Positions 1 through 64,000 of a stretch of DNA of 64,000 bases are shown one piece after another. The position numbers and the translations under genes are program-made. Origin of the DNA: Puia dinghuensis (GTDB lineage Bacteria > Bacteroidota > Bacteroidia > Chitinophagales > Chitinophagaceae); the NCBI GenBank assembly GCA_026225275.1, contig JAMFSL010000016.1:62001-126000 (forward strand), in the 5' to 3' direction. Numbering within the stretch: position 1 is the first letter of the stretch; every line of letters starts with the position of its first letter. Below the pieces are notes generated by a model. It saw nothing but the letters and a program-made list of their open reading frames with translations. It made no database searches and was not told where the DNA came from.

Positions 1-700
1 CTCTGATCCACTGCCACTCAGTGTCGCACTATTGGTAGGCAACGTGATGGTCTGGGCAGATCCTGCATTCGCTGACGGCGGCCCCGGCACCGGAGCATTC
101 ACCGTCACCTGAACGGTGGCCGTAGCCTTTATACCCAAAATATCGAGGATTGTTAATTCGAAAGTATATACGCCCTGAACCAGGCCCGTGACGCCCGTTT
201 GGGCCACGCTTGCAGTGGTGAAAGTCGCCGTGGAAGGACCGCTGACCTGCGTCCAGCCAAAAGAGGAGATCGTCCCATTGGTTTCAGATCCGCTGCCGGT
301 CAACGTTGCACTGTTGGTGGGCAAAGTAATAGTCTGATTCGATCCGGCATTGGAAACCGGCGCACTCGGTGCGGCATTGACGGTCACCGTGACTGTAGCG
401 CTCCCCGCAACACCCGAACCATCGGTTGCAGTGAGCTTGAAGGTATAGGTACCCTGTACCAGCCCGCCCGCCGTCGCAGTAGCCGATGACGCATTGGTGA
501 ACGTGGCGGTTGAAGGCCCGCTGACCTGCGTCCAGGCATAGCTTGCGATGGTGCCACTGGTTTCGGTAGCGCTGCCGCTCAACGTCACACTGTTGGTAGG
601 CAACGTAATAGTTTGATTGGAACCGGCATTGGCAGTCGGACCGCCATTGTTGACGGTTACAGTAACGACGGCGCTGTCCCTCAGCCATCCATTATCGATA
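1..700 (-). repeat. Tandem 279-282 bp repeats coding PKD/REJ-like Ig domains
   Basis: The same segment (GCAAnGTnATnGTnTG and flanks) recurs with its conserved C at 40, 322 and 601, a period of 282 and 279 bp. Each unit codes one domain with ITLPTNSxTLxGSxSE and TQVSGPSTATF. The DNA identity between units suggests recent internal duplication. The array continues beyond base 1. Confidence 0.8.
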
Positions 701-2361
701 CACCGGAGCTGGAATTTATAGACACCCGTGACCAGACTATTCACCGTTGCCTTCGCTCCGCTGGGGATGACGATCTGCGCGGTGCTGGGACCCGATACCT
801 GCGTCCACAGATAATAGCTGATAAATACATTATCGGTAGAACCCGTTCCGTCCAGCGTAGTAGTGGATCCGGTGATGTTCTGGTTTGCACCCGGATTAGC
901 CACCGGCTTCGTATTGGCCGGAATAGCATAGACGCTACAACCCGTAGCATTGGGATTGGTGAGACATTCGGGAGAAGTAGATTGAATAGTACCCGTTTGA
1001 AATGGATTGATCGCCGTAATATACGGCACATCAAAGGAATTGGGATAATCCGCGGCTATTGCACCATTAGTATAGTCGCCGTCCATGACCCCATTGCCAA
1101 GGACCCCGGCTTTATTCCGGCCCCAGGAATATATTTTGCCGTTGGCGTCTACCGCGAACTGGTAAAAGACCGTCTCCTGGCCCTGTCCCAACCCCACAAA
1201 ATTATTGATGCCTGCCGCAACCTGGATAGGCTTATGCTGCTGAAGCTCAGCCGCACTCAGATTCCAGTCCCATGCATACGGTGCAGGCGTAGTGCCACCG
1301 TAAGGAGCAGGATTAACGGTATAAATGCCATAATTCAATTCTGTCCCTTCCCCGATCTGACCGCATTCATTTCCACCCCATGCCCACAACGTCCCGTTGG
1401 TCAGGATCACATATGTCGAAGTCCTGTTACTAGTGATCTGGGAGATGGGCGCCTGCAGGTTCAGCTGGTTGTCCAGTAGAAGGGGAGCAGGCGTGTTAGC
1501 CCAACCTTCGCCGGCCGTAGCCCCTACACCCATATAGCCCTGATAAAGACCCCAGCCATAAAGACTGCCGCTCTGCAACAAAGCATACGACCACATCCCG
1601 CCACCGGCAATATCCTTGGCAGGACCAGGCAGCGATACCTTCTGCGGATCCTCATAATCCGTACGGCTTGTACTTCCCAACAAACAGTCATTGGGTCCAT
1701 TACCAGCCCAGGTCCACACATTACCAGCCGCATCCAATGCTAACGCAGTATTGGAGATCAGCACCTTCGTAATAACCGTACCCGCGGGGAAAGGCACTTG
1801 CACGGGTCTCGTATTGACCATCCCGTAAGTACCATTACCGCGGTAACCACCTTGCGTATTACCCCATACCCACAACGTTCCATCGTTCTTTACGGCAAAA
1901 ATACAGGCGCCATAACCTTGGCCGCCCGTAAAGATCGAACTACCCATGGCTATATAGTTCACATTCGTAAAGGCATTGCCCAACGAGTCCGTTGTGACCT
2001 GCACAAAACTCGCCGCCGAGCCGGTCGTCGTGCCATTCCCCATGCTGCCGTCTTCATTACCACCGGCGAAATATACATTTCCACTCATATCCACCGCCGC
2101 AGCCGTATGTAACCCGGACGCAACGAACTTGATCTGCGTATTTGCATTGGGAAACTGGGCAAGGGTCGCATAACCGGCATTCAACGTATTGCTCCCGGTA
2201 CCCTTTCCGGCGCCCGTACCCAACGACCATAATGTATGGGCAGTATTGTCTATGATGAAATTCTGGTATTCACCCATGCCTACAAAGTATTTCGGCGACT
2301 GGGCATAACCGGTAGAGAAGAAAACGACCAACGACACAACAAACAGTAGAAATGGCTTCAT
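1..2361 (-). CDS. Secreted RCC1-repeat protein with PKD/REJ-like repeats, C-terminus cut by window edge
   Basis: The reading frame runs without a stop from an ATG at 2361 to base 1, giving at least 787 residues. It begins with a signal peptide (MKPFLLFVVSLVVFFSTGYA) and then YFVGMGEYQNF, which is close to the start of the neighbour at 2725-4125. Residues about 25-470 hold RCC1-type repeats with recurrent WxWG and GNG motifs (LWVWGNTQGGYRGNG, IYSWGRNKAGVLGNG), which predict a beta-propeller. From about residue 490 come tandem Ig-like repeats of the PKD/REJ type (ANAGSNQTITLPTN, TQVSGPSTATF), each about 93-94 residues and visible in the DNA as 279-282 bp repeats. It is probably a cell-surface or exported protein, and in this phylum such proteins usually end in a T9SS sorting domain, but the end lies outside the window. 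The ligand is unknown. Confidence 0.85.
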   Translation of the reverse strand, partial: MKPFLLFVVSLVVFFSTGYAQSPKYFVGMGEYQNFIIDNTAHTLWSLGTGAGKGTGSNTLNAGYATLAQFPNANTQIKFVASGLHTAAAVDMSGNVYFAGGNEDGSMGNGTTTGSAASFVQVTTDSLGNAFTNVNYIAMGSSIFTGGQGYGACIFAVKNDGTLWVWGNTQGGYRGNGTYGMVNTRPVQVPFPAGTVITKVLISNTALALDAAGNVWTWAGNGPNDCLLGSTSRTDYEDPQKVSLPGPAKDIAGGGMWSYALLQSGSLYGWGLYQGYMGVGATAGEGWANTPAPLLLDNQLNLQAPISQITSNRTSTYVILTNGTLWAWGGNECGQIGEGTELNYGIYTVNPAPYGGTTPAPYAWDWNLSAAELQQHKPIQVAAGINNFVGLGQGQETVFYQFAVDANGKIYSWGRNKAGVLGNGVMDGDYTNGAIAADYPNSFDVPYITAINPFQTGTIQSTSPECLTNPNATGCSVYAIPANTKPVANPGANQNITGSTTTLDGTGSTDNVFISYYLWTQVSGPSTAQIVIPSGAKATVNSLVTGVYKFQLRCIDNGWLRDSAVVTVTVNNGGPTANAGSNQTITLPTNSVTLSGSATETSGTIASYAWTQVSGPSTATFTNASSATATAGGLVQGTYTFKLTATDGSGVAGSATVTVTVNAAPSAPVSNAGSNQTITLPTNSATLTGSGSETNGTISSFGWTQVSGPSTATFTTASVAQTGVTGLVQGVYTFELTILDILGIKATATVQVTVNAPVPGPPSANAGSAQTITLPTNSATLSGSGSE

Positions 2362-2724
2362 AGTCGGATTTTAACGGGATATTGAATTGTTTCTCACTAA
2401 CTCTAACTTCTTTGGATATTGAACTTTTTGATCCAGCATAACTTCAAAACGGACATTTGGATTAAAAAACTGGGAAGATTAAAACAAAATCCATACCAAA
2501 AAGAATCGTCCAATTGTTTACCCGATCGGTGGAATTTTTTCCCGTTTTGGCTCAAATTCCACTAACTGGCTGACTATAAGCAGATATATGTTTTCTTGTA
2601 ATTGGTATTTCGCTCGTAATGGGGATAACCTTTACAATATTGTGGAATAACCCGACGTTATCCACAATAATATTTCTGCAAGAATATATCAGTAAGGATC
2701 ATTGTCCCACCCGCGCAGAGTCAT
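2362..2724. other. AT-rich intergenic region with an imperfect hairpin
   Basis: These 363 bases lie between two co-oriented RCC1 genes and hold no convincing gene. The part next to 2361 should carry the promoter of the downstream RCC1/PKD-like gene, but no exact TAnnTTTG box was recognised. An AT-rich inverted repeat at 2638-2669 is listed separately. Confidence 0.5.
2638..2669 (-). terminator. Possible hairpin terminator or operator downstream of the short RCC1 gene
   Basis: TATTGTGGAATAAC at 2638-2651 pairs with GTTATCCACAATA at 2657-2669 with a one-base bulge and a loop of CCGAC. It lies 56 bases after the stop of the minus-strand gene at 2725. There is no strong T-run, so it could instead be a binding site. 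Confidence 0.4.
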
Positions 2725-4125
2725 TTATTTTGCCCGGTATTGATCACATGGATGGCCATCGGGATGCAGTATGCAATAAGGTGAGGTGAGAGGCTTATTC
2801 TTTTTCAAAGCAAAAGGATCGACGGCCGTAATGAGCGACACATCCCAGGAATTCGGATACTCAGCGCTGATATCCGGTGTGGCATTGATTATACCATTGC
2901 CCAGCACGGACGCCTTATTGCGACCCCAGGAATATAACTGGCCCGAAGCCGTCAGCGCATAACTATAAAATACAGCGCAATTACCGCCGAAAACGCGGAT
3001 GAAATCATGCACGGCCGGCGCCAGCCGCACAGGCTTGAGGACCAGCATTTGCCCCGGACCCCAGTTCCAGGCATAGGGGGGTACATGTTTTGCATAATCG
3101 GGTTCCTCGCCGTTGCCTACACACCCGCAGGCATTGTCCCCCCAGCCCCAAAGACTGCCATCTGTGAGGATCACATGCGTCGTTTCACTATTGGTGACGA
3201 CCGATGCTATTGGATGCGGTAGTCCCAGGTCCTGCGTAAGATCCATAGGCGCGAGGGGCGGCGGCACCTGATGCGCCCATCCCCCCCTTCCCATACACAT
3301 ATACGCCGTAAAATAACCCCAGCCATACAGCCGCCCGTTCATATCCAATGCATAGGAAAAATAAATCCCGCCGGCAATATCCTTAGCCTTCTGCGGCAGC
3401 GGCAACCGGTGCGGATGGGTATAATCAACCGTATTGGTACCCAATAACTCCTTACGATTATTGCCCCCCCACGTCCACACAGTACCATCTGAGGCCAGCG
3501 CAATCACCACATTCCCCGCCACCACCTTGACGATCTTCTTACCCTCAGGTATATGCACTTGCACAGGCCGGGTATTCCGCTGCCCCTGCTGGCCGTCCCC
3601 ACGCATGCCCTCGGTCGTGAGCCCCCAGATCCAGACGCTCCCATCCGCCTTCACAGCAATATTCCCATTGCAATGATCGGTGCTATAACAGGTCACCTGC
3701 ACCACACCCGAAAACGTATTTCCGCCACTATCCGTCTCGATCTTCACCGGGGCGATCCCCAGGTCCGCCGTAGTACCGGTGCCGGACTCCCCATTGCCAT
3801 TGGCCCCCCATGTCCATACATCCCCATGCTCATCCAGCGCCAGACTATTGTGCATACCGGACGCCACATCCTTGATGGTATGATGACGCGGGCCGCCACC
3901 CACCTGTACAGGCAACCCCTCGATCCCCGCATCCCAGGCGACAGCGGAAGTCGTCAGACTGCTACTGATGCCATATAACTTACCCGTAGAATTATTGATG
4001 ATGAAACATTGATATTCGCCAAGACCAACCAGATAGGCCGGCGCAGGGGCCGGAGCCTGCCCCGATACAGTCAGGGTCACCAGCGAGAACAAGGAAAAGA
4101 ATACGGTTGGGAAGGTCCGGAGCAT
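2725..4125 (-). CDS. Secreted RCC1-repeat protein, short paralogue
   Basis: This is a 466-residue exported protein. The ATG at 4125 is chosen because it opens a signal peptide (MLRTFPTVFFSLFSLVTLTV); a longer frame up to 4260 would run into the divergent flippase gene. After YLVGLGEYQCFIINN come about six RCC1-type units with WTWG/WGWG signatures (VWTWGANGNGESGTG, LYSWGRNKASVLGNG), predicting a beta-propeller. The protein ends at YCILHPDGHPCDQYRAK, the point where the paralogue at 1-2361 passes into its Ig-like repeats, so it looks like the propeller part alone. It has no T9SS C-terminal domain, so it is probably periplasmic or released by another route. RCC1 propellers are protein-interaction or enzyme-like scaffolds; the role here is unknown. 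Confidence 0.85.
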   Translation of the reverse strand: MLRTFPTVFFSLFSLVTLTVSGQAPAPAPAYLVGLGEYQCFIINNSTGKLYGISSSLTTSAVAWDAGIEGLPVQVGGGPRHHTIKDVASGMHNSLALDEHGDVWTWGANGNGESGTGTTADLGIAPVKIETDSGGNTFSGVVQVTCYSTDHCNGNIAVKADGSVWIWGLTTEGMRGDGQQGQRNTRPVQVHIPEGKKIVKVVAGNVVIALASDGTVWTWGGNNRKELLGTNTVDYTHPHRLPLPQKAKDIAGGIYFSYALDMNGRLYGWGYFTAYMCMGRGGWAHQVPPPLAPMDLTQDLGLPHPIASVVTNSETTHVILTDGSLWGWGDNACGCVGNGEEPDYAKHVPPYAWNWGPGQMLVLKPVRLAPAVHDFIRVFGGNCAVFYSYALTASGQLYSWGRNKASVLGNGIINATPDISAEYPNSWDVSLITAVDPFALKKNKPLTSPYCILHPDGHPCDQYRAK

Positions 4126-4214
4126 GTAGGAATTTCTTAATACCCCAAGGTACAATTTTAATTGAGGATCAGCTAAATCTGATCTATCTTTAAACCCTCG
4201 AATAAACCCCTGAT
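4126..4214. promoter_or_regulatory. Divergent promoter region, RCC1 gene / flippase
   Basis: Toward the flippase, ATTG (4161-4164), a 20-base spacer and TATCTTTA (4185-4192) come close to the Bacteroidetes pattern TTTG-N19-21-TAnnTTTG. Toward the RCC1 gene, TACCTTGG (complement of 4145-4152) is one base off TAnnTTTG. Both are weak matches. Confidence 0.3.
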
Positions 4215-5588
4215 TTGGCCTTGAAAAAGTTATTTTCTTCTTATTGGATCCGCTCCGCATTCTATTCCATCCTGCAACGGTTTTCCATCACTTTTTTCGC
4301 CCTCGTCAATTACGTTTTCCTGGTCCGCACCCTGACCAAACCCCAAAATGGCGCCTGGGCCCTTTTCCTTGTCGTCACCACTGTTTTCGAACAGTCTAAG
4401 ACCGGTCTGTTGAAAAACGCCCATATCCGATACGTGAGCAGCACCGATATCCGGGAGGAGAAAACCGGCATCGCCTCCGCTTCCCTCCTGATCAACGCCG
4501 GCATCACCCTCCTTTCTATCCTGCTCATCCTGTTATTTGGCAACTGGCTGAGCGCCGTGTTCCACACCGGCACGGATCTGGCCGTCATGCTCAAATGGTT
4601 CATTCCCGGTCTTATCGTGATGATGTTCTTTTCCCACCTGGAGGCGATCCAACAGTCCTTCCTCGATTTCAAAGGCGTCTTCGCCGGCTACTTTATCCGC
4701 CAGGCCGTTTTTCTGGTCTGTATTGCCGGATGCTGGGTCCTCCATATACATTATTCGCTGACAGACATCGTCCTCTTCCAATCCTTTGGCTTCCTTTGCG
4801 GGACGATCGCCATATGGTATTATAGCCGGTCCTACCTGGAATACCACTTTAACCCCACCATCGCCCGGATCAAACAGGTCCTCCACTATGGAAAATGGAT
4901 CTTCGCCTCCGGCACGGTTAGCAATCTCTTTACCAACCTCGACCAACTGGTCACCGGCGCGATGACCACGGCTACGGATGTAGCCTATTACAACACCGCG
5001 CTCCGGATCAATACTATACTCGACGTCCCCTCCTACGCCGCGGCGGATATCATCTTTCCAAAAAGCGCCCGGGCCTCGGTCGAAGAAGGAGCGGAAAAGG
5101 TTCGTTATCTCTTCGAACGGATGGTGGGCATCCTCCTTTCGTTCAGCGTGCCGACGGCCCTGTTCATCATGATCTTTGCTAAATGGGTGATCTTCCTCAT
5201 TGCCGGCAAACAGTACTTCCCTGCTGTCCTTATTCTCCAGCTGTATATGTTCACGAGGCTGATCAGCCCGATGCAGAACCAGGCCGCCAACCTGCTCAAT
5301 TCAATCGGAAAACAGCAGGTCTGTTTTTGGATGAATACCGCCGCCCTCCTCGTGAACCTCGTCGTCAATTACGCCTGCGTGCGAACTATCGGCTTCTACG
5401 GTGCTGCAGTGGGCAGCACGATCTCCTATTCCCTGGCCCTCATTGCCTGGTATTTCCTCATGCGCCGCCTCATCGACTTCCAGCTGCGCAATATCCTGAA
5501 ATACGCACTGGAGACCTACGCGACAGTCTATGGTTTTGTAAAAAAATTAGTCTTCCGCCGCGGAAACGAACAAAGCCAACAGCTATAA
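4215..5588 (+). CDS. Polysaccharide flippase (Wzx/MATE-like, oligosaccharide flippase superfamily)
   Basis: This 457-residue integral membrane protein has about 12-14 hydrophobic helices, the usual size and pattern for Wzx/RfbX flippases, which move undecaprenyl-linked repeat units across the inner membrane. The N-terminal stretch RSAFYSILQRFSITFFALVN and the segment LVTGAMTTATDVAYYNTALR are typical of the family. The frame opens at a TTG codon; no in-frame ATG lies near it, so TTG is taken as the start. Its 3' end overlaps the end of the convergent GT14 gene by 6 bp. With the glycosyltransferases that follow it forms the left part of the exopolysaccharide locus. Substrate specificity cannot be read from the sequence. 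Confidence 0.85.
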   Translation: MALKKLFSSYWIRSAFYSILQRFSITFFALVNYVFLVRTLTKPQNGAWALFLVVTTVFEQSKTGLLKNAHIRYVSSTDIREEKTGIASASLLINAGITLLSILLILLFGNWLSAVFHTGTDLAVMLKWFIPGLIVMMFFSHLEAIQQSFLDFKGVFAGYFIRQAVFLVCIAGCWVLHIHYSLTDIVLFQSFGFLCGTIAIWYYSRSYLEYHFNPTIARIKQVLHYGKWIFASGTVSNLFTNLDQLVTGAMTTATDVAYYNTALRINTILDVPSYAAADIIFPKSARASVEEGAEKVRYLFERMVGILLSFSVPTALFIMIFAKWVIFLIAGKQYFPAVLILQLYMFTRLISPMQNQAANLLNSIGKQQVCFWMNTAALLVNLVVNYACVRTIGFYGAAVGSTISYSLALIAWYFLMRRLIDFQLRNILKYALETYATVYGFVKKLVFRRGNEQSQQL

Positions 5589-6431
5589 CCGCTGCTCCAG
5601 GGCTTCCAGCACGCTCCGGTCCTGCTCCTCCTCGAACTTCCGCGCAAATAGCTTGTCGGAACCCAGCAGCGAAGGAAGATCTTCCATGGTCAGCACCTTG
5701 GGACTAGCGCCCCCCCGACTCCAGTCGATATAGAAAAGATTGTCTTCGATCCGGTCCCTGAAAATGGGATTGTTGAAGATCACGGTAGAAAAGATCAATT
5801 CATCCGCCCCCCAGACATACTTGAAAAAACGTACGACTCCAGGATGTTCCTTTAGAAACCCCAGCATAAAACGGGCGCTCTCGCTCGTGATGGTAAACCA
5901 TTGCGAATGCCCCACCACCTCATGCCCCTTCACAGGATATTTACGCCGGGGAAGCAGGAAATTGGCCAGCGCCTGCAACCGGTATTTCCCGGGTATGGTC
6001 CAGTTATGAAAATTGTATCGCCAGGCATGCAAGGCAGCCACCTTCCACCAGGGATGACCTTCGGACTCGCGTAAACAGGTGATGAACTCGGTGCCTTCCC
6101 GGTCCCGCAGATAGTCATAGATATACCCCATGGGCTTTAAAGGGAAATCCTGCGCAGACATCACATGCACATACCGGTAGTCCCCGCCGGCCAGCATCTC
6201 CGTGAGTCCATTGAGCTGCGCCTGCACCAGACTGTATTGCCCCCAACCCACCCGGACCCGCTCCCGGATGAAAAAGACCCGCTCCTTATCCCGCAAATAC
6301 TCGAACGGCCCCTGATCGGCCTTGCCATCCACATGAATATAATAATCGAAAGCCGGATGTTCGATCGCCTTTAGCATCCGCTCCAGTTGCCCCGGATTTT
6401 TATGCGCCAGGATCAGACAGCCGATTCGCAT
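5583..6431 (-). CDS. Core-2/I-branching-type beta-1,6-N-acetylglucosaminyltransferase (GT14)
   Basis: The 282-residue protein starts MRIGCLILAHKNPGQLERML and continues DYYIHVDGKAD, the classic opening of the bacterial GT14 family (Branch domain). Further family marks are VHVMSAQDFPLKP and the WFTITSESARFML segment. GT14 enzymes transfer a sugar from an activated nucleotide donor and do not depend on a DxD metal motif. It has no signal peptide and is probably cytosolic or membrane-associated. It is 18 bp downstream of the GT2 gene on the same strand, so the two are probably cotranscribed and add sugars or side branches to the exopolysaccharide repeat unit. Confidence 0.85.
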   Translation of the reverse strand: MRIGCLILAHKNPGQLERMLKAIEHPAFDYYIHVDGKADQGPFEYLRDKERVFFIRERVRVGWGQYSLVQAQLNGLTEMLAGGDYRYVHVMSAQDFPLKPMGYIYDYLRDREGTEFITCLRESEGHPWWKVAALHAWRYNFHNWTIPGKYRLQALANFLLPRRKYPVKGHEVVGHSQWFTITSESARFMLGFLKEHPGVVRFFKYVWGADELIFSTVIFNNPIFRDRIEDNLFYIDWSRGGASPKVLTMEDLPSLLGSDKLFARKFEEEQDRSVLEALEQRL

Positions 6432-6449
6432 GGTAAGATGTTATAAAGA

Positions 6450-7670
6450 TTATTTTTTTGCCGGTTCCTTGAACAGCGAATTGCTGACTTCCGTCTTGGT
6501 GTGAACGGTGTGAATGAACGTCTTATTGGACTTTCGGATGTGAAAGATGGTTCCGACCATGATCGCGATCGCCTTGGGCAGCCGCAACACGGCAATACCC
6601 AGGTTCCTATTGAACATAGACCGGGGGATCCCCAGCAGCAACGCACATCCATACAAAAAGATCAGACCCGCCCCAGCCAGTCCCCAGTCCAGGCTAATAA
6701 AGAAGCCGGCAATAGTGAGCAACGGCAACAACGCGAAAAGAAATGCCCTGGGAAGCACCAGATTATTAGCCACCGCCAGATTGAAATAGCTGAGATTGCC
6801 CCGGAACAGCTTTAAAAAAGCAGGTCCGAAGAACCGGCGCAGATAGATGAATTGACTCGACACCCAACGTTTCCGCTGCTGTTCGAAAGCATGGGGATTG
6901 TCGACCTTTTCGTCGAAGACCAACGCGTCTTCCAGGTAATGGATGCGGACGCCCTCTCCCACTACCGCAAGCTGCAAGATCTTATCGAATCCGCCTACCG
7001 CACTGATCTCGCCCAATATCCGGCGGACACGGTCGTATTCGAAAGCCATCCCCGATCCGATGACGGCCGAAGAAAGCCCCAGCGCATACGTCCCCTTCCG
7101 GAAAATATGGTTATTGACGGCCTCGCTGCAGGCATCCAGCACGGCAAAAGAGGTGTCCAGATTCTTGGCGACCCGACATCCCTGCACCGCCCGCGCCCCG
7201 GCGCCAAAAGCGGCATTGATCCGCTGCAGGAAATCAGGGGCCAGCATATTATCGGCATCGCAGATCAACGCGATATCCCAGGACTCGGTGATCCGCCTAA
7301 ATGCCTCGTTCAATGATTTGGTCTTGGTACTCTTCTCAAAAGCCACCTCCAGCACGGTAAGCGGCAATGCCCGCAAGGCCTCGATGGTCTCCGGTTGGAA
7401 GGAATCGGCCAGAATATAGACCCGGTACTGATCAGCCGGATAATCCTGCTGCAGCAAGTTCCGCGCAGTGGAAAGAATGATCCCATCCTCTTTGTAAGCA
7501 GGCACCAGGACAGCTATTCGCCGCTTACGCGCATCAGGCGGTAACCGATCCAGCCGTTTGCGCGAAAAGAGCCGCCCTGACAGGGATAACAACAGCAAAT
7601 AGCCTACTGATCCTGCGCAATACGCGAAAACCACCAAAAAAAACCAGTATATTATTTTATCTAAATGCAT
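6450..7670 (-). CDS. Membrane glycosyltransferase, family 2 (processive-type)
   Basis: This 406-residue protein has an N-terminal membrane helix (residues about 5-28), a GT2 catalytic domain (AVLVPAYKEDGIILSTARN, ALICDADNMLAPDFL with the DAD metal motif) and a QQRKRW motif of the QxxRW type found in processive synthases such as cellulose or hyaluronan synthase. Two or three C-terminal helices follow. The architecture suggests a polymerising or lipid-sugar-extending transferase at the inner membrane. It is transcribed away from the related GT2 gene at 7781 and upstream of the GT14 gene. Confidence 0.85.
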   Translation of the reverse strand: MHLDKIIYWFFLVVFAYCAGSVGYLLLLSLSGRLFSRKRLDRLPPDARKRRIAVLVPAYKEDGIILSTARNLLQQDYPADQYRVYILADSFQPETIEALRALPLTVLEVAFEKSTKTKSLNEAFRRITESWDIALICDADNMLAPDFLQRINAAFGAGARAVQGCRVAKNLDTSFAVLDACSEAVNNHIFRKGTYALGLSSAVIGSGMAFEYDRVRRILGEISAVGGFDKILQLAVVGEGVRIHYLEDALVFDEKVDNPHAFEQQRKRWVSSQFIYLRRFFGPAFLKLFRGNLSYFNLAVANNLVLPRAFLFALLPLLTIAGFFISLDWGLAGAGLIFLYGCALLLGIPRSMFNRNLGIAVLRLPKAIAIMVGTIFHIRKSNKTFIHTVHTKTEVSNSLFKEPAKK

Positions 7671-7780
7671 ATTGCATTAACAATTTCTAAGCCTTAATAT
7701 TGTGGCCGTCCGCGGCCGGCAGCCGAAATTAAACATTCTGTCGATTACGCTGTATTATTTTACCTATATAACTCATTTCC

Positions 7781-8965
7781 ATGTTGTTCTGGCTTATTCT
7801 TTTCCTTGCTTCCTGCGCCATTGTCCTGTACAATTACGCCGGTTATGCCGTGATCGCCCGGCTGATCACCCGCAAGGCCGCCCCCCTGCCAGTGCCGGAC
7901 GAGGATCGGCTGCCCGGCGTCTCCCTTATCGTAGCCGCCTATAACGAAGAAGACTGCATCGCGGCGAAAATAGCTAACTGCGCAGAATTGGATTATCCCG
8001 GGGACAAGATCGAATTCCTCTTCATCAGCGACGGCAGCACGGACCGTACGGAGTCAATTGTCCTCGACCATCCGGCCATCCGGTCCCTTCACCAGCCTCA
8101 ACGCCAGGGTAAATCCAACGCCCTCAACCGGGCCGTAGGCGAAGCCCGCATGGATATCCTCGTCTTCTGCGATGCCAATACCGTCCTCAACCCGGATGCC
8201 ATCCGCCAGATCACCCGGCACTACCAGGATCCGACCATCGGCGGCGTGGCAGGAGAAAAAAAAGTCCTCCCTTCAGCAGCAGGCATGGATGATGTGGGCG
8301 GCGGGGAAGGCCTTTATTGGAAATACGAATCCTTTCTGAAGAAAACGGACGCAGCCTTTTATTCCGTTGTCGGAGCAGCCGGAGAGCTTTTCTCCCTCAA
8401 AAGGGAGTTATTCGAGCCTCTTCCGGACAGTGTGATCCTGGATGATTTTGTCAGCTCCCTGAAAGTCACACAAAGAGGATATCGGGTCCAATATGAGCCC
8501 GGGGCCTATGCCATGGAACTTCCATCCTATTCCCTTCATGACGAACAAAAAAGAAAGGTCCGGATCGCCGCCGGCGGATTCCAGGCTATCGGCCTGCTGT
8601 TGCCCCTATTCGCCTTCTGGAAATATCCCCGGCTTTCCTTCCTGTATATTTCCCACCGGGTGCTCCGCTGGGCGCTAAGCCCCTTTTGCCTGCTCCTGGC
8701 CTTCCTCTCGAATGGGATGCTTTTCCTGGATCACGCAGGCCTTCCATTCACGCTGCTTTTCCTGGCCCAATCGGCCTTTTACGGGATAGCAGCACTGGCT
8801 GCCCTGATCCCCGCTCTGCAACAAAAGTCCAAACTCGTCAAAATCAGCTATTATTTCGTTTTCATGAATGTCTGCGCCATTCTCGGATTTTTTCGGTTCC
8901 TGCGGGGCAACCAGAAAGCCACCTGGGAAAAAGCCAGACGGGCACAAGCCGTTTCGAAGGCATAA
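7781..8965 (+). CDS. Membrane glycosyltransferase, family 2
   Basis: The 394-residue protein has one N-terminal helix (MLFWLILFLASCAIVLYNYA), a GT2 domain with SLIVAAYNEEDCIAAKI, FLFISDGSTDRTESI and a DAN metal motif (ILVFCDANTVLNPD), and three C-terminal helices. The position of QxxRW reads DEQKRKVRIAAGG, so it is less like a processive synthase than the divergent neighbour at 6450. It probably adds one sugar to the lipid-linked repeat at the cytoplasmic face. The gene stands alone on the plus strand and is followed by a hairpin at 8977-9022. Confidence 0.85.
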   Translation: MLFWLILFLASCAIVLYNYAGYAVIARLITRKAAPLPVPDEDRLPGVSLIVAAYNEEDCIAAKIANCAELDYPGDKIEFLFISDGSTDRTESIVLDHPAIRSLHQPQRQGKSNALNRAVGEARMDILVFCDANTVLNPDAIRQITRHYQDPTIGGVAGEKKVLPSAAGMDDVGGGEGLYWKYESFLKKTDAAFYSVVGAAGELFSLKRELFEPLPDSVILDDFVSSLKVTQRGYRVQYEPGAYAMELPSYSLHDEQKRKVRIAAGGFQAIGLLLPLFAFWKYPRLSFLYISHRVLRWALSPFCLLLAFLSNGMLFLDHAGLPFTLLFLAQSAFYGIAALAALIPALQQKSKLVKISYYFVFMNVCAILGFFRFLRGNQKATWEKARRAQAVSKA

Positions 8966-8976
8966 GGATATAAAAA

Positions 8977-9022
8977 ATTAAAGCGAAGATACCGGCATAG
9001 AAGCCAGCCTCTCCGCTTTAAT
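8977..9022. terminator. Hairpin between convergent genes
   Basis: ATTAAAGCGAAGA (8977-8989) pairs with TCTCCGCTTTAAT (9010-9022) with one mismatch and a 20-base loop. It lies 11 bases after the GT2 stop and before the end of the convergent gene at 9075, and can act on both strands. Confidence 0.5.
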
Positions 9023-9024
9023 CC

Positions 9025-9061
9025 AATGACATCCCGAATCTAATGACATCCCAATGACATC
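9025..9061. repeat. Short direct repeats AATGACATC
   Basis: AATGACATCCC occurs at 9025-9035 and 9042-9052, and AATGACATC at 9053-9061, in the gap between two convergent genes. No function is apparent. Confidence 0.7.
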
Positions 9062-9074
9062 GGGGCCGTGAAGC

Positions 9075-11114
9075 CTACAGGATGACCAGTTGCACGACCC
9101 GGGTCACGTTGCCCAATTGCAATTTCACCGCATAAGTGCCGGCTGCAAGACCCGCTATCGGCAGGCGGATCATCGTCGTACCGCTACTGACAGCCTCCGT
9201 CTCGGTGGCAACCCGTGCTCCGGACAGCGTCCAGATCTGCAGCAAAACATTGCCCGCATTGGCCGTCGTCAGCTCAAGCTCTGCATCCGCATTGTTGGCG
9301 GTAACAGGATTGTTGAGGAGACGCAATGCAAAATCCGAAGAGCTAAAGTTTACGGAAACTATCTTGCTGAAATTAGCCGTGCCGTCCATATCTACTTCCT
9401 GGATGCGGTAGTAATGCATGCCCGGACCCGCATTCGACTGCACGAAACTGTAGGATTGGACATCCGCCTGATCAGGTACTGCTCCGATCGTAGCGAAGTT
9501 GATCTCATCCGTGGATTGCTGTACGACATAATCCTTGACATTCTCATTTACTCCGACCGTCCAGTTGAGGTCGACATCAGGCCCGCTGGGCACCGCTGTG
9601 AAATTCACCCAGGTGACAGGCAGGGGCGTTCCGGTCCCCGCATTCGACAGAATGGCAAAAACAACCTTGGAATTGGCAGCAAGACTAATGCCCGAGAATT
9701 GGGCGACATTGCCCGAAAAAGAGCTGGGACCATAATAGGTCTGGGTCCCCGTCGTGAAATTTCCATCCCCGTCATTGTCTGTAACGAGACGGAAATCGGA
9801 AGTAGTACCGATGGCGCCGGTCACCGTAAGGCCGGTAAAGTCGAAGCTCAGATTGACATTGCCGACAGAACCCGTGTTCTGCACCAGCCATTGGGTGGCC
9901 AGTCGCTCAGAGCCCGGACCGGCCAAAGCAGGAAGATTGGTGGTGGTTTCCGTTAGACCGGCATTATTACTGCCCACCAGCATAAAGCCCTGATCGGTCA
10001 AGGCGGTAGGATTGGACAAAACAATATTGCCCATCCCGGACTGACCTGCGCCGGAGCCGCTGCCTGTAGCCAGGCTGTTGGATTGGGTGGTGGAAAGACC
10101 TGAAGCATTATCCATCCCAAGCCCAAACACGAAATTGCTGTAATTGTAATTATTAAACCCATAGCTCGAATTGGCGACAGCATCCCAGATGGTCGTCCCG
10201 CCGGAGGAGATATAGCTGCCGCCCAACGGTATCCCGTATTTCAGCGAGAGATACGAGAATATCTGGGCTCGCGCCGTCGCACTGACCGAAGTGTCATATA
10301 CGATCAGCTCGGCCAGGTTGCCGCTAAACGGCTCGTCGAGGGCCGCACTTCGCGCACCCAGGAAATTGCCCGCATCGGTCAGAAACCTATCGCCGGTGGC
10401 ATTCCCGAGGGGATCGGTACTGGTCACGCCCGGACCGGTGGCGTAATTGGTCTGATCCATCAGCTCGAGATCGTTCGTATTCTGGTGCAATAAATTGAGC
10501 TCGCTGATATAAGGCGTATTGGGTGTGTAGGTGAGGATGGCTGTGTTATAGGCAGGGGCCGCCGACACACCGGTTGTAAAATTGGGGATCTCGGGCTGAT
10601 CGCCATAGGGAGAGGGCGTGACAAAGTAGGGCGCCCCTTGAAATTGAGCGCCGGGATACACGAACAGCGAAGCCCCGTCGAAATTATTGTCTCCCGCAGC
10701 CCCTGCATTGGCCCGCTGTGCCCAGACGCGCATATTGGAGCTGCCATTCGCGACCGGTGTCGGGGACGACCAAACGGCAAATATCGAATAAGCCAGGCTG
10801 CCCGCCACTATCGGAGCGCCGGTGGCCCCGGGGCCCGTGGGACCAAGCATCATCTGAGACCCGTTAAAGGCAATGGATGGTAAGAAATTAAAAGTGGATG
10901 GAGCAACCGTTGGCTGACTGCCCACGGAGGCCGTGAACTGATTGGTGCTGTTGGAATAAGTCCAACTGTTGAGACTCCCGGTCGTGGGACTCAGCGTAGA
11001 AGTGTTATTCGCCTGCAGCCAAAGAGACAGATTTGTACTGACCCCTCCCGGGCTTTGTGCCTTCAGACCAGGCATAACAAGGACAGATAAAAGAATTAAG
11101 TAAAATTTACTCAT
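9075..11114 (-). CDS. T9SS-exported surface protein with lectin-like N-terminal domain
   Basis: The 679-residue protein has a signal peptide (MSKFYLILLSVLVMPGLKAQ) and then LSLWLQANNTSTLSPTTGSL, a common opening of Bacteroidetes surface proteins that carry a concanavalin-like, LamG-related sandwich (residues about 25-295, with AELIVYDTSVSATARAQIFS). A middle region to about residue 500 is followed by an Ig/fibronectin-like module (LPVTWVNFTAVPSGPDVDLN, MHYYRIQEVDMDG; about 500-595). The end (LRLLNNPVTANNADAEL, LAAGTYAVKLQL) is a type A T9SS sorting domain, so the protein should be moved across the outer membrane and anchored or released. Its place between glycosyltransferases and the wzc-like gene suggests a partner of the polysaccharide. 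The ligand is unknown. Confidence 0.85.
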   Translation of the reverse strand: MSKFYLILLSVLVMPGLKAQSPGGVSTNLSLWLQANNTSTLSPTTGSLNSWTYSNSTNQFTASVGSQPTVAPSTFNFLPSIAFNGSQMMLGPTGPGATGAPIVAGSLAYSIFAVWSSPTPVANGSSNMRVWAQRANAGAAGDNNFDGASLFVYPGAQFQGAPYFVTPSPYGDQPEIPNFTTGVSAAPAYNTAILTYTPNTPYISELNLLHQNTNDLELMDQTNYATGPGVTSTDPLGNATGDRFLTDAGNFLGARSAALDEPFSGNLAELIVYDTSVSATARAQIFSYLSLKYGIPLGGSYISSGGTTIWDAVANSSYGFNNYNYSNFVFGLGMDNASGLSTTQSNSLATGSGSGAGQSGMGNIVLSNPTALTDQGFMLVGSNNAGLTETTTNLPALAGPGSERLATQWLVQNTGSVGNVNLSFDFTGLTVTGAIGTTSDFRLVTDNDGDGNFTTGTQTYYGPSSFSGNVAQFSGISLAANSKVVFAILSNAGTGTPLPVTWVNFTAVPSGPDVDLNWTVGVNENVKDYVVQQSTDEINFATIGAVPDQADVQSYSFVQSNAGPGMHYYRIQEVDMDGTANFSKIVSVNFSSSDFALRLLNNPVTANNADAELELTTANAGNVLLQIWTLSGARVATETEAVSSGTTMIRLPIAGLAAGTYAVKLQLGNVTRVVQLVIL

Positions 11115-11532
11115 TTTTTATGTTTTAAGCAGTTTTAATAAGACAATAAAGGACAATCTCTTTGTCAGGCGTCACAACAAGTACGGCCAATAAATTTTGA
11201 AGGAAATTGGAGTTGGAGTTTGAAGGGAATTGGAGTTGCGGAATAAGAAGTTTGTCCGGTTCAAAGGAACTTGGACGGACGGTAAAGATAAGTATTATCA
11301 ATATTTCTAAAATAATAATTAGGGCTAAGGTAACACCCCCCTCACCGCAGGCGATAATCCCTCAAAGGATAACTTGCATTAGAGTAGATATGGTATTATA
11401 TTTACAGTGCAAAACAGCCATGGATTGACGGAGGGACCACTACCTACATAGCTGAAAATCAATGATAAACGTCCAATCTACCTATTTTTCCCAAAAGCCA
11501 GATCTGAATCTTTTCCTTAAAAAAATAATTAA
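11115..11532. other. Divergent intergenic region with a 20-base direct repeat
   Basis: These 418 bases separate the T9SS gene (minus) from the wzc-like gene (plus) and must carry both promoters, but no exact TAnnTTTG box was found. A 20-base direct repeat is present at 11196-11238. Short frames inside have no recognisable product. Confidence 0.5.
11196..11238. repeat. Two 20-base direct repeats, period 23
   Basis: TTTGAAGGAAATTGGAGTTG at 11196-11215 and TTTGAAGGGAATTGGAGTTG at 11219-11238 differ at one base. A weaker third copy (TTCAAAGGAACTTGG) starts near 11260. It could be a regulator binding array or chance slippage. Confidence 0.7.
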
Positions 11533-13755
11533 ATGGATTTTCTCTATTTGCTGAGATTGTTATTAAAAAGAAAATGGTTGATCATGGGGACAGGATTGCT
11601 GGCGGCAGCCATCGCATGGGTCCTCACACTCGATCAACCGAAGAAATATCGCTCCTTTTCCCAGATCTCTACAGGCTTCACCGTCGGCGACGAAGTGAAG
11701 ATCGGCGCCCAGGACGTTGATATCTACACCGCAGATGTCAAGTTCAATAACGTTATCGTCACCATTACTTCTCCTTCTGTCGTCAGCCTGCTCTCCTACA
11801 GCCTGATGATCCATGACCTGGAAGATCCCATCCCCTTCCGGCGGCTTAGCCCTAAACAAATGGAGACACCCCTGTACCGGCATACCGACCGCTACCAGGC
11901 CCTCCGCATTTTCAAGGAAAGACTCGAGTCGATGAATGTCCTCACCTCCTTTAAACCGGACGAGAAAGAACTGCTCGAATACATGAACCTCTACGGCTAT
12001 GATTATAATTCACTGCTGGGAAATCTTTCCGTGAACAGGGTCCAGCGCACGGACTATATCGAGGTCGATTGCACTACCGAAATTCCTGACCTCTCTGCTT
12101 TCATGGTCAATACCCTCTTCCCCGAATTCCTCCGGTATTACAGGGGTATCCGCAGCACCCGCTCGGAAGAATCTCTCGACACCCTGAAGAGCCTGATGGA
12201 TAAAAGGAAACAGGACCTCGACGCCAAGAACGAAGAGCTGCGTAGCCAGGGCGTCCTCGACGTCGGCACAGAAAATACCAGCAAGCTCGAAACGATCATG
12301 AACCTGGAAACCACACTCACCCAGGAACAGGGCAAACAAACCCAACGCAGCTACGATCTCCAGAAGGTCAACGCACGCATTGCCGCCCTCGGTGGTAATG
12401 TCAACCCTACGGTAAAAACGACGAAACCTGCTGATAACAACAATAACGACCAACTTGTGATCCTCCGCAATGCCATGAATGAAGCCTACAAGGCCTACAT
12501 CAGCAGCGGCTCTTCCGATCCTGCCCTGAAGAAAAAATACGAAACCCTCCAGGCGGATTATCAAAATAAGATCGCCTCTACCCAGCCTGACGACGGTACA
12601 GGGGCAGCCGTCGCCCCACAGGATGGCCGGACCGCCCTGATGGAAAAGAAAGGCGACCTGGAGACGGATATTCGCGCCGGTTCCGACAATATCTCCGCCA
12701 TCCAGGACAAGATCAACAGCATCAAAAGCGACCTGACAAAAGACGCCGGCAAAGGCGCCGGCGTGGAATCCCTGATCAGGGATGCGGAACTCGCCAATAA
12801 AGAATACCTGCTCGCCAAACAGAAATACAACGACGCCGTGGATATTACCACCTCGTCAGTGAATAATTTCCGGCCGATCATCAGCGGCCAGCCCGCCATC
12901 AACCCCGAACCTTCCAAACGGGTGCTCATCGTCGGTATGGCCGGCGCTTCCGCCCTCATCATCACTGTTCTCGTCATCGTCCTGGTGACCTATCTCGACT
13001 CCTCGATCAAGACGCCGATCATCTTCGCCAAGACGGTCGGCCTGAAAATGATCAGCATGGTCAATTTCATGAACCTCCACCAAAGGGACCTGGCCGAGAT
13101 CGTCACGAAACTAGACAGCAACCCGGATGAACGGCTTAACAAACGGCATAACCAATTCCGGGAATCCCTCCGTAAACTCCGCTACGAAGTGGAAAGCAGC
13201 GGCAAAAAAAGCTTCCTCTTCGCCAGCACCAAAAAAGGCGAAGGCAAGACGACCCTCATAAAGGCCCTGTCCTACAGCCTGAGCATGAGTAAAAAGAAGA
13301 TCCTCATCATCGACACCAACTTCTGTAATAACGACCTCACCTTACATCTCAACGCCGATCCCGTCCTCGAAAAGATCCACCCGCGCGAGGGCCAGTCGGT
13401 CCTCAGCCAGGTGAAGGAGGCCGCCAAAGAGGTCTGGCCTTCCATCTGGGCGATCGGCTCGGAAGGTGGCGACTATACTCCCACCGAGATCCTGCCCCGC
13501 GAAAACATCCTGCAGCACCTGCAGACGCTGGGCCAGGAATATGATTATATCCTTCTGGAAGGGCCGCCGCTCAACGATTTCTCAGACTGCAAAGAGCTCG
13601 TGCAATACGTGGATGGCGTCATCGCCATCTTCTCAGCCACACACGTGATCAAACAGATCGATACGCAGTCTATGACCTTCTTCCACGAGCTCAATGGCAA
13701 ATTTTGCGGTGCCGTCCTCAACATGGTCAACCTGGAAGATGTCAATGCCAGCTAA
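11533..13755 (+). CDS. Polysaccharide co-polymerase fused to BY-kinase-like ATPase (Wzc/GumC-like)
   Basis: The 740-residue inner-membrane protein has a Wzz-type N-terminus with a first helix at about 14-34, a periplasmic region with coiled-coil stretches (about 210-440), a second helix near 468-490 (IVGMAGASALIITVLVIVLV) and a cytoplasmic P-loop domain from about 555. Walker A is STKKGEGKTT (about 565-574) and Walker A' is KILIIDTNF. The Walker B position reads YDYILLEGPPL, with Glu where BY-kinases usually have Asp, and the C-terminus lacks the usual tyrosine cluster. It should control chain length and link polymerisation to export, but phosphorylation control may be absent or different. 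It heads a plus-strand cluster with the TolC-like gene 19 bp on. Confidence 0.85.
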   Translation: MDFLYLLRLLLKRKWLIMGTGLLAAAIAWVLTLDQPKKYRSFSQISTGFTVGDEVKIGAQDVDIYTADVKFNNVIVTITSPSVVSLLSYSLMIHDLEDPIPFRRLSPKQMETPLYRHTDRYQALRIFKERLESMNVLTSFKPDEKELLEYMNLYGYDYNSLLGNLSVNRVQRTDYIEVDCTTEIPDLSAFMVNTLFPEFLRYYRGIRSTRSEESLDTLKSLMDKRKQDLDAKNEELRSQGVLDVGTENTSKLETIMNLETTLTQEQGKQTQRSYDLQKVNARIAALGGNVNPTVKTTKPADNNNNDQLVILRNAMNEAYKAYISSGSSDPALKKKYETLQADYQNKIASTQPDDGTGAAVAPQDGRTALMEKKGDLETDIRAGSDNISAIQDKINSIKSDLTKDAGKGAGVESLIRDAELANKEYLLAKQKYNDAVDITTSSVNNFRPIISGQPAINPEPSKRVLIVGMAGASALIITVLVIVLVTYLDSSIKTPIIFAKTVGLKMISMVNFMNLHQRDLAEIVTKLDSNPDERLNKRHNQFRESLRKLRYEVESSGKKSFLFASTKKGEGKTTLIKALSYSLSMSKKKILIIDTNFCNNDLTLHLNADPVLEKIHPREGQSVLSQVKEAAKEVWPSIWAIGSEGGDYTPTEILPRENILQHLQTLGQEYDYILLEGPPLNDFSDCKELVQYVDGVIAIFSATHVIKQIDTQSMTFFHELNGKFCGAVLNMVNLEDVNAS

Positions 13756-13774
13756 ATCATTATCGCGCTAACCC

Positions 13775-14536
13775 ATGCTATACATTAAAAAAGAAAAAAT
13801 CGTCCGTATGCACCTTCACCCTTCCCGTATGACAAACACCGCCATGATGTTGCTTGTTCTGTTATCCGGCAGCCTGATCGCCGCCGCCCAGCAGAAACCC
13901 CTTTATAATACTAATACATCGAACCATTCCCCCCTGCCTGATTCCACCATAGAAAACCGGCTGGTGGCCCTGGCCCTCCAGGCCCCCCGCTTTGACGCCC
14001 TGGGCCACCAGATCAACGTTTCCAGAAACAACCTGATCCTGGCAAGAAGAACCTGGTTCAATCTCCTTACCCTCTCGGCGGACTACAACGACCAGACCTT
14101 CGCCAAACAGACTAACGCTAACGCTGCCTACGTCTATCCCAAATACTTCTTCGGCCTCACAATACCCATCGGCCTGTTCTTTACCATGGGCCCGCAGATC
14201 CACGCCGCTCAGGAAACTGTCCTGATCGCCCAGGACAACCAGGACGAACTGGCCAGGACTCTCCGTATGGATGTCCTCTCTAAATATAGAACCTACAAGA
14301 ATTATGAAGCCCTGATCCTGATGCAGAATACAATCGTCGTCGACCAGCAGGCCGCCCTCTCTCAGATTGAACAAAAATTCAGGGATGGCACCGCCTCGAT
14401 CGATCAGTTCAATCTCGCTAACAGAGGCTTTAGTGAAGAAAAAACCAAATTACTGAACCTCCAACTGTCCCAGGATCTCGTACGCCTTGATATCGAACGG
14501 ATGATTGGCATCAGCCTGAGCGCCGTAACAAGGTAA
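13775..14536 (+). CDS. Half-size TolC-like outer membrane protein
   Basis: The 253-residue frame starts MLYIKKEKIVRMHLHPSRM; the signal peptide is MTNTAMMLLVLLSGSLIAAA, so ATG at 13808 or 13829 is also possible. The mature part resembles one structural repeat of a TolC/OEP protein: long amphipathic helices (ALGHQINVSRNNLILARRT, LARTLRMDVLSKYRTYKNYE, QAALSQIEQKFRDGTASIDQ) around a beta-strand pair (FFGLTIPIGLFFTMGPQIHA). Ordinary TolC proteins of about 450 residues carry two such repeats, so this one is about half length and would need six copies for a full barrel if it forms one. Position between the co-polymerase and an acyltransferase suggests a role in exopolysaccharide export. No Wza-type export protein was found in the window. 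Confidence 0.75.
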   Translation: MLYIKKEKIVRMHLHPSRMTNTAMMLLVLLSGSLIAAAQQKPLYNTNTSNHSPLPDSTIENRLVALALQAPRFDALGHQINVSRNNLILARRTWFNLLTLSADYNDQTFAKQTNANAAYVYPKYFFGLTIPIGLFFTMGPQIHAAQETVLIAQDNQDELARTLRMDVLSKYRTYKNYEALILMQNTIVVDQQAALSQIEQKFRDGTASIDQFNLANRGFSEEKTKLLNLQLSQDLVRLDIERMIGISLSAVTR

Positions 14537-14538
14537 AC

Positions 14539-15675
14539 ATGAATGAACCCTCTACCAAGCCGGGAATAGTCTACAAAGCGTTTAACCTTTCCATCCTGGA
14601 GAAGAAAAGGCTCGCGTGGGTCGACTACCTCAAAGGCATCGCCATCGTCCTCGTCGTCTACCGGCACGTCCTCATCGGTATCCAGCGTAGCGTGGCCACC
14701 GCCCTTGCGTCTGGCGCACACATCCCCCCCGTTCCGGACTATCTGGAAAAAGCCAACATGATCTTCTTCAGCTTTCGCATGCCCCTGTTCTTCATCCTTT
14801 CCGGCATCTTCATCAGCGGCAGCCTCGCCAAAAGAAGCCTCAAACAGGTCATCGGCATTAAATTCGAGAACCTCCTCTACCCCTACTTCATTTGGGTGAC
14901 CCTCCAGGTGACCCTTCAGATCCTCCTGGGCTCTAATACAAATTCAGACAGATCGCTCATCGATTATACCTATATCCTCTACCAACCCCGCGCCCTCGAC
15001 CAGTTCTGGTACCTCCCGGCCCTGTTCAATACCACCGCGATCTACCTGCTGGTTAAAACCTATCTGAAGCCCCCCGTGTGGGTACAGTTCCTCCTCGGCG
15101 GAGTCTTCTATTTCGCCTCCCCCTGGTGCCACGGCATCAGCATGATCGCGGACTGGATGGAGTTCTATATCTTCTTCGCCCTCGGCGACGCCATATCCCC
15201 CTTCTTCTTCCGGGATAGCACCCAGCGGTTCCTGGCCAATCCATGGGTACTCCTGGCCATCTCCCCCCTCTTCTTCCTGACGCAGCTATACTATCTGGCC
15301 CATATCACTGAACCAGGCAAGGCTGACTTCCTCGCCATCGCGCTCATCGGCTGTCTGAGCATGTTCATCCTCGCCTTCCGCATGCAAAGCTGGGGCATCC
15401 TCCGATTCCTCCGCGTCATCGGCTACCATTCGCTCTATATCTACGTCACCCATGTATTCGTGGCCGGCCTCGTACGCCTTTCCCTGACCCGCTTCCTGGG
15501 AATCCACAACCCTTTCATCCTGCTCTTTACAGGCATCGTATTCAGCATCATCATCCCCATCATATTCTATAACCTCCTCGTCGTCGATGGTCCCCTATGG
15601 TGGCTGTTCTCCTTCCGGAAAGAAAAACCCCGGCCCAGGCCCACCCCGGCGACAGCCATTCCCGCCACCACATGA
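14539..15675 (+). CDS. Membrane acyltransferase (acyltransferase-3 family)
   Basis: The 378-residue protein has about ten hydrophobic helices and the family opening RLAWVDYLKGIAIVLVVYRH, where the RH pair is the expected catalytic motif. Other marks are FFSFRMPLFFILSGIFI and SLYIYVTHVF. Acyltransferase-3 proteins move acetyl or other acyl groups from the cytoplasm onto extracytoplasmic sugars, here probably the exopolysaccharide. It starts 2 bp after the TolC-like gene, and its stop overlaps the next start in ATGA, so these genes are translationally coupled. It is one of three acyltransferases within 6 kb. Confidence 0.85.
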   Translation: MNEPSTKPGIVYKAFNLSILEKKRLAWVDYLKGIAIVLVVYRHVLIGIQRSVATALASGAHIPPVPDYLEKANMIFFSFRMPLFFILSGIFISGSLAKRSLKQVIGIKFENLLYPYFIWVTLQVTLQILLGSNTNSDRSLIDYTYILYQPRALDQFWYLPALFNTTAIYLLVKTYLKPPVWVQFLLGGVFYFASPWCHGISMIADWMEFYIFFALGDAISPFFFRDSTQRFLANPWVLLAISPLFFLTQLYYLAHITEPGKADFLAIALIGCLSMFILAFRMQSWGILRFLRVIGYHSLYIYVTHVFVAGLVRLSLTRFLGIHNPFILLFTGIVFSIIIPIIFYNLLVVDGPLWWLFSFRKEKPRPRPTPATAIPATT

Positions 15676-16247
15676 ACAGACGCAAAGCCATCTCCCGCAT
15701 CGCACTGGCCGGCCTCGGCGGAACCCTCCTCTTCGGTGGATTTAAATGGTACGACTGGCATAAAACACCCGACCTCGATTGGCTGCAAAACCATAAAGAC
15801 CTCGTGGCATCCCTCGCGGAAACGATCATCCCCGCCACCGATACCCCGGGCGCCCGCGAAGCAGGCGTCGCCGACTATATCCTCATCATGCTCCGCGATG
15901 CGACTGATCGCATGACCGCCAATAAATTCATCGACGGCCTCAAGTCCCTGGACCATTATTGCCGCTCTCAATATAACCATCCCTATCAACAATGCACCCC
16001 CGAAGACCAACGCACGGTCCTTCGGCGCTTCGAAGAAAAAGCAAAACCATTCAACACGCTCGCAGGGAAAATAGAAAATGTCTACCTCGGTACGCCGTTC
16101 TTTTATACCCTCAAAAAATATACGGTGGAAGGTTATTGCACGTCGGAAGCCGGTGCAACCAAAGGACTCGCCTACCTCTACATCCCCGGACACTACCAGG
16201 GCTGCATCCCGCTGCAACCGGGTCAGCGGGCCTGGGCAACCCGCTAA
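15672..16247 (+). CDS. Gluconate 2-dehydrogenase subunit 3-like protein with Tat-type signal
   Basis: The ATG at 15672 overlaps the preceding stop by four bases and opens a twin-arginine-like leader (NRRKAISRIALAGLGG), which decides the start over an upstream in-frame ATG. The 191-residue product matches the subunit-3 family by LVASLAETIIPATDTPGARE, ADYILIMLRDATDRMT and the C-terminal FFYTLKKYTVEGYCTSEAGA. In the known complex this small subunit assists a GMC-type FAD dehydrogenase in the periplasm. The likely partner is the GMC protein at 17479-19149, which here is separated from it by an oppositely oriented acyltransferase gene. No cytochrome c subunit is seen nearby. Confidence 0.8.
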   Translation: MNRRKAISRIALAGLGGTLLFGGFKWYDWHKTPDLDWLQNHKDLVASLAETIIPATDTPGAREAGVADYILIMLRDATDRMTANKFIDGLKSLDHYCRSQYNHPYQQCTPEDQRTVLRRFEEKAKPFNTLAGKIENVYLGTPFFYTLKKYTVEGYCTSEAGATKGLAYLYIPGHYQGCIPLQPGQRAWATR

Positions 16248-16249
16248 GC

Positions 16250-17413
16250 CTAAACCCGCGTGAGCACCAGCTCGAACTTCCGCTTCTTGTTCAGAAACCA
16301 CATCTCATAGTAAGTATAGGAAACCCAGGCGACGACGCCCGTGACGGCCACACAGGACAAAGGATAAACCACATCATATACCAGCCGCCATTCCGGATGG
16401 CCGACCACCTTCCGAAAGAACAGCAGCACGAACTGACATACCGCCGTATGAAATAAGTAGATGCCGAAAGATATCCGGCCCATGGTCTTCAGCAACGGCT
16501 GCTCCAACCGATAAATAGAGTTCTCGACGATAGCCGCCAGCAGGACATACCCATATAGGATGTCACACACATAATGGTCCACAAAAAGCTGAAAATATAC
16601 GTTATCCGGCTTGATCACGGACAAAGTATACAACAAGGCTAACAGGGTCATCACCAGTTGGATCCAGGGCCGGAAAAAAACCCGGAAAAAAACGGCGAAA
16701 CGCTCCCGCTGCCGGTATAACAAGGCAACGAATAGCCCCCCGCCAAAAAGATCTAATTTGTCGAACAACAACAAATGATTCATCAGCAATACCCGCTCCT
16801 GCGACAACGACGGCGCGATCAGCGGTAGCAATAACACGATCAATACCCGCACCAGGATGCTGATGCAAAACATCACCACCAGCAAGTCCGGCAGCTTTTT
16901 CCGGAAATTGTTCATCAGCAACGGCCAGACCAGATAGAACTGCTCCTCGATACAAACCGACCAGCTGATCTCGAACATCCCCCTGTTGGTGCCCACAAAG
17001 GCGATCTGCATATTCACGGAGAAAAATAGCAAAAAGATCATATTCAGGAACATCAGCGGTACCGTAGTGTCGTTGCCCCATCCCAGCTTATCCGCTACAT
17101 ACGGCGAGAGGAATGTCAGCACCAACCCATATCCGAGATACAACGGCCATATCCGCAGGACCCGCCGCAGATAAAAATTGCGATAGCTTACTGTACCGGT
17201 GGCATCTTTTTCCACCAGCAACAGATAGCTGATCAAAAATCCGCTCAGGATGAAAAAAAGATTGACGCCTAAACGACCCGTATCCCCGAAAAGGCGGTCC
17301 ACAAAAGGCGCGGCAGGAGAATAGCCTTTTTTGAAACCAAAAGAGTGCTGTAACAGTACCAGAAAAGCCGCGCAAAAACGTATCCCGTCGAGGTTTTTGA
17401 AATAAACTTTCAC
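16250..17413 (-). CDS. Membrane acyltransferase (acyltransferase-3 / OafA-like)
   Basis: The 387-residue multi-helix protein opens with NLDGIRFCAAFLVLLQHSFG, the acyltransferase-3 signature with the catalytic His. GRLGVNLFFILSGFLISYLL, FYLRRVLRIWPLYLGYG and WSVCIEEQFYLVWPLL are further typical segments of the OafA-like subgroup. It should acylate an extracytoplasmic sugar. The gene is inserted on the minus strand between two genes of a dehydrogenase pair: its stop is 2 bp from the subunit-3 stop, and its start is 65 bp from the GMC start. It is a paralogue of the acyltransferase at 19144. Confidence 0.85.
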   Translation of the reverse strand: MKVYFKNLDGIRFCAAFLVLLQHSFGFKKGYSPAAPFVDRLFGDTGRLGVNLFFILSGFLISYLLLVEKDATGTVSYRNFYLRRVLRIWPLYLGYGLVLTFLSPYVADKLGWGNDTTVPLMFLNMIFLLFFSVNMQIAFVGTNRGMFEISWSVCIEEQFYLVWPLLMNNFRKKLPDLLVVMFCISILVRVLIVLLLPLIAPSLSQERVLLMNHLLLFDKLDLFGGGLFVALLYRQRERFAVFFRVFFRPWIQLVMTLLALLYTLSVIKPDNVYFQLFVDHYVCDILYGYVLLAAIVENSIYRLEQPLLKTMGRISFGIYLFHTAVCQFVLLFFRKVVGHPEWRLVYDVVYPLSCVAVTGVVAWVSYTYYEMWFLNKKRKFELVLTRV

Positions 17414-17478
17414 TTAGTAAAAATAACGTGAAATCGCTATATTTATGCGCGAAGAAAATAAAAGGAAACAAAAAGATT

Positions 17479-19149
17479 ATGGGCACTTTCGACGCCATCG
17501 TGGTCGGTTCAGGCATCAGCGGAGGATGGGCAGCCAAAGAACTTTGTGAAAAAGGCCTCAAAACCCTCGTCCTGGAAAGAGGCAGAAATGTAGAGCACAT
17601 CAAGGACTATACGACTGCCTTTATGCATCCCTGGCAATTTCCCCACCGGCTGGAAATAACCGAAGCAGATAGAAAAGAAAATCCCGTTCAGTGTCAGGCC
17701 TATACCGAAGCCTCGAAACAATTCTTCGTCAACGATCGCGAACATCCTTACATTCAGGAAACGCCGTTCTCCTGGATCCGCGGCTACCAGGTCGGCGGCA
17801 GGTCCCTCACCTGGGGCAGACAATGCTACCGCCTGGGCGACCTGGACTTCGAAGCTAACGCCAAAGAAGGCATCGCAGTGGACTGGCCCATCCGCTACAA
17901 AGACATCGCTCCATGGTATGACTACGTGGAAGAATTCGTCGGCATCAGCGGAAGACAGGAAGGACTCCCGCATCTGCCCGATGGCACCTTCTTACCTCCC
18001 ATGGAGATGAACTGCATCGAAACTTTTTTCTCCGATAAGATCCGCGGACACTATAAAGACCGCATTGTTACTATAGGTAGAACGGCCAACCTCAGCCAGG
18101 GCTGGAAAGGCCGCGGCCCCTGCCAGTATCGCAACCTCTGCGACCGGGGCTGCCCCTTCAGCGGCTATTTCAGCAGTAATGCCGCCACCCTCCCCGCGGC
18201 AGCCGCCACGGGCAACATGACCCTTCTACCGGACTCTATCGTCATCGAAGTACTCTTCGACAAACAGCGCAACAAAGCCAAAGGCGTCCGGGTAATGAAC
18301 GCACACACCAGACAGACGACCGACTACTTTGCCCGCGTCATCTTCCTGAATGCATCAACCATCGCAACGGCAGCCATCCTGCTCAACTCGGTCTCGCCAC
18401 GATTCCCCAACGGCATGGGTAACTCTAGCGAACAGATCGGCCATAACCTCATGGACCATTTTACCGGTACCGGCGCCACCGCCGAATTTGAAGGCTTCCC
18501 GGACCAATACTACTCCGGCCGGCGCCCTACCCCCATCTACATCCCCCGCTTCCGTAACCTGCCTTCCAGCCCCCAACAAAAAGATTTTATCCGCGGCTAC
18601 GGCTTCCAGGGTGCAGGATCACGGCTCGATTGGCAGGAAAAACTCCTCGCCGGCGACTTCGGCGTCTCCTTTAAAGAACAGCTGACCCACCCGGGGCCCT
18701 GGTCGATGTGGCTGGGCGCCTGGGGAGAAACGCTCCCCTACTACGACAATAAAATAACGCTGGATAAAGACCAAAAGGATAAATGGGGCCTTCCCCTCGT
18801 CCGCATCGCCTTTGAATACCACGACAACGAAACGGCCATGCGTAAAGACATCAAAGCCTCGGCTGAAGAAATGCTGGCCGCGACAGGCTTCAAAAATATC
18901 CATTCCTATACCCACGCCGCTCCGGGCGGCTCCGCCGTCCACGAAATGGGAACGGTCAGAATGGGCCGCGATCCTAAAACCTCCGCCCTGAACGCCTTCA
19001 ATCAACTGCATGATGTAAAGAACGTTTTTATCACCGACGGCAGCTGCATGACCTCCGCAGCCTGTCAGAACCCATCCCTCACCTATATGGCGCTGACAGC
19101 GCGCGCCTGCGACTACGCCGTCTCGGAAATGAAAAAGCAGAACTTATAG
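17479..19149 (+). CDS. GMC-family FAD oxidoreductase (gluconate dehydrogenase large-subunit type)
   Basis: The ATG at 17479 is chosen because it sits directly before the FAD-binding strand (MGTFDAIVVGSGISGGWAAK); the frame extends to 17428, but that extension is basic and outside the domain. The 556-residue protein has the dinucleotide motif GSGISG, ending strand VLERG, GRSLTWGRQCYR, a cysteine-rich stretch CQYRNLCDRGCPFSG, and C-terminal HEMGTVRMGRDPKTSALNAF and NPSLTYMALTARACDYA with the catalytic His region. These enzymes oxidise sugars or polyols and pass electrons on. It has no signal peptide of its own, so export together with the Tat-type subunit at 15672 is plausible. It overlaps the convergent acyltransferase by 6 bp. 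Confidence 0.88.
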   Translation: MGTFDAIVVGSGISGGWAAKELCEKGLKTLVLERGRNVEHIKDYTTAFMHPWQFPHRLEITEADRKENPVQCQAYTEASKQFFVNDREHPYIQETPFSWIRGYQVGGRSLTWGRQCYRLGDLDFEANAKEGIAVDWPIRYKDIAPWYDYVEEFVGISGRQEGLPHLPDGTFLPPMEMNCIETFFSDKIRGHYKDRIVTIGRTANLSQGWKGRGPCQYRNLCDRGCPFSGYFSSNAATLPAAAATGNMTLLPDSIVIEVLFDKQRNKAKGVRVMNAHTRQTTDYFARVIFLNASTIATAAILLNSVSPRFPNGMGNSSEQIGHNLMDHFTGTGATAEFEGFPDQYYSGRRPTPIYIPRFRNLPSSPQQKDFIRGYGFQGAGSRLDWQEKLLAGDFGVSFKEQLTHPGPWSMWLGAWGETLPYYDNKITLDKDQKDKWGLPLVRIAFEYHDNETAMRKDIKASAEEMLAATGFKNIHSYTHAAPGGSAVHEMGTVRMGRDPKTSALNAFNQLHDVKNVFITDGSCMTSAACQNPSLTYMALTARACDYAVSEMKKQNL

Positions 19150-20301
19150 CAGCACTTTCTCCGGTCGCTTCCGCGTCGTGAGCGCCTGCAGCCGGGGCTT
19201 CAACCGCAAAAATAAAGATTCGAAATAGTCGAACGACAGCCAGGAGACCAGGATTGTCAACACGATAGTCAATAGATACAGCAGGATATTCTGTAATACC
19301 ACATTCGTCGTGATCGCCCGCGCAATGGCAAAAGCGATCCCGATGCACATCATGTGATACATATAAATGCCATACGAGATCTTCCCAAGAAAATTCAACA
19401 CCGGCGTCTCCAACCTGAAGATATTCCGCGGATTTAGCGCTGCGTTGATTACCACAAGAGCGAACAGCAAACAATAGATACGCAAGTCGATCGCTTCGTC
19501 ACTATGCAGTACATAGAAGCTCGTCAGCGTCAACCCGACGATCGCCAGCAGTACCAACCGTTGCGCCGTCAACGTAAACAACGCCGACTTCAGCAGACTC
19601 TCCCGTTTATAGAACAGCGTGCTCGCCAGACAACCCACCGCAATACACCCCAGATACCGCAATTGCATCATCACCGCCTCCAACACCCCCGCCGAAATAT
19701 GCCGCTCCAAATGGAACACCCGGATCAACCCCGTGACGATCTCCGACATAAAAGCCAACAGACAGAATACCGCGACCAGCACCTTCCGGTTCCGGAAGAT
19801 GCGCATCACCGCCGGCTGGATCAGGTAAAATTGCTCCTCCACGATAATACTCCATCGCTGATCGGTATAGGGGATATAGAAATGCGTGAAATTCGGGACG
19901 ATCAATAACACATTCACCAGGGCGGCCACCGTCATATGCTGGTACATCCCATCCGAAAGCCCGGGTATCTTCAACGCCGGGATCCGGTTCAGCACCACCA
20001 ACCCTAACAACACAACCCAATAATACAGAGGCCAGATCCGCAAGATACGCCGGATATAGAAATCCTTCAGCCGAACCGTACGCGTCGCGTCCAACTCGTT
20101 GAAAAGCAGCGACGTGATCAGGAACCCACTCAGGGAAAAGAATAGCGCTACCCCGATCTTCCCAAATACCGGGAACCATCCCGCAACCGGCAGGCCCCAT
20201 AGCTGCTTGATAAAATCCACATGCCCGATCATGACAATCACCGCCCCGATCGCCCGCAGGCCATTCAGGTTGGGGAAATAGACGTTTTGGATTTTAGCCA
20301 T
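19144..20301 (-). CDS. Membrane acyltransferase (acyltransferase-3 / OafA-like)
   Basis: The 385-residue protein starts MAKIQNVYFPNLNGLRAIGA and has VIVMIGHVDF with the expected catalytic His, GVALFFSLSGFLITSLLFNE, FYIRRILRIWPLYYWV and RWSIIVEEQFYLIQP, all family marks. About ten membrane helices are predicted. It is the last gene of a minus-strand run (31-residue peptide, polymerase, GT-C protein, acyltransferase) with gaps of 5, 7 and 23 bp, so it probably decorates the polymer made by that run. Confidence 0.85.
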   Translation of the reverse strand: MAKIQNVYFPNLNGLRAIGAVIVMIGHVDFIKQLWGLPVAGWFPVFGKIGVALFFSLSGFLITSLLFNELDATRTVRLKDFYIRRILRIWPLYYWVVLLGLVVLNRIPALKIPGLSDGMYQHMTVAALVNVLLIVPNFTHFYIPYTDQRWSIIVEEQFYLIQPAVMRIFRNRKVLVAVFCLLAFMSEIVTGLIRVFHLERHISAGVLEAVMMQLRYLGCIAVGCLASTLFYKRESLLKSALFTLTAQRLVLLAIVGLTLTSFYVLHSDEAIDLRIYCLLFALVVINAALNPRNIFRLETPVLNFLGKISYGIYMYHMMCIGIAFAIARAITTNVVLQNILLYLLTIVLTILVSWLSFDYFESLFLRLKPRLQALTTRKRPEKVLL

Positions 20302-20307
20302 ATATTG

Positions 20308-20335
20308 CTTTTAATAGTACCCTTTTAATAGTACC
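20308..20335. repeat. Perfect 14-base tandem duplication at a gene end
   Basis: CTTTTAATAGTACC occurs twice head to tail (20308-20321 and 20322-20335). The second copy contains the stop codon and last codons of the minus-strand GT-C gene; the first lies in the spacer before the acyltransferase. Confidence 0.9.
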
Positions 20336-21974
20336 GTACACTAACACCCCATGGCAACTCCTTCTGATACGCCTCCAGGCTTTGCCGCAAATAGGCCCGT
20401 CCTCCCGGACCGATCGCATAAAAGCAAACAACACTGTCACCGCAAATCACATTGTTGGGAATGGTCCACGTAGCGACCTTGTTCCAACGCACTAACAACG
20501 AATCAGGGAACCAGCTGTCGAATACGACTGCGATCTGCGCCTTCTCATTCCGGCTCAGACTATCTAAAAACGCCGGCGTCCAATAATTATTTTTTCTGCT
20601 GCGAGCGACCTTGATATTGCCCAACCCCCAGAGATCCAGATTCTTGGCCGTTTTGTAATAAGAGATCGCGCCGATATCGTTCGCTGCGGCTACACTGTCA
20701 TCATAATAACGATGGAGGAATTTTCCCATCTGGACCTGCTGCTGATAGATGTTCACACAGGCCGCCCCCGCCTTCGTGAACCCCGCAGCGCTCCGCAACA
20801 CAAAAGGAAAACCCGCAGCAAAGACCACGGCCGCCAGCATCCAGCGTACGATGACGGCCTTTCCCTGCAGCGCTTCCCGCCCATATTTCCAAACCAGCAC
20901 GCCGATGATCGCCGTCGAACAAAACACCAGGTAAGCCTCATAACGGTAAAGCCAGCCCGTTGAAGCAAAACAAAGCTGCAGGATCGTGCAGACCAGTAAC
21001 ATCATCAGGATATAACCATAAGCTACACGCTGCCGGATGTATTTCAAAAACGCCAGGTAGACCAGTGGCAGAATGATCAACAACCGTTGAGTGGCCAGCT
21101 GGCTGATTCCCGGTCTCGGCGTACCCGGGGCAAGACCGTCGGTCTTCACGATCGTCAGCTTCGTCACTAATAGCGTATTCAGCCAGTTCAATAGGCCGTG
21201 AACCGACAACGGCGCTCCCTCCGATTTCAATAACACGGAATTGGGCAGAAAATAGCTGCCCTTGGCTACGCTCAAGACGCCAAAGACCACCAGCGGCAAC
21301 ACCGAGATCAATCCAAGCTGAAAACCAAGCTTCCATTGACGGTACCAGGCCAGCATCACACAGGCTATCGCTATCAGGAAAAGTCCCTCATACCGGATAA
21401 AAGTGACCATCATTCCATAGACGATCACCGGCCAGGGCAATTTCCATTTTCCGCCCACGCCGTCGCCGGCAACCGATCGCTCCAGCCAACCCGCAAACCC
21501 GAATACGAAAAGAAAGGAAAACAAGCACTGCAGCGTATGCTCCATCCCGGCGATCAGCAGGATGGGCATCGGCGTGAGGAAAATAAGACAAAGCAGGATG
21601 ACCAGCTGCCCCCATCCCGGTACGCCTTCCTTTTCCAGCCAGCGCCGGACGACCACTAACGAAAATAGCGCCGCTGCAAAATTGACAAGAAACGGGATCA
21701 GCACATTCGCAGAGAACAGCTTGAACAATCCGGCCAGCAGCAAGGTATAGAATATGGAAGAGGATGCCGACTCGAATTCGTGCCCTCCGATGCCCCAGTT
21801 ACCCTGAAAGGCAAGGTTCTTGGCTACCGCCATATGGATGAACGTATCGTCCAACGGGTACATAAAGGTTCCGCCCGTATGCCGCAGCACATAGAATTCT
21901 ATGACCGCTACCGGCAGCAAAACGGCGGCAACGGCCAGGATCAGGACGGTTGAAGGAGAAAGCGATCTTTTCAT
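20325..21974 (-). CDS. GT-C-type membrane glycosyltransferase, putative
   Basis: The 549-residue protein has about ten to twelve membrane helices and a C-terminal soluble part. After the first helix the loop reads FMYPLDDTFIHMAVAKNLAF; an acidic pair in the first extracytoplasmic loop followed by an AxNLA helix is the pattern of GT-C enzymes, which use polyprenyl-phosphate sugars. A second extracytoplasmic signature may be ANDIGAISYYKTAKNLDLWG. It sits 7 bp after the polymerase gene. It probably adds a sugar to the polymer on the periplasmic side, but the donor is unknown and overall similarity to named families is not certain. Confidence 0.65.
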   Translation of the reverse strand: MKRSLSPSTVLILAVAAVLLPVAVIEFYVLRHTGGTFMYPLDDTFIHMAVAKNLAFQGNWGIGGHEFESASSSIFYTLLLAGLFKLFSANVLIPFLVNFAAALFSLVVVRRWLEKEGVPGWGQLVILLCLIFLTPMPILLIAGMEHTLQCLFSFLFVFGFAGWLERSVAGDGVGGKWKLPWPVIVYGMMVTFIRYEGLFLIAIACVMLAWYRQWKLGFQLGLISVLPLVVFGVLSVAKGSYFLPNSVLLKSEGAPLSVHGLLNWLNTLLVTKLTIVKTDGLAPGTPRPGISQLATQRLLIILPLVYLAFLKYIRQRVAYGYILMMLLVCTILQLCFASTGWLYRYEAYLVFCSTAIIGVLVWKYGREALQGKAVIVRWMLAAVVFAAGFPFVLRSAAGFTKAGAACVNIYQQQVQMGKFLHRYYDDSVAAANDIGAISYYKTAKNLDLWGLGNIKVARSRKNNYWTPAFLDSLSRNEKAQIAVVFDSWFPDSLLVRWNKVATWTIPNNVICGDSVVCFYAIGPGGRAYLRQSLEAYQKELPWGVSVRYY

Positions 21975-21981
21975 ATTAGGG

Positions 21982-23508
21982 TTACTTGACCATCATCCCG
22001 TCACTCGCGGGAACGGGGTCGGGGTTCTCAAAATAGTTAAATCTCAGGAAAATAGCGATCACAGGATAATAGAACGCCATGTCCACCATGCCCCCCACTG
22101 TAGACTGCGCGAACATGCCCACATAGTAGGTGAATAGCGCGCACGTGCCGGCAGCATACACCGCTTTCATTTCCGCATTCCTACTCCCGAAATAACAACG
22201 CACCCCTGTTCGAAGGATCATGTAGAACATGATACAGATCAGGGTCAGACCGATCCACCCGATCTCCAATGCCAGCTGCAGATAGCCGCTGTCCGTCTGA
22301 AAACCGGCAAGGTAATGCCCCGGGTTCATCGTCAACCCGATATTATTCGTAGTCATCAATCCCCCGCCAAACGGATGCGACAACATATACGGCCGGATAT
22401 AATTCCGCGCTATTACCCGGACATTATAGGATTCGTCATTGGCGCCGACAAACGACGAGCGAAACCGGTTCAGGGAACTGTTGCCATAGATGGGCGCATA
22501 CAGGACCCCGATAAACAGCAAGGCGAAAACCAGGGCAAATCTTCTCGTCCCCTTCCGGTCGAAGGTCAACAAGGCATACAACACCAAGCCGCTCAGCAGC
22601 ATGACATTGGCCGTACGGGTGCCCGAATAGACCATGGCCAGTACCATCAGGACTACCCCACCCAGCAACGTCCGCCTGGTCCGCCGGTCCCGTTGGTTGA
22701 GGGCTAAAATGGTAAAAAAGACGCTAACGGCAGCCATCATCTCTCCAAAGGCCGCCGGGTCGTTGAACGTCGAGAATTTCCTGAACTCTCCGTTGATATA
22801 GAAAATGCCGCGCCTGATGTCGTCCGCAAACACCCAATCCCTTTCAAAATCGAACAACCCATGCCATTGCTGGATGCAGCCATACAGCGCTACCAGTACG
22901 CAGAGCACGAACAGCCAGCGGAGATACGTTCTTATGCTTTCCCTATCCTTCAGGATCATATAGATCACGAAAAGGAAGATGGAGGTTTCGAACGCTTTGC
23001 GTACCGCCATTACCCAGGCCTGTGCAGAATGCCCCTCCGGGTTGAGTATCTCCAGTATCCCATACAAAAAGTTCAGGACGATCAGGATGACCACCGGCGA
23101 ATGGATGAATTCATTGAAACCCGCCTTCAGAGAAGCCCCCTTTATAACAAGGCTAAACAGGATCGCCAGAGCCAGCACGTCGATAGCCAGCCCTACCTGC
23201 AGCTCGTCATGGAAGAACATCCGGTTGATCTGATAGATGACCAGGCTATAGACCATGTTTATGTAAAAACCGGTCGGCGGATTCAGAAGACAGGCGATGA
23301 TCACCGCCAGGCCAATTGACGCACCGAATAGCCCTAAACCCAGAACCGTATACCTGGCTATCAGGAAACCCATCGACACAGCAATAAAAAGACCGATCAA
23401 TGCTCCGGCCCAGTTATTCAGCTTGTTGCTCAGGATAAGCCTTCCCATCCCCTCCTGAACCCGCGAAGCGGGTCTTCTACCCCTACCCGTGTTTTGCCTG
23501 TTCGCCAT
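21982..23508 (-). CDS. O-antigen polymerase/ligase-like protein (Wzy/WaaL superfamily)
   Basis: The 508-residue membrane protein has about twelve helices and the large periplasmic loop of the Wzy/WaaL superfamily. Typical segments are FSTFNDPAAFGEMMAAVSVF, VYSGTRTANVMLLSGLVLYA with the GTR motif near a helix end, and HPFGGGLMTTNNIG with a late loop arginine/histidine cluster. It should polymerise flipped repeat units or ligate the polymer. The N-terminus is basic and polar (MANRQNTGRGRRPASRVQEG). It is preceded by a 31-codon membrane peptide gene 5 bp away and followed by the GT-C gene. Confidence 0.82.
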   Translation of the reverse strand: MANRQNTGRGRRPASRVQEGMGRLILSNKLNNWAGALIGLFIAVSMGFLIARYTVLGLGLFGASIGLAVIIACLLNPPTGFYINMVYSLVIYQINRMFFHDELQVGLAIDVLALAILFSLVIKGASLKAGFNEFIHSPVVILIVLNFLYGILEILNPEGHSAQAWVMAVRKAFETSIFLFVIYMILKDRESIRTYLRWLFVLCVLVALYGCIQQWHGLFDFERDWVFADDIRRGIFYINGEFRKFSTFNDPAAFGEMMAAVSVFFTILALNQRDRRTRRTLLGGVVLMVLAMVYSGTRTANVMLLSGLVLYALLTFDRKGTRRFALVFALLFIGVLYAPIYGNSSLNRFRSSFVGANDESYNVRVIARNYIRPYMLSHPFGGGLMTTNNIGLTMNPGHYLAGFQTDSGYLQLALEIGWIGLTLICIMFYMILRTGVRCYFGSRNAEMKAVYAAGTCALFTYYVGMFAQSTVGGMVDMAFYYPVIAIFLRFNYFENPDPVPASDGMMVK

Positions 23509-23513
23509 ACCGG

Positions 23514-23609
23514 TTAAAAAAATAAGGTCTTGATAAATAAACCGGCTAAGATCGCCGCAATCACCAACGCCACAAACCGCTCATGAAAAGTTGCCTTTTT
23601 TTCGCTCAT
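23514..23609 (-). CDS. 31-residue single-helix membrane peptide
   Basis: A short frame from ATG 23609 to TAA 23514 codes MSEKKATFHERFVALVIAAI followed by LAGLFIKTLFF. The first 11 residues are charged, and residues 12-31 form one hydrophobic helix, so it would be a small inner-membrane protein with a cytoplasmic N-terminus. It ends 5 bp before the start of the polymerase gene, and starts just after the terminator at 23631-23664, where a transcript for the polymerase run would begin. No family is recognised. Clean helix design, position and spacing favour a real gene; absence of any homologue check keeps the call tentative. Confidence 0.55.
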   Translation of the reverse strand: MSEKKATFHERFVALVIAAILAGLFIKTLFF

Positions 23610-23630
23610 AAGTCCTTCAAAGCTAACAAA

Positions 23631-23664
23631 AAAAACGGACAGGGTCAAGCCCCTGTCCGTTTTT
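23631..23664 (-). terminator. Rho-independent terminator of the 2136-residue protein gene
   Basis: AAAAACGGACAGGG (23631-23644) pairs with CCCTGTCCGTTTTT (23651-23664). Read on the minus strand, the stem ends in a T-run. It follows the stop at 23684 by 19 bases. Confidence 0.9.
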
Positions 23665-23683
23665 CATACTGTGGTAAAGCCGC

Positions 23684-26600
23684 TTAATTCTTGATCAGTT
23701 TGATGACCTGCGAAGCCCTTCCACTGGCAAAAGTTACCTTACCTGTGTAGATACCCCGCACTCCTATCACACCATCGTTGCCTACCTGCAGATAATTCGT
23801 CCCTTCCTGCACATTATCGAATTCCTTCCGGTAAACCAGCTGTCCGGTCATATCGTACAAGGTGACCATCACCTTCTCGTTAGTGGTGAAGACCGGCACC
23901 GACAACGTAAAGCTGGTATGGAACGGATTCGGATAAGCCGTGATCACACTATCCGTCGACGTCGTTGAAGAAGTTGACTGTATCTGGCCGAACTGCGAGG
24001 AGAGACCCGTCATCGCCGTCGGAACGCTGCTGACACCCGTGACCTGCGACACCGAAGGTGCATTCCGCGCCAACGGCGTATACCCGTTGATGATCATGGC
24101 ATTGAACCAGCCCGCGTCCGCCTGGCCCTGACAGATCATCTGGATATTCACCTGGCCCTGGGCATTCGGTGTCACTCCATACAAGGTGACTATCGTTTGC
24201 TGATTGTACAACGCATTGAGATAGACCGTATCCCCGTTCACGATATAGGTCGTGTTCTGATCGCCGGTCTCATAGTCTTCCGTTCCAAAGAAGGTGAAGT
24301 CATACGTCTTGGTCAACGTCAGACCGGTCACCGTGAACGAACCATCATTACCCTGGAAGAGTACATATTGCTGCAACAATATCGGATCAGGATAGACGCC
24401 CGAGTTGTTACCCGTGACATCTCCCAGCGAGTTAGGCCCGGCGAAGACACCCGTCTGGGTCATACCTATGCTCGTTGCCGATCCCGTACTGTCGATGAAA
24501 TTCCTCCAGGTGACACCGATCCCACCCGAACTGTTCAGGTTGTTCCAGGGTGGCGTCGGACCATTGCCGGCCGAAGTATAGGTCGGGTGGATATAGATCG
24601 CATCCTGGTAAGTCGTGACCGCCAGCACACTGCTGAAATTGGATTGCGCACTACCGGTGATCGCCCGAACGATATAGTAATAGTTGGTGTTCTTGCTCAG
24701 CTTGGTATCCATGTAGCTCGTCGTCTGCGCCGGCAGGCTTGCCAACAACGTGTAGCTGCCCGTTGCGTCGGTCGCCCTCCAAAGCTCATAGCCGGTCTCG
24801 ATGGCGCTCCGGTCCTGCCATTGCAGGCTTACCGTCGTCTGCGTTACCCTTGTAGCCCGCAGATCCGCCGGACCGATCAACGTACCCGCAGCCGTGTCAT
24901 ACGCCTGCAGTACGATCGAGTTGAGGTAGGCATTGGCAGCGGCAGCGGCCTTGTGGACAACCACCGTGACAACCCCATTCACGGGAACGATGCCGTTGAT
25001 CTGAATCGTTTTGTTGACATTCCAATCGGCCTGCAGCTGTACCGAGTCGTTATTGATCGTGAATGTCGTCAAACCGTTGGTACCATCCCACTGGCTGTTG
25101 AAGAAGACAAAATTATACTGTTTGGCATTGTTCAATCCGCTGAACTGGATCCGGCGCTGTGCAGTCGTTGGCTCATAGAAGAAGTTCTGTACAACAGTCG
25201 GCGGATAAGTGCTTTGCGTCGGCGACGTTCCTTGCCCATTGCCCGCCAAATACCCTGTTAGGCCATACCAGTACCAACCATCAAGCAGCGTAGCCGCGAC
25301 ACCCGATGGCGTCCCGCTGTCATCGTTGAGATTCAGCACTGTATTGACGAACGGAGCCGTGGTGATCGAATTCCATGGCGCTGGCGAAACAGGACCACCG
25401 GAAAGACTCAGATAGATGCTCTGTACATTCGGTTCCGTTACAGCTATCGAAAAGCTCGTGGTAGCCGTGGAATCAAACTGATCGGCCACCGTGATCGAAA
25501 CATTCGTATACACACCCGAGGTCCCGGCCGATGGCGAAAGGGTCAGAACGCCCGTACCATTGCCATTGTCAGTGAAGCTGGCAAATGGCGGCAGATTCGC
25601 AGCCTTCAGCGTCAGCTGTGCGGTCGGATCGTCGGAGGTCGTGACATTCACGGTCAGGCTCGACGTATCCTTCATGATAATATTGGAGATGGCCGTGATC
25701 TTGGGCAGTCGGTGCTGCGTGACGATCGATACACTGTCAAATCCAGAAGTTCCATGCGTATTGACGGCCTGAACTTCATAGGTATAACCCGTATTGCTGT
25801 TCACCGAGCTGTCGATATAGCTGTTGGCCGAATTACCCGCGACGGTGCCCAGCAGACTGTAGTTGCCGGTGCCGGTGAGCGACCGGTAGACCTGATAACC
25901 TGTGGCATTGTATGCCGAATCTGTCCAGCTCAGTTTCACCTGGCTCGGAACGTTAGTAGCCGTCAGCCGACTGGTACCCGCCGGAGCCGTCCCATCGTCA
26001 TAATGTTTGGTGATGACCAGCGCATTGATATAACCCAGCTGCGAAGTGTTCTGCAATCCCATCGTGAAAGCGATGGTCCCGTTAGCCGCCGGTTTTATAC
26101 CCGGGATGGTGACGGTATTCTTCGTGTTGTTCTGCACATGCAGTGTGACGGTCTGGCCATTAGCCGTATATGTCGTGTAACCATTGTCACCAAAGCCGCT
26201 GTAGACGCTATTTGCAAAGAACGTCAGATCATACAGCTGTGAAGTATCCGTGCCCGTTACCGTAGCGCTTATCGAATTCGGACCGCCATAGATACTACCG
26301 AACCAGTAATAGTCCTGCAGTACCGCATCCGGATAGACCCCGGAGTTATTACCCGTAGACGAACCACCATTGTAGGTATTCCACCACGTGGTCGGACTGA
26401 ATACCAGGCCCACTGTCGTGACATTGCTGTTCGAATCCAGCAGGTTATTGGTCGTAGCGCCTAGCAAAGCATTCCATGGCGCACCCAGCGCACTCACATC
26501 GTTGTAAGCGAACCGGCTATAAATGGTCGTGTTGGGATTCTTATTTTTCACCGTTACCGTAAAGCTTTGCGTAGCCGTTAACGCACTGGCCTTATCTGTC

Positions 26601-29600
26601 AACGTCACCTGTACGGTATACACACCTGCGGCAGCATAGCTCGGCTGCAGGAACAGCTTAGCTACCCCGTTCGAGACCGGCGTAAGCACCGTCCGCGCAG
26701 GCGCCCCCGTTACACTATAGGTCAGCGTATCGGCGGGGTTCTGGACATTCGATCCATTGAGCGCAAGGGTCAGCGTATCCCCTTCGTTCATGGTGACATT
26801 GGCTATACTGTTCAGCGTCGGCGGCGTGTTGTTGTTCACCGTCAGACTAAAGGCCGTCGTATCCGACCCGCCAAAGGCATCGGAGACCACAATGTATAGC
26901 CCCGGGTAAGTACCCGCATTGGCGGCCGCCGGCGTGATGGTCAACGTACCCGTCCGGTTCCCATTATCAATGAAGCTCGAGAACGATGGCAGGTTATACG
27001 CCTTGAAGGTCAGGGTACCCGTGCCAGGCTGCGTCGCACTCACATTGTATGTCGTAGTCGTCCCATACTTCGCCTGGATAGTGGCCGGCAAATTGGTGAT
27101 CACTGGCACATTGTCCAGCGTCGTCACCGCAATCTCCGGCGTAAAGGCCGAAGAACCGCCGGCATTTACCGCCTCTATCTTATAGTAATACGCGGAGTTC
27201 GCATACAGACCGGTGTCCACAAAGGACGCAGCGGTCGGCGATAATACAGCCCACTGTACATATGCCTGATCCGTGGTCGCGCTCCGGTATAGAACGATGC
27301 TCGTGGCATTGCTCGCATTGTTGGTCCAGCTCAGGTTAACCGAGGAGTAGCTGATAGCCTTTCCCGTGAGACCGGTCGGTATCGCCGGGATGGCCGGCAA
27401 CGGCTGTGTCGTGGCATTTACCGCACTCGTCAGGGCCGATTCACCATAGACGTTATCCGCCTTGATCTCATAATAATATTTCGTTGCCGGTGACACCGAA
27501 GAGTCGATAAAAGTACTTACACCCGCAGCTGCATTCCCTACGACGGTGAAACCCGTGGTCGCGGAAGTCGAGCGCCAGATTTCCGTGGTCGCTTTGCCGC
27601 CGCTGTTATCCGTCCACGAAAGGCTGACCTTGTTGTAAGACAATGTCGTCGCCGCCAGGTTTGTCGGTATAGCCGGGACGGTCCCATTGACGACCGCCGT
27701 ATCCGTGAACCCGGTGGTGGGGATCGTAACAAAAGTACTTGATCCCGGTAGCTCCCATGACAACGTCAACGAAGGAGTACCGGAGGCGCCTTTGAAATAC
27801 GCTACCGCCATGGGATAAAGCCCCACGCTCAGATTGACGCTGGCTGATGTAGCCGAAGCGGCAGGGTTGTGCAAGCCATCATCGTTGATAAGCGCCCCCG
27901 TATTAGTACCGGTATAAGGACTGGCCCCCCCGTTCAACGTACCGAGATAAACACTGGCGCCGTCCGAAGACGTCACCTTGAACGTATAGGCTCCTGCCGT
28001 CGTGACATGCAGATAACCATTGAACAGGAAAGCGAAATTGGTCGTTTTGGTCGCCGGGCTCAACGAGATGTTTGTCAACGTCCCCGTAGACGTCGCCCGT
28101 GACCTCGTTAAGTTGGGCAATGCAGTCGTCGTCCCGGTCAGCGTATAATAAGAATACGTCAACCCCGAGATCAACGGCTCGCCGCTCACCTGGTTGCTGG
28201 CAGGAGACTGGTTACCCGCCGCATCTACCGCTACTACATAGAAGCTATACGATTGCTGGAAGGTAAGCCCGGTCACTGTAAAGGTCGTCGTAGTGCTGCC
28301 GGTCACTACATTGGACAATACGCCATCCACATATATATTGTAAGCTGTCACGCCCACATTGTCCGTGGACTTTGTCCAGCTCAGCGATACGGATGTTTGA
28401 GTGCCCGATGTAATGGTGAGACCTCCCGGCGCCGTCGGCGGCTGGGTATCGGTAGACGTGGCAGCGCTCGCCTCATTGGAATTGGCGGCTGCGGCCGTGC
28501 TATCCACCGCGCGGACAATATAAAAGTACTTATTACCGGCCTTAAGCCCCGTTACCGTGTCGGCACTGACATTGGGTCCGGTGATGGCTATCAGTTTGTA
28601 GGGTCCGCCACTCTGCGTCCCCTGATAGATCTCGAAATTCGTTTCCTGGTAGGTTGGATTCGGATTCTGGGTCCAGTTTAACCGCTGCGAGGTCGTAGAA
28701 ATATCCGTAGCGACCAAAGCGGTAGCCGGACTGGGCGCATTGGGGCCATTCGCACTGGCCACCGTGAACGGCGCCGAGAAACTGGTCGAACAACCGTATT
28801 GCTGCGTGACTTCGGCAACATATTGACCCGCCGGAGCATAATATGTATTGGTAGCGGCCAGCGACGTAGTACTGCCTGTCTTCTCCCACAAATAGGTCGC
28901 ATAGCCTGTGGGCTCCTGCAATGTCACACCCGTATTGCCATCTGGCGCGGGAACGACCTTGCTCATCAAACCCGCTACGGTAATGGCCGGCGTCACCGTG
29001 GGCGGAGGATTCTGTATGACTACCGGCACAGGCGACCAGAGCGACCAGTTACCATTCCGCTCCACCTGCGCATCATACGTGCCCACAGAAGTCACAGTGA
29101 TCGTATTGGATGTTGCCCCCGGTATGATCACTCCATTCTTTCGCCACTGATACGCCTGATAGCCGGCCTCCAGACCGACGGTTACATTAATGGTACTCCC
29201 CACACAAAACATCGTTCGCCCGAACAAGGTCCATGGATTGGAGCAATATTGCGCCTTCATCCATGGCCAAAACGCCGGCATGGACCACGTACTATCCCAC
29301 GTGTCATGCCCTTGCGTCGTCATGTCCAGATCGGTATAATTCGCACCCTGCGCCTGCATGGCCAATAACACCTGCTGCGCCGTATAGGGCGCAGGCGAAC
29401 CATCCTGACCGCCATGGATGTTCCAGATAGACTCGTATTTCCATTTGGCCACGCTATCCGTATTGGAGAAGGCAATGGCCACCGATGACATCGGCAAAAG
29501 ACCGGCAATATAGTTTTCCTTTGATTGGAATAATTCCCAGTCTCCCGAACCACCCCCGGAAAGCCCGTTGAGCACTACCCGGAAGGGATCCAATTTATTG

Positions 29601-30094
29601 TTCTTGATCATGTAATCGATGATAAATTGCTGAGCAGTCATTTGAGGAGGCCCCCACCCGCCGGTTGTCTGCATGATCAGCACATAACCAGGCCATGTTC
29701 CATTCGCCACGGCCGTGTCGAATATCTGACCTCCATGAGTAAATGAATATTCATTGTCGTAGACCGTCCCGCCCTCTCCTTCACCGTGCATGAAGATCAT
29801 CATCGGGTATAGCTTTCCGTCATTAGCCGTAGGATTATATCCATTCGGAAAACGAAGCCGGAACTGGTTGCCATTGTAGATATAGGCCTTCCAGTTATTG
29901 GTGTTCCAGCTCATCCGCACTGTCCGCAACCACTTTTGGATCGAACCATACGCCGGAATCGCCGCTGGCTTGGCGGGATTGTAAGTGATCAGACTGTCGG
30001 CGGGATTCAGAACGCTCTGCCCGAATACAGTCGTGCCATGTAGAAAAAGCAGGGCAATAGAAAGCCCCATGAAAATTCGAGTAAAAAATTTCAT
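23684..30094 (-). CDS. Giant secreted esterase-like / fibronectin III / PA14 / T9SS protein
   Basis: The 2136-residue protein has a signal peptide (1-26) and an alpha/beta-hydrolase domain (about 45-295) with MIFMHGEGEGG (oxyanion region), GLSGG (Ser179), Asp231 in HGGQDGS and His263 in QGHDTW, a complete esterase-type triad. Then come an Ig-like domain (about 300-370), fibronectin III modules (about 455-645), a PA14 domain (about 645-780, LTYSYYTLTGTTTALPNLTR), two more fibronectin III modules and cadherin-like repeats. A domain of about 175 residues occurs three times, separated by fibronectin and cadherin-like modules. It ends in a type A T9SS sorting domain (VITAYPNPFHTSFTLSVPVF to GKVTFASGRASQVIKLIKN). 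It is probably a cell-surface carbohydrate-binding esterase. It is a paralogue of 30490-37326 with long near-identical DNA stretches. Confidence 0.85.
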   Translation of the reverse strand: MKFFTRIFMGLSIALLFLHGTTVFGQSVLNPADSLITYNPAKPAAIPAYGSIQKWLRTVRMSWNTNNWKAYIYNGNQFRLRFPNGYNPTANDGKLYPMMIFMHGEGEGGTVYDNEYSFTHGGQIFDTAVANGTWPGYVLIMQTTGGWGPPQMTAQQFIIDYMIKNNKLDPFRVVLNGLSGGGSGDWELFQSKENYIAGLLPMSSVAIAFSNTDSVAKWKYESIWNIHGGQDGSPAPYTAQQVLLAMQAQGANYTDLDMTTQGHDTWDSTWSMPAFWPWMKAQYCSNPWTLFGRTMFCVGSTINVTVGLEAGYQAYQWRKNGVIIPGATSNTITVTSVGTYDAQVERNGNWSLWSPVPVVIQNPPPTVTPAITVAGLMSKVVPAPDGNTGVTLQEPTGYATYLWEKTGSTTSLAATNTYYAPAGQYVAEVTQQYGCSTSFSAPFTVASANGPNAPSPATALVATDISTTSQRLNWTQNPNPTYQETNFEIYQGTQSGGPYKLIAITGPNVSADTVTGLKAGNKYFYIVRAVDSTAAAANSNEASAATSTDTQPPTAPGGLTITSGTQTSVSLSWTKSTDNVGVTAYNIYVDGVLSNVVTGSTTTTFTVTGLTFQQSYSFYVVAVDAAGNQSPASNQVSGEPLISGLTYSYYTLTGTTTALPNLTRSRATSTGTLTNISLSPATKTTNFAFLFNGYLHVTTAGAYTFKVTSSDGASVYLGTLNGGASPYTGTNTGALINDDGLHNPAASATSASVNLSVGLYPMAVAYFKGASGTPSLTLSWELPGSSTFVTIPTTGFTDTAVVNGTVPAIPTNLAATTLSYNKVSLSWTDNSGGKATTEIWRSTSATTGFTVVGNAAAGVSTFIDSSVSPATKYYYEIKADNVYGESALTSAVNATTQPLPAIPAIPTGLTGKAISYSSVNLSWTNNASNATSIVLYRSATTDQAYVQWAVLSPTAASFVDTGLYANSAYYYKIEAVNAGGSSAFTPEIAVTTLDNVPVITNLPATIQAKYGTTTTYNVSATQPGTGTLTFKAYNLPSFSSFIDNGNRTGTLTITPAAANAGTYPGLYIVVSDAFGGSDTTAFSLTVNNNTPPTLNSIANVTMNEGDTLTLALNGSNVQNPADTLTYSVTGAPARTVLTPVSNGVAKLFLQPSYAAAGVYTVQVTLTDKASALTATQSFTVTVKNKNPNTTIYSRFAYNDVSALGAPWNALLGATTNNLLDSNSNVTTVGLVFSPTTWWNTYNGGSSTGNNSGVYPDAVLQDYYWFGSIYGGPNSISATVTGTDTSQLYDLTFFANSVYSGFGDNGYTTYTANGQTVTLHVQNNTKNTVTIPGIKPAANGTIAFTMGLQNTSQLGYINALVITKHYDDGTAPAGTSRLTATNVPSQVKLSWTDSAYNATGYQVYRSLTGTGNYSLLGTVAGNSANSYIDSSVNSNTGYTYEVQAVNTHGTSGFDSVSIVTQHRLPKITAISNIIMKDTSSLTVNVTTSDDPTAQLTLKAANLPPFASFTDNGNGTGVLTLSPSAGTSGVYTNVSITVADQFDSTATTSFSIAVTEPNVQSIYLSLSGGPVSPAPWNSITTAPFVNTVLNLNDDSGTPSGVAATLLDGWYWYGLTGYLAGNGQGTSPTQSTYPPTVVQNFFYEPTTAQRRIQFSGLNNAKQYNFVFFNSQWDGTNGLTTFTINNDSVQLQADWNVNKTIQINGIVPVNGVVTVVVHKAAAAANAYLNSIVLQAYDTAAGTLIGPADLRATRVTQTTVSLQWQDRSAIETGYELWRATDATGSYTLLASLPAQTTSYMDTKLSKNTNYYYIVRAITGSAQSNFSSVLAVTTYQDAIYIHPTYTSAGNGPTPPWNNLNSSGGIGVTWRNFIDSTGSATSIGMTQTGVFAGPNSLGDVTGNNSGVYPDPILLQQYVLFQGNDGSFTVTGLTLTKTYDFTFFGTEDYETGDQNTTYIVNGDTVYLNALYNQQTIVTLYGVTPNAQGQVNIQMICQGQADAGWFNAMIINGYTPLARNAPSVSQVTGVSSVPTAMTGLSSQFGQIQSTSSTTSTDSVITAYPNPFHTSFTLSVPVFTTNEKVMVTLYDMTGQLVYRKEFDNVQEGTNYLQVGNDGVIGVRGIYTGKVTFASGRASQVIKLIKN

Positions 30095-30489
30095 GATGAG
30101 ATTTACTTTAGGGGTAATAAATGTTACTTCCTTAATGATTTCTTACGGTAAACTGCATTGGATGTCACTACTGTTTTTGGCTAGGATAAAAAGGACGAGA
30201 AAGAATAATCCCAATCTGGTACAGGATAAGACAGATAGACTGGACAAGAAACAGTAACAAAAGAAGCACAATTAGAAAAAGCACAACAGAAGATAAAGGA
30301 GGAAACTGTCGGTTAGGCAATGGAGATCAGACTTGGAGTTTTAGCGCTGCTGAGAACGAAATTAAATTTTTTATTCGGACTAAGCAAGGATTCATAATGA
30401 TTTTTTACAATATACCACTTTGTGGGTAGTACGTAAAAAAACGCCGGCGGAAAACCGCCGGCGTTTAGTTGAATATTCAAGTATTATCA
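30095..30489. other. Intergenic region between the giant paralogues
   Basis: It holds the promoter of the 2136-residue protein gene next to 30095 and, at the other side, the terminator of the upstream giant gene (30439-30466). The middle is AT-rich with no recognisable gene, and no exact TAnnTTTG box was found. Confidence 0.5.
30439..30466 (-). terminator. Rho-independent terminator of the 2278-residue protein gene
   Basis: AAACGCCGGCGG (30439-30450) and CCGCCGGCGTTT (30455-30466) form a perfect 12-bp stem with an AAAA/TTTT loop, followed on the minus strand by a T-run (complement of 30435-30440). It lies 23 bases after the stop at 30490. Confidence 0.92.
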
Positions 30490-33400
30490 TCAATTCTTTA
30501 GCACTTCGAAGCCCTGCGCCGCTCTGCCACTAGCAAAAGTGACTTTACCCAGATAAACCCCCTTCGCTCCGATGTTGGCATCCTGGCCGATCGGCAGATA
30601 GTTCACTCCCTCCATCACATTGTCAAACTCTTTCCGGTAAACCAGCCGACCGCTCGCATCGTACAACGCCACCATCACCTTCTCATTAGCTGCAAACACA
30701 GGCACTGATAATGTGAAGCTGGTTTGGAACGGATTCGGATAAACCTGGATCAGACTGTCCGTCGACACCGACACCGACTGCGACGTTCCGAACTGCGAGG
30801 CTACACCCGCTATCGCCGTCGAAATGGCTCCGCCTGCTCCACCCAGGGTCTGCGGTACCGTCGGCGCATTCTGCGCCAGCGGCGAATACCCGTCGATGAC
30901 CATCGCATTGAACCAGCCGGCGATAGACGTTCCCGGACAGTACATCATGATATTGGCCTGACCCAGCCCATTTGGCACCACTCCATGCAGCGTCACCGTC
31001 GCATTGGTGTTGTCCAGGGCATTGAGATAAACCGTATCTGCGTTGACAATATATCCGGTATTATTGTTCCCGCCCTCGTAGCTCTCACTGCCGAAGAACG
31101 TGAAGTCATACGTCTTGCTCAGGTCCAGACCAGAAACCGTGAAGGAACCAAAGTTACCCGGGAAGAGCACATATTGCTGCAAAAGCACCGGATCAGGATA
31201 GACCCCCGAGTTGTTACCCGTAACATCACCCAGCGAGTTAGGCCCGGCAAAAACACCCGTCTGTACCAGAGACAAGCTGGTGGGCGCCCCGGTGCTATCG
31301 ATGAAATTGCTCCAGCTCGTACCTACCCCACCCGCGCTGTTCAGGTTATTCCATGGCGGCGTCGGACCATTGCCGGCCGAAGTATAGGTCGGGTGGATAT
31401 AGATGGCGTCGCTATAGGTTGTGATCGCCAGTATATTGCTATAGTTCGAGTACGTGCCATTGTTGACGGCCCTGACGATATAGTAATAGTTCTCACCTCT
31501 GGCCAGCTTCGTATCTGCATACGTAGTCGTATTAGCCGGCAGACTTGCCAACAGGGAATAGCTGCCCGTGCTGTCACTCGCTTTCCAAACCTCATACCCG
31601 GTCTCGATGGCGCTCCGATCCTGCCATATCAGGTTGGCTGTCGTCTGCGTCCTGTTGGTCACCCGCAGGTCGGCCGGACTCAGCAGCGTGCCCGCCGCCG
31701 TGTCATAACCCTGGATCACGATGGAGGTCAGATAAGCATTGGCCGCTGCACTTGCCTTGGTCACGTCAATCGTCACTACCCCGTTCACCGCCATGATCCC
31801 ATTGAGCTGTACCGTTTTACTGATATTCCAATCCGGCTGCAGCTGTACGGAATCCCCATTGATGTTGAACGTCGTCAACCCGTTGGTACCATCCCACTGG
31901 GTGTTGAAGAACACAAAGTTATATTGCTTGGCACTGCTTAGCCCGCTGATCTGGATCCGATGCGTGGTCGTAGCCGGATCATAGTAGAAGTTCTGCATCA
32001 CGCTCGCCGGATAGACGCCATCGGTGTTACCCGTGACATAACCCGTGGTGCCATACCAGTACCAGCCATCCACCACCGTAGCCGCGATACCCGTGGGCGT
32101 CCCGCCGTCATCCAGCAGATTCGACAATACTGTACCCTGATAAGGCGGTGAGGTCATCGTATTCCATGGAGCCGGAGCCGTCGTTCCATTACCCGAGAAG
32201 TTCAGATAGACACTCTGTACGTTCGGTTCGGTGATCGCGATGGAGAAGGCCGTCGAAGCCGTACTATCCAGCGCATCCGCAACCGTGATCGTGATATTCG
32301 GATATACCCCTACGGTACCGGCAGAAGGCGCGATGGTCAATACACCCGTGCCATTGCCATTGTCCGTGAAGGTGGCGAAAGGCGGCAGATTCGCAGCCGT
32401 CAGTGTCAGCTCTGCCGTAGAGTCGTCGGTCGTGGTGACGTTCACCGTGAGACTCGACGTATCCTTAAGAATGATGTTCGAGATAGCCGTGATCTTCGGT
32501 AACCGGTGCAGCGTGACGGTCAATACGCTGTCGAATCCGGAGTAGCCATTTGTATTCGTCGCACGAACCTCGTAAGTATATGCCGTGCTGCCGCTTATCG
32601 TGCTGTCGAGATAACTGTTGGCCGAGTTACCTGCAACGGTGCCCAGCAGCGTGTACCTGCCGGTACCCGTCAGCGACCGGTAGACCTGGTACCCCGTGGC
32701 ATTGTAGGCAGAATCCGTCCAGTTCAGCTGTACCTTGCTCGGCACATCCGTCGCCGTTAGCCCGCTTGTACCCGCCGGAGCAGTGCTGTCTTTAATATGC
32801 TTGTTGATGACCCGCGCGCTAAAGTAACCCAGTTCCGCATTCTGACCTACACTCATGACGAATGGAAGTGTCCCGTCAGCATTCGGTTTCAGATTGGGTA
32901 TGGTTACTGTATTCTTCGTGTTGTTCTGTACGTGCAGCGATACCGTCTGACCACCAGCTGTATAATTCGTCCAGCCATTGTCGGCAAAACCATTGTAAGT
33001 ACTGTTGGCAAAGAAGGTCAGGTCATACAGCGACGAAGTATCCGCCCCTGTCACCGTTCCGGTAAAGGTGCTCGGACCGCCGTAATAGCTGCCGAACCAC
33101 ATATAATTTTCCAACACCTCATCCGGATAAACACCCGAGTTATTGCCCGTGGACGAACCGCCATTAAATGGCGTCCACCAGCTGCTCGGAGTGAAGGCCA
33201 GACCCAGCGTCGTCGTATTGCCATTGGAATCTACCAGATTGTTCGTGGTCGTTCCCAACAGCCCATTCCACGGCAGACCCAGCGCAGTCGCATCATTATA
33301 GACGACCCGCGTTAAGATCGTTGTCGTCGGGCTCTTATATTTCACCACAATCGTAAAGGTATCCACAGCCGAAAGCCCATTGTTATCCTTCAGCGTTGCG

Positions 33401-36400
33401 ATCACGGTATAGGTGCCCGCCGCTGCATAGCTCGGATGAACGAACAGTTTTGCCGATCCGTTCGATACCGGCGTCAACGTAGACCCGCCTGGCGCACCCG
33501 ATACCGCAAAGCTCAGAGTATCACCGGCATTTTGATTGTTGCCCGAGAGCGGGATGGTCAGCGTATCCCCTTCATTCATCGTAATATTATTCACGGGGCT
33601 CAGCACCGGCGCATAGTTATTATTGACCGCCAGGTTGAACTTAGTTGTATCGGTTCCGCCATAGATGTCGGTTACCAGGATGTATAGCCCAGTATAGCTG
33701 CCCGCATTGGCCGCTGTCGGCGTCACTGTCAGCGTACCCGTGCTATTGCCATTGTCCGTGAAACTGGCGAACGAAGGCAGGTTGCCCGCCTTGAAGGCCA
33801 GGGCGCCGGCATTCACCGACGTAGCCCTGACACTGAACACCGTCGTCGTCCCATAACGCGCCTGCTCACCCGCGGGCAGCTGCGTGATCACCGGCAGATT
33901 GTCCGGCGTGGTCGTCGACGATGCAGGAGAGAAGGCGGAATTGCCGGCAACTCCGTTGGCAACGATCTTATAGTAATAAGCCTCGTTGGAGAACAACGAA
34001 CTATCCGTGAAGGTCAGTGTTCCCGCTGCCACCGTGGCAAAGGAGATGTAATGGACCGTGTCGCTGATACTCCGGTAGACCTGATAACCGGTAACCGTAG
34101 CGGAACTATCCTGCCAGGTGACCTTCACCTTGGAAGGCGACAGGGCCGTTGCCGCTACGCTATAAGGCGCAGAAGGCGCTGCCGGTAAGGCAAAGGTCGT
34201 CGCAAAGGAATTTGTGTTTACGAAGGCCGCATTTGGAATGGCCTGCATCGAAATACCCGGACCCTGATAGGATGCGGTGACCACATAACCCCCACCCTGT
34301 TGGAAGTATGTCACATACAAGGGGTAAGAACCCGCAGTCAGGTTCATGGCTGCCGAAGCCCGCTGCGTCTGACCCTGCAGAAAGTCATTTCTAACGATCA
34401 GGTGGGCGCTGTCAAAGCCGCCAAGATACATATCGCTTCCATCGTCCGAAGACGTATAGAAAGTATAGCTGCCGGTCGTGGGAATATTGATCGTTCCCTG
34501 GAACTTAAAGGCAAAATCCGTGGTCTGCGTCGCCGGTGACAGGGAGATATTCGGGAGAGATCCCGTCGAAGTCGGTGTCAATGTGGGCAAGCTGGCCAGG
34601 TTGTTAGCCGTAAAGTTGTTATAATAGGAATAGGTGATACCGCCCATGGAAGCCGGGTCAAACCCTGATCCGCCATATAGGTTGATCGCCTGCACCTTAT
34701 AAAAATAGGTGGTAGCTGCCTGTACCGTGGAGTCGGTAAAGCTGACTACGTTCGCACCTGTGGTCGTTACGATGGAATAGGTACCGGTGCTGCTGCTGGC
34801 ACGATAGACCTCGAATCCTGTCTCGTTATTGCTATTGTCCGTCCAGGTAATATTGATCTTATTATAAGCAGTGGCCGTTACCTTAATCTGTGTAGGTATG
34901 GCAGGGGCCGTACCTGCCGGCGTGAAGGAGCCGGCAAAGGCGCTGTTCGGGATGGCCACAAAAGCGCCGCCTGACGATGGCGTCTTCCAGTTCAATACCA
35001 TGGAATACCCGCCGCCTGCCTGGAAGTATGCAATACTGATGGGATATGTCCCCGCCTGCAGCGTAAGAGTGGTGCTGTTCGTTGCCGTTGCGCCCTGAGG
35101 CTGGTTGGCGTTCACAATCGGAGTTCCCGTAAAGCTATACGGGAAAGCCGTCTGGTTGAGGCCGCCCAACCATACCTGACTGCCGTCATCCGAAACAGTC
35201 TGGAAGACATAGCTGCCGGTCACCGGTATAGTGATATACCCGTTCCACAGATACGAGAAATTAACGATCGCTGTCGCATTGGCAATGCTCACATTCGGCA
35301 TATTACCCGAAAAGGTAGGCGTCAGCGTCGAGAAGTTGGGCATGACGCCCGGTTGCGAGCTCAGATTATAATAGCTGTAATTCAGCCCGCTATTGATCGT
35401 CGGCCCTGAAACCTGGTTGCTGTGTACGCTGGCATTGCCGCTGCCATCTACCGCTACTACAAAGAAGGAATATTCCTGGTTGGGCGTCAGATCGCTCACG
35501 ACAAAGTTGGTGTCGCCTGCGGGCGTGGCATAGCTCTTCGCACCGTTGACATAGACATAATAACCGGTAACCGCGACATTATCCGTCGCACTGTTCCATT
35601 GAAGCGTGACGGAACTGCTGCTGGTCGTTACAACCTGCAGATTGGTCGGAGCCGTAGGTGGCGTCTTGTCGGATTGCGTGATCACCGTGGCCTGATTCGA
35701 TACCGCCGCGGCGCCCGTACTGTCGACGGCCCGTACTACGTAATAATATTTCGTGTTGGGTGTAAGCCCCTGGTCCACAAAATCCACCGTGTCGGCAGGT
35801 ACCAACGCCGCAAACGTATACGGACCCGTTATATTGGTGGCCCGGTAGACCTCAAAACCTGTCTCCGGATTTGTCGGGTGCGGATTCCGCGCCCATTCCA
35901 ACTGTACCTGCGTAAAGGACAGGTCGGCCGCTATGAGATTGGAGGCCGGACTGGGCGCATTCGGTCCCGCCGCATTGACTACCCGGAATGGCGGCGAGAA
36001 ATTGCTGGAACAGCCAAATTGCTGCGTCACGGAGACGATATATTGACCTGGCTGCGTCGCGTTGAACGTCTGCTGTGTACCGAGGACGGAATCACTACCC
36101 ACCTTTTCCCAGGTAAAGCTCGTGTAATTGGTATCGGGAATTGTAAGCGTCACAAAAGTCTTGCCATCCGTACCCGGCAGCACATCACTCATCAGACCGC
36201 TGACATGTATCGGTGGTGTCACCGTAGGCGCACTATAAGATACGACCACCGGCACCGGCGACCATAGAGACCAGTTGCCGTTCCGTTCTACACGCGCGGA
36301 ATAGGTACCCACCGATGTGACATTGATGGTATTCGACGTCGCGCCGGATATGAGTACTCCGTTCTTCTCCCATTGATAGGCCTGGAACCCGGCCACCAAA

Positions 36401-37326
36401 CCCACCGTCAAATTGATGGGATTCCCCGGACAGAACTGCGTCCGCCCGAATAAGGTCCATGGATTGGAACTGTATTGCGCCTTCAGCCAGGGCCAGAACG
36501 CCGGCATCGACCACGTACTATCCCAGGTGTCATGCCCCTGCGTCGTCATATCCAGATACGTAAAGTTCGCACCCGCCGCCGAAAAAGCATTGGTGACCTG
36601 CTGGGCCGTATATGGAGCAGGCGAGCCATCAAGCCCGCCAGTGATCATCCAGATCGGTGTATACTTCTCCTTCGCTACCGTGTCCGGACTGGCGAAGGCA
36701 ATCGCCACCGAACTCATCGGCAACACAGCCGCCGGATAAGTAGGGGCACTCTCAAAAAACTCCCAGTCCCCCGAGCCACCCGCGGAAAGCCCGTTGAGGT
36801 AAACGCGGAACGGATCCAACTGGTTGTTCTGTATCATATAATCGACGATATACTGCTGGGCCACCATCTGATTAGGCCCCCAGCTGCCGCTCGTCTGCAT
36901 GATCAGCACATAACCGTCGAACGTCCCGTTCGTCACAGCCGCGTCAAAAATATTGCCGCCATGCGTCATCGAATATTCATTGTCATAGACCGATCCACCC
37001 TCGCCATCCCCGTGCATGAAGATCAACATCGGGTATACCTTTCCATTATTAACCGCCGGATTATAGTCCGGTGGGAAACGCAGCCGGAACTGGTTTCCAT
37101 TATAGATATAACACTTCCAGAGATCGGTGTTATAAGGCTGCCTGACCGTCCGGAGCCATTTGGCGATATGCCCGTATGAGGGGACCGCGGGAGTATCCAG
37201 GGGATTAAATGTAACGATCGTATCGTTAGGGGTCATAATGCTTGAACTTTGCCCCCATACGGTTGGAGCACAAAAAGCCATAAAGGCGATCAACAATAAA
37301 AAGGAAATTCGGGTAGAGGTTTTCAT
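30490..37326 (-). CDS. Giant secreted esterase-like / fibronectin III / PA14 / T9SS protein, longer paralogue
   Basis: The 2278-residue protein has a signal peptide (MKTSTRISFLLLIAFMAFCA), a hydrolase domain (about 48-290) with LIFMHGDGEGG, GLSAGG (Ser181), Asp233 in GGLDGS and His265 in QGHDTW, then Ig-like, fibronectin III and two PA14 domains (LNYSYYNLSSQPG and ITYSYYNNFTANN) where the paralogue has one. Cadherin-like modules, fibronectin III modules and three copies of the shared repeat domain follow, and a type A T9SS domain (IQVYPNPFQTSFTLSVPVFA) ends the protein. All three triad residues are kept, so both copies may be active. It is transcribed alone, with its own upstream region and terminator, between two halves of the polysaccharide locus. 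Substrate unknown; acyl groups on the exopolysaccharide are a reasonable guess. Confidence 0.85.
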   Translation of the reverse strand: MKTSTRISFLLLIAFMAFCAPTVWGQSSSIMTPNDTIVTFNPLDTPAVPSYGHIAKWLRTVRQPYNTDLWKCYIYNGNQFRLRFPPDYNPAVNNGKVYPMLIFMHGDGEGGSVYDNEYSMTHGGNIFDAAVTNGTFDGYVLIMQTSGSWGPNQMVAQQYIVDYMIQNNQLDPFRVYLNGLSAGGSGDWEFFESAPTYPAAVLPMSSVAIAFASPDTVAKEKYTPIWMITGGLDGSPAPYTAQQVTNAFSAAGANFTYLDMTTQGHDTWDSTWSMPAFWPWLKAQYSSNPWTLFGRTQFCPGNPINLTVGLVAGFQAYQWEKNGVLISGATSNTINVTSVGTYSARVERNGNWSLWSPVPVVVSYSAPTVTPPIHVSGLMSDVLPGTDGKTFVTLTIPDTNYTSFTWEKVGSDSVLGTQQTFNATQPGQYIVSVTQQFGCSSNFSPPFRVVNAAGPNAPSPASNLIAADLSFTQVQLEWARNPHPTNPETGFEVYRATNITGPYTFAALVPADTVDFVDQGLTPNTKYYYVVRAVDSTGAAAVSNQATVITQSDKTPPTAPTNLQVVTTSSSSVTLQWNSATDNVAVTGYYVYVNGAKSYATPAGDTNFVVSDLTPNQEYSFFVVAVDGSGNASVHSNQVSGPTINSGLNYSYYNLSSQPGVMPNFSTLTPTFSGNMPNVSIANATAIVNFSYLWNGYITIPVTGSYVFQTVSDDGSQVWLGGLNQTAFPYSFTGTPIVNANQPQGATATNSTTLTLQAGTYPISIAYFQAGGGYSMVLNWKTPSSGGAFVAIPNSAFAGSFTPAGTAPAIPTQIKVTATAYNKINITWTDNSNNETGFEVYRASSSTGTYSIVTTTGANVVSFTDSTVQAATTYFYKVQAINLYGGSGFDPASMGGITYSYYNNFTANNLASLPTLTPTSTGSLPNISLSPATQTTDFAFKFQGTINIPTTGSYTFYTSSDDGSDMYLGGFDSAHLIVRNDFLQGQTQRASAAMNLTAGSYPLYVTYFQQGGGYVVTASYQGPGISMQAIPNAAFVNTNSFATTFALPAAPSAPYSVAATALSPSKVKVTWQDSSATVTGYQVYRSISDTVHYISFATVAAGTLTFTDSSLFSNEAYYYKIVANGVAGNSAFSPASSTTTPDNLPVITQLPAGEQARYGTTTVFSVRATSVNAGALAFKAGNLPSFASFTDNGNSTGTLTVTPTAANAGSYTGLYILVTDIYGGTDTTKFNLAVNNNYAPVLSPVNNITMNEGDTLTIPLSGNNQNAGDTLSFAVSGAPGGSTLTPVSNGSAKLFVHPSYAAAGTYTVIATLKDNNGLSAVDTFTIVVKYKSPTTTILTRVVYNDATALGLPWNGLLGTTTNNLVDSNGNTTTLGLAFTPSSWWTPFNGGSSTGNNSGVYPDEVLENYMWFGSYYGGPSTFTGTVTGADTSSLYDLTFFANSTYNGFADNGWTNYTAGGQTVSLHVQNNTKNTVTIPNLKPNADGTLPFVMSVGQNAELGYFSARVINKHIKDSTAPAGTSGLTATDVPSKVQLNWTDSAYNATGYQVYRSLTGTGRYTLLGTVAGNSANSYLDSTISGSTAYTYEVRATNTNGYSGFDSVLTVTLHRLPKITAISNIILKDTSSLTVNVTTTDDSTAELTLTAANLPPFATFTDNGNGTGVLTIAPSAGTVGVYPNITITVADALDSTASTAFSIAITEPNVQSVYLNFSGNGTTAPAPWNTMTSPPYQGTVLSNLLDDGGTPTGIAATVVDGWYWYGTTGYVTGNTDGVYPASVMQNFYYDPATTTHRIQISGLSSAKQYNFVFFNTQWDGTNGLTTFNINGDSVQLQPDWNISKTVQLNGIMAVNGVVTIDVTKASAAANAYLTSIVIQGYDTAAGTLLSPADLRVTNRTQTTANLIWQDRSAIETGYEVWKASDSTGSYSLLASLPANTTTYADTKLARGENYYYIVRAVNNGTYSNYSNILAITTYSDAIYIHPTYTSAGNGPTPPWNNLNSAGGVGTSWSNFIDSTGAPTSLSLVQTGVFAGPNSLGDVTGNNSGVYPDPVLLQQYVLFPGNFGSFTVSGLDLSKTYDFTFFGSESYEGGNNNTGYIVNADTVYLNALDNTNATVTLHGVVPNGLGQANIMMYCPGTSIAGWFNAMVIDGYSPLAQNAPTVPQTLGGAGGAISTAIAGVASQFGTSQSVSVSTDSLIQVYPNPFQTSFTLSVPVFAANEKVMVALYDASGRLVYRKEFDNVMEGVNYLPIGQDANIGAKGVYLGKVTFASGRAAQGFEVLKN

Positions 37327-37730
37327 GACTTGCGTTAAATGATAAATACAATTCCTATATACTATATGCTATAAATACAATAGTTGACTGCCAGGCATGA
37401 ATGGCCCTGACGCTGTCGCGGACGCATTACTGCTTGGAATAGAGATAGTGGAAATAAAAGGTAAGTCCTGGAAAATCTAATAAAGGGTTTGTCGTAGGAA
37501 ATGGGGCGAAGTGTTCATCTTAGGAATGATGAGAAAACAGGTTCTGCTGTAGGAAAATGGGTTAAGGGTCGATCGTAGGAATAATGGGGAGAAAAAAGTC
37601 CGTTATTTAAACGGAGAGATCAATCGAAAACAGTTAAAATAACCGTTAAAATCCGCTCGAAAATACACGTATTTTTCCGTTCCTGCAAGGTATTAACAGA
37701 AAAAGATCAGAATTAACCCGCAAATAACAA
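37327..37730. other. Intergenic region upstream of the 2278-residue protein gene
   Basis: These 404 bases contain no gene. They include a four-copy GTAGGAA-type motif series (37494-37590), a small inverted repeat TCCGTT/AACGGA near 37598-37614, and AAAATAC-AC-GTATTTT at 37660-37675, which may end the methyltransferase transcript. The promoter of the giant gene should be near 37330-37400, which is AT-rich. Confidence 0.5.
37494..37590. repeat. Four spaced copies of a GTAGGAA(n)ATG motif
   Basis: GTAGGAA or TTAGGAA followed by an ATG-containing purine stretch starts at 37494, 37520, 37549 and 37575, with spacings 26, 29 and 26. The regular spacing could reflect a regulator binding array. Confidence 0.5.
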
Positions 37731-38483
37731 TCATTGGCCGATTTTTTCCCATACGGTCATAAATCCACCGTTCAATTGATAGGGCAAAAGCTCGGCAAAA
37801 GCGCAGTCAAAACGCTGTAAAGCCTTGATTTTCTTGGAGAAAAAACTAAAGGGGAAAACATCCTCTACAAAATTGGTCTTTCCGAATCGCACGATGTTGA
37901 ATCGTTGCTGATTAGCCAGTTTTTCCAGGGACGTTTTAGTAAAAAATTGTATATGTGTGAGGTCGTCCGCGCTGCTTTGAACGGTCGTGCCCTTATACCC
38001 GAACAGCCGCTTCATCTTTTGGACGGACGCCCACATCCAGTTGTTCTTTTTTTGCATCGCAATGATCGGCCGGGTAACAAACAGTTCCCGCGGCCCTACG
38101 CCGTTGGGTACCGTGACGATCAGCACGCCATTGGTATCCAACAGATCGTGCAATACGGCCAACAGCTTCCCCGGATCGTTGAGATGCTCCAGGACTTCAC
38201 TGCAGATCACAGCATGATAACGGTGCCCGTCGGCCACCAACTGCTCGGCACTGACGACGTCGAAATGTACGGAGGGAAATTTATTCAGCTCCCGGGCCCT
38301 CGCGATGGCCTTTTCGCTCACATCGATGCCTCTGACGGATAACCCTTTCTCCCCCAGGCTACGCGAAATAACGCCATTCCCGCAACCTACATCCAGCACC
38401 TCGGCGCCGGAAGGCAGCCTGGCCTCTAATACATCGGTAATAAATTTTAGCCGTTTGACATCGGCAAAACGTTCAAATTCCAT
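37731..38483 (-). CDS. SAM-dependent class I methyltransferase
   Basis: The ATG at 38483 is chosen because it follows the stop of the upstream GT4 gene by 11 bp and starts the conserved part (MEFERFADVKRLKFITDVLE); the frame extends to 38597 only by overlapping that gene. The 250-residue product has motif I EVLDVGCGNG, an acidic end of strand 2 (GIDVSEKAI), and the motif AVICSEVLEHLNDPGKLLAV of UbiG/WcaG-type methyltransferases. It probably methylates a sugar or lipid-linked intermediate. It is the last gene of the minus-strand polysaccharide operon. Confidence 0.85.
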   Translation of the reverse strand: MEFERFADVKRLKFITDVLEARLPSGAEVLDVGCGNGVISRSLGEKGLSVRGIDVSEKAIARARELNKFPSVHFDVVSAEQLVADGHRYHAVICSEVLEHLNDPGKLLAVLHDLLDTNGVLIVTVPNGVGPRELFVTRPIIAMQKKNNWMWASVQKMKRLFGYKGTTVQSSADDLTHIQFFTKTSLEKLANQQRFNIVRFGKTNFVEDVFPFSFFSKKIKALQRFDCAFAELLPYQLNGGFMTVWEKIGQ

Positions 38484-38494
38484 ATGGAATGACT

Positions 38495-39631
38495 TTAATG
38501 ATGTGCTTGTTCTAAAACCTTTGAATAAATCGTTTCGATCTCCCGCGTCATGGTCACCGCATCGAAACGCTGCCTGACTGTCTGATAAGCCTTGCAACGC
38601 AAGGTCTCCCGCAACTCTCCGTCACCAGCCAGCCGGACAATCGCCGCCGCCAGCGCATCGACATCCCCCGGCTCGACCATCAATCCATTTTCCCCATCCT
38701 GCAACACCTCGCGGGTCCCGTCGACCCGTGTACCGATCACCGCCTTACGCATCGCCATCGCCTCCAGCAACCCGATCGGTAATCCTTCCCATAAAGAAGG
38801 CAGCACAAAGATATCTGCAGCATGCAGGACATCGGGGACGTCCTGCCGGAATGCCTGGAAACTTACCCTGTCTTCTAATCCCAGCGCCCTGGCAAGCTCC
38901 AGCCCCGCCTCTTTTTCATCCCCATCGCCGACCATCAGCAAATGCAGCCCGGGCGCCTGTCCTCCCTTCAATGCCTTGGCAAAAGCCCGAATCAACGTCA
39001 AGGGCTGTTTGTGCGCCGTAAATCGCGCTATAAAAAGAACTACTACCCTATCCGGCGCGATCCCCAACTCGGACCTGATATCACTATATTTTCGCTCCGG
39101 ATCGAATTTCTGTTGATCAATACCATTATTCACAATGATCGATTCGAACTGCGGGATCTGCTCTTTCCCCGACTGCTGATTGCTCGCGGAAACGGAGATA
39201 TTCACCCGGGACCGCTCCGTAAGATACTTCTCTCCCCAGATCCGCAGGCGGCGTACCAGCGGATGCTGATCCTGGTGAAAAGACCAGCCATGAACGGTAT
39301 AGACCACGGGAATCCCCAGCCTTCCCGCCGCCCATAATACGTTGGAATTCGCCCGGGTGCCATGAGCATGTATAATATCGGGCGACTCGGCTTCCAGCAA
39401 TTGCTTCACCTGGCTCCAAACCCGAATATCAAACGGTGTCTCGGTATGGATCAACCGCGTCTCGATGTCCATCTCCTTCAGCCGTTCCAGCATTGGACCA
39501 TCCGTAAAGGAAAGAACCACCGGTTCGAAATGGCTCCGGTCAAGGTGTGCGACGAGACTCAGTAAATGGGATTCGCCGCCGCCGATCTTTCCCTGCCTTA
39601 TACATTCCAGCACCCTGATCTTCTTAGCCAT
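38495..39631 (-). CDS. Glycosyltransferase family 4
   Basis: The 378-residue GT-B enzyme has the N-terminal glycine-rich loop (QGKIGGGESHLLSLVAHLDR), IHAHGTRANSNVL, and the C-terminal donor-site block WEGLPIGLLEAMAMRKAVIG with the E-x7-E pattern. It is a retaining transferase that uses a nucleotide-sugar donor, acting at the cytoplasmic side on the lipid-linked repeat. It lies 8 bp after the epimerase gene in the operon. Confidence 0.88.
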   Translation of the reverse strand: MAKKIRVLECIRQGKIGGGESHLLSLVAHLDRSHFEPVVLSFTDGPMLERLKEMDIETRLIHTETPFDIRVWSQVKQLLEAESPDIIHAHGTRANSNVLWAAGRLGIPVVYTVHGWSFHQDQHPLVRRLRIWGEKYLTERSRVNISVSASNQQSGKEQIPQFESIIVNNGIDQQKFDPERKYSDIRSELGIAPDRVVVLFIARFTAHKQPLTLIRAFAKALKGGQAPGLHLLMVGDGDEKEAGLELARALGLEDRVSFQAFRQDVPDVLHAADIFVLPSLWEGLPIGLLEAMAMRKAVIGTRVDGTREVLQDGENGLMVEPGDVDALAAAIVRLAGDGELRETLRCKAYQTVRQRFDAVTMTREIETIYSKVLEQAHH

Positions 39632-39639
39632 GGCAATGG

Positions 39640-40650
39640 TTACTTTAACACCTTCACAATAGCCCAGCCATCAGGCAGCTTTTCGGTGATCTCGATATTA
39701 CTGAACTCCTGACCCTGACGCGCGCCAACCTCTTTGGCCCACTTCGCCATCCGGGAAACCCCTTCCTTCAGACTGATGTCCGTAGGCGCGCCAAAAATAC
39801 TCCGCGCCTTGCTATGATCGGAATAGGCATGCAGGACCTCATTCCGGGCATTCAGGTGTTTGATATCCGGCTCTACCCCAAATTCGGCACAAACGACCTC
39901 CGCCAGTTCATTGACGGTATAGGGCTTGTCTGCACCTACATTGAACACCTGGTTGTAAGAGCCGGGAATATTGACGCACTTCGCGATGGGAATAGCCACA
40001 TCGTCGATATAGCTGAATGCCCTGGTCTGCTCGCCGTCGCCAAAAACAGTCAGCTGCTTGCCCTGCATGATCTGGTTCATAAAGATGCCAATGACATTGC
40101 GATACTTATCTCCAATGTTCTGGTTCTCGCCGTACACATTGTGTGGACGGAAAACCACATAATTAAGCCCGAACATCTCATGCGCGGCCCGCAGATCGAG
40201 CTCCACCGCATATTTGCTAACCCCATAAGGATCCTCAGGAACCGGCGTCATCGCCTCGGTCATCGGTAACTGCCCCTTGCCGTATACCGCAATACTGGAA
40301 GTAAAGACAAAACACTTTACTTTATGCTTCACCGATTCGTTGATCAGATTGATACTGCCGATCAGGTTGGTCTCATAGTTATACCGCCGGATAAAATGCG
40401 ACAACCCTTCGGCGGCATAGGCAGCTAAATGATATACGTAAGTGAACCGATACTCGTTGAAAAGATCTGTGATCAGTTCATGATCCGTTACGCTCCCTTT
40501 TACAAAATGAACGCCTTCAGGGAGATGGTCCTCGAACCCGCCGCTCAGATCATCCATGACCACCACTTCAAAACCCATTTCAAGACAATGCCTGGCTACA
40601 TGCGATCCAATAAAGCCGGCTCCCCCTGTCACAAGTACGTTTGTTTTCAT
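39640..40650 (-). CDS. NAD-dependent nucleotide-sugar epimerase/dehydratase
   Basis: The 336-residue short-chain dehydrogenase-type enzyme has the Rossmann motif VTGGAGFIGSHVA, the Ser-Tyr-Lys triad region (FTSSIAVYGK, YGVSKYAVE) and the sugar-binding PHNVYGENQNIGD of the UDP-glucose/GlcNAc 4-epimerase group. It probably makes a UDP-sugar for the operon's glycosyltransferases. The exact reaction (galE-like or uronate epimerase) cannot be set from sequence alone. Confidence 0.85.
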   Translation of the reverse strand: MKTNVLVTGGAGFIGSHVARHCLEMGFEVVVMDDLSGGFEDHLPEGVHFVKGSVTDHELITDLFNEYRFTYVYHLAAYAAEGLSHFIRRYNYETNLIGSINLINESVKHKVKCFVFTSSIAVYGKGQLPMTEAMTPVPEDPYGVSKYAVELDLRAAHEMFGLNYVVFRPHNVYGENQNIGDKYRNVIGIFMNQIMQGKQLTVFGDGEQTRAFSYIDDVAIPIAKCVNIPGSYNQVFNVGADKPYTVNELAEVVCAEFGVEPDIKHLNARNEVLHAYSDHSKARSIFGAPTDISLKEGVSRMAKWAKEVGARQGQEFSNIEITEKLPDGWAIVKVLK

Positions 40651-40678
40651 GTTTAGGTTATTTTTTATTTACGTCGTT

Positions 40679-42580
40679 TTATAATTTTGTGATCCAGCGG
40701 TCGTACCAAAGCTGAAAGATCAACACCTGCCAGAGCTTCTGGTAGTTGACTTTCTCTCCCGCCAGGTAACGGTCCCGTAAAGTTACTATCGGTTGGGGAT
40801 TGAACATACCCGTCATTCCCAGCGCCCGCTCACTCAGATAATACTTTAGCTGCTCCTTCAGATCCTCCTTGAACCAGACCAGTAATGGCGCGATAAATGG
40901 CCGTTTCGGCCGCTCCATCATTTCCCTCGGAATGTACTTATGGACGACCTGTTTCAGCAGCCACTTGTTTACCCCGTCCCGGATCTTGAAAGAAGAAGGC
41001 AGCTGGGCCAGAAATTCTATCACCCGGTGATCGAGCATCGGCTCCCGCCCTTCCAGGCCCACGGACATGGTCGCCCTGTCCATTTTGACCAGGTTATTAT
41101 CGACCAAAAAAGTCTTATAATCGATGGCCATCAGCCGGTTCACCACCCCATCATTCTTCTCCAGCTTGTTCCCGTCATCGAAAAACGTGTGATATCGCTC
41201 GAAATCCTTGCCCAAAAAGGAAGCGACCTCGCTTTCGGTAATGTACTGACTGATATACTTCACCGCCTGTACCGGGTCCCCGCTCTTCCAGATCAGCTTC
41301 ATCTTCTCGTACCGCGTGCTGAAATTGTATTTCTTATTGAAATAAGGGATCTGATCCGGATTGATCAGCGACATTGTCCCGCTGATGAGGCCCTGCAAAG
41401 CCACCGGCATCCTGCTGGTAAACCGCTCTGCCTGGTTGAACTTATTGTACCCGCCGAAGATCTCATCTCCGCCGTCCGCACTTAACGCCACCTTCACCTG
41501 CTCACGCGCCAGCTTGCTGACCAGCACTGTGGGCACGGTACTGTTATCCGCAAAAGGCTCGTCATAAATACCCGGCAACAGATCCAGCACACTCCCCGCT
41601 TCCTTGGAGGTCAGATACCACTCGGTATGATCGGTCCCCAGATATGCAGCAATTTTCTTCGCCTCCGGCGCCTCATTGAATTCATCTTCATGGAACCCAA
41701 TGGTAAACGTTTTTAACCGCTCGGTCCGGCCTGTCTGCAGCAACGCGGCCACACTCGAACTATCATACCCGCCGCTGAGGAAGATCCCCACAGGCACATC
41801 GGCGACCATCCGGTATTCGTATGCATTCTTCAGCAGTTTATCCGTCTCGTCGATCGCCTCCCGGTCACTCAACGTAATTTTGGGCTTATTATACGCATCG
41901 AAAACATCCCAGTATTTAACCAGCTCCTGCTGCCGGTTCTTCAGATCCACGATCAGGTAATGCCCTGGCAAAAGCTTTGATGTATGCTGAAAAATGCTGT
42001 GCGGAGCCGGGATATAACTATATTGCAGGAACAACGCCAGACTGTTGGCGTCGATCTTCTTTTCAAATGCCGGATGCTCATAAAGGGCCTTCAGTTCCGA
42101 GCCAAAAAGTAGGATATCGGCCTTCTGGAAACAATACAAAGGCTTGATACCCGCCCGGTCCCGGATCAATATCACCTTCTCCTTAGCCCTATCATACAAG
42201 GCAATGGCAAACATCCCTACAAACTTGTTCACTACCTCCATCCCCCAGCAATGATAGCCCTTTAGGATCACCTCTGTGTCACTCCAGGAATCAAAAGTGT
42301 ATCCCTTTTCCTCCAATTCCTTGCGGATCTCCTTGAAATTATAGATCTCCCCATTGAAGTCCACGATCAGGTCCCCGAAATGCATCGGCTGATGGCCCAA
42401 TGGCGAAAGGTCCAAAATAGATAACCTCCGCTGGCCAAAGCCAATGGAGGCAGAAGATGCGTCATACACCTCATATCCGGCATCGTCCGGCCCACGGTGC
42501 GTCATCGCATCGGTCATGCGCTTCAACACCCCCAGATCGGTGCTTTTTCGAAAATCAATAAAACCCGCTATACCACACAT
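40679..42580 (-). CDS. asnB: Asparagine synthase (glutamine-hydrolysing), AsnB-type
   Basis: The 633-residue protein begins MCGIAGFIDF with the catalytic Cys2 of a class II glutamine amidotransferase and has VDFNGEIYN of the same domain. The synthase half has the ATP-binding SGGYDSS loop and SADGGDEIFGGY. Within polysaccharide operons such AsnB-like proteins often amidate uronic acids or other sugar carboxylates instead of aspartate. The operon position (6 bp after a GT2 gene, 28 bp before an epimerase) favours that role, though ordinary asparagine synthesis cannot be excluded. Confidence 0.85.
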   Translation of the reverse strand: MCGIAGFIDFRKSTDLGVLKRMTDAMTHRGPDDAGYEVYDASSASIGFGQRRLSILDLSPLGHQPMHFGDLIVDFNGEIYNFKEIRKELEEKGYTFDSWSDTEVILKGYHCWGMEVVNKFVGMFAIALYDRAKEKVILIRDRAGIKPLYCFQKADILLFGSELKALYEHPAFEKKIDANSLALFLQYSYIPAPHSIFQHTSKLLPGHYLIVDLKNRQQELVKYWDVFDAYNKPKITLSDREAIDETDKLLKNAYEYRMVADVPVGIFLSGGYDSSSVAALLQTGRTERLKTFTIGFHEDEFNEAPEAKKIAAYLGTDHTEWYLTSKEAGSVLDLLPGIYDEPFADNSTVPTVLVSKLAREQVKVALSADGGDEIFGGYNKFNQAERFTSRMPVALQGLISGTMSLINPDQIPYFNKKYNFSTRYEKMKLIWKSGDPVQAVKYISQYITESEVASFLGKDFERYHTFFDDGNKLEKNDGVVNRLMAIDYKTFLVDNNLVKMDRATMSVGLEGREPMLDHRVIEFLAQLPSSFKIRDGVNKWLLKQVVHKYIPREMMERPKRPFIAPLLVWFKEDLKEQLKYYLSERALGMTGMFNPQPIVTLRDRYLAGEKVNYQKLWQVLIFQLWYDRWITKL

Positions 42581-42586
42581 TAGAAT

Positions 42587-43498
42587 TTAATTAAAGGTGA
42601 TTGAACGGTTGAATTGCCACAAAATACCCTTCCAGAACGACCGCAGATGATCTTTCTGCCCTTTCAGCATAAACGTCAGCGTATTCTTGGGAACTGTAAA
42701 AAACGTAAAGTAGGCAAAAAAGACTAGCAAACCCGCCTTGGGCGCATTGCGCCGCATATAATAGATGCGGTTTTTTGTATGGTAAAAAGTCTTGAAGGCG
42801 CTGGCCTTTCCCGTACTCATCGACTCCTTGTGATAGATCAGGGACTTGGGCTGGTAATAGACCTTGTAGCCTTTCCTCTTGATCTGATCGCACCAATCGA
42901 ACTCCTCATAATAAATGAAGAAATCCTCCGGCAACCCGCCTATCTCGTCGATGATCTTCCGAGGCACCATCATCCCACCACCATGTGCATAGTTCGTGAC
43001 CTTGATCTCATTGTACTGCCCCTCGTCCTTCTCCCGGCAACCGATCATCCCGTTCCGGCCTGTCAATATGTTCACGGTATTATAACCGGCATATTCGATG
43101 GTGCCTTTGTGGAAGAAATAATGAAACTTAGGACTGACGATCCCCGCATCCGGGTACGTATCGAAGATCTCCAGCAATCCTTCCAGCAAGCCGGGCGTAA
43201 CCTCCGTATCGTTATTGACGATAAACAGGTAATCCCCTTTCGCCGCCCGGATACCAACATTGTTGCCGCCCGTAAATCCAAGATTTTTGGGGTTTCGGAT
43301 CAATTTGATAGCTGGATAAATGGCCGTTAAAGCAGCGGTGGGATCTTCCCGGGACCCGTTATCGACGACGATAACCTCCAGATTCTTATAGGTATTATGC
43401 TCGTTGAGCGAGCGTAGGAAATCACAAGTCACCTCAGTGGTGTTCCATGTGAGTGTAACGATAGAGATTAAAGGGTTATCCATCAAGTTAGGTTTCAT
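42587..43498 (-). CDS. Glycosyltransferase family 2 (rhamnosyltransferase-like)
   Basis: The protein of about 303 residues has the GT2 opening ISIVTLTWNTTEVTCDFL, EVIVVDNGSREDP and the metal motif FIVNNDTEVTPG, followed by GGGMMVPRKIIDEIGGLPED and FDWCDQIKRKGYKVYYQP, typical of the RfbF/WcaA-like group. ATG at 43498 or 43483 is likely; an in-frame ATG at 43510 is also open. A C-terminal hydrophobic stretch (about 245-270) suggests membrane association. It is 24-39 bp downstream of the sugar transferase gene. Confidence 0.87.
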   Translation of the reverse strand: MKPNLMDNPLISIVTLTWNTTEVTCDFLRSLNEHNTYKNLEVIVVDNGSREDPTAALTAIYPAIKLIRNPKNLGFTGGNNVGIRAAKGDYLFIVNNDTEVTPGLLEGLLEIFDTYPDAGIVSPKFHYFFHKGTIEYAGYNTVNILTGRNGMIGCREKDEGQYNEIKVTNYAHGGGMMVPRKIIDEIGGLPEDFFIYYEEFDWCDQIKRKGYKVYYQPKSLIYHKESMSTGKASAFKTFYHTKNRIYYMRRNAPKAGLLVFFAYFTFFTVPKNTLTFMLKGQKDHLRSFWKGILWQFNRSITFN

Positions 43499-43522
43499 TG
43501 ATAAAAGCAAGCCGGAAACACG

Positions 43523-44686
43523 TTATACGTTTTCCTTCTGTAATAACGCCGATGGGGTATTGGCTATTATCCAAAGATCCGTAGCAAAGTTGCATTTGTA
43601 CGCATAATCAATATCTATATTGATCCTTTCTTCCACTGACATATTTTTAGCTCCCCGCTTTTTCACCTGCCAAAGGCCTGTGATGCCGGCAGGCGCCATG
43701 AATCTCGCCGCATATTCATCGGTGGTCAGCGTCTTTGCTTCATATAAAGGCAAAGGCCTGTTACCGACCACTGACATATCGCCGAATAAAACATTCAAGA
43801 GCTGAGGCAGCTCGTCAAGGCTTGTATTCCTCAAAAAACGGCCGACCCTCGTAATGCGCGGATCATTGCTGATCTTGAAGAACACCGGCCCCACAGCCTC
43901 TGCACCGTATTGATTCAAATGGGTGAGCTCGTCGATCTCTTTATCGGCATCCTGCTTCATAGTACGGAATTTATAGAAATTAAATATTCTATAACCCCGT
44001 CCCGCCCGTTTGGCAATATAAAAAATAGGCCCCCTGGATTCAATCTTGATGGCGACCGCTATCAGTAGCAGCACCGGGCTCAGCAATATCAGCGCCAAAC
44101 CGGCGACGATAATATCGAATAAACGCTTGCTCATCAGCCCGATATGCAGGTTAAAGGGCTTGCCATGCTCGATCTTGGCAGTAGTAAAGGCAGGCGCATC
44201 CAGCTTCATCTTCCGGAAAAAGTCCACTTTCCGGGTGAATTCACTTTGACCGACCGCGGCTATAGAGAGGATTTCATCCGGCCTTATTTTGTTCTTGTAA
44301 ATCGGATATTTATCCGTAGAAAGCTCGGATCCTTCGATCAAAAGAGGAATGGAACGCAAAACGGGATGCTTCCGGAGGAACTGACAAAAATTGCTGATGG
44401 ACTCCAGATCGGCCACAGCTCCGATCAGGATGAACTCGGGAAAAATGTTGTGATGAGCCTCAAGACACCTTGTCAGATCCGACTTGGCGTTCTCGAATGC
44501 TTCGGTGGCGTATCCCCTTTTATACAGGTCCAATAATAACTGAATATGAGCAGAGTTTTTGCCGATATAGTAGAAACCACTATATACCGGACAACTCGTT
44601 TCAAGTACAGGATAAGACCTAAAAGTGAATACCGCCTTCGGTTTTTTCTCCGATTTTACAGTTTGGGGTAGAAATAACATTTCCAT
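43523..44686 (-). CDS. Initiating sugar transferase with N-terminal pseudo-receiver domain
   Basis: The 387-residue protein has two parts. Residues about 35-160 look like a response-regulator fold (GFYYIG, PEFILIGAVADLESISNFCQ, IPLLIEG), but the phosphoacceptor Asp position is ILIGA and the usual Lys-Pro is RPDE, so it is probably a non-phosphorylated receiver. Residues about 190-387 form a bacterial sugar transferase (polyprenyl-phosphate hexose-1-phosphate transferase) with the membrane hairpin KRLFDIIVAGLALILLSPVL, KFRTM, the RNTSLDELPQLLNVLFGDMS active-site block and GITGLWQV. It should start synthesis of the repeat unit on undecaprenyl phosphate. A separate receiver protein lies just upstream. 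Confidence 0.86.
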   Translation of the reverse strand: MEMLFLPQTVKSEKKPKAVFTFRSYPVLETSCPVYSGFYYIGKNSAHIQLLLDLYKRGYATEAFENAKSDLTRCLEAHHNIFPEFILIGAVADLESISNFCQFLRKHPVLRSIPLLIEGSELSTDKYPIYKNKIRPDEILSIAAVGQSEFTRKVDFFRKMKLDAPAFTTAKIEHGKPFNLHIGLMSKRLFDIIVAGLALILLSPVLLLIAVAIKIESRGPIFYIAKRAGRGYRIFNFYKFRTMKQDADKEIDELTHLNQYGAEAVGPVFFKISNDPRITRVGRFLRNTSLDELPQLLNVLFGDMSVVGNRPLPLYEAKTLTTDEYAARFMAPAGITGLWQVKKRGAKNMSVEERINIDIDYAYKCNFATDLWIIANTPSALLQKENV

Positions 44687-44787
44687 AATAAACAGGGTTA
44701 TTCTTCATAAATACGGTGGCTCAGAGATCAACATCTATTCAGGTAAAATAGCTTCTCTTATGGCTTAACAATCTAAATCTGATCCGC

Positions 44788-45192
44788 TTATCCGGCCATG
44801 GCAGGCAGACTTCTGTCCGACCTGTCACCAACCAGCAAAGCTTCTATACATTCGATGACTTCTACGGGGTTGAATGGTTTTAAAAAATGACCTGCTGCAC
44901 CATACTCTACACACCTGCTCTCGGTCTCATTTTTATCAAATCCTGATAACACTAATAAAGGTATATTCCCATACATGCCGCTGCCCGATAATTGATGTAT
45001 CAATTCCCAGTCCTCCATATCCGGCAACTGCGGATCCGCAATAATCAGATCGGGCTGCTCACGATGCGTTAAATAATACATAGCCGCATAACCATCCGGA
45101 ACCGTAATTACCTGGTAACTTCTTCCCAATACAGTCTGCAACAAGAACCTGATGGCCTTACTATCATCGATAGCCAAAATACGCTTTTTCAT
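44788..45192 (-). CDS. Single-domain response regulator (CheY-like receiver)
   Basis: The 134-residue protein is a full receiver domain with no output domain: acidic pair in RILAIDDSKAIRFLL, phosphoacceptor Asp in PDLIIADPQLPDMEDWEL, Ser in LLVLSGF and Lys-Pro in HFLKPFNP. The tail (GDRSDRSLPAMAG) is short and polar. It is the first gene of the minus-strand polysaccharide operon, 101 bp before the pseudo-receiver sugar transferase; no histidine kinase lies in the window. A role in controlling the sugar transferase or another operon protein by contact is inference. Confidence 0.85.
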   Translation of the reverse strand: MKKRILAIDDSKAIRFLLQTVLGRSYQVITVPDGYAAMYYLTHREQPDLIIADPQLPDMEDWELIHQLSGSGMYGNIPLLVLSGFDKNETESRCVEYGAAGHFLKPFNPVEVIECIEALLVGDRSDRSLPAMAG

Positions 45193-45604
45193 TTTCCAAC
45201 AGAGTTTTAAGGGTTTTAAGTAGAAACTTAATCTTTCTAGGAAACAATGGAAATGAATCGGCTTATGACAGGTATTGGCATCGAATACTTCACATGCGAA
45301 GCAGGCAATTTAGATAGTGACCTGGATTTTCTGGATTTTCGCTTAGCTAAAATGAATCGTTTAGATCCGGGGATTTCAAGGATGAATGGGTCAACGATGC
45401 GCTTACAAAGCAAGATAGGAAGCCTACTATTCAGAGGATTTCGAAGATGGCAGGCAATAAATACATGGTAAATATACTACTAGTTTTATATTATTCAAAT
45501 AATTCACCTACTTTTTTTGATCGCACCTAAAAAGGGCTTATCCCTGTTGATCTTTTACCCAGAAACCATAATTCTTTAATGCAAATTCCGGACCACGCCC
45601 CTGC
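45193..45604. other. Intergenic region upstream of the polysaccharide operon
   Basis: These 412 bases lie between the receiver gene and the 3' end of the dioxygenase gene and should hold the operon promoter. The composition is more AT-rich than the genes. A 74-codon frame on the plus strand (45247-45471) has no family resemblance and is not called. Confidence 0.5.
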
Positions 45605-46423
45605 CTATAAAACCAGCGGATTCAGTTCCGACGCCGCCAGCCTTCCCGGCGGCAGCCCGGTCAGCCAGTTGTTTAATTCATACACCTGCCCCTCATGAAT
45701 AGGTTGAGCCACCCTGGCCCCATCGGCCATATACGTGATACTCATCATCTCCCGCCGCCTGTCGGACTCATTGGCAGAAGTATGATGCACGGTATTGCCG
45801 TAATGCCAGCTCGAATCACCGGCCCGCATACCCGCAGCACAGGTTAGCGGAAAATGATGCTCACGGATATATTTCCGGTATAAACTATCGGGCTCGGAAG
45901 ACAGCTTGGGGTCGATGATAGTCCCATTCTTGTGGGACCCCGAAGCAAAAACGAACATGCCCATCTCGATACTCTGATCGGTCAGCGCAATCGCTAACGT
46001 TATCGTGTCCGCGGTATCCAACGGCCAGTAATACTGATCCTGGTGCCAGTATGTCGCCTTGCCCCCCGCATCCTTGAAAAGAGCATGATCATGGTAGATC
46101 CGTACATTGGACACACCCAGCAGGTCTGCCGCCACCTTCCCAAGCCTCCTGGAAAAGACGAACTGCCTCACCCCCTCGTCACCCCGCCACAAATTCACCA
46201 TCTGCCCGAAGGCCCTCCCATAAATACCCCGCTCCGGCGACTTTCTCCGCTCCCGGCTTTGCCGCTTCATCGCATCCACCACCAACTGACGATACACTCC
46301 GACCTCGGCGACGCTCAGCAAGCCCCGCACCATCAAATGCCCATTGTCCCGGAACTCATCACGCTGTGCCGTAGAGATCTCCCGCAAACCGTCCAAAGGT
46401 GGTATCGTTTTAGAAAGAGCCAT
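45605..46423 (-). CDS. Phytanoyl-CoA dioxygenase (PhyH) family protein
   Basis: The 272-residue protein belongs to the Fe(II)/2-oxoglutarate oxygenases by DEFRDNGHLMVRGLLSVAEV, the metal motif YWHQDQYYWP (His127, Asp129) and a distal histidine in GNTVHHTSANESD with a following Arg pair that can bind 2-oxoglutarate. Members hydroxylate small molecules, and bacterial ones often act in secondary or compatible-solute metabolism. It is a single gene between the polysaccharide operon and a divergent LamG gene. Substrate unknown. Confidence 0.85.
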   Translation of the reverse strand: MALSKTIPPLDGLREISTAQRDEFRDNGHLMVRGLLSVAEVGVYRQLVVDAMKRQSRERRKSPERGIYGRAFGQMVNLWRGDEGVRQFVFSRRLGKVAADLLGVSNVRIYHDHALFKDAGGKATYWHQDQYYWPLDTADTITLAIALTDQSIEMGMFVFASGSHKNGTIIDPKLSSEPDSLYRKYIREHHFPLTCAAGMRAGDSSWHYGNTVHHTSANESDRRREMMSITYMADGARVAQPIHEGQVYELNNWLTGLPPGRLAASELNPLVL

Positions 46424-46593
46424 TCTGACTGTAATGTAAGAAAACCTCCGCTGACAACAACCCGACAGGTGATTTTATAGAATTTTCTCGGCCCAACTCG
46501 TCAGGTATAACCCTTAAGGGCGCAGAAATTACCCCAACCTGCTACTGCACGGTAAATTTTTCTACTATCTTCATCCTCATTAAATTCAATCCT

Positions 46594-48540
46594 ATGAGAA
46601 AAAGCTCTACTCTTCTCCCACTAGGGGTATGTCTTGTCCTCTCCATTTCAGTATCTGCACAGAACTCAGCTTTAGAATTAAACGGAACCAACTACGTCTT
46701 TTACAATGGAATCGATCCGGTCAATCCGGGTGGCGACTTTACAGTAGAATTCTGGGCCTACGTGCCCAGCCTGATCCAGGATGGCCAGATGCATCAGTTC
46801 GTTTCACAGGGTGACCCGACCGTCCAGGACGCATTCTACATGGGTTACGATGCCAGCGGCAATATCGTAGTGGGTAACCAGTGGCTTGATATCAACGGCA
46901 ATCCGACCTCCACCGGCGTGCCGATGCCGGTCGGTCAATGGACACACCTGGCCTTTACCTTTTCGGCAAATTATGATACCGCCGCCTTGTATGTCAACGG
47001 CATCCTGCGGACTACCAATGCAAACGGCTATCTCTTTAACGACGGCCAGAACTTTCAAATTGGCGTAGCGACGAATGGCGCCCAACCGATGACCGGCAGG
47101 ATCGATGAACTGCAAACCTGGTATGAAGTGCTCACTGCCGCACAGATCAGATCCGGCATGCTGGCAATTGTCAACGTCAACGACCCCAATCTCAATCTTT
47201 ACATGAACTTTAATGCGGGCAGTGGCACCGCCGTGAACAACAATGCGGCCAATTCGCCAAACACAGACCACGCCGGCACTATTGACGGTACGGATGTCGC
47301 CGACTCCTGGCTATCCTCACCGGTACAGTTCGGTGACAACGCTATAACGCTCAACGGAGTCACCGACCAGGTCAACATCCCGGCCAATAGTCTGTATGAC
47401 CTGTCTGCCGGCACGGTCGAATTCTGGGTCAATCCAACGACTCTCTCCAGTACTTTCAGCACGGTAGTGGGTAACCGCGGTACCGGCGGCGTTCGATACG
47501 CTTTTGACCTATCGGCTACCCAGATCGGCATCGACAATGGCTCGGCCAGCGTTGCGGTGATGAATTATAACGTTCCGCTCTCTACCTGGACACACTTGGC
47601 TTTCGTCAACGACGGCACACAGTCCACGGTATATATCAACGGCATACCCACTGGCACGATCGCGGGCAGCTTTGGCCCGGCCACGGGCCAGCCCCTCACC
47701 CTGGGCATCGCGAAAAATACATCCGGTTCAGACACGCAGCCTTTCGCAGGCGGCATCGACGAAGTGCGGATATGGAACACTCAGCAACCGGCCGCTGCCA
47801 TCCTCAACAATATGGATAGCACCCTGCTGGGTAACGAGCCAGGCCTGGTCGGCCAGTTTAGTTTCAATGATGGCAACGCAGGCACGGACAATACCGGAAT
47901 GACCGTCGCCCTGGATGGCACCAGCAACACCAACGATGGAGTGCTGACGAATCTGGCCATGACGGGCACTACCTCTAACTTCGTCGCACATCCGCTGACG
48001 GGTATCCCCTTGCCGATCCTCCTGACTGATTTCACCGCCAGCCGCCAGAATAACACCGCTCTCCTGCAATGGCAGACGGCCCAGGAAGAAAACACCCGCG
48101 AATTTCTCGTTCAAAGGGGCTCTGATGGCGCTACCTTCAGCACTATCGGTTCAGTCGCCGCCGCCGGCAACAGTTCGACCACGCTGAATTACTCTTTTGT
48201 AGACGGCTCACCGCTCACCGGCAATAATTACTATCGGCTGGAAGAAGTAGACCAGGATGGATATACTACCTATACCTCCGTCCGGCTGCTGAACTTTTCT
48301 TCATCGGAATCCTCGCAGCAGTTGACCTGGTACGCGACAAGCTACAAGACGGCAGAAGTCTACCTTACACGAGGTAGCAATGAATTATATACGCTGACGG
48401 ATGTCTCCGGACAAACCCTTCGTCAGGGACAATTGTCAGGCGGAAAGACGGATGTCTCCGGCCTGCCGGCCGGCTTGTATATCGTCAAAGTACTGACGTT
48501 CACCGGACAGGCACTCACGACAAAAGTGCTTTTACCGTAA
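46594..48540 (+). CDS. T9SS-exported protein with two LamG-like domains
   Basis: The 648-residue protein has a signal peptide (MRKSSTLLPLGVCLVLSISV) and two concanavalin/LamG domains, about 25-215 (FTVEFWAYVP, WTHLAFTFSANYDTAALYVN, GRIDELQTWYEVLT) and 240-435 (GTVEFWVNPTTLS, WTHLAFVNDGTQSTVYINGI, GGIDEVRIWNTQQ). An Ig-like linker with NYYRLEEVDQDGYTTYTSVR and a C-terminal T9SS sorting domain (LTDVSGQTLRQGQLS, LPAGLYIVKVL) follow. LamG domains bind sugars or proteins, so this is probably a surface lectin or adhesin; its linker resembles that of the protein at 9075. It ends in a strong terminator. Confidence 0.87.
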   Translation: MRKSSTLLPLGVCLVLSISVSAQNSALELNGTNYVFYNGIDPVNPGGDFTVEFWAYVPSLIQDGQMHQFVSQGDPTVQDAFYMGYDASGNIVVGNQWLDINGNPTSTGVPMPVGQWTHLAFTFSANYDTAALYVNGILRTTNANGYLFNDGQNFQIGVATNGAQPMTGRIDELQTWYEVLTAAQIRSGMLAIVNVNDPNLNLYMNFNAGSGTAVNNNAANSPNTDHAGTIDGTDVADSWLSSPVQFGDNAITLNGVTDQVNIPANSLYDLSAGTVEFWVNPTTLSSTFSTVVGNRGTGGVRYAFDLSATQIGIDNGSASVAVMNYNVPLSTWTHLAFVNDGTQSTVYINGIPTGTIAGSFGPATGQPLTLGIAKNTSGSDTQPFAGGIDEVRIWNTQQPAAAILNNMDSTLLGNEPGLVGQFSFNDGNAGTDNTGMTVALDGTSNTNDGVLTNLAMTGTTSNFVAHPLTGIPLPILLTDFTASRQNNTALLQWQTAQEENTREFLVQRGSDGATFSTIGSVAAAGNSSTTLNYSFVDGSPLTGNNYYRLEEVDQDGYTTYTSVRLLNFSSSESSQQLTWYATSYKTAEVYLTRGSNELYTLTDVSGQTLRQGQLSGGKTDVSGLPAGLYIVKVLTFTGQALTTKVLLP

Positions 48541-48584
48541 ATAAAACCGACCTCATCATAATTCCACGATCTCATCATAATACC

Positions 48585-48612
48585 AGCGGGGGTCGCTAAT
48601 GCGACCCCCGCT
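48585..48612 (+). terminator. Terminator after the LamG protein gene
   Basis: AGCGGGGGTCGC (48585-48596) and GCGACCCCCGCT (48601-48612) form a perfect 12-bp stem with a TAAT loop, followed by ATATTTTTTATAT. It may also stop the convergent thiamine operon, ending at 48632. Confidence 0.9.
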
Positions 48613-48631
48613 ATATTTTTTATATCTTTCT

Positions 48632-49768
48632 CTACCCTTGCAACACCTGGTCCCAATCCTTCCACACCGCCTCATAGCCCTGCCGCCTGATCATTTCCGC
48701 AATCATCGCCGGACTCCGGTCATCGGAGATTTCAAATTGCTCCAGCGACTCGGGATCGACAACATATCCTCCCGGATTGGTACGGGATCCGGCACTCATG
48801 GCCGTAATCCCCAACCTAACCGCATGGTCCCGGAAAACCGGGCTCTCGCGCGTAGACAAAGACAACTCGACTTCCTCATTCAGTAACCGGTAAGCGCATA
48901 TCAGCTGGATCAGCTCCCGGTCGGTCATTTCCACTTTGGGCTGTATCCCATAAGGCCGGTCCGCAGCCGTTTCCTCCCCGGAAAAGGGCCGCAACCGCGG
49001 AAAGGACAGCGAATACTTCGTTTTCCAATAAGTCCGTTCGAGATATTGTAAATGCAAGGCCGTAAACCACGTGTCAGTCCGCCAATCCTCCAACCCGATC
49101 AGCGTTCCCAGCCCTATCTTATGAATGCCGGCCATCCCCAGCCTGTCCGGCGTTTCCAGCCGGTAATTAAAATTGGATTTCTTCCCCTTCGGATGATGCA
49201 GCTTATAGTCTTCCCGGTGATAAGTCTCCTGGTATACCAGCACGGTGTTCAGCCCATGTTCCATCAGTATTGCGTAATCCTGCTGATCGAGAGGCTGCAC
49301 TTCCATCGAAACATGCGCAAAATGCGAGCGCACCGCCTCCAGCGCTTTCACAAAATAATCCACGCCCACCGTCTGGTTAGCCTCACCGCTCACCAGCAGC
49401 ACATGCTCATAACCCATTTCCCTGATCGCCATGACCTCGGTCAGTAATTCGCCCGTCGACAGCGTCCGCCTCCTGATCTTATTATCAAAGCTGAAGCCGC
49501 AATACGTACAGATATTCTGGCATTCATTCGACAGGTACAACGGAATATATAACTGGATAACCTTGCCAAAACGCTTTTGCGTCAGCCGGTGGCTCAGTTG
49601 CGCCATCTCTTCCAGGTATGGAGCGGCTGCCGGGGAGATCAACGCCTTGAAATCTTCCAGGTCCCGCTGCGACTTGCTCAATGCCCGCTCCACATCTGCG
49701 GCTGTCTTGTCAAGAATACCTTGCTTCACAGCGCCCCATTCATATCGGTCAAATTGTTCCGTGAACAT
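48632..49768 (-). CDS. thiH: 2-Iminoacetate synthase ThiH
   Basis: The 378-residue radical-SAM enzyme splits tyrosine to make dehydroglycine for the thiazole ring of thiamine. It has the cluster motif CQNICTYCGFSF (C-x3-C-x2-C), the ThiH-typical LLVSGEANQTVGVDYF and MEVQPLDQQDYAILMEHGL, and the C-terminal MSAGSRTNPGGYV. It is the last gene of the operon; no thiF-like adenylyltransferase follows, and the next gene is convergent. Confidence 0.95.
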   Translation of the reverse strand: MFTEQFDRYEWGAVKQGILDKTAADVERALSKSQRDLEDFKALISPAAAPYLEEMAQLSHRLTQKRFGKVIQLYIPLYLSNECQNICTYCGFSFDNKIRRRTLSTGELLTEVMAIREMGYEHVLLVSGEANQTVGVDYFVKALEAVRSHFAHVSMEVQPLDQQDYAILMEHGLNTVLVYQETYHREDYKLHHPKGKKSNFNYRLETPDRLGMAGIHKIGLGTLIGLEDWRTDTWFTALHLQYLERTYWKTKYSLSFPRLRPFSGEETAADRPYGIQPKVEMTDRELIQLICAYRLLNEEVELSLSTRESPVFRDHAVRLGITAMSAGSRTNPGGYVVDPESLEQFEISDDRSPAMIAEMIRRQGYEAVWKDWDQVLQG

Positions 49769-49786
49769 ATTCGTGTTTTAAAAAAT

Positions 49787-50551
49787 CTAATCCAAAAATG
49801 CCGTCAACGGGCTGCTCGCGACCGCACGGTCAGAAGACGTCATCGCCAGCCGGGCTTCAAAAGCCATCCGCCCGCTCTCTACCGCTAACTTAAAAGCCTT
49901 TGCCATCTTTACCGGGTCGGCACTGGTCGCAATAGCCGTATTCACCAGCACCGCATCGGCGCCCATCTCCATCGCCTTCGCCGCATCGGAAGGAGCTCCA
50001 ATACCCGCATCCACAACCACCGGCACCTTGCTCTGTGCAATGATGATCTCCAGGAAATCGAAGGTCTTTAATCCCTTGTTACTGCCGATCGGCGCGCCCA
50101 GCGGCATCACCGCCGCAACACCAACCTCTTCGAGTCGCTTGCATAACACCGGATCGGCATGGATATAGGGTAGTATGACGAACCCTCTCTTGACCAGTTC
50201 CTCTGCCGCCGCCAGTGTCTCGATCGGATCGGGCAGCAACCATTTCGGGTCGGGGTGTATCTCCAGCTTCAGCCAGTTGGTGCCCAGCGCCTCCCGGGCC
50301 AGCTCAGCAGCAAATACCGCCTCCCGCGCATTCCTCACCCCGGACGTATTGGGCAGCAAATGCAGATGTGGATGCCGGAGATGGTATAAGATATTATCGT
50401 CCTGACTCTGTACTTCTACCCGCCGCAAAGCTACGGTCACCAGCTCGCTACCACTCGCTACAATGGCTTCCTCCATCAATACGGAAGAGCCGAATTTCCC
50501 CGTCCCGGTGAATAACCGCGAATGAAAAGTTTTGTCTGCAATGGTCAACAT
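49787..50551 (-). CDS. thiG: Thiazole synthase ThiG
   Basis: The 254-residue TIM-barrel enzyme condenses deoxyxylulose phosphate, dehydroglycine and sulfur from ThiS. The Schiff-base lysine is Lys95 in [10 protein letters not shown]; phosphate-binding [20 protein letters not shown] and [11 protein letters not shown] are conserved. It starts one base after the thiE stop and is 18 bp before thiH. Confidence 0.95.
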
Positions 50552-50552
50552 A

Positions 50553-51233
50553 TCAATGTTTTTTAAGTTTTAATTCCAACCCTTCCACCAATCCCTTCGG
50601 CTGGTCCGCATGCACCAGCATCCCGGAAAAAGCGACCCCCGCAAGACCCGTATCCAGTAGTGGCGCTACATCTTCCACCCCGATCCCGCCGATCGCGATC
50701 ACCGGGATATCCACCCCTTCCTGCCTCAGCTGCTGCATGATGGCCCGGTATCCTTCCAACCCCAGAATAGGGCTCAACTTCTTTTTCGTCGTCGTATAAC
50801 GATAGGGGCCCAGTCCGATGTAATCAGCCCCCTGCCGGTAATGCAACACAATATCTTCTACCACATTAGCCGTCCCGCCGATAATCTTATCTCCGCCCAG
50901 TATGCGCCGGGCCTCACTAACGGTCATATCTTCCTTACCCAGATGAACTCCGTCTACACCCACCGCCGCCGCCACGGCTACCCTATCATCGATGATCAAC
51001 GTGCAACCATAGCCAGCACAAATCTTTTTCGCCGCCAGCGCTACGTCCCGTACCTCTTCATCACCGGCCTCTTTCATCCGCAGCTGAATCCACCGGATAC
51101 CCGCCCCGCAGGCAATTTCGACCTGCTGCAGGTGATCGGTTGGAGCATCGTCCATGGTAATAAAATATAAGCTCGCCGGCACCCGCCAGCCTTCGGTCTT
51201 CACCCCAGCATGTTCTCCAAAGGTCGATGCCAT
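50553..51233 (-). CDS. thiE: Thiamine-phosphate synthase ThiE
   Basis: The 226-residue TIM-barrel protein couples HMP-PP and thiazole phosphate. It has [16 protein letters not shown], the pyrophosphate/metal block [20 protein letters not shown] and [10 protein letters not shown]. Two starts are possible: ATG at 51233 overlapping thiD by 34 bp, or GTG at 51203 overlapping the thiD stop in GTGA, which would give 216 residues and a coupled start. This is the canonical ThiE of the operon. Confidence 0.93.
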
Positions 51234-52012
51234 CCTAATAAAGTTTTATTGCTGGTTAAAAATTGTTCTACATATCGCTTGCATCGGACTGCCGCATCCG
51301 CCAGTTCATATCCCATTGCCAGATTGGCCGCCAGCGCCGACGACAACACACACCCTGATCCATGCTTCGCATACACCTGCCCGCCATCCACCTCCGGCTC
51401 CAGCAGTAGCACTTCTCCCGCACTCCACAGATAATCTCTGCCCGGATACTCCGGATGATGCCCTCCCTTCAGATAGACATGGCATGTCGACTCCCTTGTC
51501 AGCTTTGCGCAAGCCTCAGCCACATCTTCCCCCGGGTACAACTGCCCGATCTCCTCCCAGTTGGGCGTCAACAGATAGCACCGCGCGGCTATCGCCTTCC
51601 ATTCCTCTCCTACTTCTTGCCAGAACGCCCGCCCGCTGCTCGCTCTGATCACCGGATCCCATACGATCCTCACCCCACCATGACGCCTGTGAAGGTGATG
51701 GACGATCGCCGCTGCCATCCGCACGTCCTCGGTAATTCCCATCTTCACCCAGTCGAAATCCGCCGCCGCAAAACTGATATCGATCTGTTCAACGATCTCT
51801 TCAATAGAAAACCATTGTATCCGCCGGATCTCGCGCTCATTCTGGAACGTAAACCCCGTGCATACCGCATAGCCATATACACCATGAGCCTCCAGTGTCT
51901 TGACGTCCGATAAAACCCCGGCGCCGGCACTCTGATCATACCCCGCGACGACCAGCACCCGGGGTCGGTCGCTGTCCTTTACCCCCTCCCGCGTTCGCTC
52001 ACTGCTCATCAA
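51200..52012 (-). CDS. thiD: Hydroxymethylpyrimidine/phosphomethylpyrimidine kinase ThiD
   Basis: The 270-residue ribokinase-like enzyme phosphorylates HMP and HMP-P. It has VVAGYDQSAGAGVLSDVKTL, WDPVIRASSG and the anion-hole region AKHGSGCVLSSALAANLAMG. It overlaps the ThiE2/TenI-like gene by 14 bp and thiE by 4 or 34 bp, showing tight translational coupling. Confidence 0.95.
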   Translation of the reverse strand: MMSSERTREGVKDSDRPRVLVVAGYDQSAGAGVLSDVKTLEAHGVYGYAVCTGFTFQNEREIRRIQWFSIEEIVEQIDISFAAADFDWVKMGITEDVRMAAAIVHHLHRRHGGVRIVWDPVIRASSGRAFWQEVGEEWKAIAARCYLLTPNWEEIGQLYPGEDVAEACAKLTRESTCHVYLKGGHHPEYPGRDYLWSAGEVLLLEPEVDGGQVYAKHGSGCVLSSALAANLAMGYELADAAVRCKRYVEQFLTSNKTLLGWHRPLENMLG

Positions 52013-52597
52013 TTATTTTTTTCAGTTGTTCAAACCTTTCCACCGCATCCTGCGGATGATCCCAAATCCATCCCAACACCGCCGCGCCTTTCCATCCCCG
52101 CCGGATCATTTCACCGATTGTATCCCCGCCGATCCCTCCCAATCCCACCGGCAAACAAGGTAAGTTCCCTGAAGGCTGCTGCAACAGCTGTGGGTTGGCT
52201 CCATAACCCGGTTTCGAAATACTATCAAACAATGGACTGATAAAAGCATAAGCCAGTCCGTCCGGTAATGCGGCAAACTCCTCCCAGGAATGCACGGAAG
52301 TGGATACCGCCCACAGCCCATCTCTTAATTCCACCGATCCGTGCACCTGCCGTATTCCGTGATCAAGCGCCAATTCCGGATGACCATGCAACACCAGCCG
52401 CTCAGCCCATCGCGGCGCCAGTCGCGTCAGCAAACCTTCTAAGGATGCCCTCTCTGCCCCGGGCTTACGCAGATGCAGCTTCATCAGCCCTGCCTCTAAC
52501 AAACCAATGATCAACGCCTCCTCTTCGGCAAAAAAATCCGGCCGGGTGATCACCGCCAGCAGGAAGTCCTGCTGTTCCTCGCTCACTGCCCCCACCA

Positions 52598-52598
<1 letters not shown>
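51999..52598 (-). CDS. ThiE/TenI-like protein (second thiamine-phosphate synthase-like or thiazole tautomerase)
   Basis: The 199-residue protein has the ThiE/TenI fold marks LMKLHLRKPGAE, DHGIRQVHGSVELRDG, AYAFISPLFDSISKPGYGAN and LGGIGGDTIGEM, but lacks the DDRVxVA block of ThiE. This fits TenI-type thiazole tautomerases better than a second synthase. The start codon shares a base with the thiC stop (TAATG). As a TenI-type enzyme it would aromatise the ThiG product. Confidence 0.85.
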
Positions 52599-54789
<2,191 letters not shown>

Positions 54790-54860
54790 GACGATCCGAA
54801 TTAACGTTGTAACGTAAATTGATGAGGTGCTGCTTACGCAGAAAGAGAAAGTCCGTCTTT

Positions 54861-54933
54861 TCCCTTCGCCGGTATTAGCCGGATCAGGTTCTGAGGGTAT
54901 TATCTCAGCCCGTATGAACGAGCACCCCTAAAG
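54861..54933 (-). promoter_or_regulatory. TPP riboswitch (THI element)
   Basis: Read on the minus strand, the segment carries GGGGTGC, the conserved GGCTGAGATAATACCC, GAACCTGATCCGG and TAATACCGGCGAAGGGA, the core of the thiamine pyrophosphate aptamer. It precedes thiS and should lower expression of the thi operon when TPP is high. Whether it acts on transcription or translation is not clear: no strong terminator is visible between the aptamer and thiS, which favours translational control. Confidence 0.96.
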
Positions 54934-54941
54934 TTCTGACC

Positions 54942-54949
54942 CAAAGGTA
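54942..54949 (-). promoter_or_regulatory. Promoter -7 box of the thi operon
   Basis: TACCTTTG (complement of 54942-54949) matches the Bacteroidetes -7 consensus TAnnTTTG exactly. A TTTG lies 17 bases upstream of it, slightly closer than the usual 19-21. Transcription would begin just before the riboswitch. Confidence 0.65.
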
Positions 54950-54988
54950 GGCAAAAAACTAAAACACAAAATTTAATTAACTCATAGG

Positions 54989-56503
54989 CTATTTCAGCTC
55001 CAACACCACCACCGACTCCGCCGGCAGCTCCACCACCAGTTCATCCCCATCTTTCCTCGCTCTGCTAAAAACAGCCGGTTTCACCTTATCCGGCTGGTCA
55101 AAGGTATTCACATCGTTGAATCGACCAGAAGTAAGGATCTGGCCGCCTACATTCGTATAGGTGATCCCCGGCAGCCCGGCCCTGATCGTTATCGCCTTCG
55201 AAGGATCGAGGTTAACCAGCGAGATATGCACAACACCGCTGGAATCACGCGATGCACTGGCATTCACCGCCGGGATCCGCCGCCCCGCATACTCATAATC
55301 CGGACTGGCCAATTGTATCACCAGCGATTTCGCATCCTGGTGGACTTTATACATATCGAAAATATAATAGGTCGGCGTCAGCAACATCTTATCCTTGTCG
55401 GTCAACACCAATGCCTGCAGCACATTCACCGTCTGCGCCAGCGCCGCCATCTTCACCCTGTCTGCATGATTATTGAAAATATTCAGCGTCGTACCGGCGA
55501 TCAACGCGTCCCGGAGACTGTTCTGCTGGTAAAGGAACCCGGGATGAGAACCCGGTTCGGGATCCGTCCAGATACCCCATTCATCCACTACCAGCCCTAT
55601 CCGCTTCCGCGGATCGTATTTATCCATGATGGCCGAATGCTTGCCGACGATCTCTTCCATCTTCAGACACGCCGCCATGGCCTTGAAATACCTGTCTTCA
55701 TCAAATTGCGTGGCCGACCCCTTGTGATCCCAGTCGCCGGCAATGGTATAGTAATGCATGGAAAGCCCCCAGGTACGGCCAAGGTCGATATGTTGCATCA
55801 ACACATCGGTCCAGTTATAATCGTCGCTATTAGGTCCGCTCGCGATCAGCTTCAACGGAGCGCCCGGGTAACTCTTGCAAAATTCTGAATACCGGTTATA
55901 CTCATTGGAATAGTATTCCGGCGTCATGCTGCCCCCGCATCCCCAACTCTCGTTCCCTACCCCCCAGAAAGATACATTCCACGGCTGCTCATGCCCGTTC
56001 TGCCGCCGCAGATCCGCCAGCGTGCTCTTCCCATTAAAATTCAGGTATTCCAGCCAGTTCTCCATTTCCTCCGGCGTCCCCGTTCCCACATTCCCGGCAA
56101 TATAAGGCTGACAACCCAGCAGCCCGCATAGCTCCAGGAATTCATGCGTCCCAAAACTATTGTCCTCCGATACCATCCCCCACGACGTATTCACCGTTCT
56201 CTTACGATCCTTGCGGGGACCTATCGCATCCCGCCAATGATATTGATCCGCATAACAGCCCCCCGGCCAGCGAAGCACCGGCACCTTGATCTTTTTCAGA
56301 GCCGCCACCACATCCATGCGGATATGATCGCCTGTCCAAAAACCATCATAGATACATCGTCCCAGATCCTCGGAGAAATGGCCATAAATGTTTCGGCTGA
56401 TAACAGGTCCGGAAGTATCCCGGATGGTAAGAGAGACAGGACGTTGAGCGGCGAGACCGCCGGCAATAGCCAGCAACAGGAATAGTAAGCAGGGTTTTTT
56501 CAT
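54989..56503 (-). CDS. Alpha-L-arabinofuranosidase, GH51
   Basis: The 504-residue enzyme has a signal peptide (MKKPCLLFLLLAIAGGLAA) and should act in the periplasm on arabinose-containing plant polysaccharides. The GH51 marks are NIYGHFSEDLGRCIYDGFW, LRWPGGCYADQYHW, the acid/base Glu185 in GVGNESWG and the nucleophile Glu308 in VVDEWG. A C-terminal beta-sandwich follows the barrel. It stands alone between the thi operon and proA, with no SusC/D pair in view. Confidence 0.93.
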   Translation of the reverse strand: MKKPCLLFLLLAIAGGLAAQRPVSLTIRDTSGPVISRNIYGHFSEDLGRCIYDGFWTGDHIRMDVVAALKKIKVPVLRWPGGCYADQYHWRDAIGPRKDRKRTVNTSWGMVSEDNSFGTHEFLELCGLLGCQPYIAGNVGTGTPEEMENWLEYLNFNGKSTLADLRRQNGHEQPWNVSFWGVGNESWGCGGSMTPEYYSNEYNRYSEFCKSYPGAPLKLIASGPNSDDYNWTDVLMQHIDLGRTWGLSMHYYTIAGDWDHKGSATQFDEDRYFKAMAACLKMEEIVGKHSAIMDKYDPRKRIGLVVDEWGIWTDPEPGSHPGFLYQQNSLRDALIAGTTLNIFNNHADRVKMAALAQTVNVLQALVLTDKDKMLLTPTYYIFDMYKVHQDAKSLVIQLASPDYEYAGRRIPAVNASASRDSSGVVHISLVNLDPSKAITIRAGLPGITYTNVGGQILTSGRFNDVNTFDQPDKVKPAVFSRARKDGDELVVELPAESVVVLELK

Positions 56504-56577
56504 ATGCTAATAACGTTTTAGAAACCCTAAATTAAGCGTTTTTTTGACAATTAATAATCGAAAATTTATCGAGCCTG

Positions 56578-57822
56578 TCACCGTATCTGCCCCGTCCCCC
56601 GCATGATCCATTTCTCCGTCACCAGCTTCTCCAGCGCAAAAGGACCACGGGCATGCAGCTTCTGCGTCGAAATACCGATCTCTGCCCCCAACCCCAACTC
56701 CTCCCCATCGGTAAAGCGGGTCGAGGCATTCGCATACACCGCCGCCGCATCGACCTCCGCCAGGAACCGTTCACATTTCCCTTTGTCCCGCGCGACGATC
56801 GCCTCGGAATGCCGGGTCGAATGGAGCCCGATATGCTCCAGCGCCTCATCCATACCCCCTACAACCTTTACCGCACAGGCCAGACTCAGGAACTCCCGGT
56901 CATAATCGGAAGCTTTAGCCTCATGCAAATAAGGGTACCCGCCGAGCAACCGCCAGGCCGCCGGATCGGCAAACACTTCCACCTTATACTGCCCGAAAGG
57001 CTCCCGCAACCGCTTCAGCAACGCAGGCGCCACCGCCTTGTCGACGATCAGCGTATCCATTGCATTGCATACGGATGGCCTCGAAACCTTGGCATTGACG
57101 ACAATAGCCACCGCCTTCTCCAGATCCGCCGTCTTCTCCACATAGACATGACAAACACCCGCCCCAGTCTCGATCACCGGCACCAGGCTGTTGGCCCGCA
57201 CATAACGGATCAGCGCATCCGATCCCCGGGGGATCAATACATCCACCCAGCGCGTAGCGGTCAGCAGCTCCTGCACGGTCTCCCTTTCGGAAGGCAGCAG
57301 GGTCACACAATCCGGAGGCAATCCTCCCACCTTCAATGCCTTTCGGATCAACCCCATCGCCGCCTTATTGGTCTCAGCCGCCTCCTGGCTGCCTTTTAAC
57401 AAACATCCATTCCGGCTGCGAAGACACAACGCCGCAATATCAAACGTCACATTGGGCCTCGACTCATAGATCGCTCCCACCACACCCAACGGTACGGCCC
57501 GTCTCTCTACCCGCAGCCCATTGGCCAAGACCCGGCTGTCTAATAGCTTCCCCGACGGATCGGGCAGCCGGCTCACCTTCCGGATGCTGCGGGCAATAGC
57601 ATTTATCCGTTGCTCATTCAACAATAGCCTGTCCCGACGAGGATCATCCGGCGCCTGCCGCGCCAGATCCTTTGCATTGGCGCGTAAAAGGCTGGCCTGC
57701 TGAGATTCCAAAAGTGAAGCCAGCTCCTTCAGCACCATCTTTACCTGCCGGTCACTGGCCCGGCGCAACGCCGCCGCCGCCTTATGAGTCCGCACAATGA
57801 GCGGTTGTATTTTTTTTGTCAT
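56578..57822 (-). CDS. proA: Gamma-glutamyl phosphate reductase ProA
   Basis: The ATG at 57822 is chosen over an upstream in-frame ATG at 57867 because the latter would overlap proB. The 414-residue enzyme reduces glutamyl-5-phosphate in proline synthesis. It has PLGVVGAIYESRPNVTFD, LKGSQEAAETNKA and the catalytic cysteine near residue 250 in RPSVCNAMDTLIVD. It is 4 bp after proB. Confidence 0.96.
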   Translation of the reverse strand: MTKKIQPLIVRTHKAAAALRRASDRQVKMVLKELASLLESQQASLLRANAKDLARQAPDDPRRDRLLLNEQRINAIARSIRKVSRLPDPSGKLLDSRVLANGLRVERRAVPLGVVGAIYESRPNVTFDIAALCLRSRNGCLLKGSQEAAETNKAAMGLIRKALKVGGLPPDCVTLLPSERETVQELLTATRWVDVLIPRGSDALIRYVRANSLVPVIETGAGVCHVYVEKTADLEKAVAIVVNAKVSRPSVCNAMDTLIVDKAVAPALLKRLREPFGQYKVEVFADPAAWRLLGGYPYLHEAKASDYDREFLSLACAVKVVGGMDEALEHIGLHSTRHSEAIVARDKGKCERFLAEVDAAAVYANASTRFTDGEELGLGAEIGISTQKLHARGPFALEKLVTEKWIMRGTGQIR

Positions 57823-57826
57823 ACCT

Positions 57827-58861
57827 TTAAAATAACACAATGTCGTCCGCATGAGCCGCCACAACATTCTTTGTCGATAAATGTGCCGCCACTTCCGCCG
57901 CCCCTATTCTCACCTTCGCCACCCCAATGATATTGTCTGCTTCATCGATCAGCTGCACCACTTCCCCACCGGTAAATTTCCCCTGTACCTTCCGGATTCC
58001 CACGGTCAGCAGACTCCGCCGCTGCTCGAGGGCCTTGCCTGCCCCCTTGTCCACAAAAATACTTCCGAAGGTGATGGAACCGCTCGCCAGCCATTTCTGC
58101 CGCGCCTTCAGGTTTGACGCCTGCGGCGAAAAGCTCGTGCCCGCCTTCCCGGCCAATGCATCCCCAAACGGATTTTTGCCATTTAACCCGCAGATCACCA
58201 CCCCGATGCCCAGCGATGCAGCCAGCCGGGTAAACGTCAGCTTGGACAACATCCCACCCAAACCCAGACTGCTCTTGCCTTTCTGCACCAATCCCAGTAT
58301 TTTGCTGTCTACCTTCTCCACCCTGGAGATGACCTTGCTGTTCTCATCCAGCAGCCCGCCCACTGATGTGCAAAGCAGCAAGGCTTCCGCATCGAAACCA
58401 ATGGCCGTCAGCGTAGCCAGTTCATCATTATCGGAGAACTTTAGCTCCACATTGCTCACCAGATCATTTTCATTCATGATGGGCAGGATCCCGTTTGCCC
58501 AGAATTCGTCAAAAGTATTTTTCAATTGCACCCAGCGGCCGCGATTCGAGAAATGATGCCGCTCGCACAATGCCTGGGCAACCGGAATGCCATACATAGA
58601 GAAATGTTTCTGATAATGCCTGATGAGGATGGGATTTCCTACTGCAGCAGCTGCTTTTCGCTCGGTCAGCGTACCCTTATAATGAGGGAAAAAACTCCTG
58701 CCGCTACCCACCGCTCCGCTGGATACAAGCACTACGCGGTACGAGGCAGATAACGCCGCAATCTCCGCCGCGATCTTTTTAATGGTAGCCTGAACCAGCT
58801 CTCCGCGATCGCTTGTCAAAACAGCTGTACCTAACTTGATGACTAATACCGGCTTTTGCAT
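57827..58861 (-). CDS. proB: Glutamate 5-kinase ProB
   Basis: The 344-residue protein has an amino-acid kinase domain (LVIKLGTAVLTSDRGELVQA, VLVSSGAVGSGRSFF, IMNENDLVSN) and a C-terminal PUA-like domain (about 255-344, VGIRKVQGKFTGGEVVQLID). It makes glutamyl-5-phosphate for ProA, the next gene. A perfect 14-bp palindrome lies upstream. Confidence 0.95.
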   Translation of the reverse strand: MQKPVLVIKLGTAVLTSDRGELVQATIKKIAAEIAALSASYRVVLVSSGAVGSGRSFFPHYKGTLTERKAAAAVGNPILIRHYQKHFSMYGIPVAQALCERHHFSNRGRWVQLKNTFDEFWANGILPIMNENDLVSNVELKFSDNDELATLTAIGFDAEALLLCTSVGGLLDENSKVISRVEKVDSKILGLVQKGKSSLGLGGMLSKLTFTRLAASLGIGVVICGLNGKNPFGDALAGKAGTSFSPQASNLKARQKWLASGSITFGSIFVDKGAGKALEQRRSLLTVGIRKVQGKFTGGEVVQLIDEADNIIGVAKVRIGAAEVAAHLSTKNVVAAHADDIVLF

Positions 58862-58936
58862 GACGCAAAAGTATTCAATTTTAACACTTCCAAATACTAA
58901 CCGCCGTCAAACTGAAATAAGATGTCAATTTAGCCC

Positions 58937-58950
58937 TTGCATATATGCAA
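58937..58950. promoter_or_regulatory. Palindrome TTGCATATATGCAA between proB and DoxX-like gene
   Basis: A perfect 14-base palindrome sits in the 126-bp divergent gap, 75 bp before proB and 37 bp before the DoxX-like gene. It could be a shared operator for a dimeric regulator. Confidence 0.45.
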
Positions 58951-58987
58951 ATTGCACTTTACCTTAAAGTAATACTTATACCTTCAC

Positions 58988-60304
58988 ATGGAACAACCTA
59001 ACATTCCTCTCCCACTGCAATGGACAAATGCACAACGGATCCTCTTTCGCTTTTTTTTCGCCTGGTTTCTGCTCTATATCTTTTTTAACCCCAATGGAGT
59101 AATTCCCGGGTCGGACGCAGCTTTCGATTATTATGTCAGTCCGTTCCACCGGCTGATCCCCTGGATCGGCCAACACATTCTGCACCTTTCCAAAAAAGTC
59201 ACTGTCTTCACCAACGGTTCCGGCGACACGACTTATGACAATATTGTCCTGCTGTTCCTGACCGTACTGGCGATGCTGACTTGCCTGGTCTGGACACTGC
59301 TGGACCGCAAACGCCCCGCCTACAATATCTTATACTACTGGCTGACCACCATCATCCGCTATTACCTCGGCATCACCATGCTGTCTTACGGTTATGCCAA
59401 AGTGTTCAAACTACAGTTTCCTGCCCCCGGCCTTGGCAGGCTGTTGGAAACTTATGGCGAATCTTCTCCCATGGGCCTGGCCTGGACCTATATGGGCTAT
59501 TCAACAGGCTATAACTTATTTACCGGTTTGGCGGAAGTTACCGCCGGCTTTCTGTTGCTATTCCGTCGAACAACTGCCATCGGCGCCTTCGTGGCTTTTA
59601 TCGTCTCAGCCAATATCATGGCGATGAACATGAGCTTCGATATCCCTGTCAAACTGCTGTCCACCATGATGGTCCTGATGTCACTTTTCCTGCTGGGCGA
59701 AAATATCCGTCGGCTCTTCGGATTGTTTTTCCTCGGCCGGACGACCCGCCTCTCCATTGTCGCAAGCCCCCGGATCAAAAAGAAAGCCTTCCGGATTACC
59801 CTTATCGTCGCCAAATCCTTGCTGCTCCTTTACGTGGTGATCGGCACTGGCATGGACTCCATCGAATCGATGCATAAGTATGGTGACCACGCTCCTCATA
59901 CTCCATTATACGGCATCTATAATACCCATCTCTTCCAGCATAACAAAGACACCCTGGCGCCTTTGCAAACAGATACGATCCGGTGGAAACAGCTGGTCAT
60001 TGACGGCTCGGCCAATGATCCGTATGCCATGTTGAAAATGATGAACGACACCCTGAAGGCTTACTCGCTGCACATAGACACTATCCAACGCCTGCTCACG
60101 ATCCATGATTTCCGGGACTCAACTAAAAGATGGCGGCTTCATTACCGCTCCGCCGTCAAAGACAGCCTGATCCTCTGGGGCAGCCGCTTCCAGGGACAGT
60201 TGGCCGACTCGGTTCAGATAGTGATGGTCCGCTACCCGGCTGAACGGTTCTGGCTGACTTCACGGGGATTCAACTGGATCAACGAATATCCCTATAATCG
60301 ATGA
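58988..60304 (+). CDS. DoxX-like integral membrane protein
   Basis: The 438-residue protein has about six to seven membrane helices in residues 15-290. The segment RYYLGITMLSYGYAKVFKLQ, with LFTGLAEVTAGFLLLFRRTT and NIMAMNMSFDIPVKLLSTMM, resembles the DoxX/SURF4 four-helix group. The last 140 residues are soluble and polar, with repeated beta-strand-like text (MLKMMNDTLKAYSLHIDTIQ) of unknown family. The role is unknown; related proteins are linked to redox or envelope functions. It is a single plus-strand gene. Confidence 0.65.
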   Translation: MEQPNIPLPLQWTNAQRILFRFFFAWFLLYIFFNPNGVIPGSDAAFDYYVSPFHRLIPWIGQHILHLSKKVTVFTNGSGDTTYDNIVLLFLTVLAMLTCLVWTLLDRKRPAYNILYYWLTTIIRYYLGITMLSYGYAKVFKLQFPAPGLGRLLETYGESSPMGLAWTYMGYSTGYNLFTGLAEVTAGFLLLFRRTTAIGAFVAFIVSANIMAMNMSFDIPVKLLSTMMVLMSLFLLGENIRRLFGLFFLGRTTRLSIVASPRIKKKAFRITLIVAKSLLLLYVVIGTGMDSIESMHKYGDHAPHTPLYGIYNTHLFQHNKDTLAPLQTDTIRWKQLVIDGSANDPYAMLKMMNDTLKAYSLHIDTIQRLLTIHDFRDSTKRWRLHYRSAVKDSLILWGSRFQGQLADSVQIVMVRYPAERFWLTSRGFNWINEYPYNR

Positions 60305-60328
60305 AGCCCGCACAATGGCGAGCTTCAT
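60301..60328. terminator. Hairpin at the end of the DoxX-like gene
   Basis: ATGAAGCCCGC (60301-60311) pairs with GCGAGCTTCAT (60318-60328) with one mismatch and a six-base loop. It overlaps the stop codon and lies between convergent genes; there is no T-run, so the call is weak. Confidence 0.4.
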
Positions 60329-60375
60329 CTCAGTATCTTATCCGATATCGTATGATCGTCATCTACACCGTCCTC

Positions 60376-61383
60376 TTATGGCAGCGGCGGCTTCTGCCGC
60401 ACCATCACCCCATTCATAATGAACGTACTTCCGCCATCGGCAACGATATTGTACACGGGTTGCACTCCGCCCGCGGATTCTTCCTTATTCCATACCGTGA
60501 AAGCGGTATACCTCCCCGTCTTCACGTCGAGACATAGCACCCGGTCTCCCTCCTTCAACTCACCCATTGTCTTATCCCCGGTCGCAGTGACCATCGGATG
60601 GTTGGGCGTCCCTTCCAGCTCCTTACATTGCAGCCGCACCTGCCGGCCCGATGCATCGGCCGAAACCGCAAGCAACGTCAACCGGGTAATGGCATAGTTC
60701 TTAGCCGCATGCACCGTCAGCGCCTTCACTGTAACCGGCACAGCCGCGTGTGTCAAAGGATCTACCGTTATCACTTTATCGCCTGCCTTCACCTCGCTCA
60801 GTAATTTCCGCCCGCCCCCGGCCATCGTCACCGCCATGTCCCCCGGAAAGCATATGTCGTTACCATACGTCCCGGCCTCCCGGCTTACCGCCCCGCCACC
60901 ACTTTGCGCCGACCGGTACAACTGATAACCCAATTCCTCGGAAAGAACATAGGATAGCTTCATAACATAGAACTGCTCTTCCTTGTCGATGGCATGAATA
61001 TCCTCGAAATATTTCCTCCAGACAGCAGAAGGCGCTTTGTAGCCCGGCATACAGGCGGTATAACGCTTCCCGGTCTCTGTGGTATAATAGATCACGGTCC
61101 CCAACTCTACCCTGCCGTCCTTCAGGATCAGCTTGTACAGGTCGATACGCTTTTTCTTGCCGTCATCGCCCGTGATAAAATACGGTTTGCCGAATCCACC
61201 ATGGTCTAAGATATATGCATTCTCGAATTTGACATAGGTGTCTTTGTCGGGATCTGCCACGGAAAAAGTCCTGGCCTTTTCATACTCCTCCATCGTAAGG
61301 GCGCGGCTGACGGTCGAATCCTGGGCATACAAGCCCGCTACGCAGGCCAGCAAAAATACGCCCGCAAAAAAAATACGCTTCAT
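60376..61383 (-). CDS. Secreted protein with C-terminal Hint (intein/hedgehog-like) domain
   Basis: The 335-residue protein has a signal peptide (MKRIFFAGVFLLACVAGLYA), an unrecognised N-terminal region to about 175, and a C-terminal Hint domain. The Hint marks are Cys178 in NDICFPGDMAV, LLSEVKAGDKVITVDP, the block-B motif TPNHPM (259-264) and the terminal strands VYNIVADGGSTFIMNGVMV. The nucleophile and block-B His are kept, but the His-Asn end of inteins is missing and nothing follows the domain, so splicing is not expected; N-S acyl shift and cleavage or ligation to a nucleophile are possible. It lies 30 bp downstream of the aminotransferase gene and is probably cotranscribed with it. Confidence 0.78.
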   Translation of the reverse strand: MKRIFFAGVFLLACVAGLYAQDSTVSRALTMEEYEKARTFSVADPDKDTYVKFENAYILDHGGFGKPYFITGDDGKKKRIDLYKLILKDGRVELGTVIYYTTETGKRYTACMPGYKAPSAVWRKYFEDIHAIDKEEQFYVMKLSYVLSEELGYQLYRSAQSGGGAVSREAGTYGNDICFPGDMAVTMAGGGRKLLSEVKAGDKVITVDPLTHAAVPVTVKALTVHAAKNYAITRLTLLAVSADASGRQVRLQCKELEGTPNHPMVTATGDKTMGELKEGDRVLCLDVKTGRYTAFTVWNKEESAGGVQPVYNIVADGGSTFIMNGVMVRQKPPLP

Positions 61384-61413
61384 GTAATGTATCAGATAAT
61401 TTTAAAATGATGA

Positions 61414-62595
61414 TTATGATATCTCCTTGAAGGCCGACGCAAAGGCTTCCATTTCGTCCATCCGCCCGATACTGATCCGGCACCAGTCCTGGTTATTGAA
61501 TTTCCAGAACCGCACTCCGACACCACGTTTCATCATCTCATCGGTGAATTGCTTGCCCTCCATCTTGATGGGAAACAATACGAAGTTCGTGCTGGACGGA
61601 ACATATATATAGCCCTCTTTCTTCAAGACTTCGTACAGGTAGTTCTTCGAGGCAACCGTCTTCTTCAAAGCACCATCGAGGAATTCCCTGTCCTGGTAGC
61701 TCGCAATCGCCGCTTGCAGGGTAGTGGTCGAAATAGACATGGACGCTTCGGTATACAAAGATAACTTCTTGATCGTGTCAGGCTGAGTGACCACATAACC
61801 TATCCTCAATCCCGCAAAGCCATACAGCTTCGAAAAGGTCCTGGCCACAATGATATTGGCGCCGGTATTCACCATCGGGATCAGTGTAGTGCCCTGGGGA
61901 TCGTCCAGGTAATCGATATAAGCCTCATCGACAAATACAGTCACTTTCTTGGACACCCTGTCGCAGAAAGATTTCAGCTTGGCATTGTCCAACACCGTTG
62001 CCGTCGGATTGTTGGGATTGCAAATGTAGACAAGTACGGTGTTGGCGTCGATAGCCTTTTCCATAGCATCCAGATCCAGTTTGTATTCTGACGTCAGCGG
62101 CACCTTCACCCACGTGGCGCCGATCTTTTGGGCCTTGCTGGGCAGATCGGCGTAGGAAGGATCACCGGTCACAATGTTACAACCAGGTTTGTAATAAGCC
62201 AAAGCTGCCGCCATCAGCAGCGGCGACGAACCTGAGGCTAAGAAAATGTTCTCCTCCTTAACCTTTTCGAAAGCCGCGATCTTCTGGGTCAGGTCACCCA
62301 TACTACGCATGGGGTACTGATAGCTGACCGGCAAAGTATTCATAATGGCTGCCTTCGCCTTATCCGAAGGGCCAAAAGGATTTTCATTGGCAAACAGCCG
62401 GGCCTTCAGCGGCTCGACGGCATGCAGGGCAATCTCCCTTTCCGTCCAACCTTCAGAACTGAAGGGAGTGGCAGCATGACCGGTGACCGATGGCGCAGCC
62501 TGTGCTGTATTCAGCAGACTGCCGGCAAATGGAAGCGCTCCCGCTAATACGGCGCCCCTCCGAAGTAATGTGCGACGACTGATTGTGTTGCCCAT
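61414..62595 (-). CDS. Tat-exported class I/II aminotransferase, histidinol-phosphate aminotransferase-like
   Basis: The 393-residue PLP enzyme has a twin-arginine leader (SRRTLLRRGAVLAGALPFAG, cut near AQA) and an HisC-like fold: ANENPFGPSDKAKAAI, YICNPNNPTATVL, VFVDEAYIDYL and the PLP lysine Lys256 in ARTFSKLYGFAGLRIGY. Biosynthetic HisC is cytosolic, so export points to another amine or amino-acid substrate. Tat export fits a cofactor-loaded enzyme. It lies 32 bp after the amine oxidase gene. Confidence 0.88.
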   Translation of the reverse strand: MGNTISRRTLLRRGAVLAGALPFAGSLLNTAQAAPSVTGHAATPFSSEGWTEREIALHAVEPLKARLFANENPFGPSDKAKAAIMNTLPVSYQYPMRSMGDLTQKIAAFEKVKEENIFLASGSSPLLMAAALAYYKPGCNIVTGDPSYADLPSKAQKIGATWVKVPLTSEYKLDLDAMEKAIDANTVLVYICNPNNPTATVLDNAKLKSFCDRVSKKVTVFVDEAYIDYLDDPQGTTLIPMVNTGANIIVARTFSKLYGFAGLRIGYVVTQPDTIKKLSLYTEASMSISTTTLQAAIASYQDREFLDGALKKTVASKNYLYEVLKKEGYIYVPSSTNFVLFPIKMEGKQFTDEMMKRGVGVRFWKFNNQDWCRISIGRMDEMEAFASAFKEIS

Positions 62596-62627
62596 AAGAG
62601 TATATTTTATTGGTGGTTAAATGAATG

Positions 62628-64000
62628 TCAACTCCCCAGCGATGGATACGTAAACCGCTGTCCCGTTACCCTGTTGTGCAAAGCCGCTACTACGCTCCTG
62701 GCTGATTCCAGCGCCCCGGCCATCCAGGCATTCAGGTACGTCATATGCTCGCCCGCAAAGTACACCTGCCCGTCCGGCTTCAATAACGCTTTGTACAGCG
62801 TCTGCCGCTCTTCCTGCGAATAAAGCGCCCAACCGCCCAGGTTGTATTTCGTCTTGTGCCAGCTGACAGAGAAAGAAGTTTCGAATTCCTGCCTGTATTG
62901 CGGATGTATCAGGCTGCCTTTGTCCAATGCTAATTGTTCCCGCTGCCCGTAAGATAAATTGCCCGTCGCGACAGCCTTCTCATTAAAGTTATAATATCCG
63001 ATCAATATTCCCTTACCGCTCAAATAATCATAGGAAGGATAAAAAATTTGCGTCAGTTGATTGTTCGTATGGGTAATGCCTCCATAGATCCCCTCATCTT
63101 CCTCCCAAAACCTGCGCTTGAACTGCAGCCCGATCTTCCCGGTGTTCATATACACAATCGAATCGATGGCCCTGCTGGCGTCAGACGAAAAGTTATGGTC
63201 GATATTGCTCAGCACCGGCAGGGGTATCGTGCAAATGCAAAGATCCGCAGCTATGCTTTTCTCTCCCGTCGTATCCTTGTACACTACCTTTACCCCTTTC
63301 TCTACATTGTGGATGGCACTCACCTCCGCCCGGTATCGTATCAGCCCGCCCACCTGCTGCTCGAAAGCCGCAGCGATCCTGTCCATCCCCCCGACTGCCT
63401 GGAACAATGTCCCCTGCAATTCATAGGTGTACTCTGCCACATTATAGAAATCAGGGTCTAGCAACCCGGACGCTGCCATCGCTGCTAAGGTCAGCGGATC
63501 ACCTATTGTCCCCTCTTTATCCCCCGGCCCCGGAGAATCGATATATCCCCTTCGCGCCGAAGCCTTATACAATTTGTCGATATCCAATCCGCCTTCCGCC
63601 CGCAAATATTCGATAACCTTCAATGTGTCTTCTTTACTCATGCCCGCATCGATCTTTCCCCCATCGATCCCCTTTGCCAGTAACTCGGCCATCCAACCCC
63701 TCATGTCATTATGCACCTCCCGGACGCGAACCTTCTTATTGGATAACGGCCCCTTTCCTTCACTGAAATAATAGGTGTTCTCGTTCACATTGTTATACAC
63801 CTGTACGGGCACTTTCAATTCTTTGCAGTAATGCAGGGTCAAAGCGTGATGATGAGGGATACGGGAAGGTCCTGCATTGAAGTACTGACCGTCATCGAAA
63901 GTCGCGGTATGAGCCGGTTGACCCCTTTCGACATTGGATGACCCTTTCCGGATGCTCCAGCATCGCCCCCCAGCCCGCTCCCGGGCCTCCAGGATGGTAC
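62628..64000 (-). CDS. Flavin monoamine oxidase family protein, N-terminus beyond the window
   Basis: The frame is open to the right edge; the codons at 63843-63998 continue it upstream of a TTG (63840-63842) that could be taken for a start. They code ILEARERAGGR, the FAD-domain motif after the first strand, and DDGQYFNAGPSRIPHHHA, which is typical of bacterial flavin amine oxidases. Inside the window follow the substrate domain and the C-terminal FAD contact GQVYFAGEHMTYLNAWMAGA. At least 457 residues are present. It should oxidise an amine or amino acid with FAD, giving hydrogen peroxide. A signal peptide cannot be checked because the start is missing. Confidence 0.9.
   Translation of the reverse strand, partial: TILEARERAGGRCWSIRKGSSNVERGQPAHTATFDDGQYFNAGPSRIPHHHALTLHYCKELKVPVQVYNNVNENTYYFSEGKGPLSNKKVRVREVHNDMRGWMAELLAKGIDGGKIDAGMSKEDTLKVIEYLRAEGGLDIDKLYKASARRGYIDSPGPGDKEGTIGDPLTLAAMAASGLLDPDFYNVAEYTYELQGTLFQAVGGMDRIAAAFEQQVGGLIRYRAEVSAIHNVEKGVKVVYKDTTGEKSIAADLCICTIPLPVLSNIDHNFSSDASRAIDSIVYMNTGKIGLQFKRRFWEEDEGIYGGITHTNNQLTQIFYPSYDYLSGKGILIGYYNFNEKAVATGNLSYGQREQLALDKGSLIHPQYRQEFETSFSVSWHKTKYNLGGWALYSQEERQTLYKALLKPDGQVYFAGEHMTYLNAWMAGALESARSVVAALHNRVTGQRFTYPSLGS

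Follow-up and report, generated by a model that had tools for sequence, protein, structure and literature searches.

Paired giant proteins with a putative esterase domain and a T9SS sorting domain in a Chitinophagaceae exopolysaccharide locus

Gene content of the locus

The window analyzed here is a 64,000-nucleotide stretch of contig JAMFSL010000016.1 of Puia dinghuensis (assembly GCA_026225275.1, contig positions 62,001 to 126,000), and all positions below are counted from its first letter. Two adjacent paralogous genes on the minus strand, at 23684-30094 and 30490-37326, encode giant esterase-like T9SS proteins of 2136 aa (protein 1) and 2278 aa (protein 2); both open reading frames lie exactly where a preliminary description of this DNA had placed them. 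The two proteins are 66% identical across 1247 C-terminal columns and 56% identical across the first 900.

Genes for polymer assembly and export flank the pair on both sides. On the plus strand, these are a Wzx-type flippase (Polysacc_synt_3, 4215-5588), a Wzz chain-length/BY tyrosine kinase (11533-13755, about 10 kb from the giants), an OEP-family protein that is a probable outer-membrane exporter (13775-14536), and an Acyl_transf_3 (PF01757) membrane acyltransferase (14539-15675) whose orthologue co-occurs with the giant. On the minus strand, a second and a third Acyl_transf_3 gene (16250-17413 and 19144-20301), each found in only some related loci, are followed by a Wzy_C polymerase/ligase (21982-23508). 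Past the giants, also on the minus strand, lie methyltransferase, glycosyltransferase (GT) group 1, epimerase, Asn-synthase-like, and GT family 2 genes (37731-43510) and a polyprenyl glycosylphosphotransferase (Bac_transf), the priming transferase (43523-44686). The three membrane acyltransferases previously counted in the locus are thereby accounted for, and the region was classified as an exopolysaccharide locus based upon a conserved neighborhood containing Wzz, Wzy, flippase, and priming transferase genes.

Separate terminators had also been proposed for the twin genes. A strong minus-strand hairpin with a T tail (30466-30439, 12 pairs) was located 3' of the 2278-aa gene, with no counterpart on that strand directly past the 2136-aa gene. 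Hairpin/T-tail sites did not exceed their frequency in shuffled sequences (14 versus 13.5).

Domain architecture of the giant proteins

From the N- to the C-terminus, each giant consists of an apparent signal peptide (judged by eye), an alpha/beta hydrolase domain, Ig-like and fibronectin III (fn3) modules, PA14, more Ig-type modules, three malectin-like domains spaced by fn3/Ig modules, and finally a T9SS type A sorting domain. The joining of a hydrolase to Ig, fibronectin III, and PA14 modules and a T9SS anchor was upheld by using Pfam and NCBIfam, with five Pfam fn3 matches in protein 1 and six in protein 2. The "cadherin-like" modules of the preliminary description were not recovered; Pfam returned just weak Ig-type matches there (Big_9, 0.015; PKD_4, 0.016).

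The sorting domains (23687-23956 in protein 1 and 30493-30762 in protein 2, minus strand) both scored above the cut-off of NCBIfam TIGR04183 (29.0 and 24.3 versus 23 bits), consistent with the T9SS anchor proposed earlier. For Pfam PF18962 (cut-off 27), scores from the protein scan were below threshold (23.8 and 23.5), while a six-frame search reached it (29.9 and 27.0). The host genome encodes SprA (TIGR04189, 2266.7 bits) and contains 46 PF18962 matches, so a T9SS is present. Both giants are thus predicted to be T9SS type A cargo and would be located at the cell surface.

The hydrolase domain occupies aa 26-288 of protein 1 (29231-30019, minus strand; triad S179, D231, H263) and aa 28-290 of protein 2 (36457-37245, minus strand; triad S181, D233, H265). 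The triad residues were as named at first reading, and the Ser, Asp, and His were invariant in 47 aligned N-terminal domains and in a separate alignment of 27 sequences (the two from the window included in each). In a predicted model of the domain (pLDDT 91.6), the Ser directly follows the strand at 143-153 and precedes the helix at 155-166, the Asp lies just past the strand at 197-203, and the His lies five residues past the strand at 228-233. The triad is therefore placed by the model at the canonical strand ends, rather than apart from one another, the outcome that the preliminary description had named as refuting it, and the combination of a GxSxG nucleophile with Asp and His at canonical alpha/beta hydrolase positions is that expected of an EstA-like serine esterase.

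A profile of the 47 N-terminal domains was compared to PDB sequences and matched 3doh (3.9e-26), 3wyd (7.8e-19), and 4q82 (2.9e-16). The same three structures led when the model was compared to solved structures using VIA-align: 3doh (EstA) was closest (Z 23.8, 3.3 A over 218 residues), followed by 4q82 (Z 21.5, 2.3 A over 210 residues) and 3wyd (Z 21.0, 2.1 A over 191 residues). In the esterase comparison recommended in the preliminary description, acetyl xylan and feruloyl esterases ranked below EstA, with acetyl xylan esterase 9j08 at Z 18.5 (3.1 A over 215 residues) and feruloyl esterases at about 17-18. Feruloyl/acetyl xylan esterases of the carbohydrate esterase family 1 type have their fold in common with the giants (Z about 17-18.5) at a similarity below that of EstA. 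Lipases, dienelactone hydrolases, prolyl peptidases, and Antigen 85 were also at Z 17-18, the peptidases and lipases (Z 17-17.7) being level with the feruloyl esterases.

Pfam matches to the 47 domains were weak. Peptidase_S9 was the commonest (37/47, best 1.8e-8) and Abhydrolase_2 (phospholipase/carboxylesterase) the second (30/47); Esterase_PHB PF10503 matched 3/47 (best 0.00044) and Esterase PF00756 2/47. Assignment as a PHB depolymerase was rejected, with protein 2 scoring 20.3 bits against a TIGR01840 cut-off of 107.85 and protein 1 giving no match. As modeled, the hydrolase fold alone fits peptidases, lipases, and transacylases as well as esterases. Taking triad and fold together, the N-terminal domain was annotated as a putative EstA-like serine esterase for which ester hydrolysis is predicted.

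EstA (3doh/3doi, "thermostable esterase", from Thermotoga maritima), 4q82, and LC-Est1 (3wyd) have the hydrolase fold and the triad order in common with the giants. They differ in size, with PDB chains of about 230-380 aa versus 2136 and 2278 aa, and none of them is known to carry T9SS, PA14, or malectin-like modules.

The presence among the structural matches (Z 17.4) of Antigen 85C, an acyltransferase of the alpha/beta hydrolase fold, raises the alternative of a surface transacylase with Antigen 85-like chemistry, one that would move acyl groups between chains or to a surface acceptor and so cross-link or anchor the coat. A bridging function of this sort would fit both the tandem arrangement of the genes and the long architecture that does not vary. 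Given that the named esterases 3doh, 4q82, and 3wyd match well above Antigen 85, we consider this quite unlikely, and the annotation as a putative esterase was retained.

Using Pfam, one PA14 domain was identified in protein 1 (aa 643-787, 27734-28168; 1.5e-8) and two were identified in protein 2 (5.1e-25), in keeping with the one-versus-two count reported earlier. In protein 2, the first domain spans about aa 646-790 (34957-35391) and the second, matched as two stretches, about aa 895-1040 (34207-34644); edges were set by eye, and all three domains are on the minus strand. Across 45 full-length giants, PA14 number as counted with a small home-made profile was two in 20, one in 18, zero in six, and six in one.

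Three malectin-like domains per protein, absent from the preliminary description, were located on the minus strand at 25997-26548 (aa 1183-1366), 24890-25438 (aa 1553-1735), and 24071-24619 (aa 1826-2008) in protein 1 and at 32797-33333, 31705-32223, and 30886-31419 in protein 2. The three domains are mutually homologous (E 7e-23 to 2.5e-6). No Pfam family was found for them in a scan of 36 members, which gave stray weak matches (best 2.5e-5, DUF5077, 2/36), and their profile matched no PDB sequence. The model of the first domain (pLDDT 92.4) was aligned by VIA-align with the YxiM N-domain 2o14 (Z 12.6, 2.7 A over 138), malectin-like ectodomains of plant receptor kinases (Z 11.2-12.4; for ANXUR2, Z 12.4, 3.5 A over 163), a beta-glucuronidase domain (Z 11.4-11.6), and human malectin (Z 9.7, 3.5 A over 149); carbohydrate-binding modules and toxin domains ranked below malectin. 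Among the Foldseek matches listed, TM-scores to the query were 0.42 or less (best E 2.2e-4), and owing to these low values the malectin fold call rests on VIA-align. Malectin, the plant malectin-like ectodomains, and the YxiM N-domain have a fold in common with the repeats of the giants (Z 9.7-12.6), for which no sequence family was found. The modeled fold is of a carbohydrate-binding type, and sugar binding is predicted.

The family alignment spans the full length, with a median identity to protein 1 of 34-53% outside the signal, linker, and sorting domain. Full-length giants are about 2,100-2,400 aa, and binding and spacer modules make up most of this length. In 44 of the 45 giants, the hydrolase is N-terminal to the malectin-like part; PA14 was detected in 39 giants and lies between the two in 38 of them, and exactly three malectin-like domains were counted in 42 of the 45 distinct proteins (exceptions L143 with two, L152 with five, and L153 with none). 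The sole exception to the order is L153, which has no malectin-like domain and six PA14 matches. The architecture is fixed across full-length relatives.

This predominance of binding and spacer modules, together with the retention of three malectin-like domains and of the mid-position of PA14, would also be expected of a giant that serves chiefly to tether exopolysaccharide or as a scaffold of the matrix, its hydrolase being minor or regulatory (for example, in release). The triad that is invariant in 47/47 domains would be superfluous in a decorative hydrolase, and a scaffold leaves the link to the acyltransferase orthologue described below unexplained. We regard this explanation as unlikely and continue with the giants as putative esterases.

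Genomic neighborhoods and acyltransferase pairing

N-terminal domain matches at 1e-10 were found in 30 of 98 genomes (the host and relatives), many of them short stand-alone esterases. A survey of 155 Chitinophagaceae genomes, each at least 95% complete and assigned to the family from the titles of relatives, gave an N-terminal domain match at 1e-40 in 46 and a full-length giant, defined as a frame of 1600 aa or more, in 40. The giant is carried by, among others, Parafilimonas terrae, Terrimonas ginsenosidimutans, Flavitalea sp., and Deminuibacter soli, and 15 carrier loci are titled Chitinophaga, C. pinensis among them. Loci of the named relatives have neighbors in common with the window; some flanks have none (e.g., L115 and L135), two of the three giants of G039 have no locus homologue nearby, and one giant of G038 lies near other glycosyltransferases. 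Giants from another Bacteroidia family (G143, G239, and G279) are likewise near exopolysaccharide genes, and no malectin-like copy was detected in them with the malectin-like profile.

Of the 40 genomes that encode full-length giants, 36 have a copy within 20 kb of a wzz orthologue (E ≤ 1e-50). In 28 of these 36 genomes, coordinates and protein length indicate that wzz is the next gene; the window is not among the 28. The genomes with no wzz orthologue within this distance were G485, G519, G522, and G564. No wzz was found in G522 and G564, where the acyltransferase adjoins the giant, and in G519 the acyltransferase is beside a 1364-aa giant copy on another contig. Around the G485 giant, no locus gene was found except for a 25% GMC match.

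A surface hydrolase for outside material, such as peptide or the acylated polysaccharides of plants or algae, could also sit in an exopolysaccharide locus by chance. Acetyl xylan and feruloyl esterases and prolyl peptidases are among its fold neighbors, Peptidase_S9 is its commonest weak Pfam match, and a short (687-aa) host paralogue on contig C176 has a SusD gene about 8.5 kb away. That SusD match was the sole one; no SusD-like frame was found beside full-length giants in 98 loci (flanks of a few kb to 20 kb) using a profile of limited sensitivity built from 12 host-genome frames, four of them short (183-281 aa), which recovers the C176 gene that PF07980 finds. Membership in a plant-polysaccharide utilization locus was accordingly rejected for the full-length giants, as judged by SusD alone. 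They are found mainly in polysaccharide-biosynthesis loci rather than the utilization loci that the preliminary description had named as the outcome contradicting it, and with wzz as the next gene in so many genomes, an outside substrate appears improbable. A substrate made by the cell itself was thus preferred.

The genome survey for acyltransferase co-occurrence that had been suggested was run on the 155 genomes, with this set taken as identical for the giant, wzz, and acyltransferase searches (same settings). The giant and the orthologue of the 14539-15675 acyltransferase were each present in 42 of 155 genomes, with both in 40, the giant only in two, the acyltransferase only in two, and neither in 111 (40 together versus four apart); these are plain counts of related genomes made without tree correction. 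Four genomes (G516, G574, G595, and G602) whose sole match was a stand-alone esterase of 261-295 aa (about 1e-41) were left out of the giant count. G490 was counted as a carrier from a frame of 1290 aa truncated where its contig begins (on another contig of this genome, a C-terminal piece of a giant adjoins wzz, and frames in that region do not exceed 600 aa), as was G542, in which a 4.3-kb contig ends within the giant. G034 and G541 were counted as acyltransferase carriers despite one stop in the match. At least 36 of the 40 genomes with full-length giants carry an Acyl_transf_3 gene no more than 20 kb from a giant, versus 1.7 expected from gene density. The proposed link to the acyltransferases of the locus was thus tight for the gene at 14539-15675, which is both linked to and co-occurring with the giant, and did not extend to the other two, which are in only some related loci.

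The four genomes with one partner were inspected individually. The giant is without an acyltransferase orthologue in G485 and G486, the latter having wzz and wzy. The acyltransferase is without a giant in G558, on a 3.6-kb contig with the order wzz-acyltransferase-wzy where the giant may be missing through an assembly gap, and in G500, where it has an internal stop and no other locus homologue occurs in 37 kb. Within the genus of the window, giants were found in 11 of 33 genomes (many incomplete), the acyltransferase (E ≤ 1e-60) in 11, and both in 10; weaker acyltransferase matches in G021, G031, G010, and G019 were left out of this count, and contigs of G024 and G032 end inside the locus.

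Of 65 genomes among the 155 with wzz at E ≤ 1e-40, 38 had both genes, one the giant only, one the acyltransferase only, and 25 neither. Given that the acyltransferase was found in just one (G558) of the 26 genomes with wzz and no giant, the giant tracks the acyltransferase more closely than it tracks wzz. In 25 of these 26 genomes, the wzz gene is a distant one (weaker than 1e-72), and a locus subtype may thus account for part of the pairing. In its extreme form, this would mean that the giant is tied to the locus by inherited neighborhood only and that its pairing with the acyltransferase follows incidentally from one subtype, an explanation to which the counting of related genomes also lends itself. 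It is difficult to reconcile with G522 and G564, which keep the giant and acyltransferase adjacent where wzz was not found, and with the one close wzz contrast, G028, from which the giant and acyltransferase are both missing while wzz, wzy, OEP, and the transferases are kept. We therefore regard it as very improbable, and a functional pairing of the giant with the acyltransferase was favored.

Proposed role, known systems, and duplication

With roughly even confidence, the twin giants are proposed to be cell-surface exopolysaccharide-tailoring esterases that act on the acylated polymer of their own cell. The membrane acyltransferase (14539-15675) would acylate the repeat unit during export, and the acylated polymer would exit through the OEP-type exporter. 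The T9SS would carry the giant over the outer membrane, where it may remain at the cell surface or within the matrix. There, the malectin-like and PA14 modules could hold the Wzy/Wzz-type exopolysaccharide of the cell while the N-terminal serine hydrolase would remove (or move) ester-linked acyl groups on the polymer, and gel strength, adhesion, or release would be tuned as a result. We infer each of these properties of the giants, namely surface location, catalysis, substrate, acyl type, and physiological effect. A more specific possibility, which seems to us rather improbable, is that the giants are surface transesterases that, without an energy supply, use the acyl groups placed by the acyltransferase to cross-link or anchor exopolysaccharide, so that the stiffness of the exported coat would depend on the ratio between acyltransferase and tandem giants.

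The preliminary description had presented this acylation/de-acylation pair as unfamiliar in this form. The pair itself is known: in Klebsiella pneumoniae, the acetyltransferase WcsU and the secreted esterase KpACE alter capsule acetylation and mucoviscosity, and virulence is unchanged by deletion of kpACE alone (PMC11556721). KpACE (388 aa, with CBM48 and an esterase domain related to DmCE1B) resembles the predicted role of the giants in being a carbohydrate-binding secreted esterase that de-acetylates the capsule of its own cell; it differs from them in that it is not a T9SS giant (PMC11556721). The acyltransferase-3 (PF01757) family acylates exported glycans, including exopolysaccharide, according to the accessible text of a review (PMC9558356). 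The partner gene in the window is like these modifiers in belonging to PF01757, no T9SS esterase partner is named in that text, and "Bacteroid-" does not occur in the main text of the review (PMC9558356). Among titles and abstract openings surveyed in the open-licence PMC literature, no paper was recognized as dealing with T9SS esterases encoded in exopolysaccharide loci. The new part is a putative esterase built into a T9SS giant; the pairing of acylation with de-acylation is already known.

If the proposed role is correct, a Bacteroidota family uses a T9SS giant to edit its own exopolysaccharide at the cell surface, and the polymer chemistry would be directly testable with a named acyltransferase/esterase pair available. 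Carriers include Chitinophaga pinensis and Parafilimonas terrae, so cultured strains exist. The giants also add a malectin-like domain without a Pfam family.

Copies from the same genome clustered in a tree of 37 N-terminal domains for G017, G007, G011, G039, G038, and G053, as did two of the three copies from G012, so duplication, or homogenization between copies, was repeated. The second copy of the window grouped with the G022 copy (support 0.98), a placement that points to a window pair older than the split from G022.

Short paralogue and further giants

A third paralogue in the Puia dinghuensis genome itself, a protein of 687 aa encoded at 16518-18578 of locus L069 (contig C176 of G000, the own genome), combines the hydrolase with a weak sorting domain. 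A gene for SusD, the marker sought for polysaccharide utilisation loci, lies approximately 8.5 kb from it.

The giants of three loci from another Bacteroidia family (L100, L104 and L106) are 2,297-2,566 aa long and are located near exopolysaccharide genes. No malectin-like copy was found in these three by searching with the profile of the repeated C-terminal domain. In genome G490, the N-terminal part of a giant was located at the start of contig C32 and a C-terminal piece on contig C1 (locus L213, 10964-12022), where the piece adjoins wzz and no frame exceeds 600 aa. This split reflects either a disrupted gene copy or a gap in the assembly.

A T9SS giant was also present in a record labelled Williamsia sp. 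(JADCRZ010000045.1, locus L153); this label is probably wrong.

Further genes in and around the window locus

Two further proteins in or beside the exopolysaccharide locus matched the NCBIfam T9SS type A sorting domain TIGR04183 above cut-off (window 9075-11114, minus strand, and 46594-48540, plus strand), the second of which contains two Laminin_G_3 stretches. A 549-aa protein (20325-21974, minus strand), apparently a membrane protein when judged by eye, matched neither Pfam nor NCBIfam at a threshold of 0.001 and is kept in several related loci (L031, L035, L041, L052, L062 and L068).

The window additionally encodes a GMC oxidoreductase (17428-19149, plus strand), and a homologue was observed directly downstream of the giant in several Chitinophaga loci (L138, L139, L142 and L144-L147).

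RCC1-repeat proteins and PKD repeats

Domain matches identified two RCC1-repeat proteins on the minus strand at window 1-4260, one of which carries K319L-type PKD repeats and extends past the window start. Similar PKD repeats were observed again in relatives' exopolysaccharide loci, and some of these adjoin a second, weaker hydrolase match (L064 at approximately 13014, L103 at approximately 11447 and L155 at approximately 3486).
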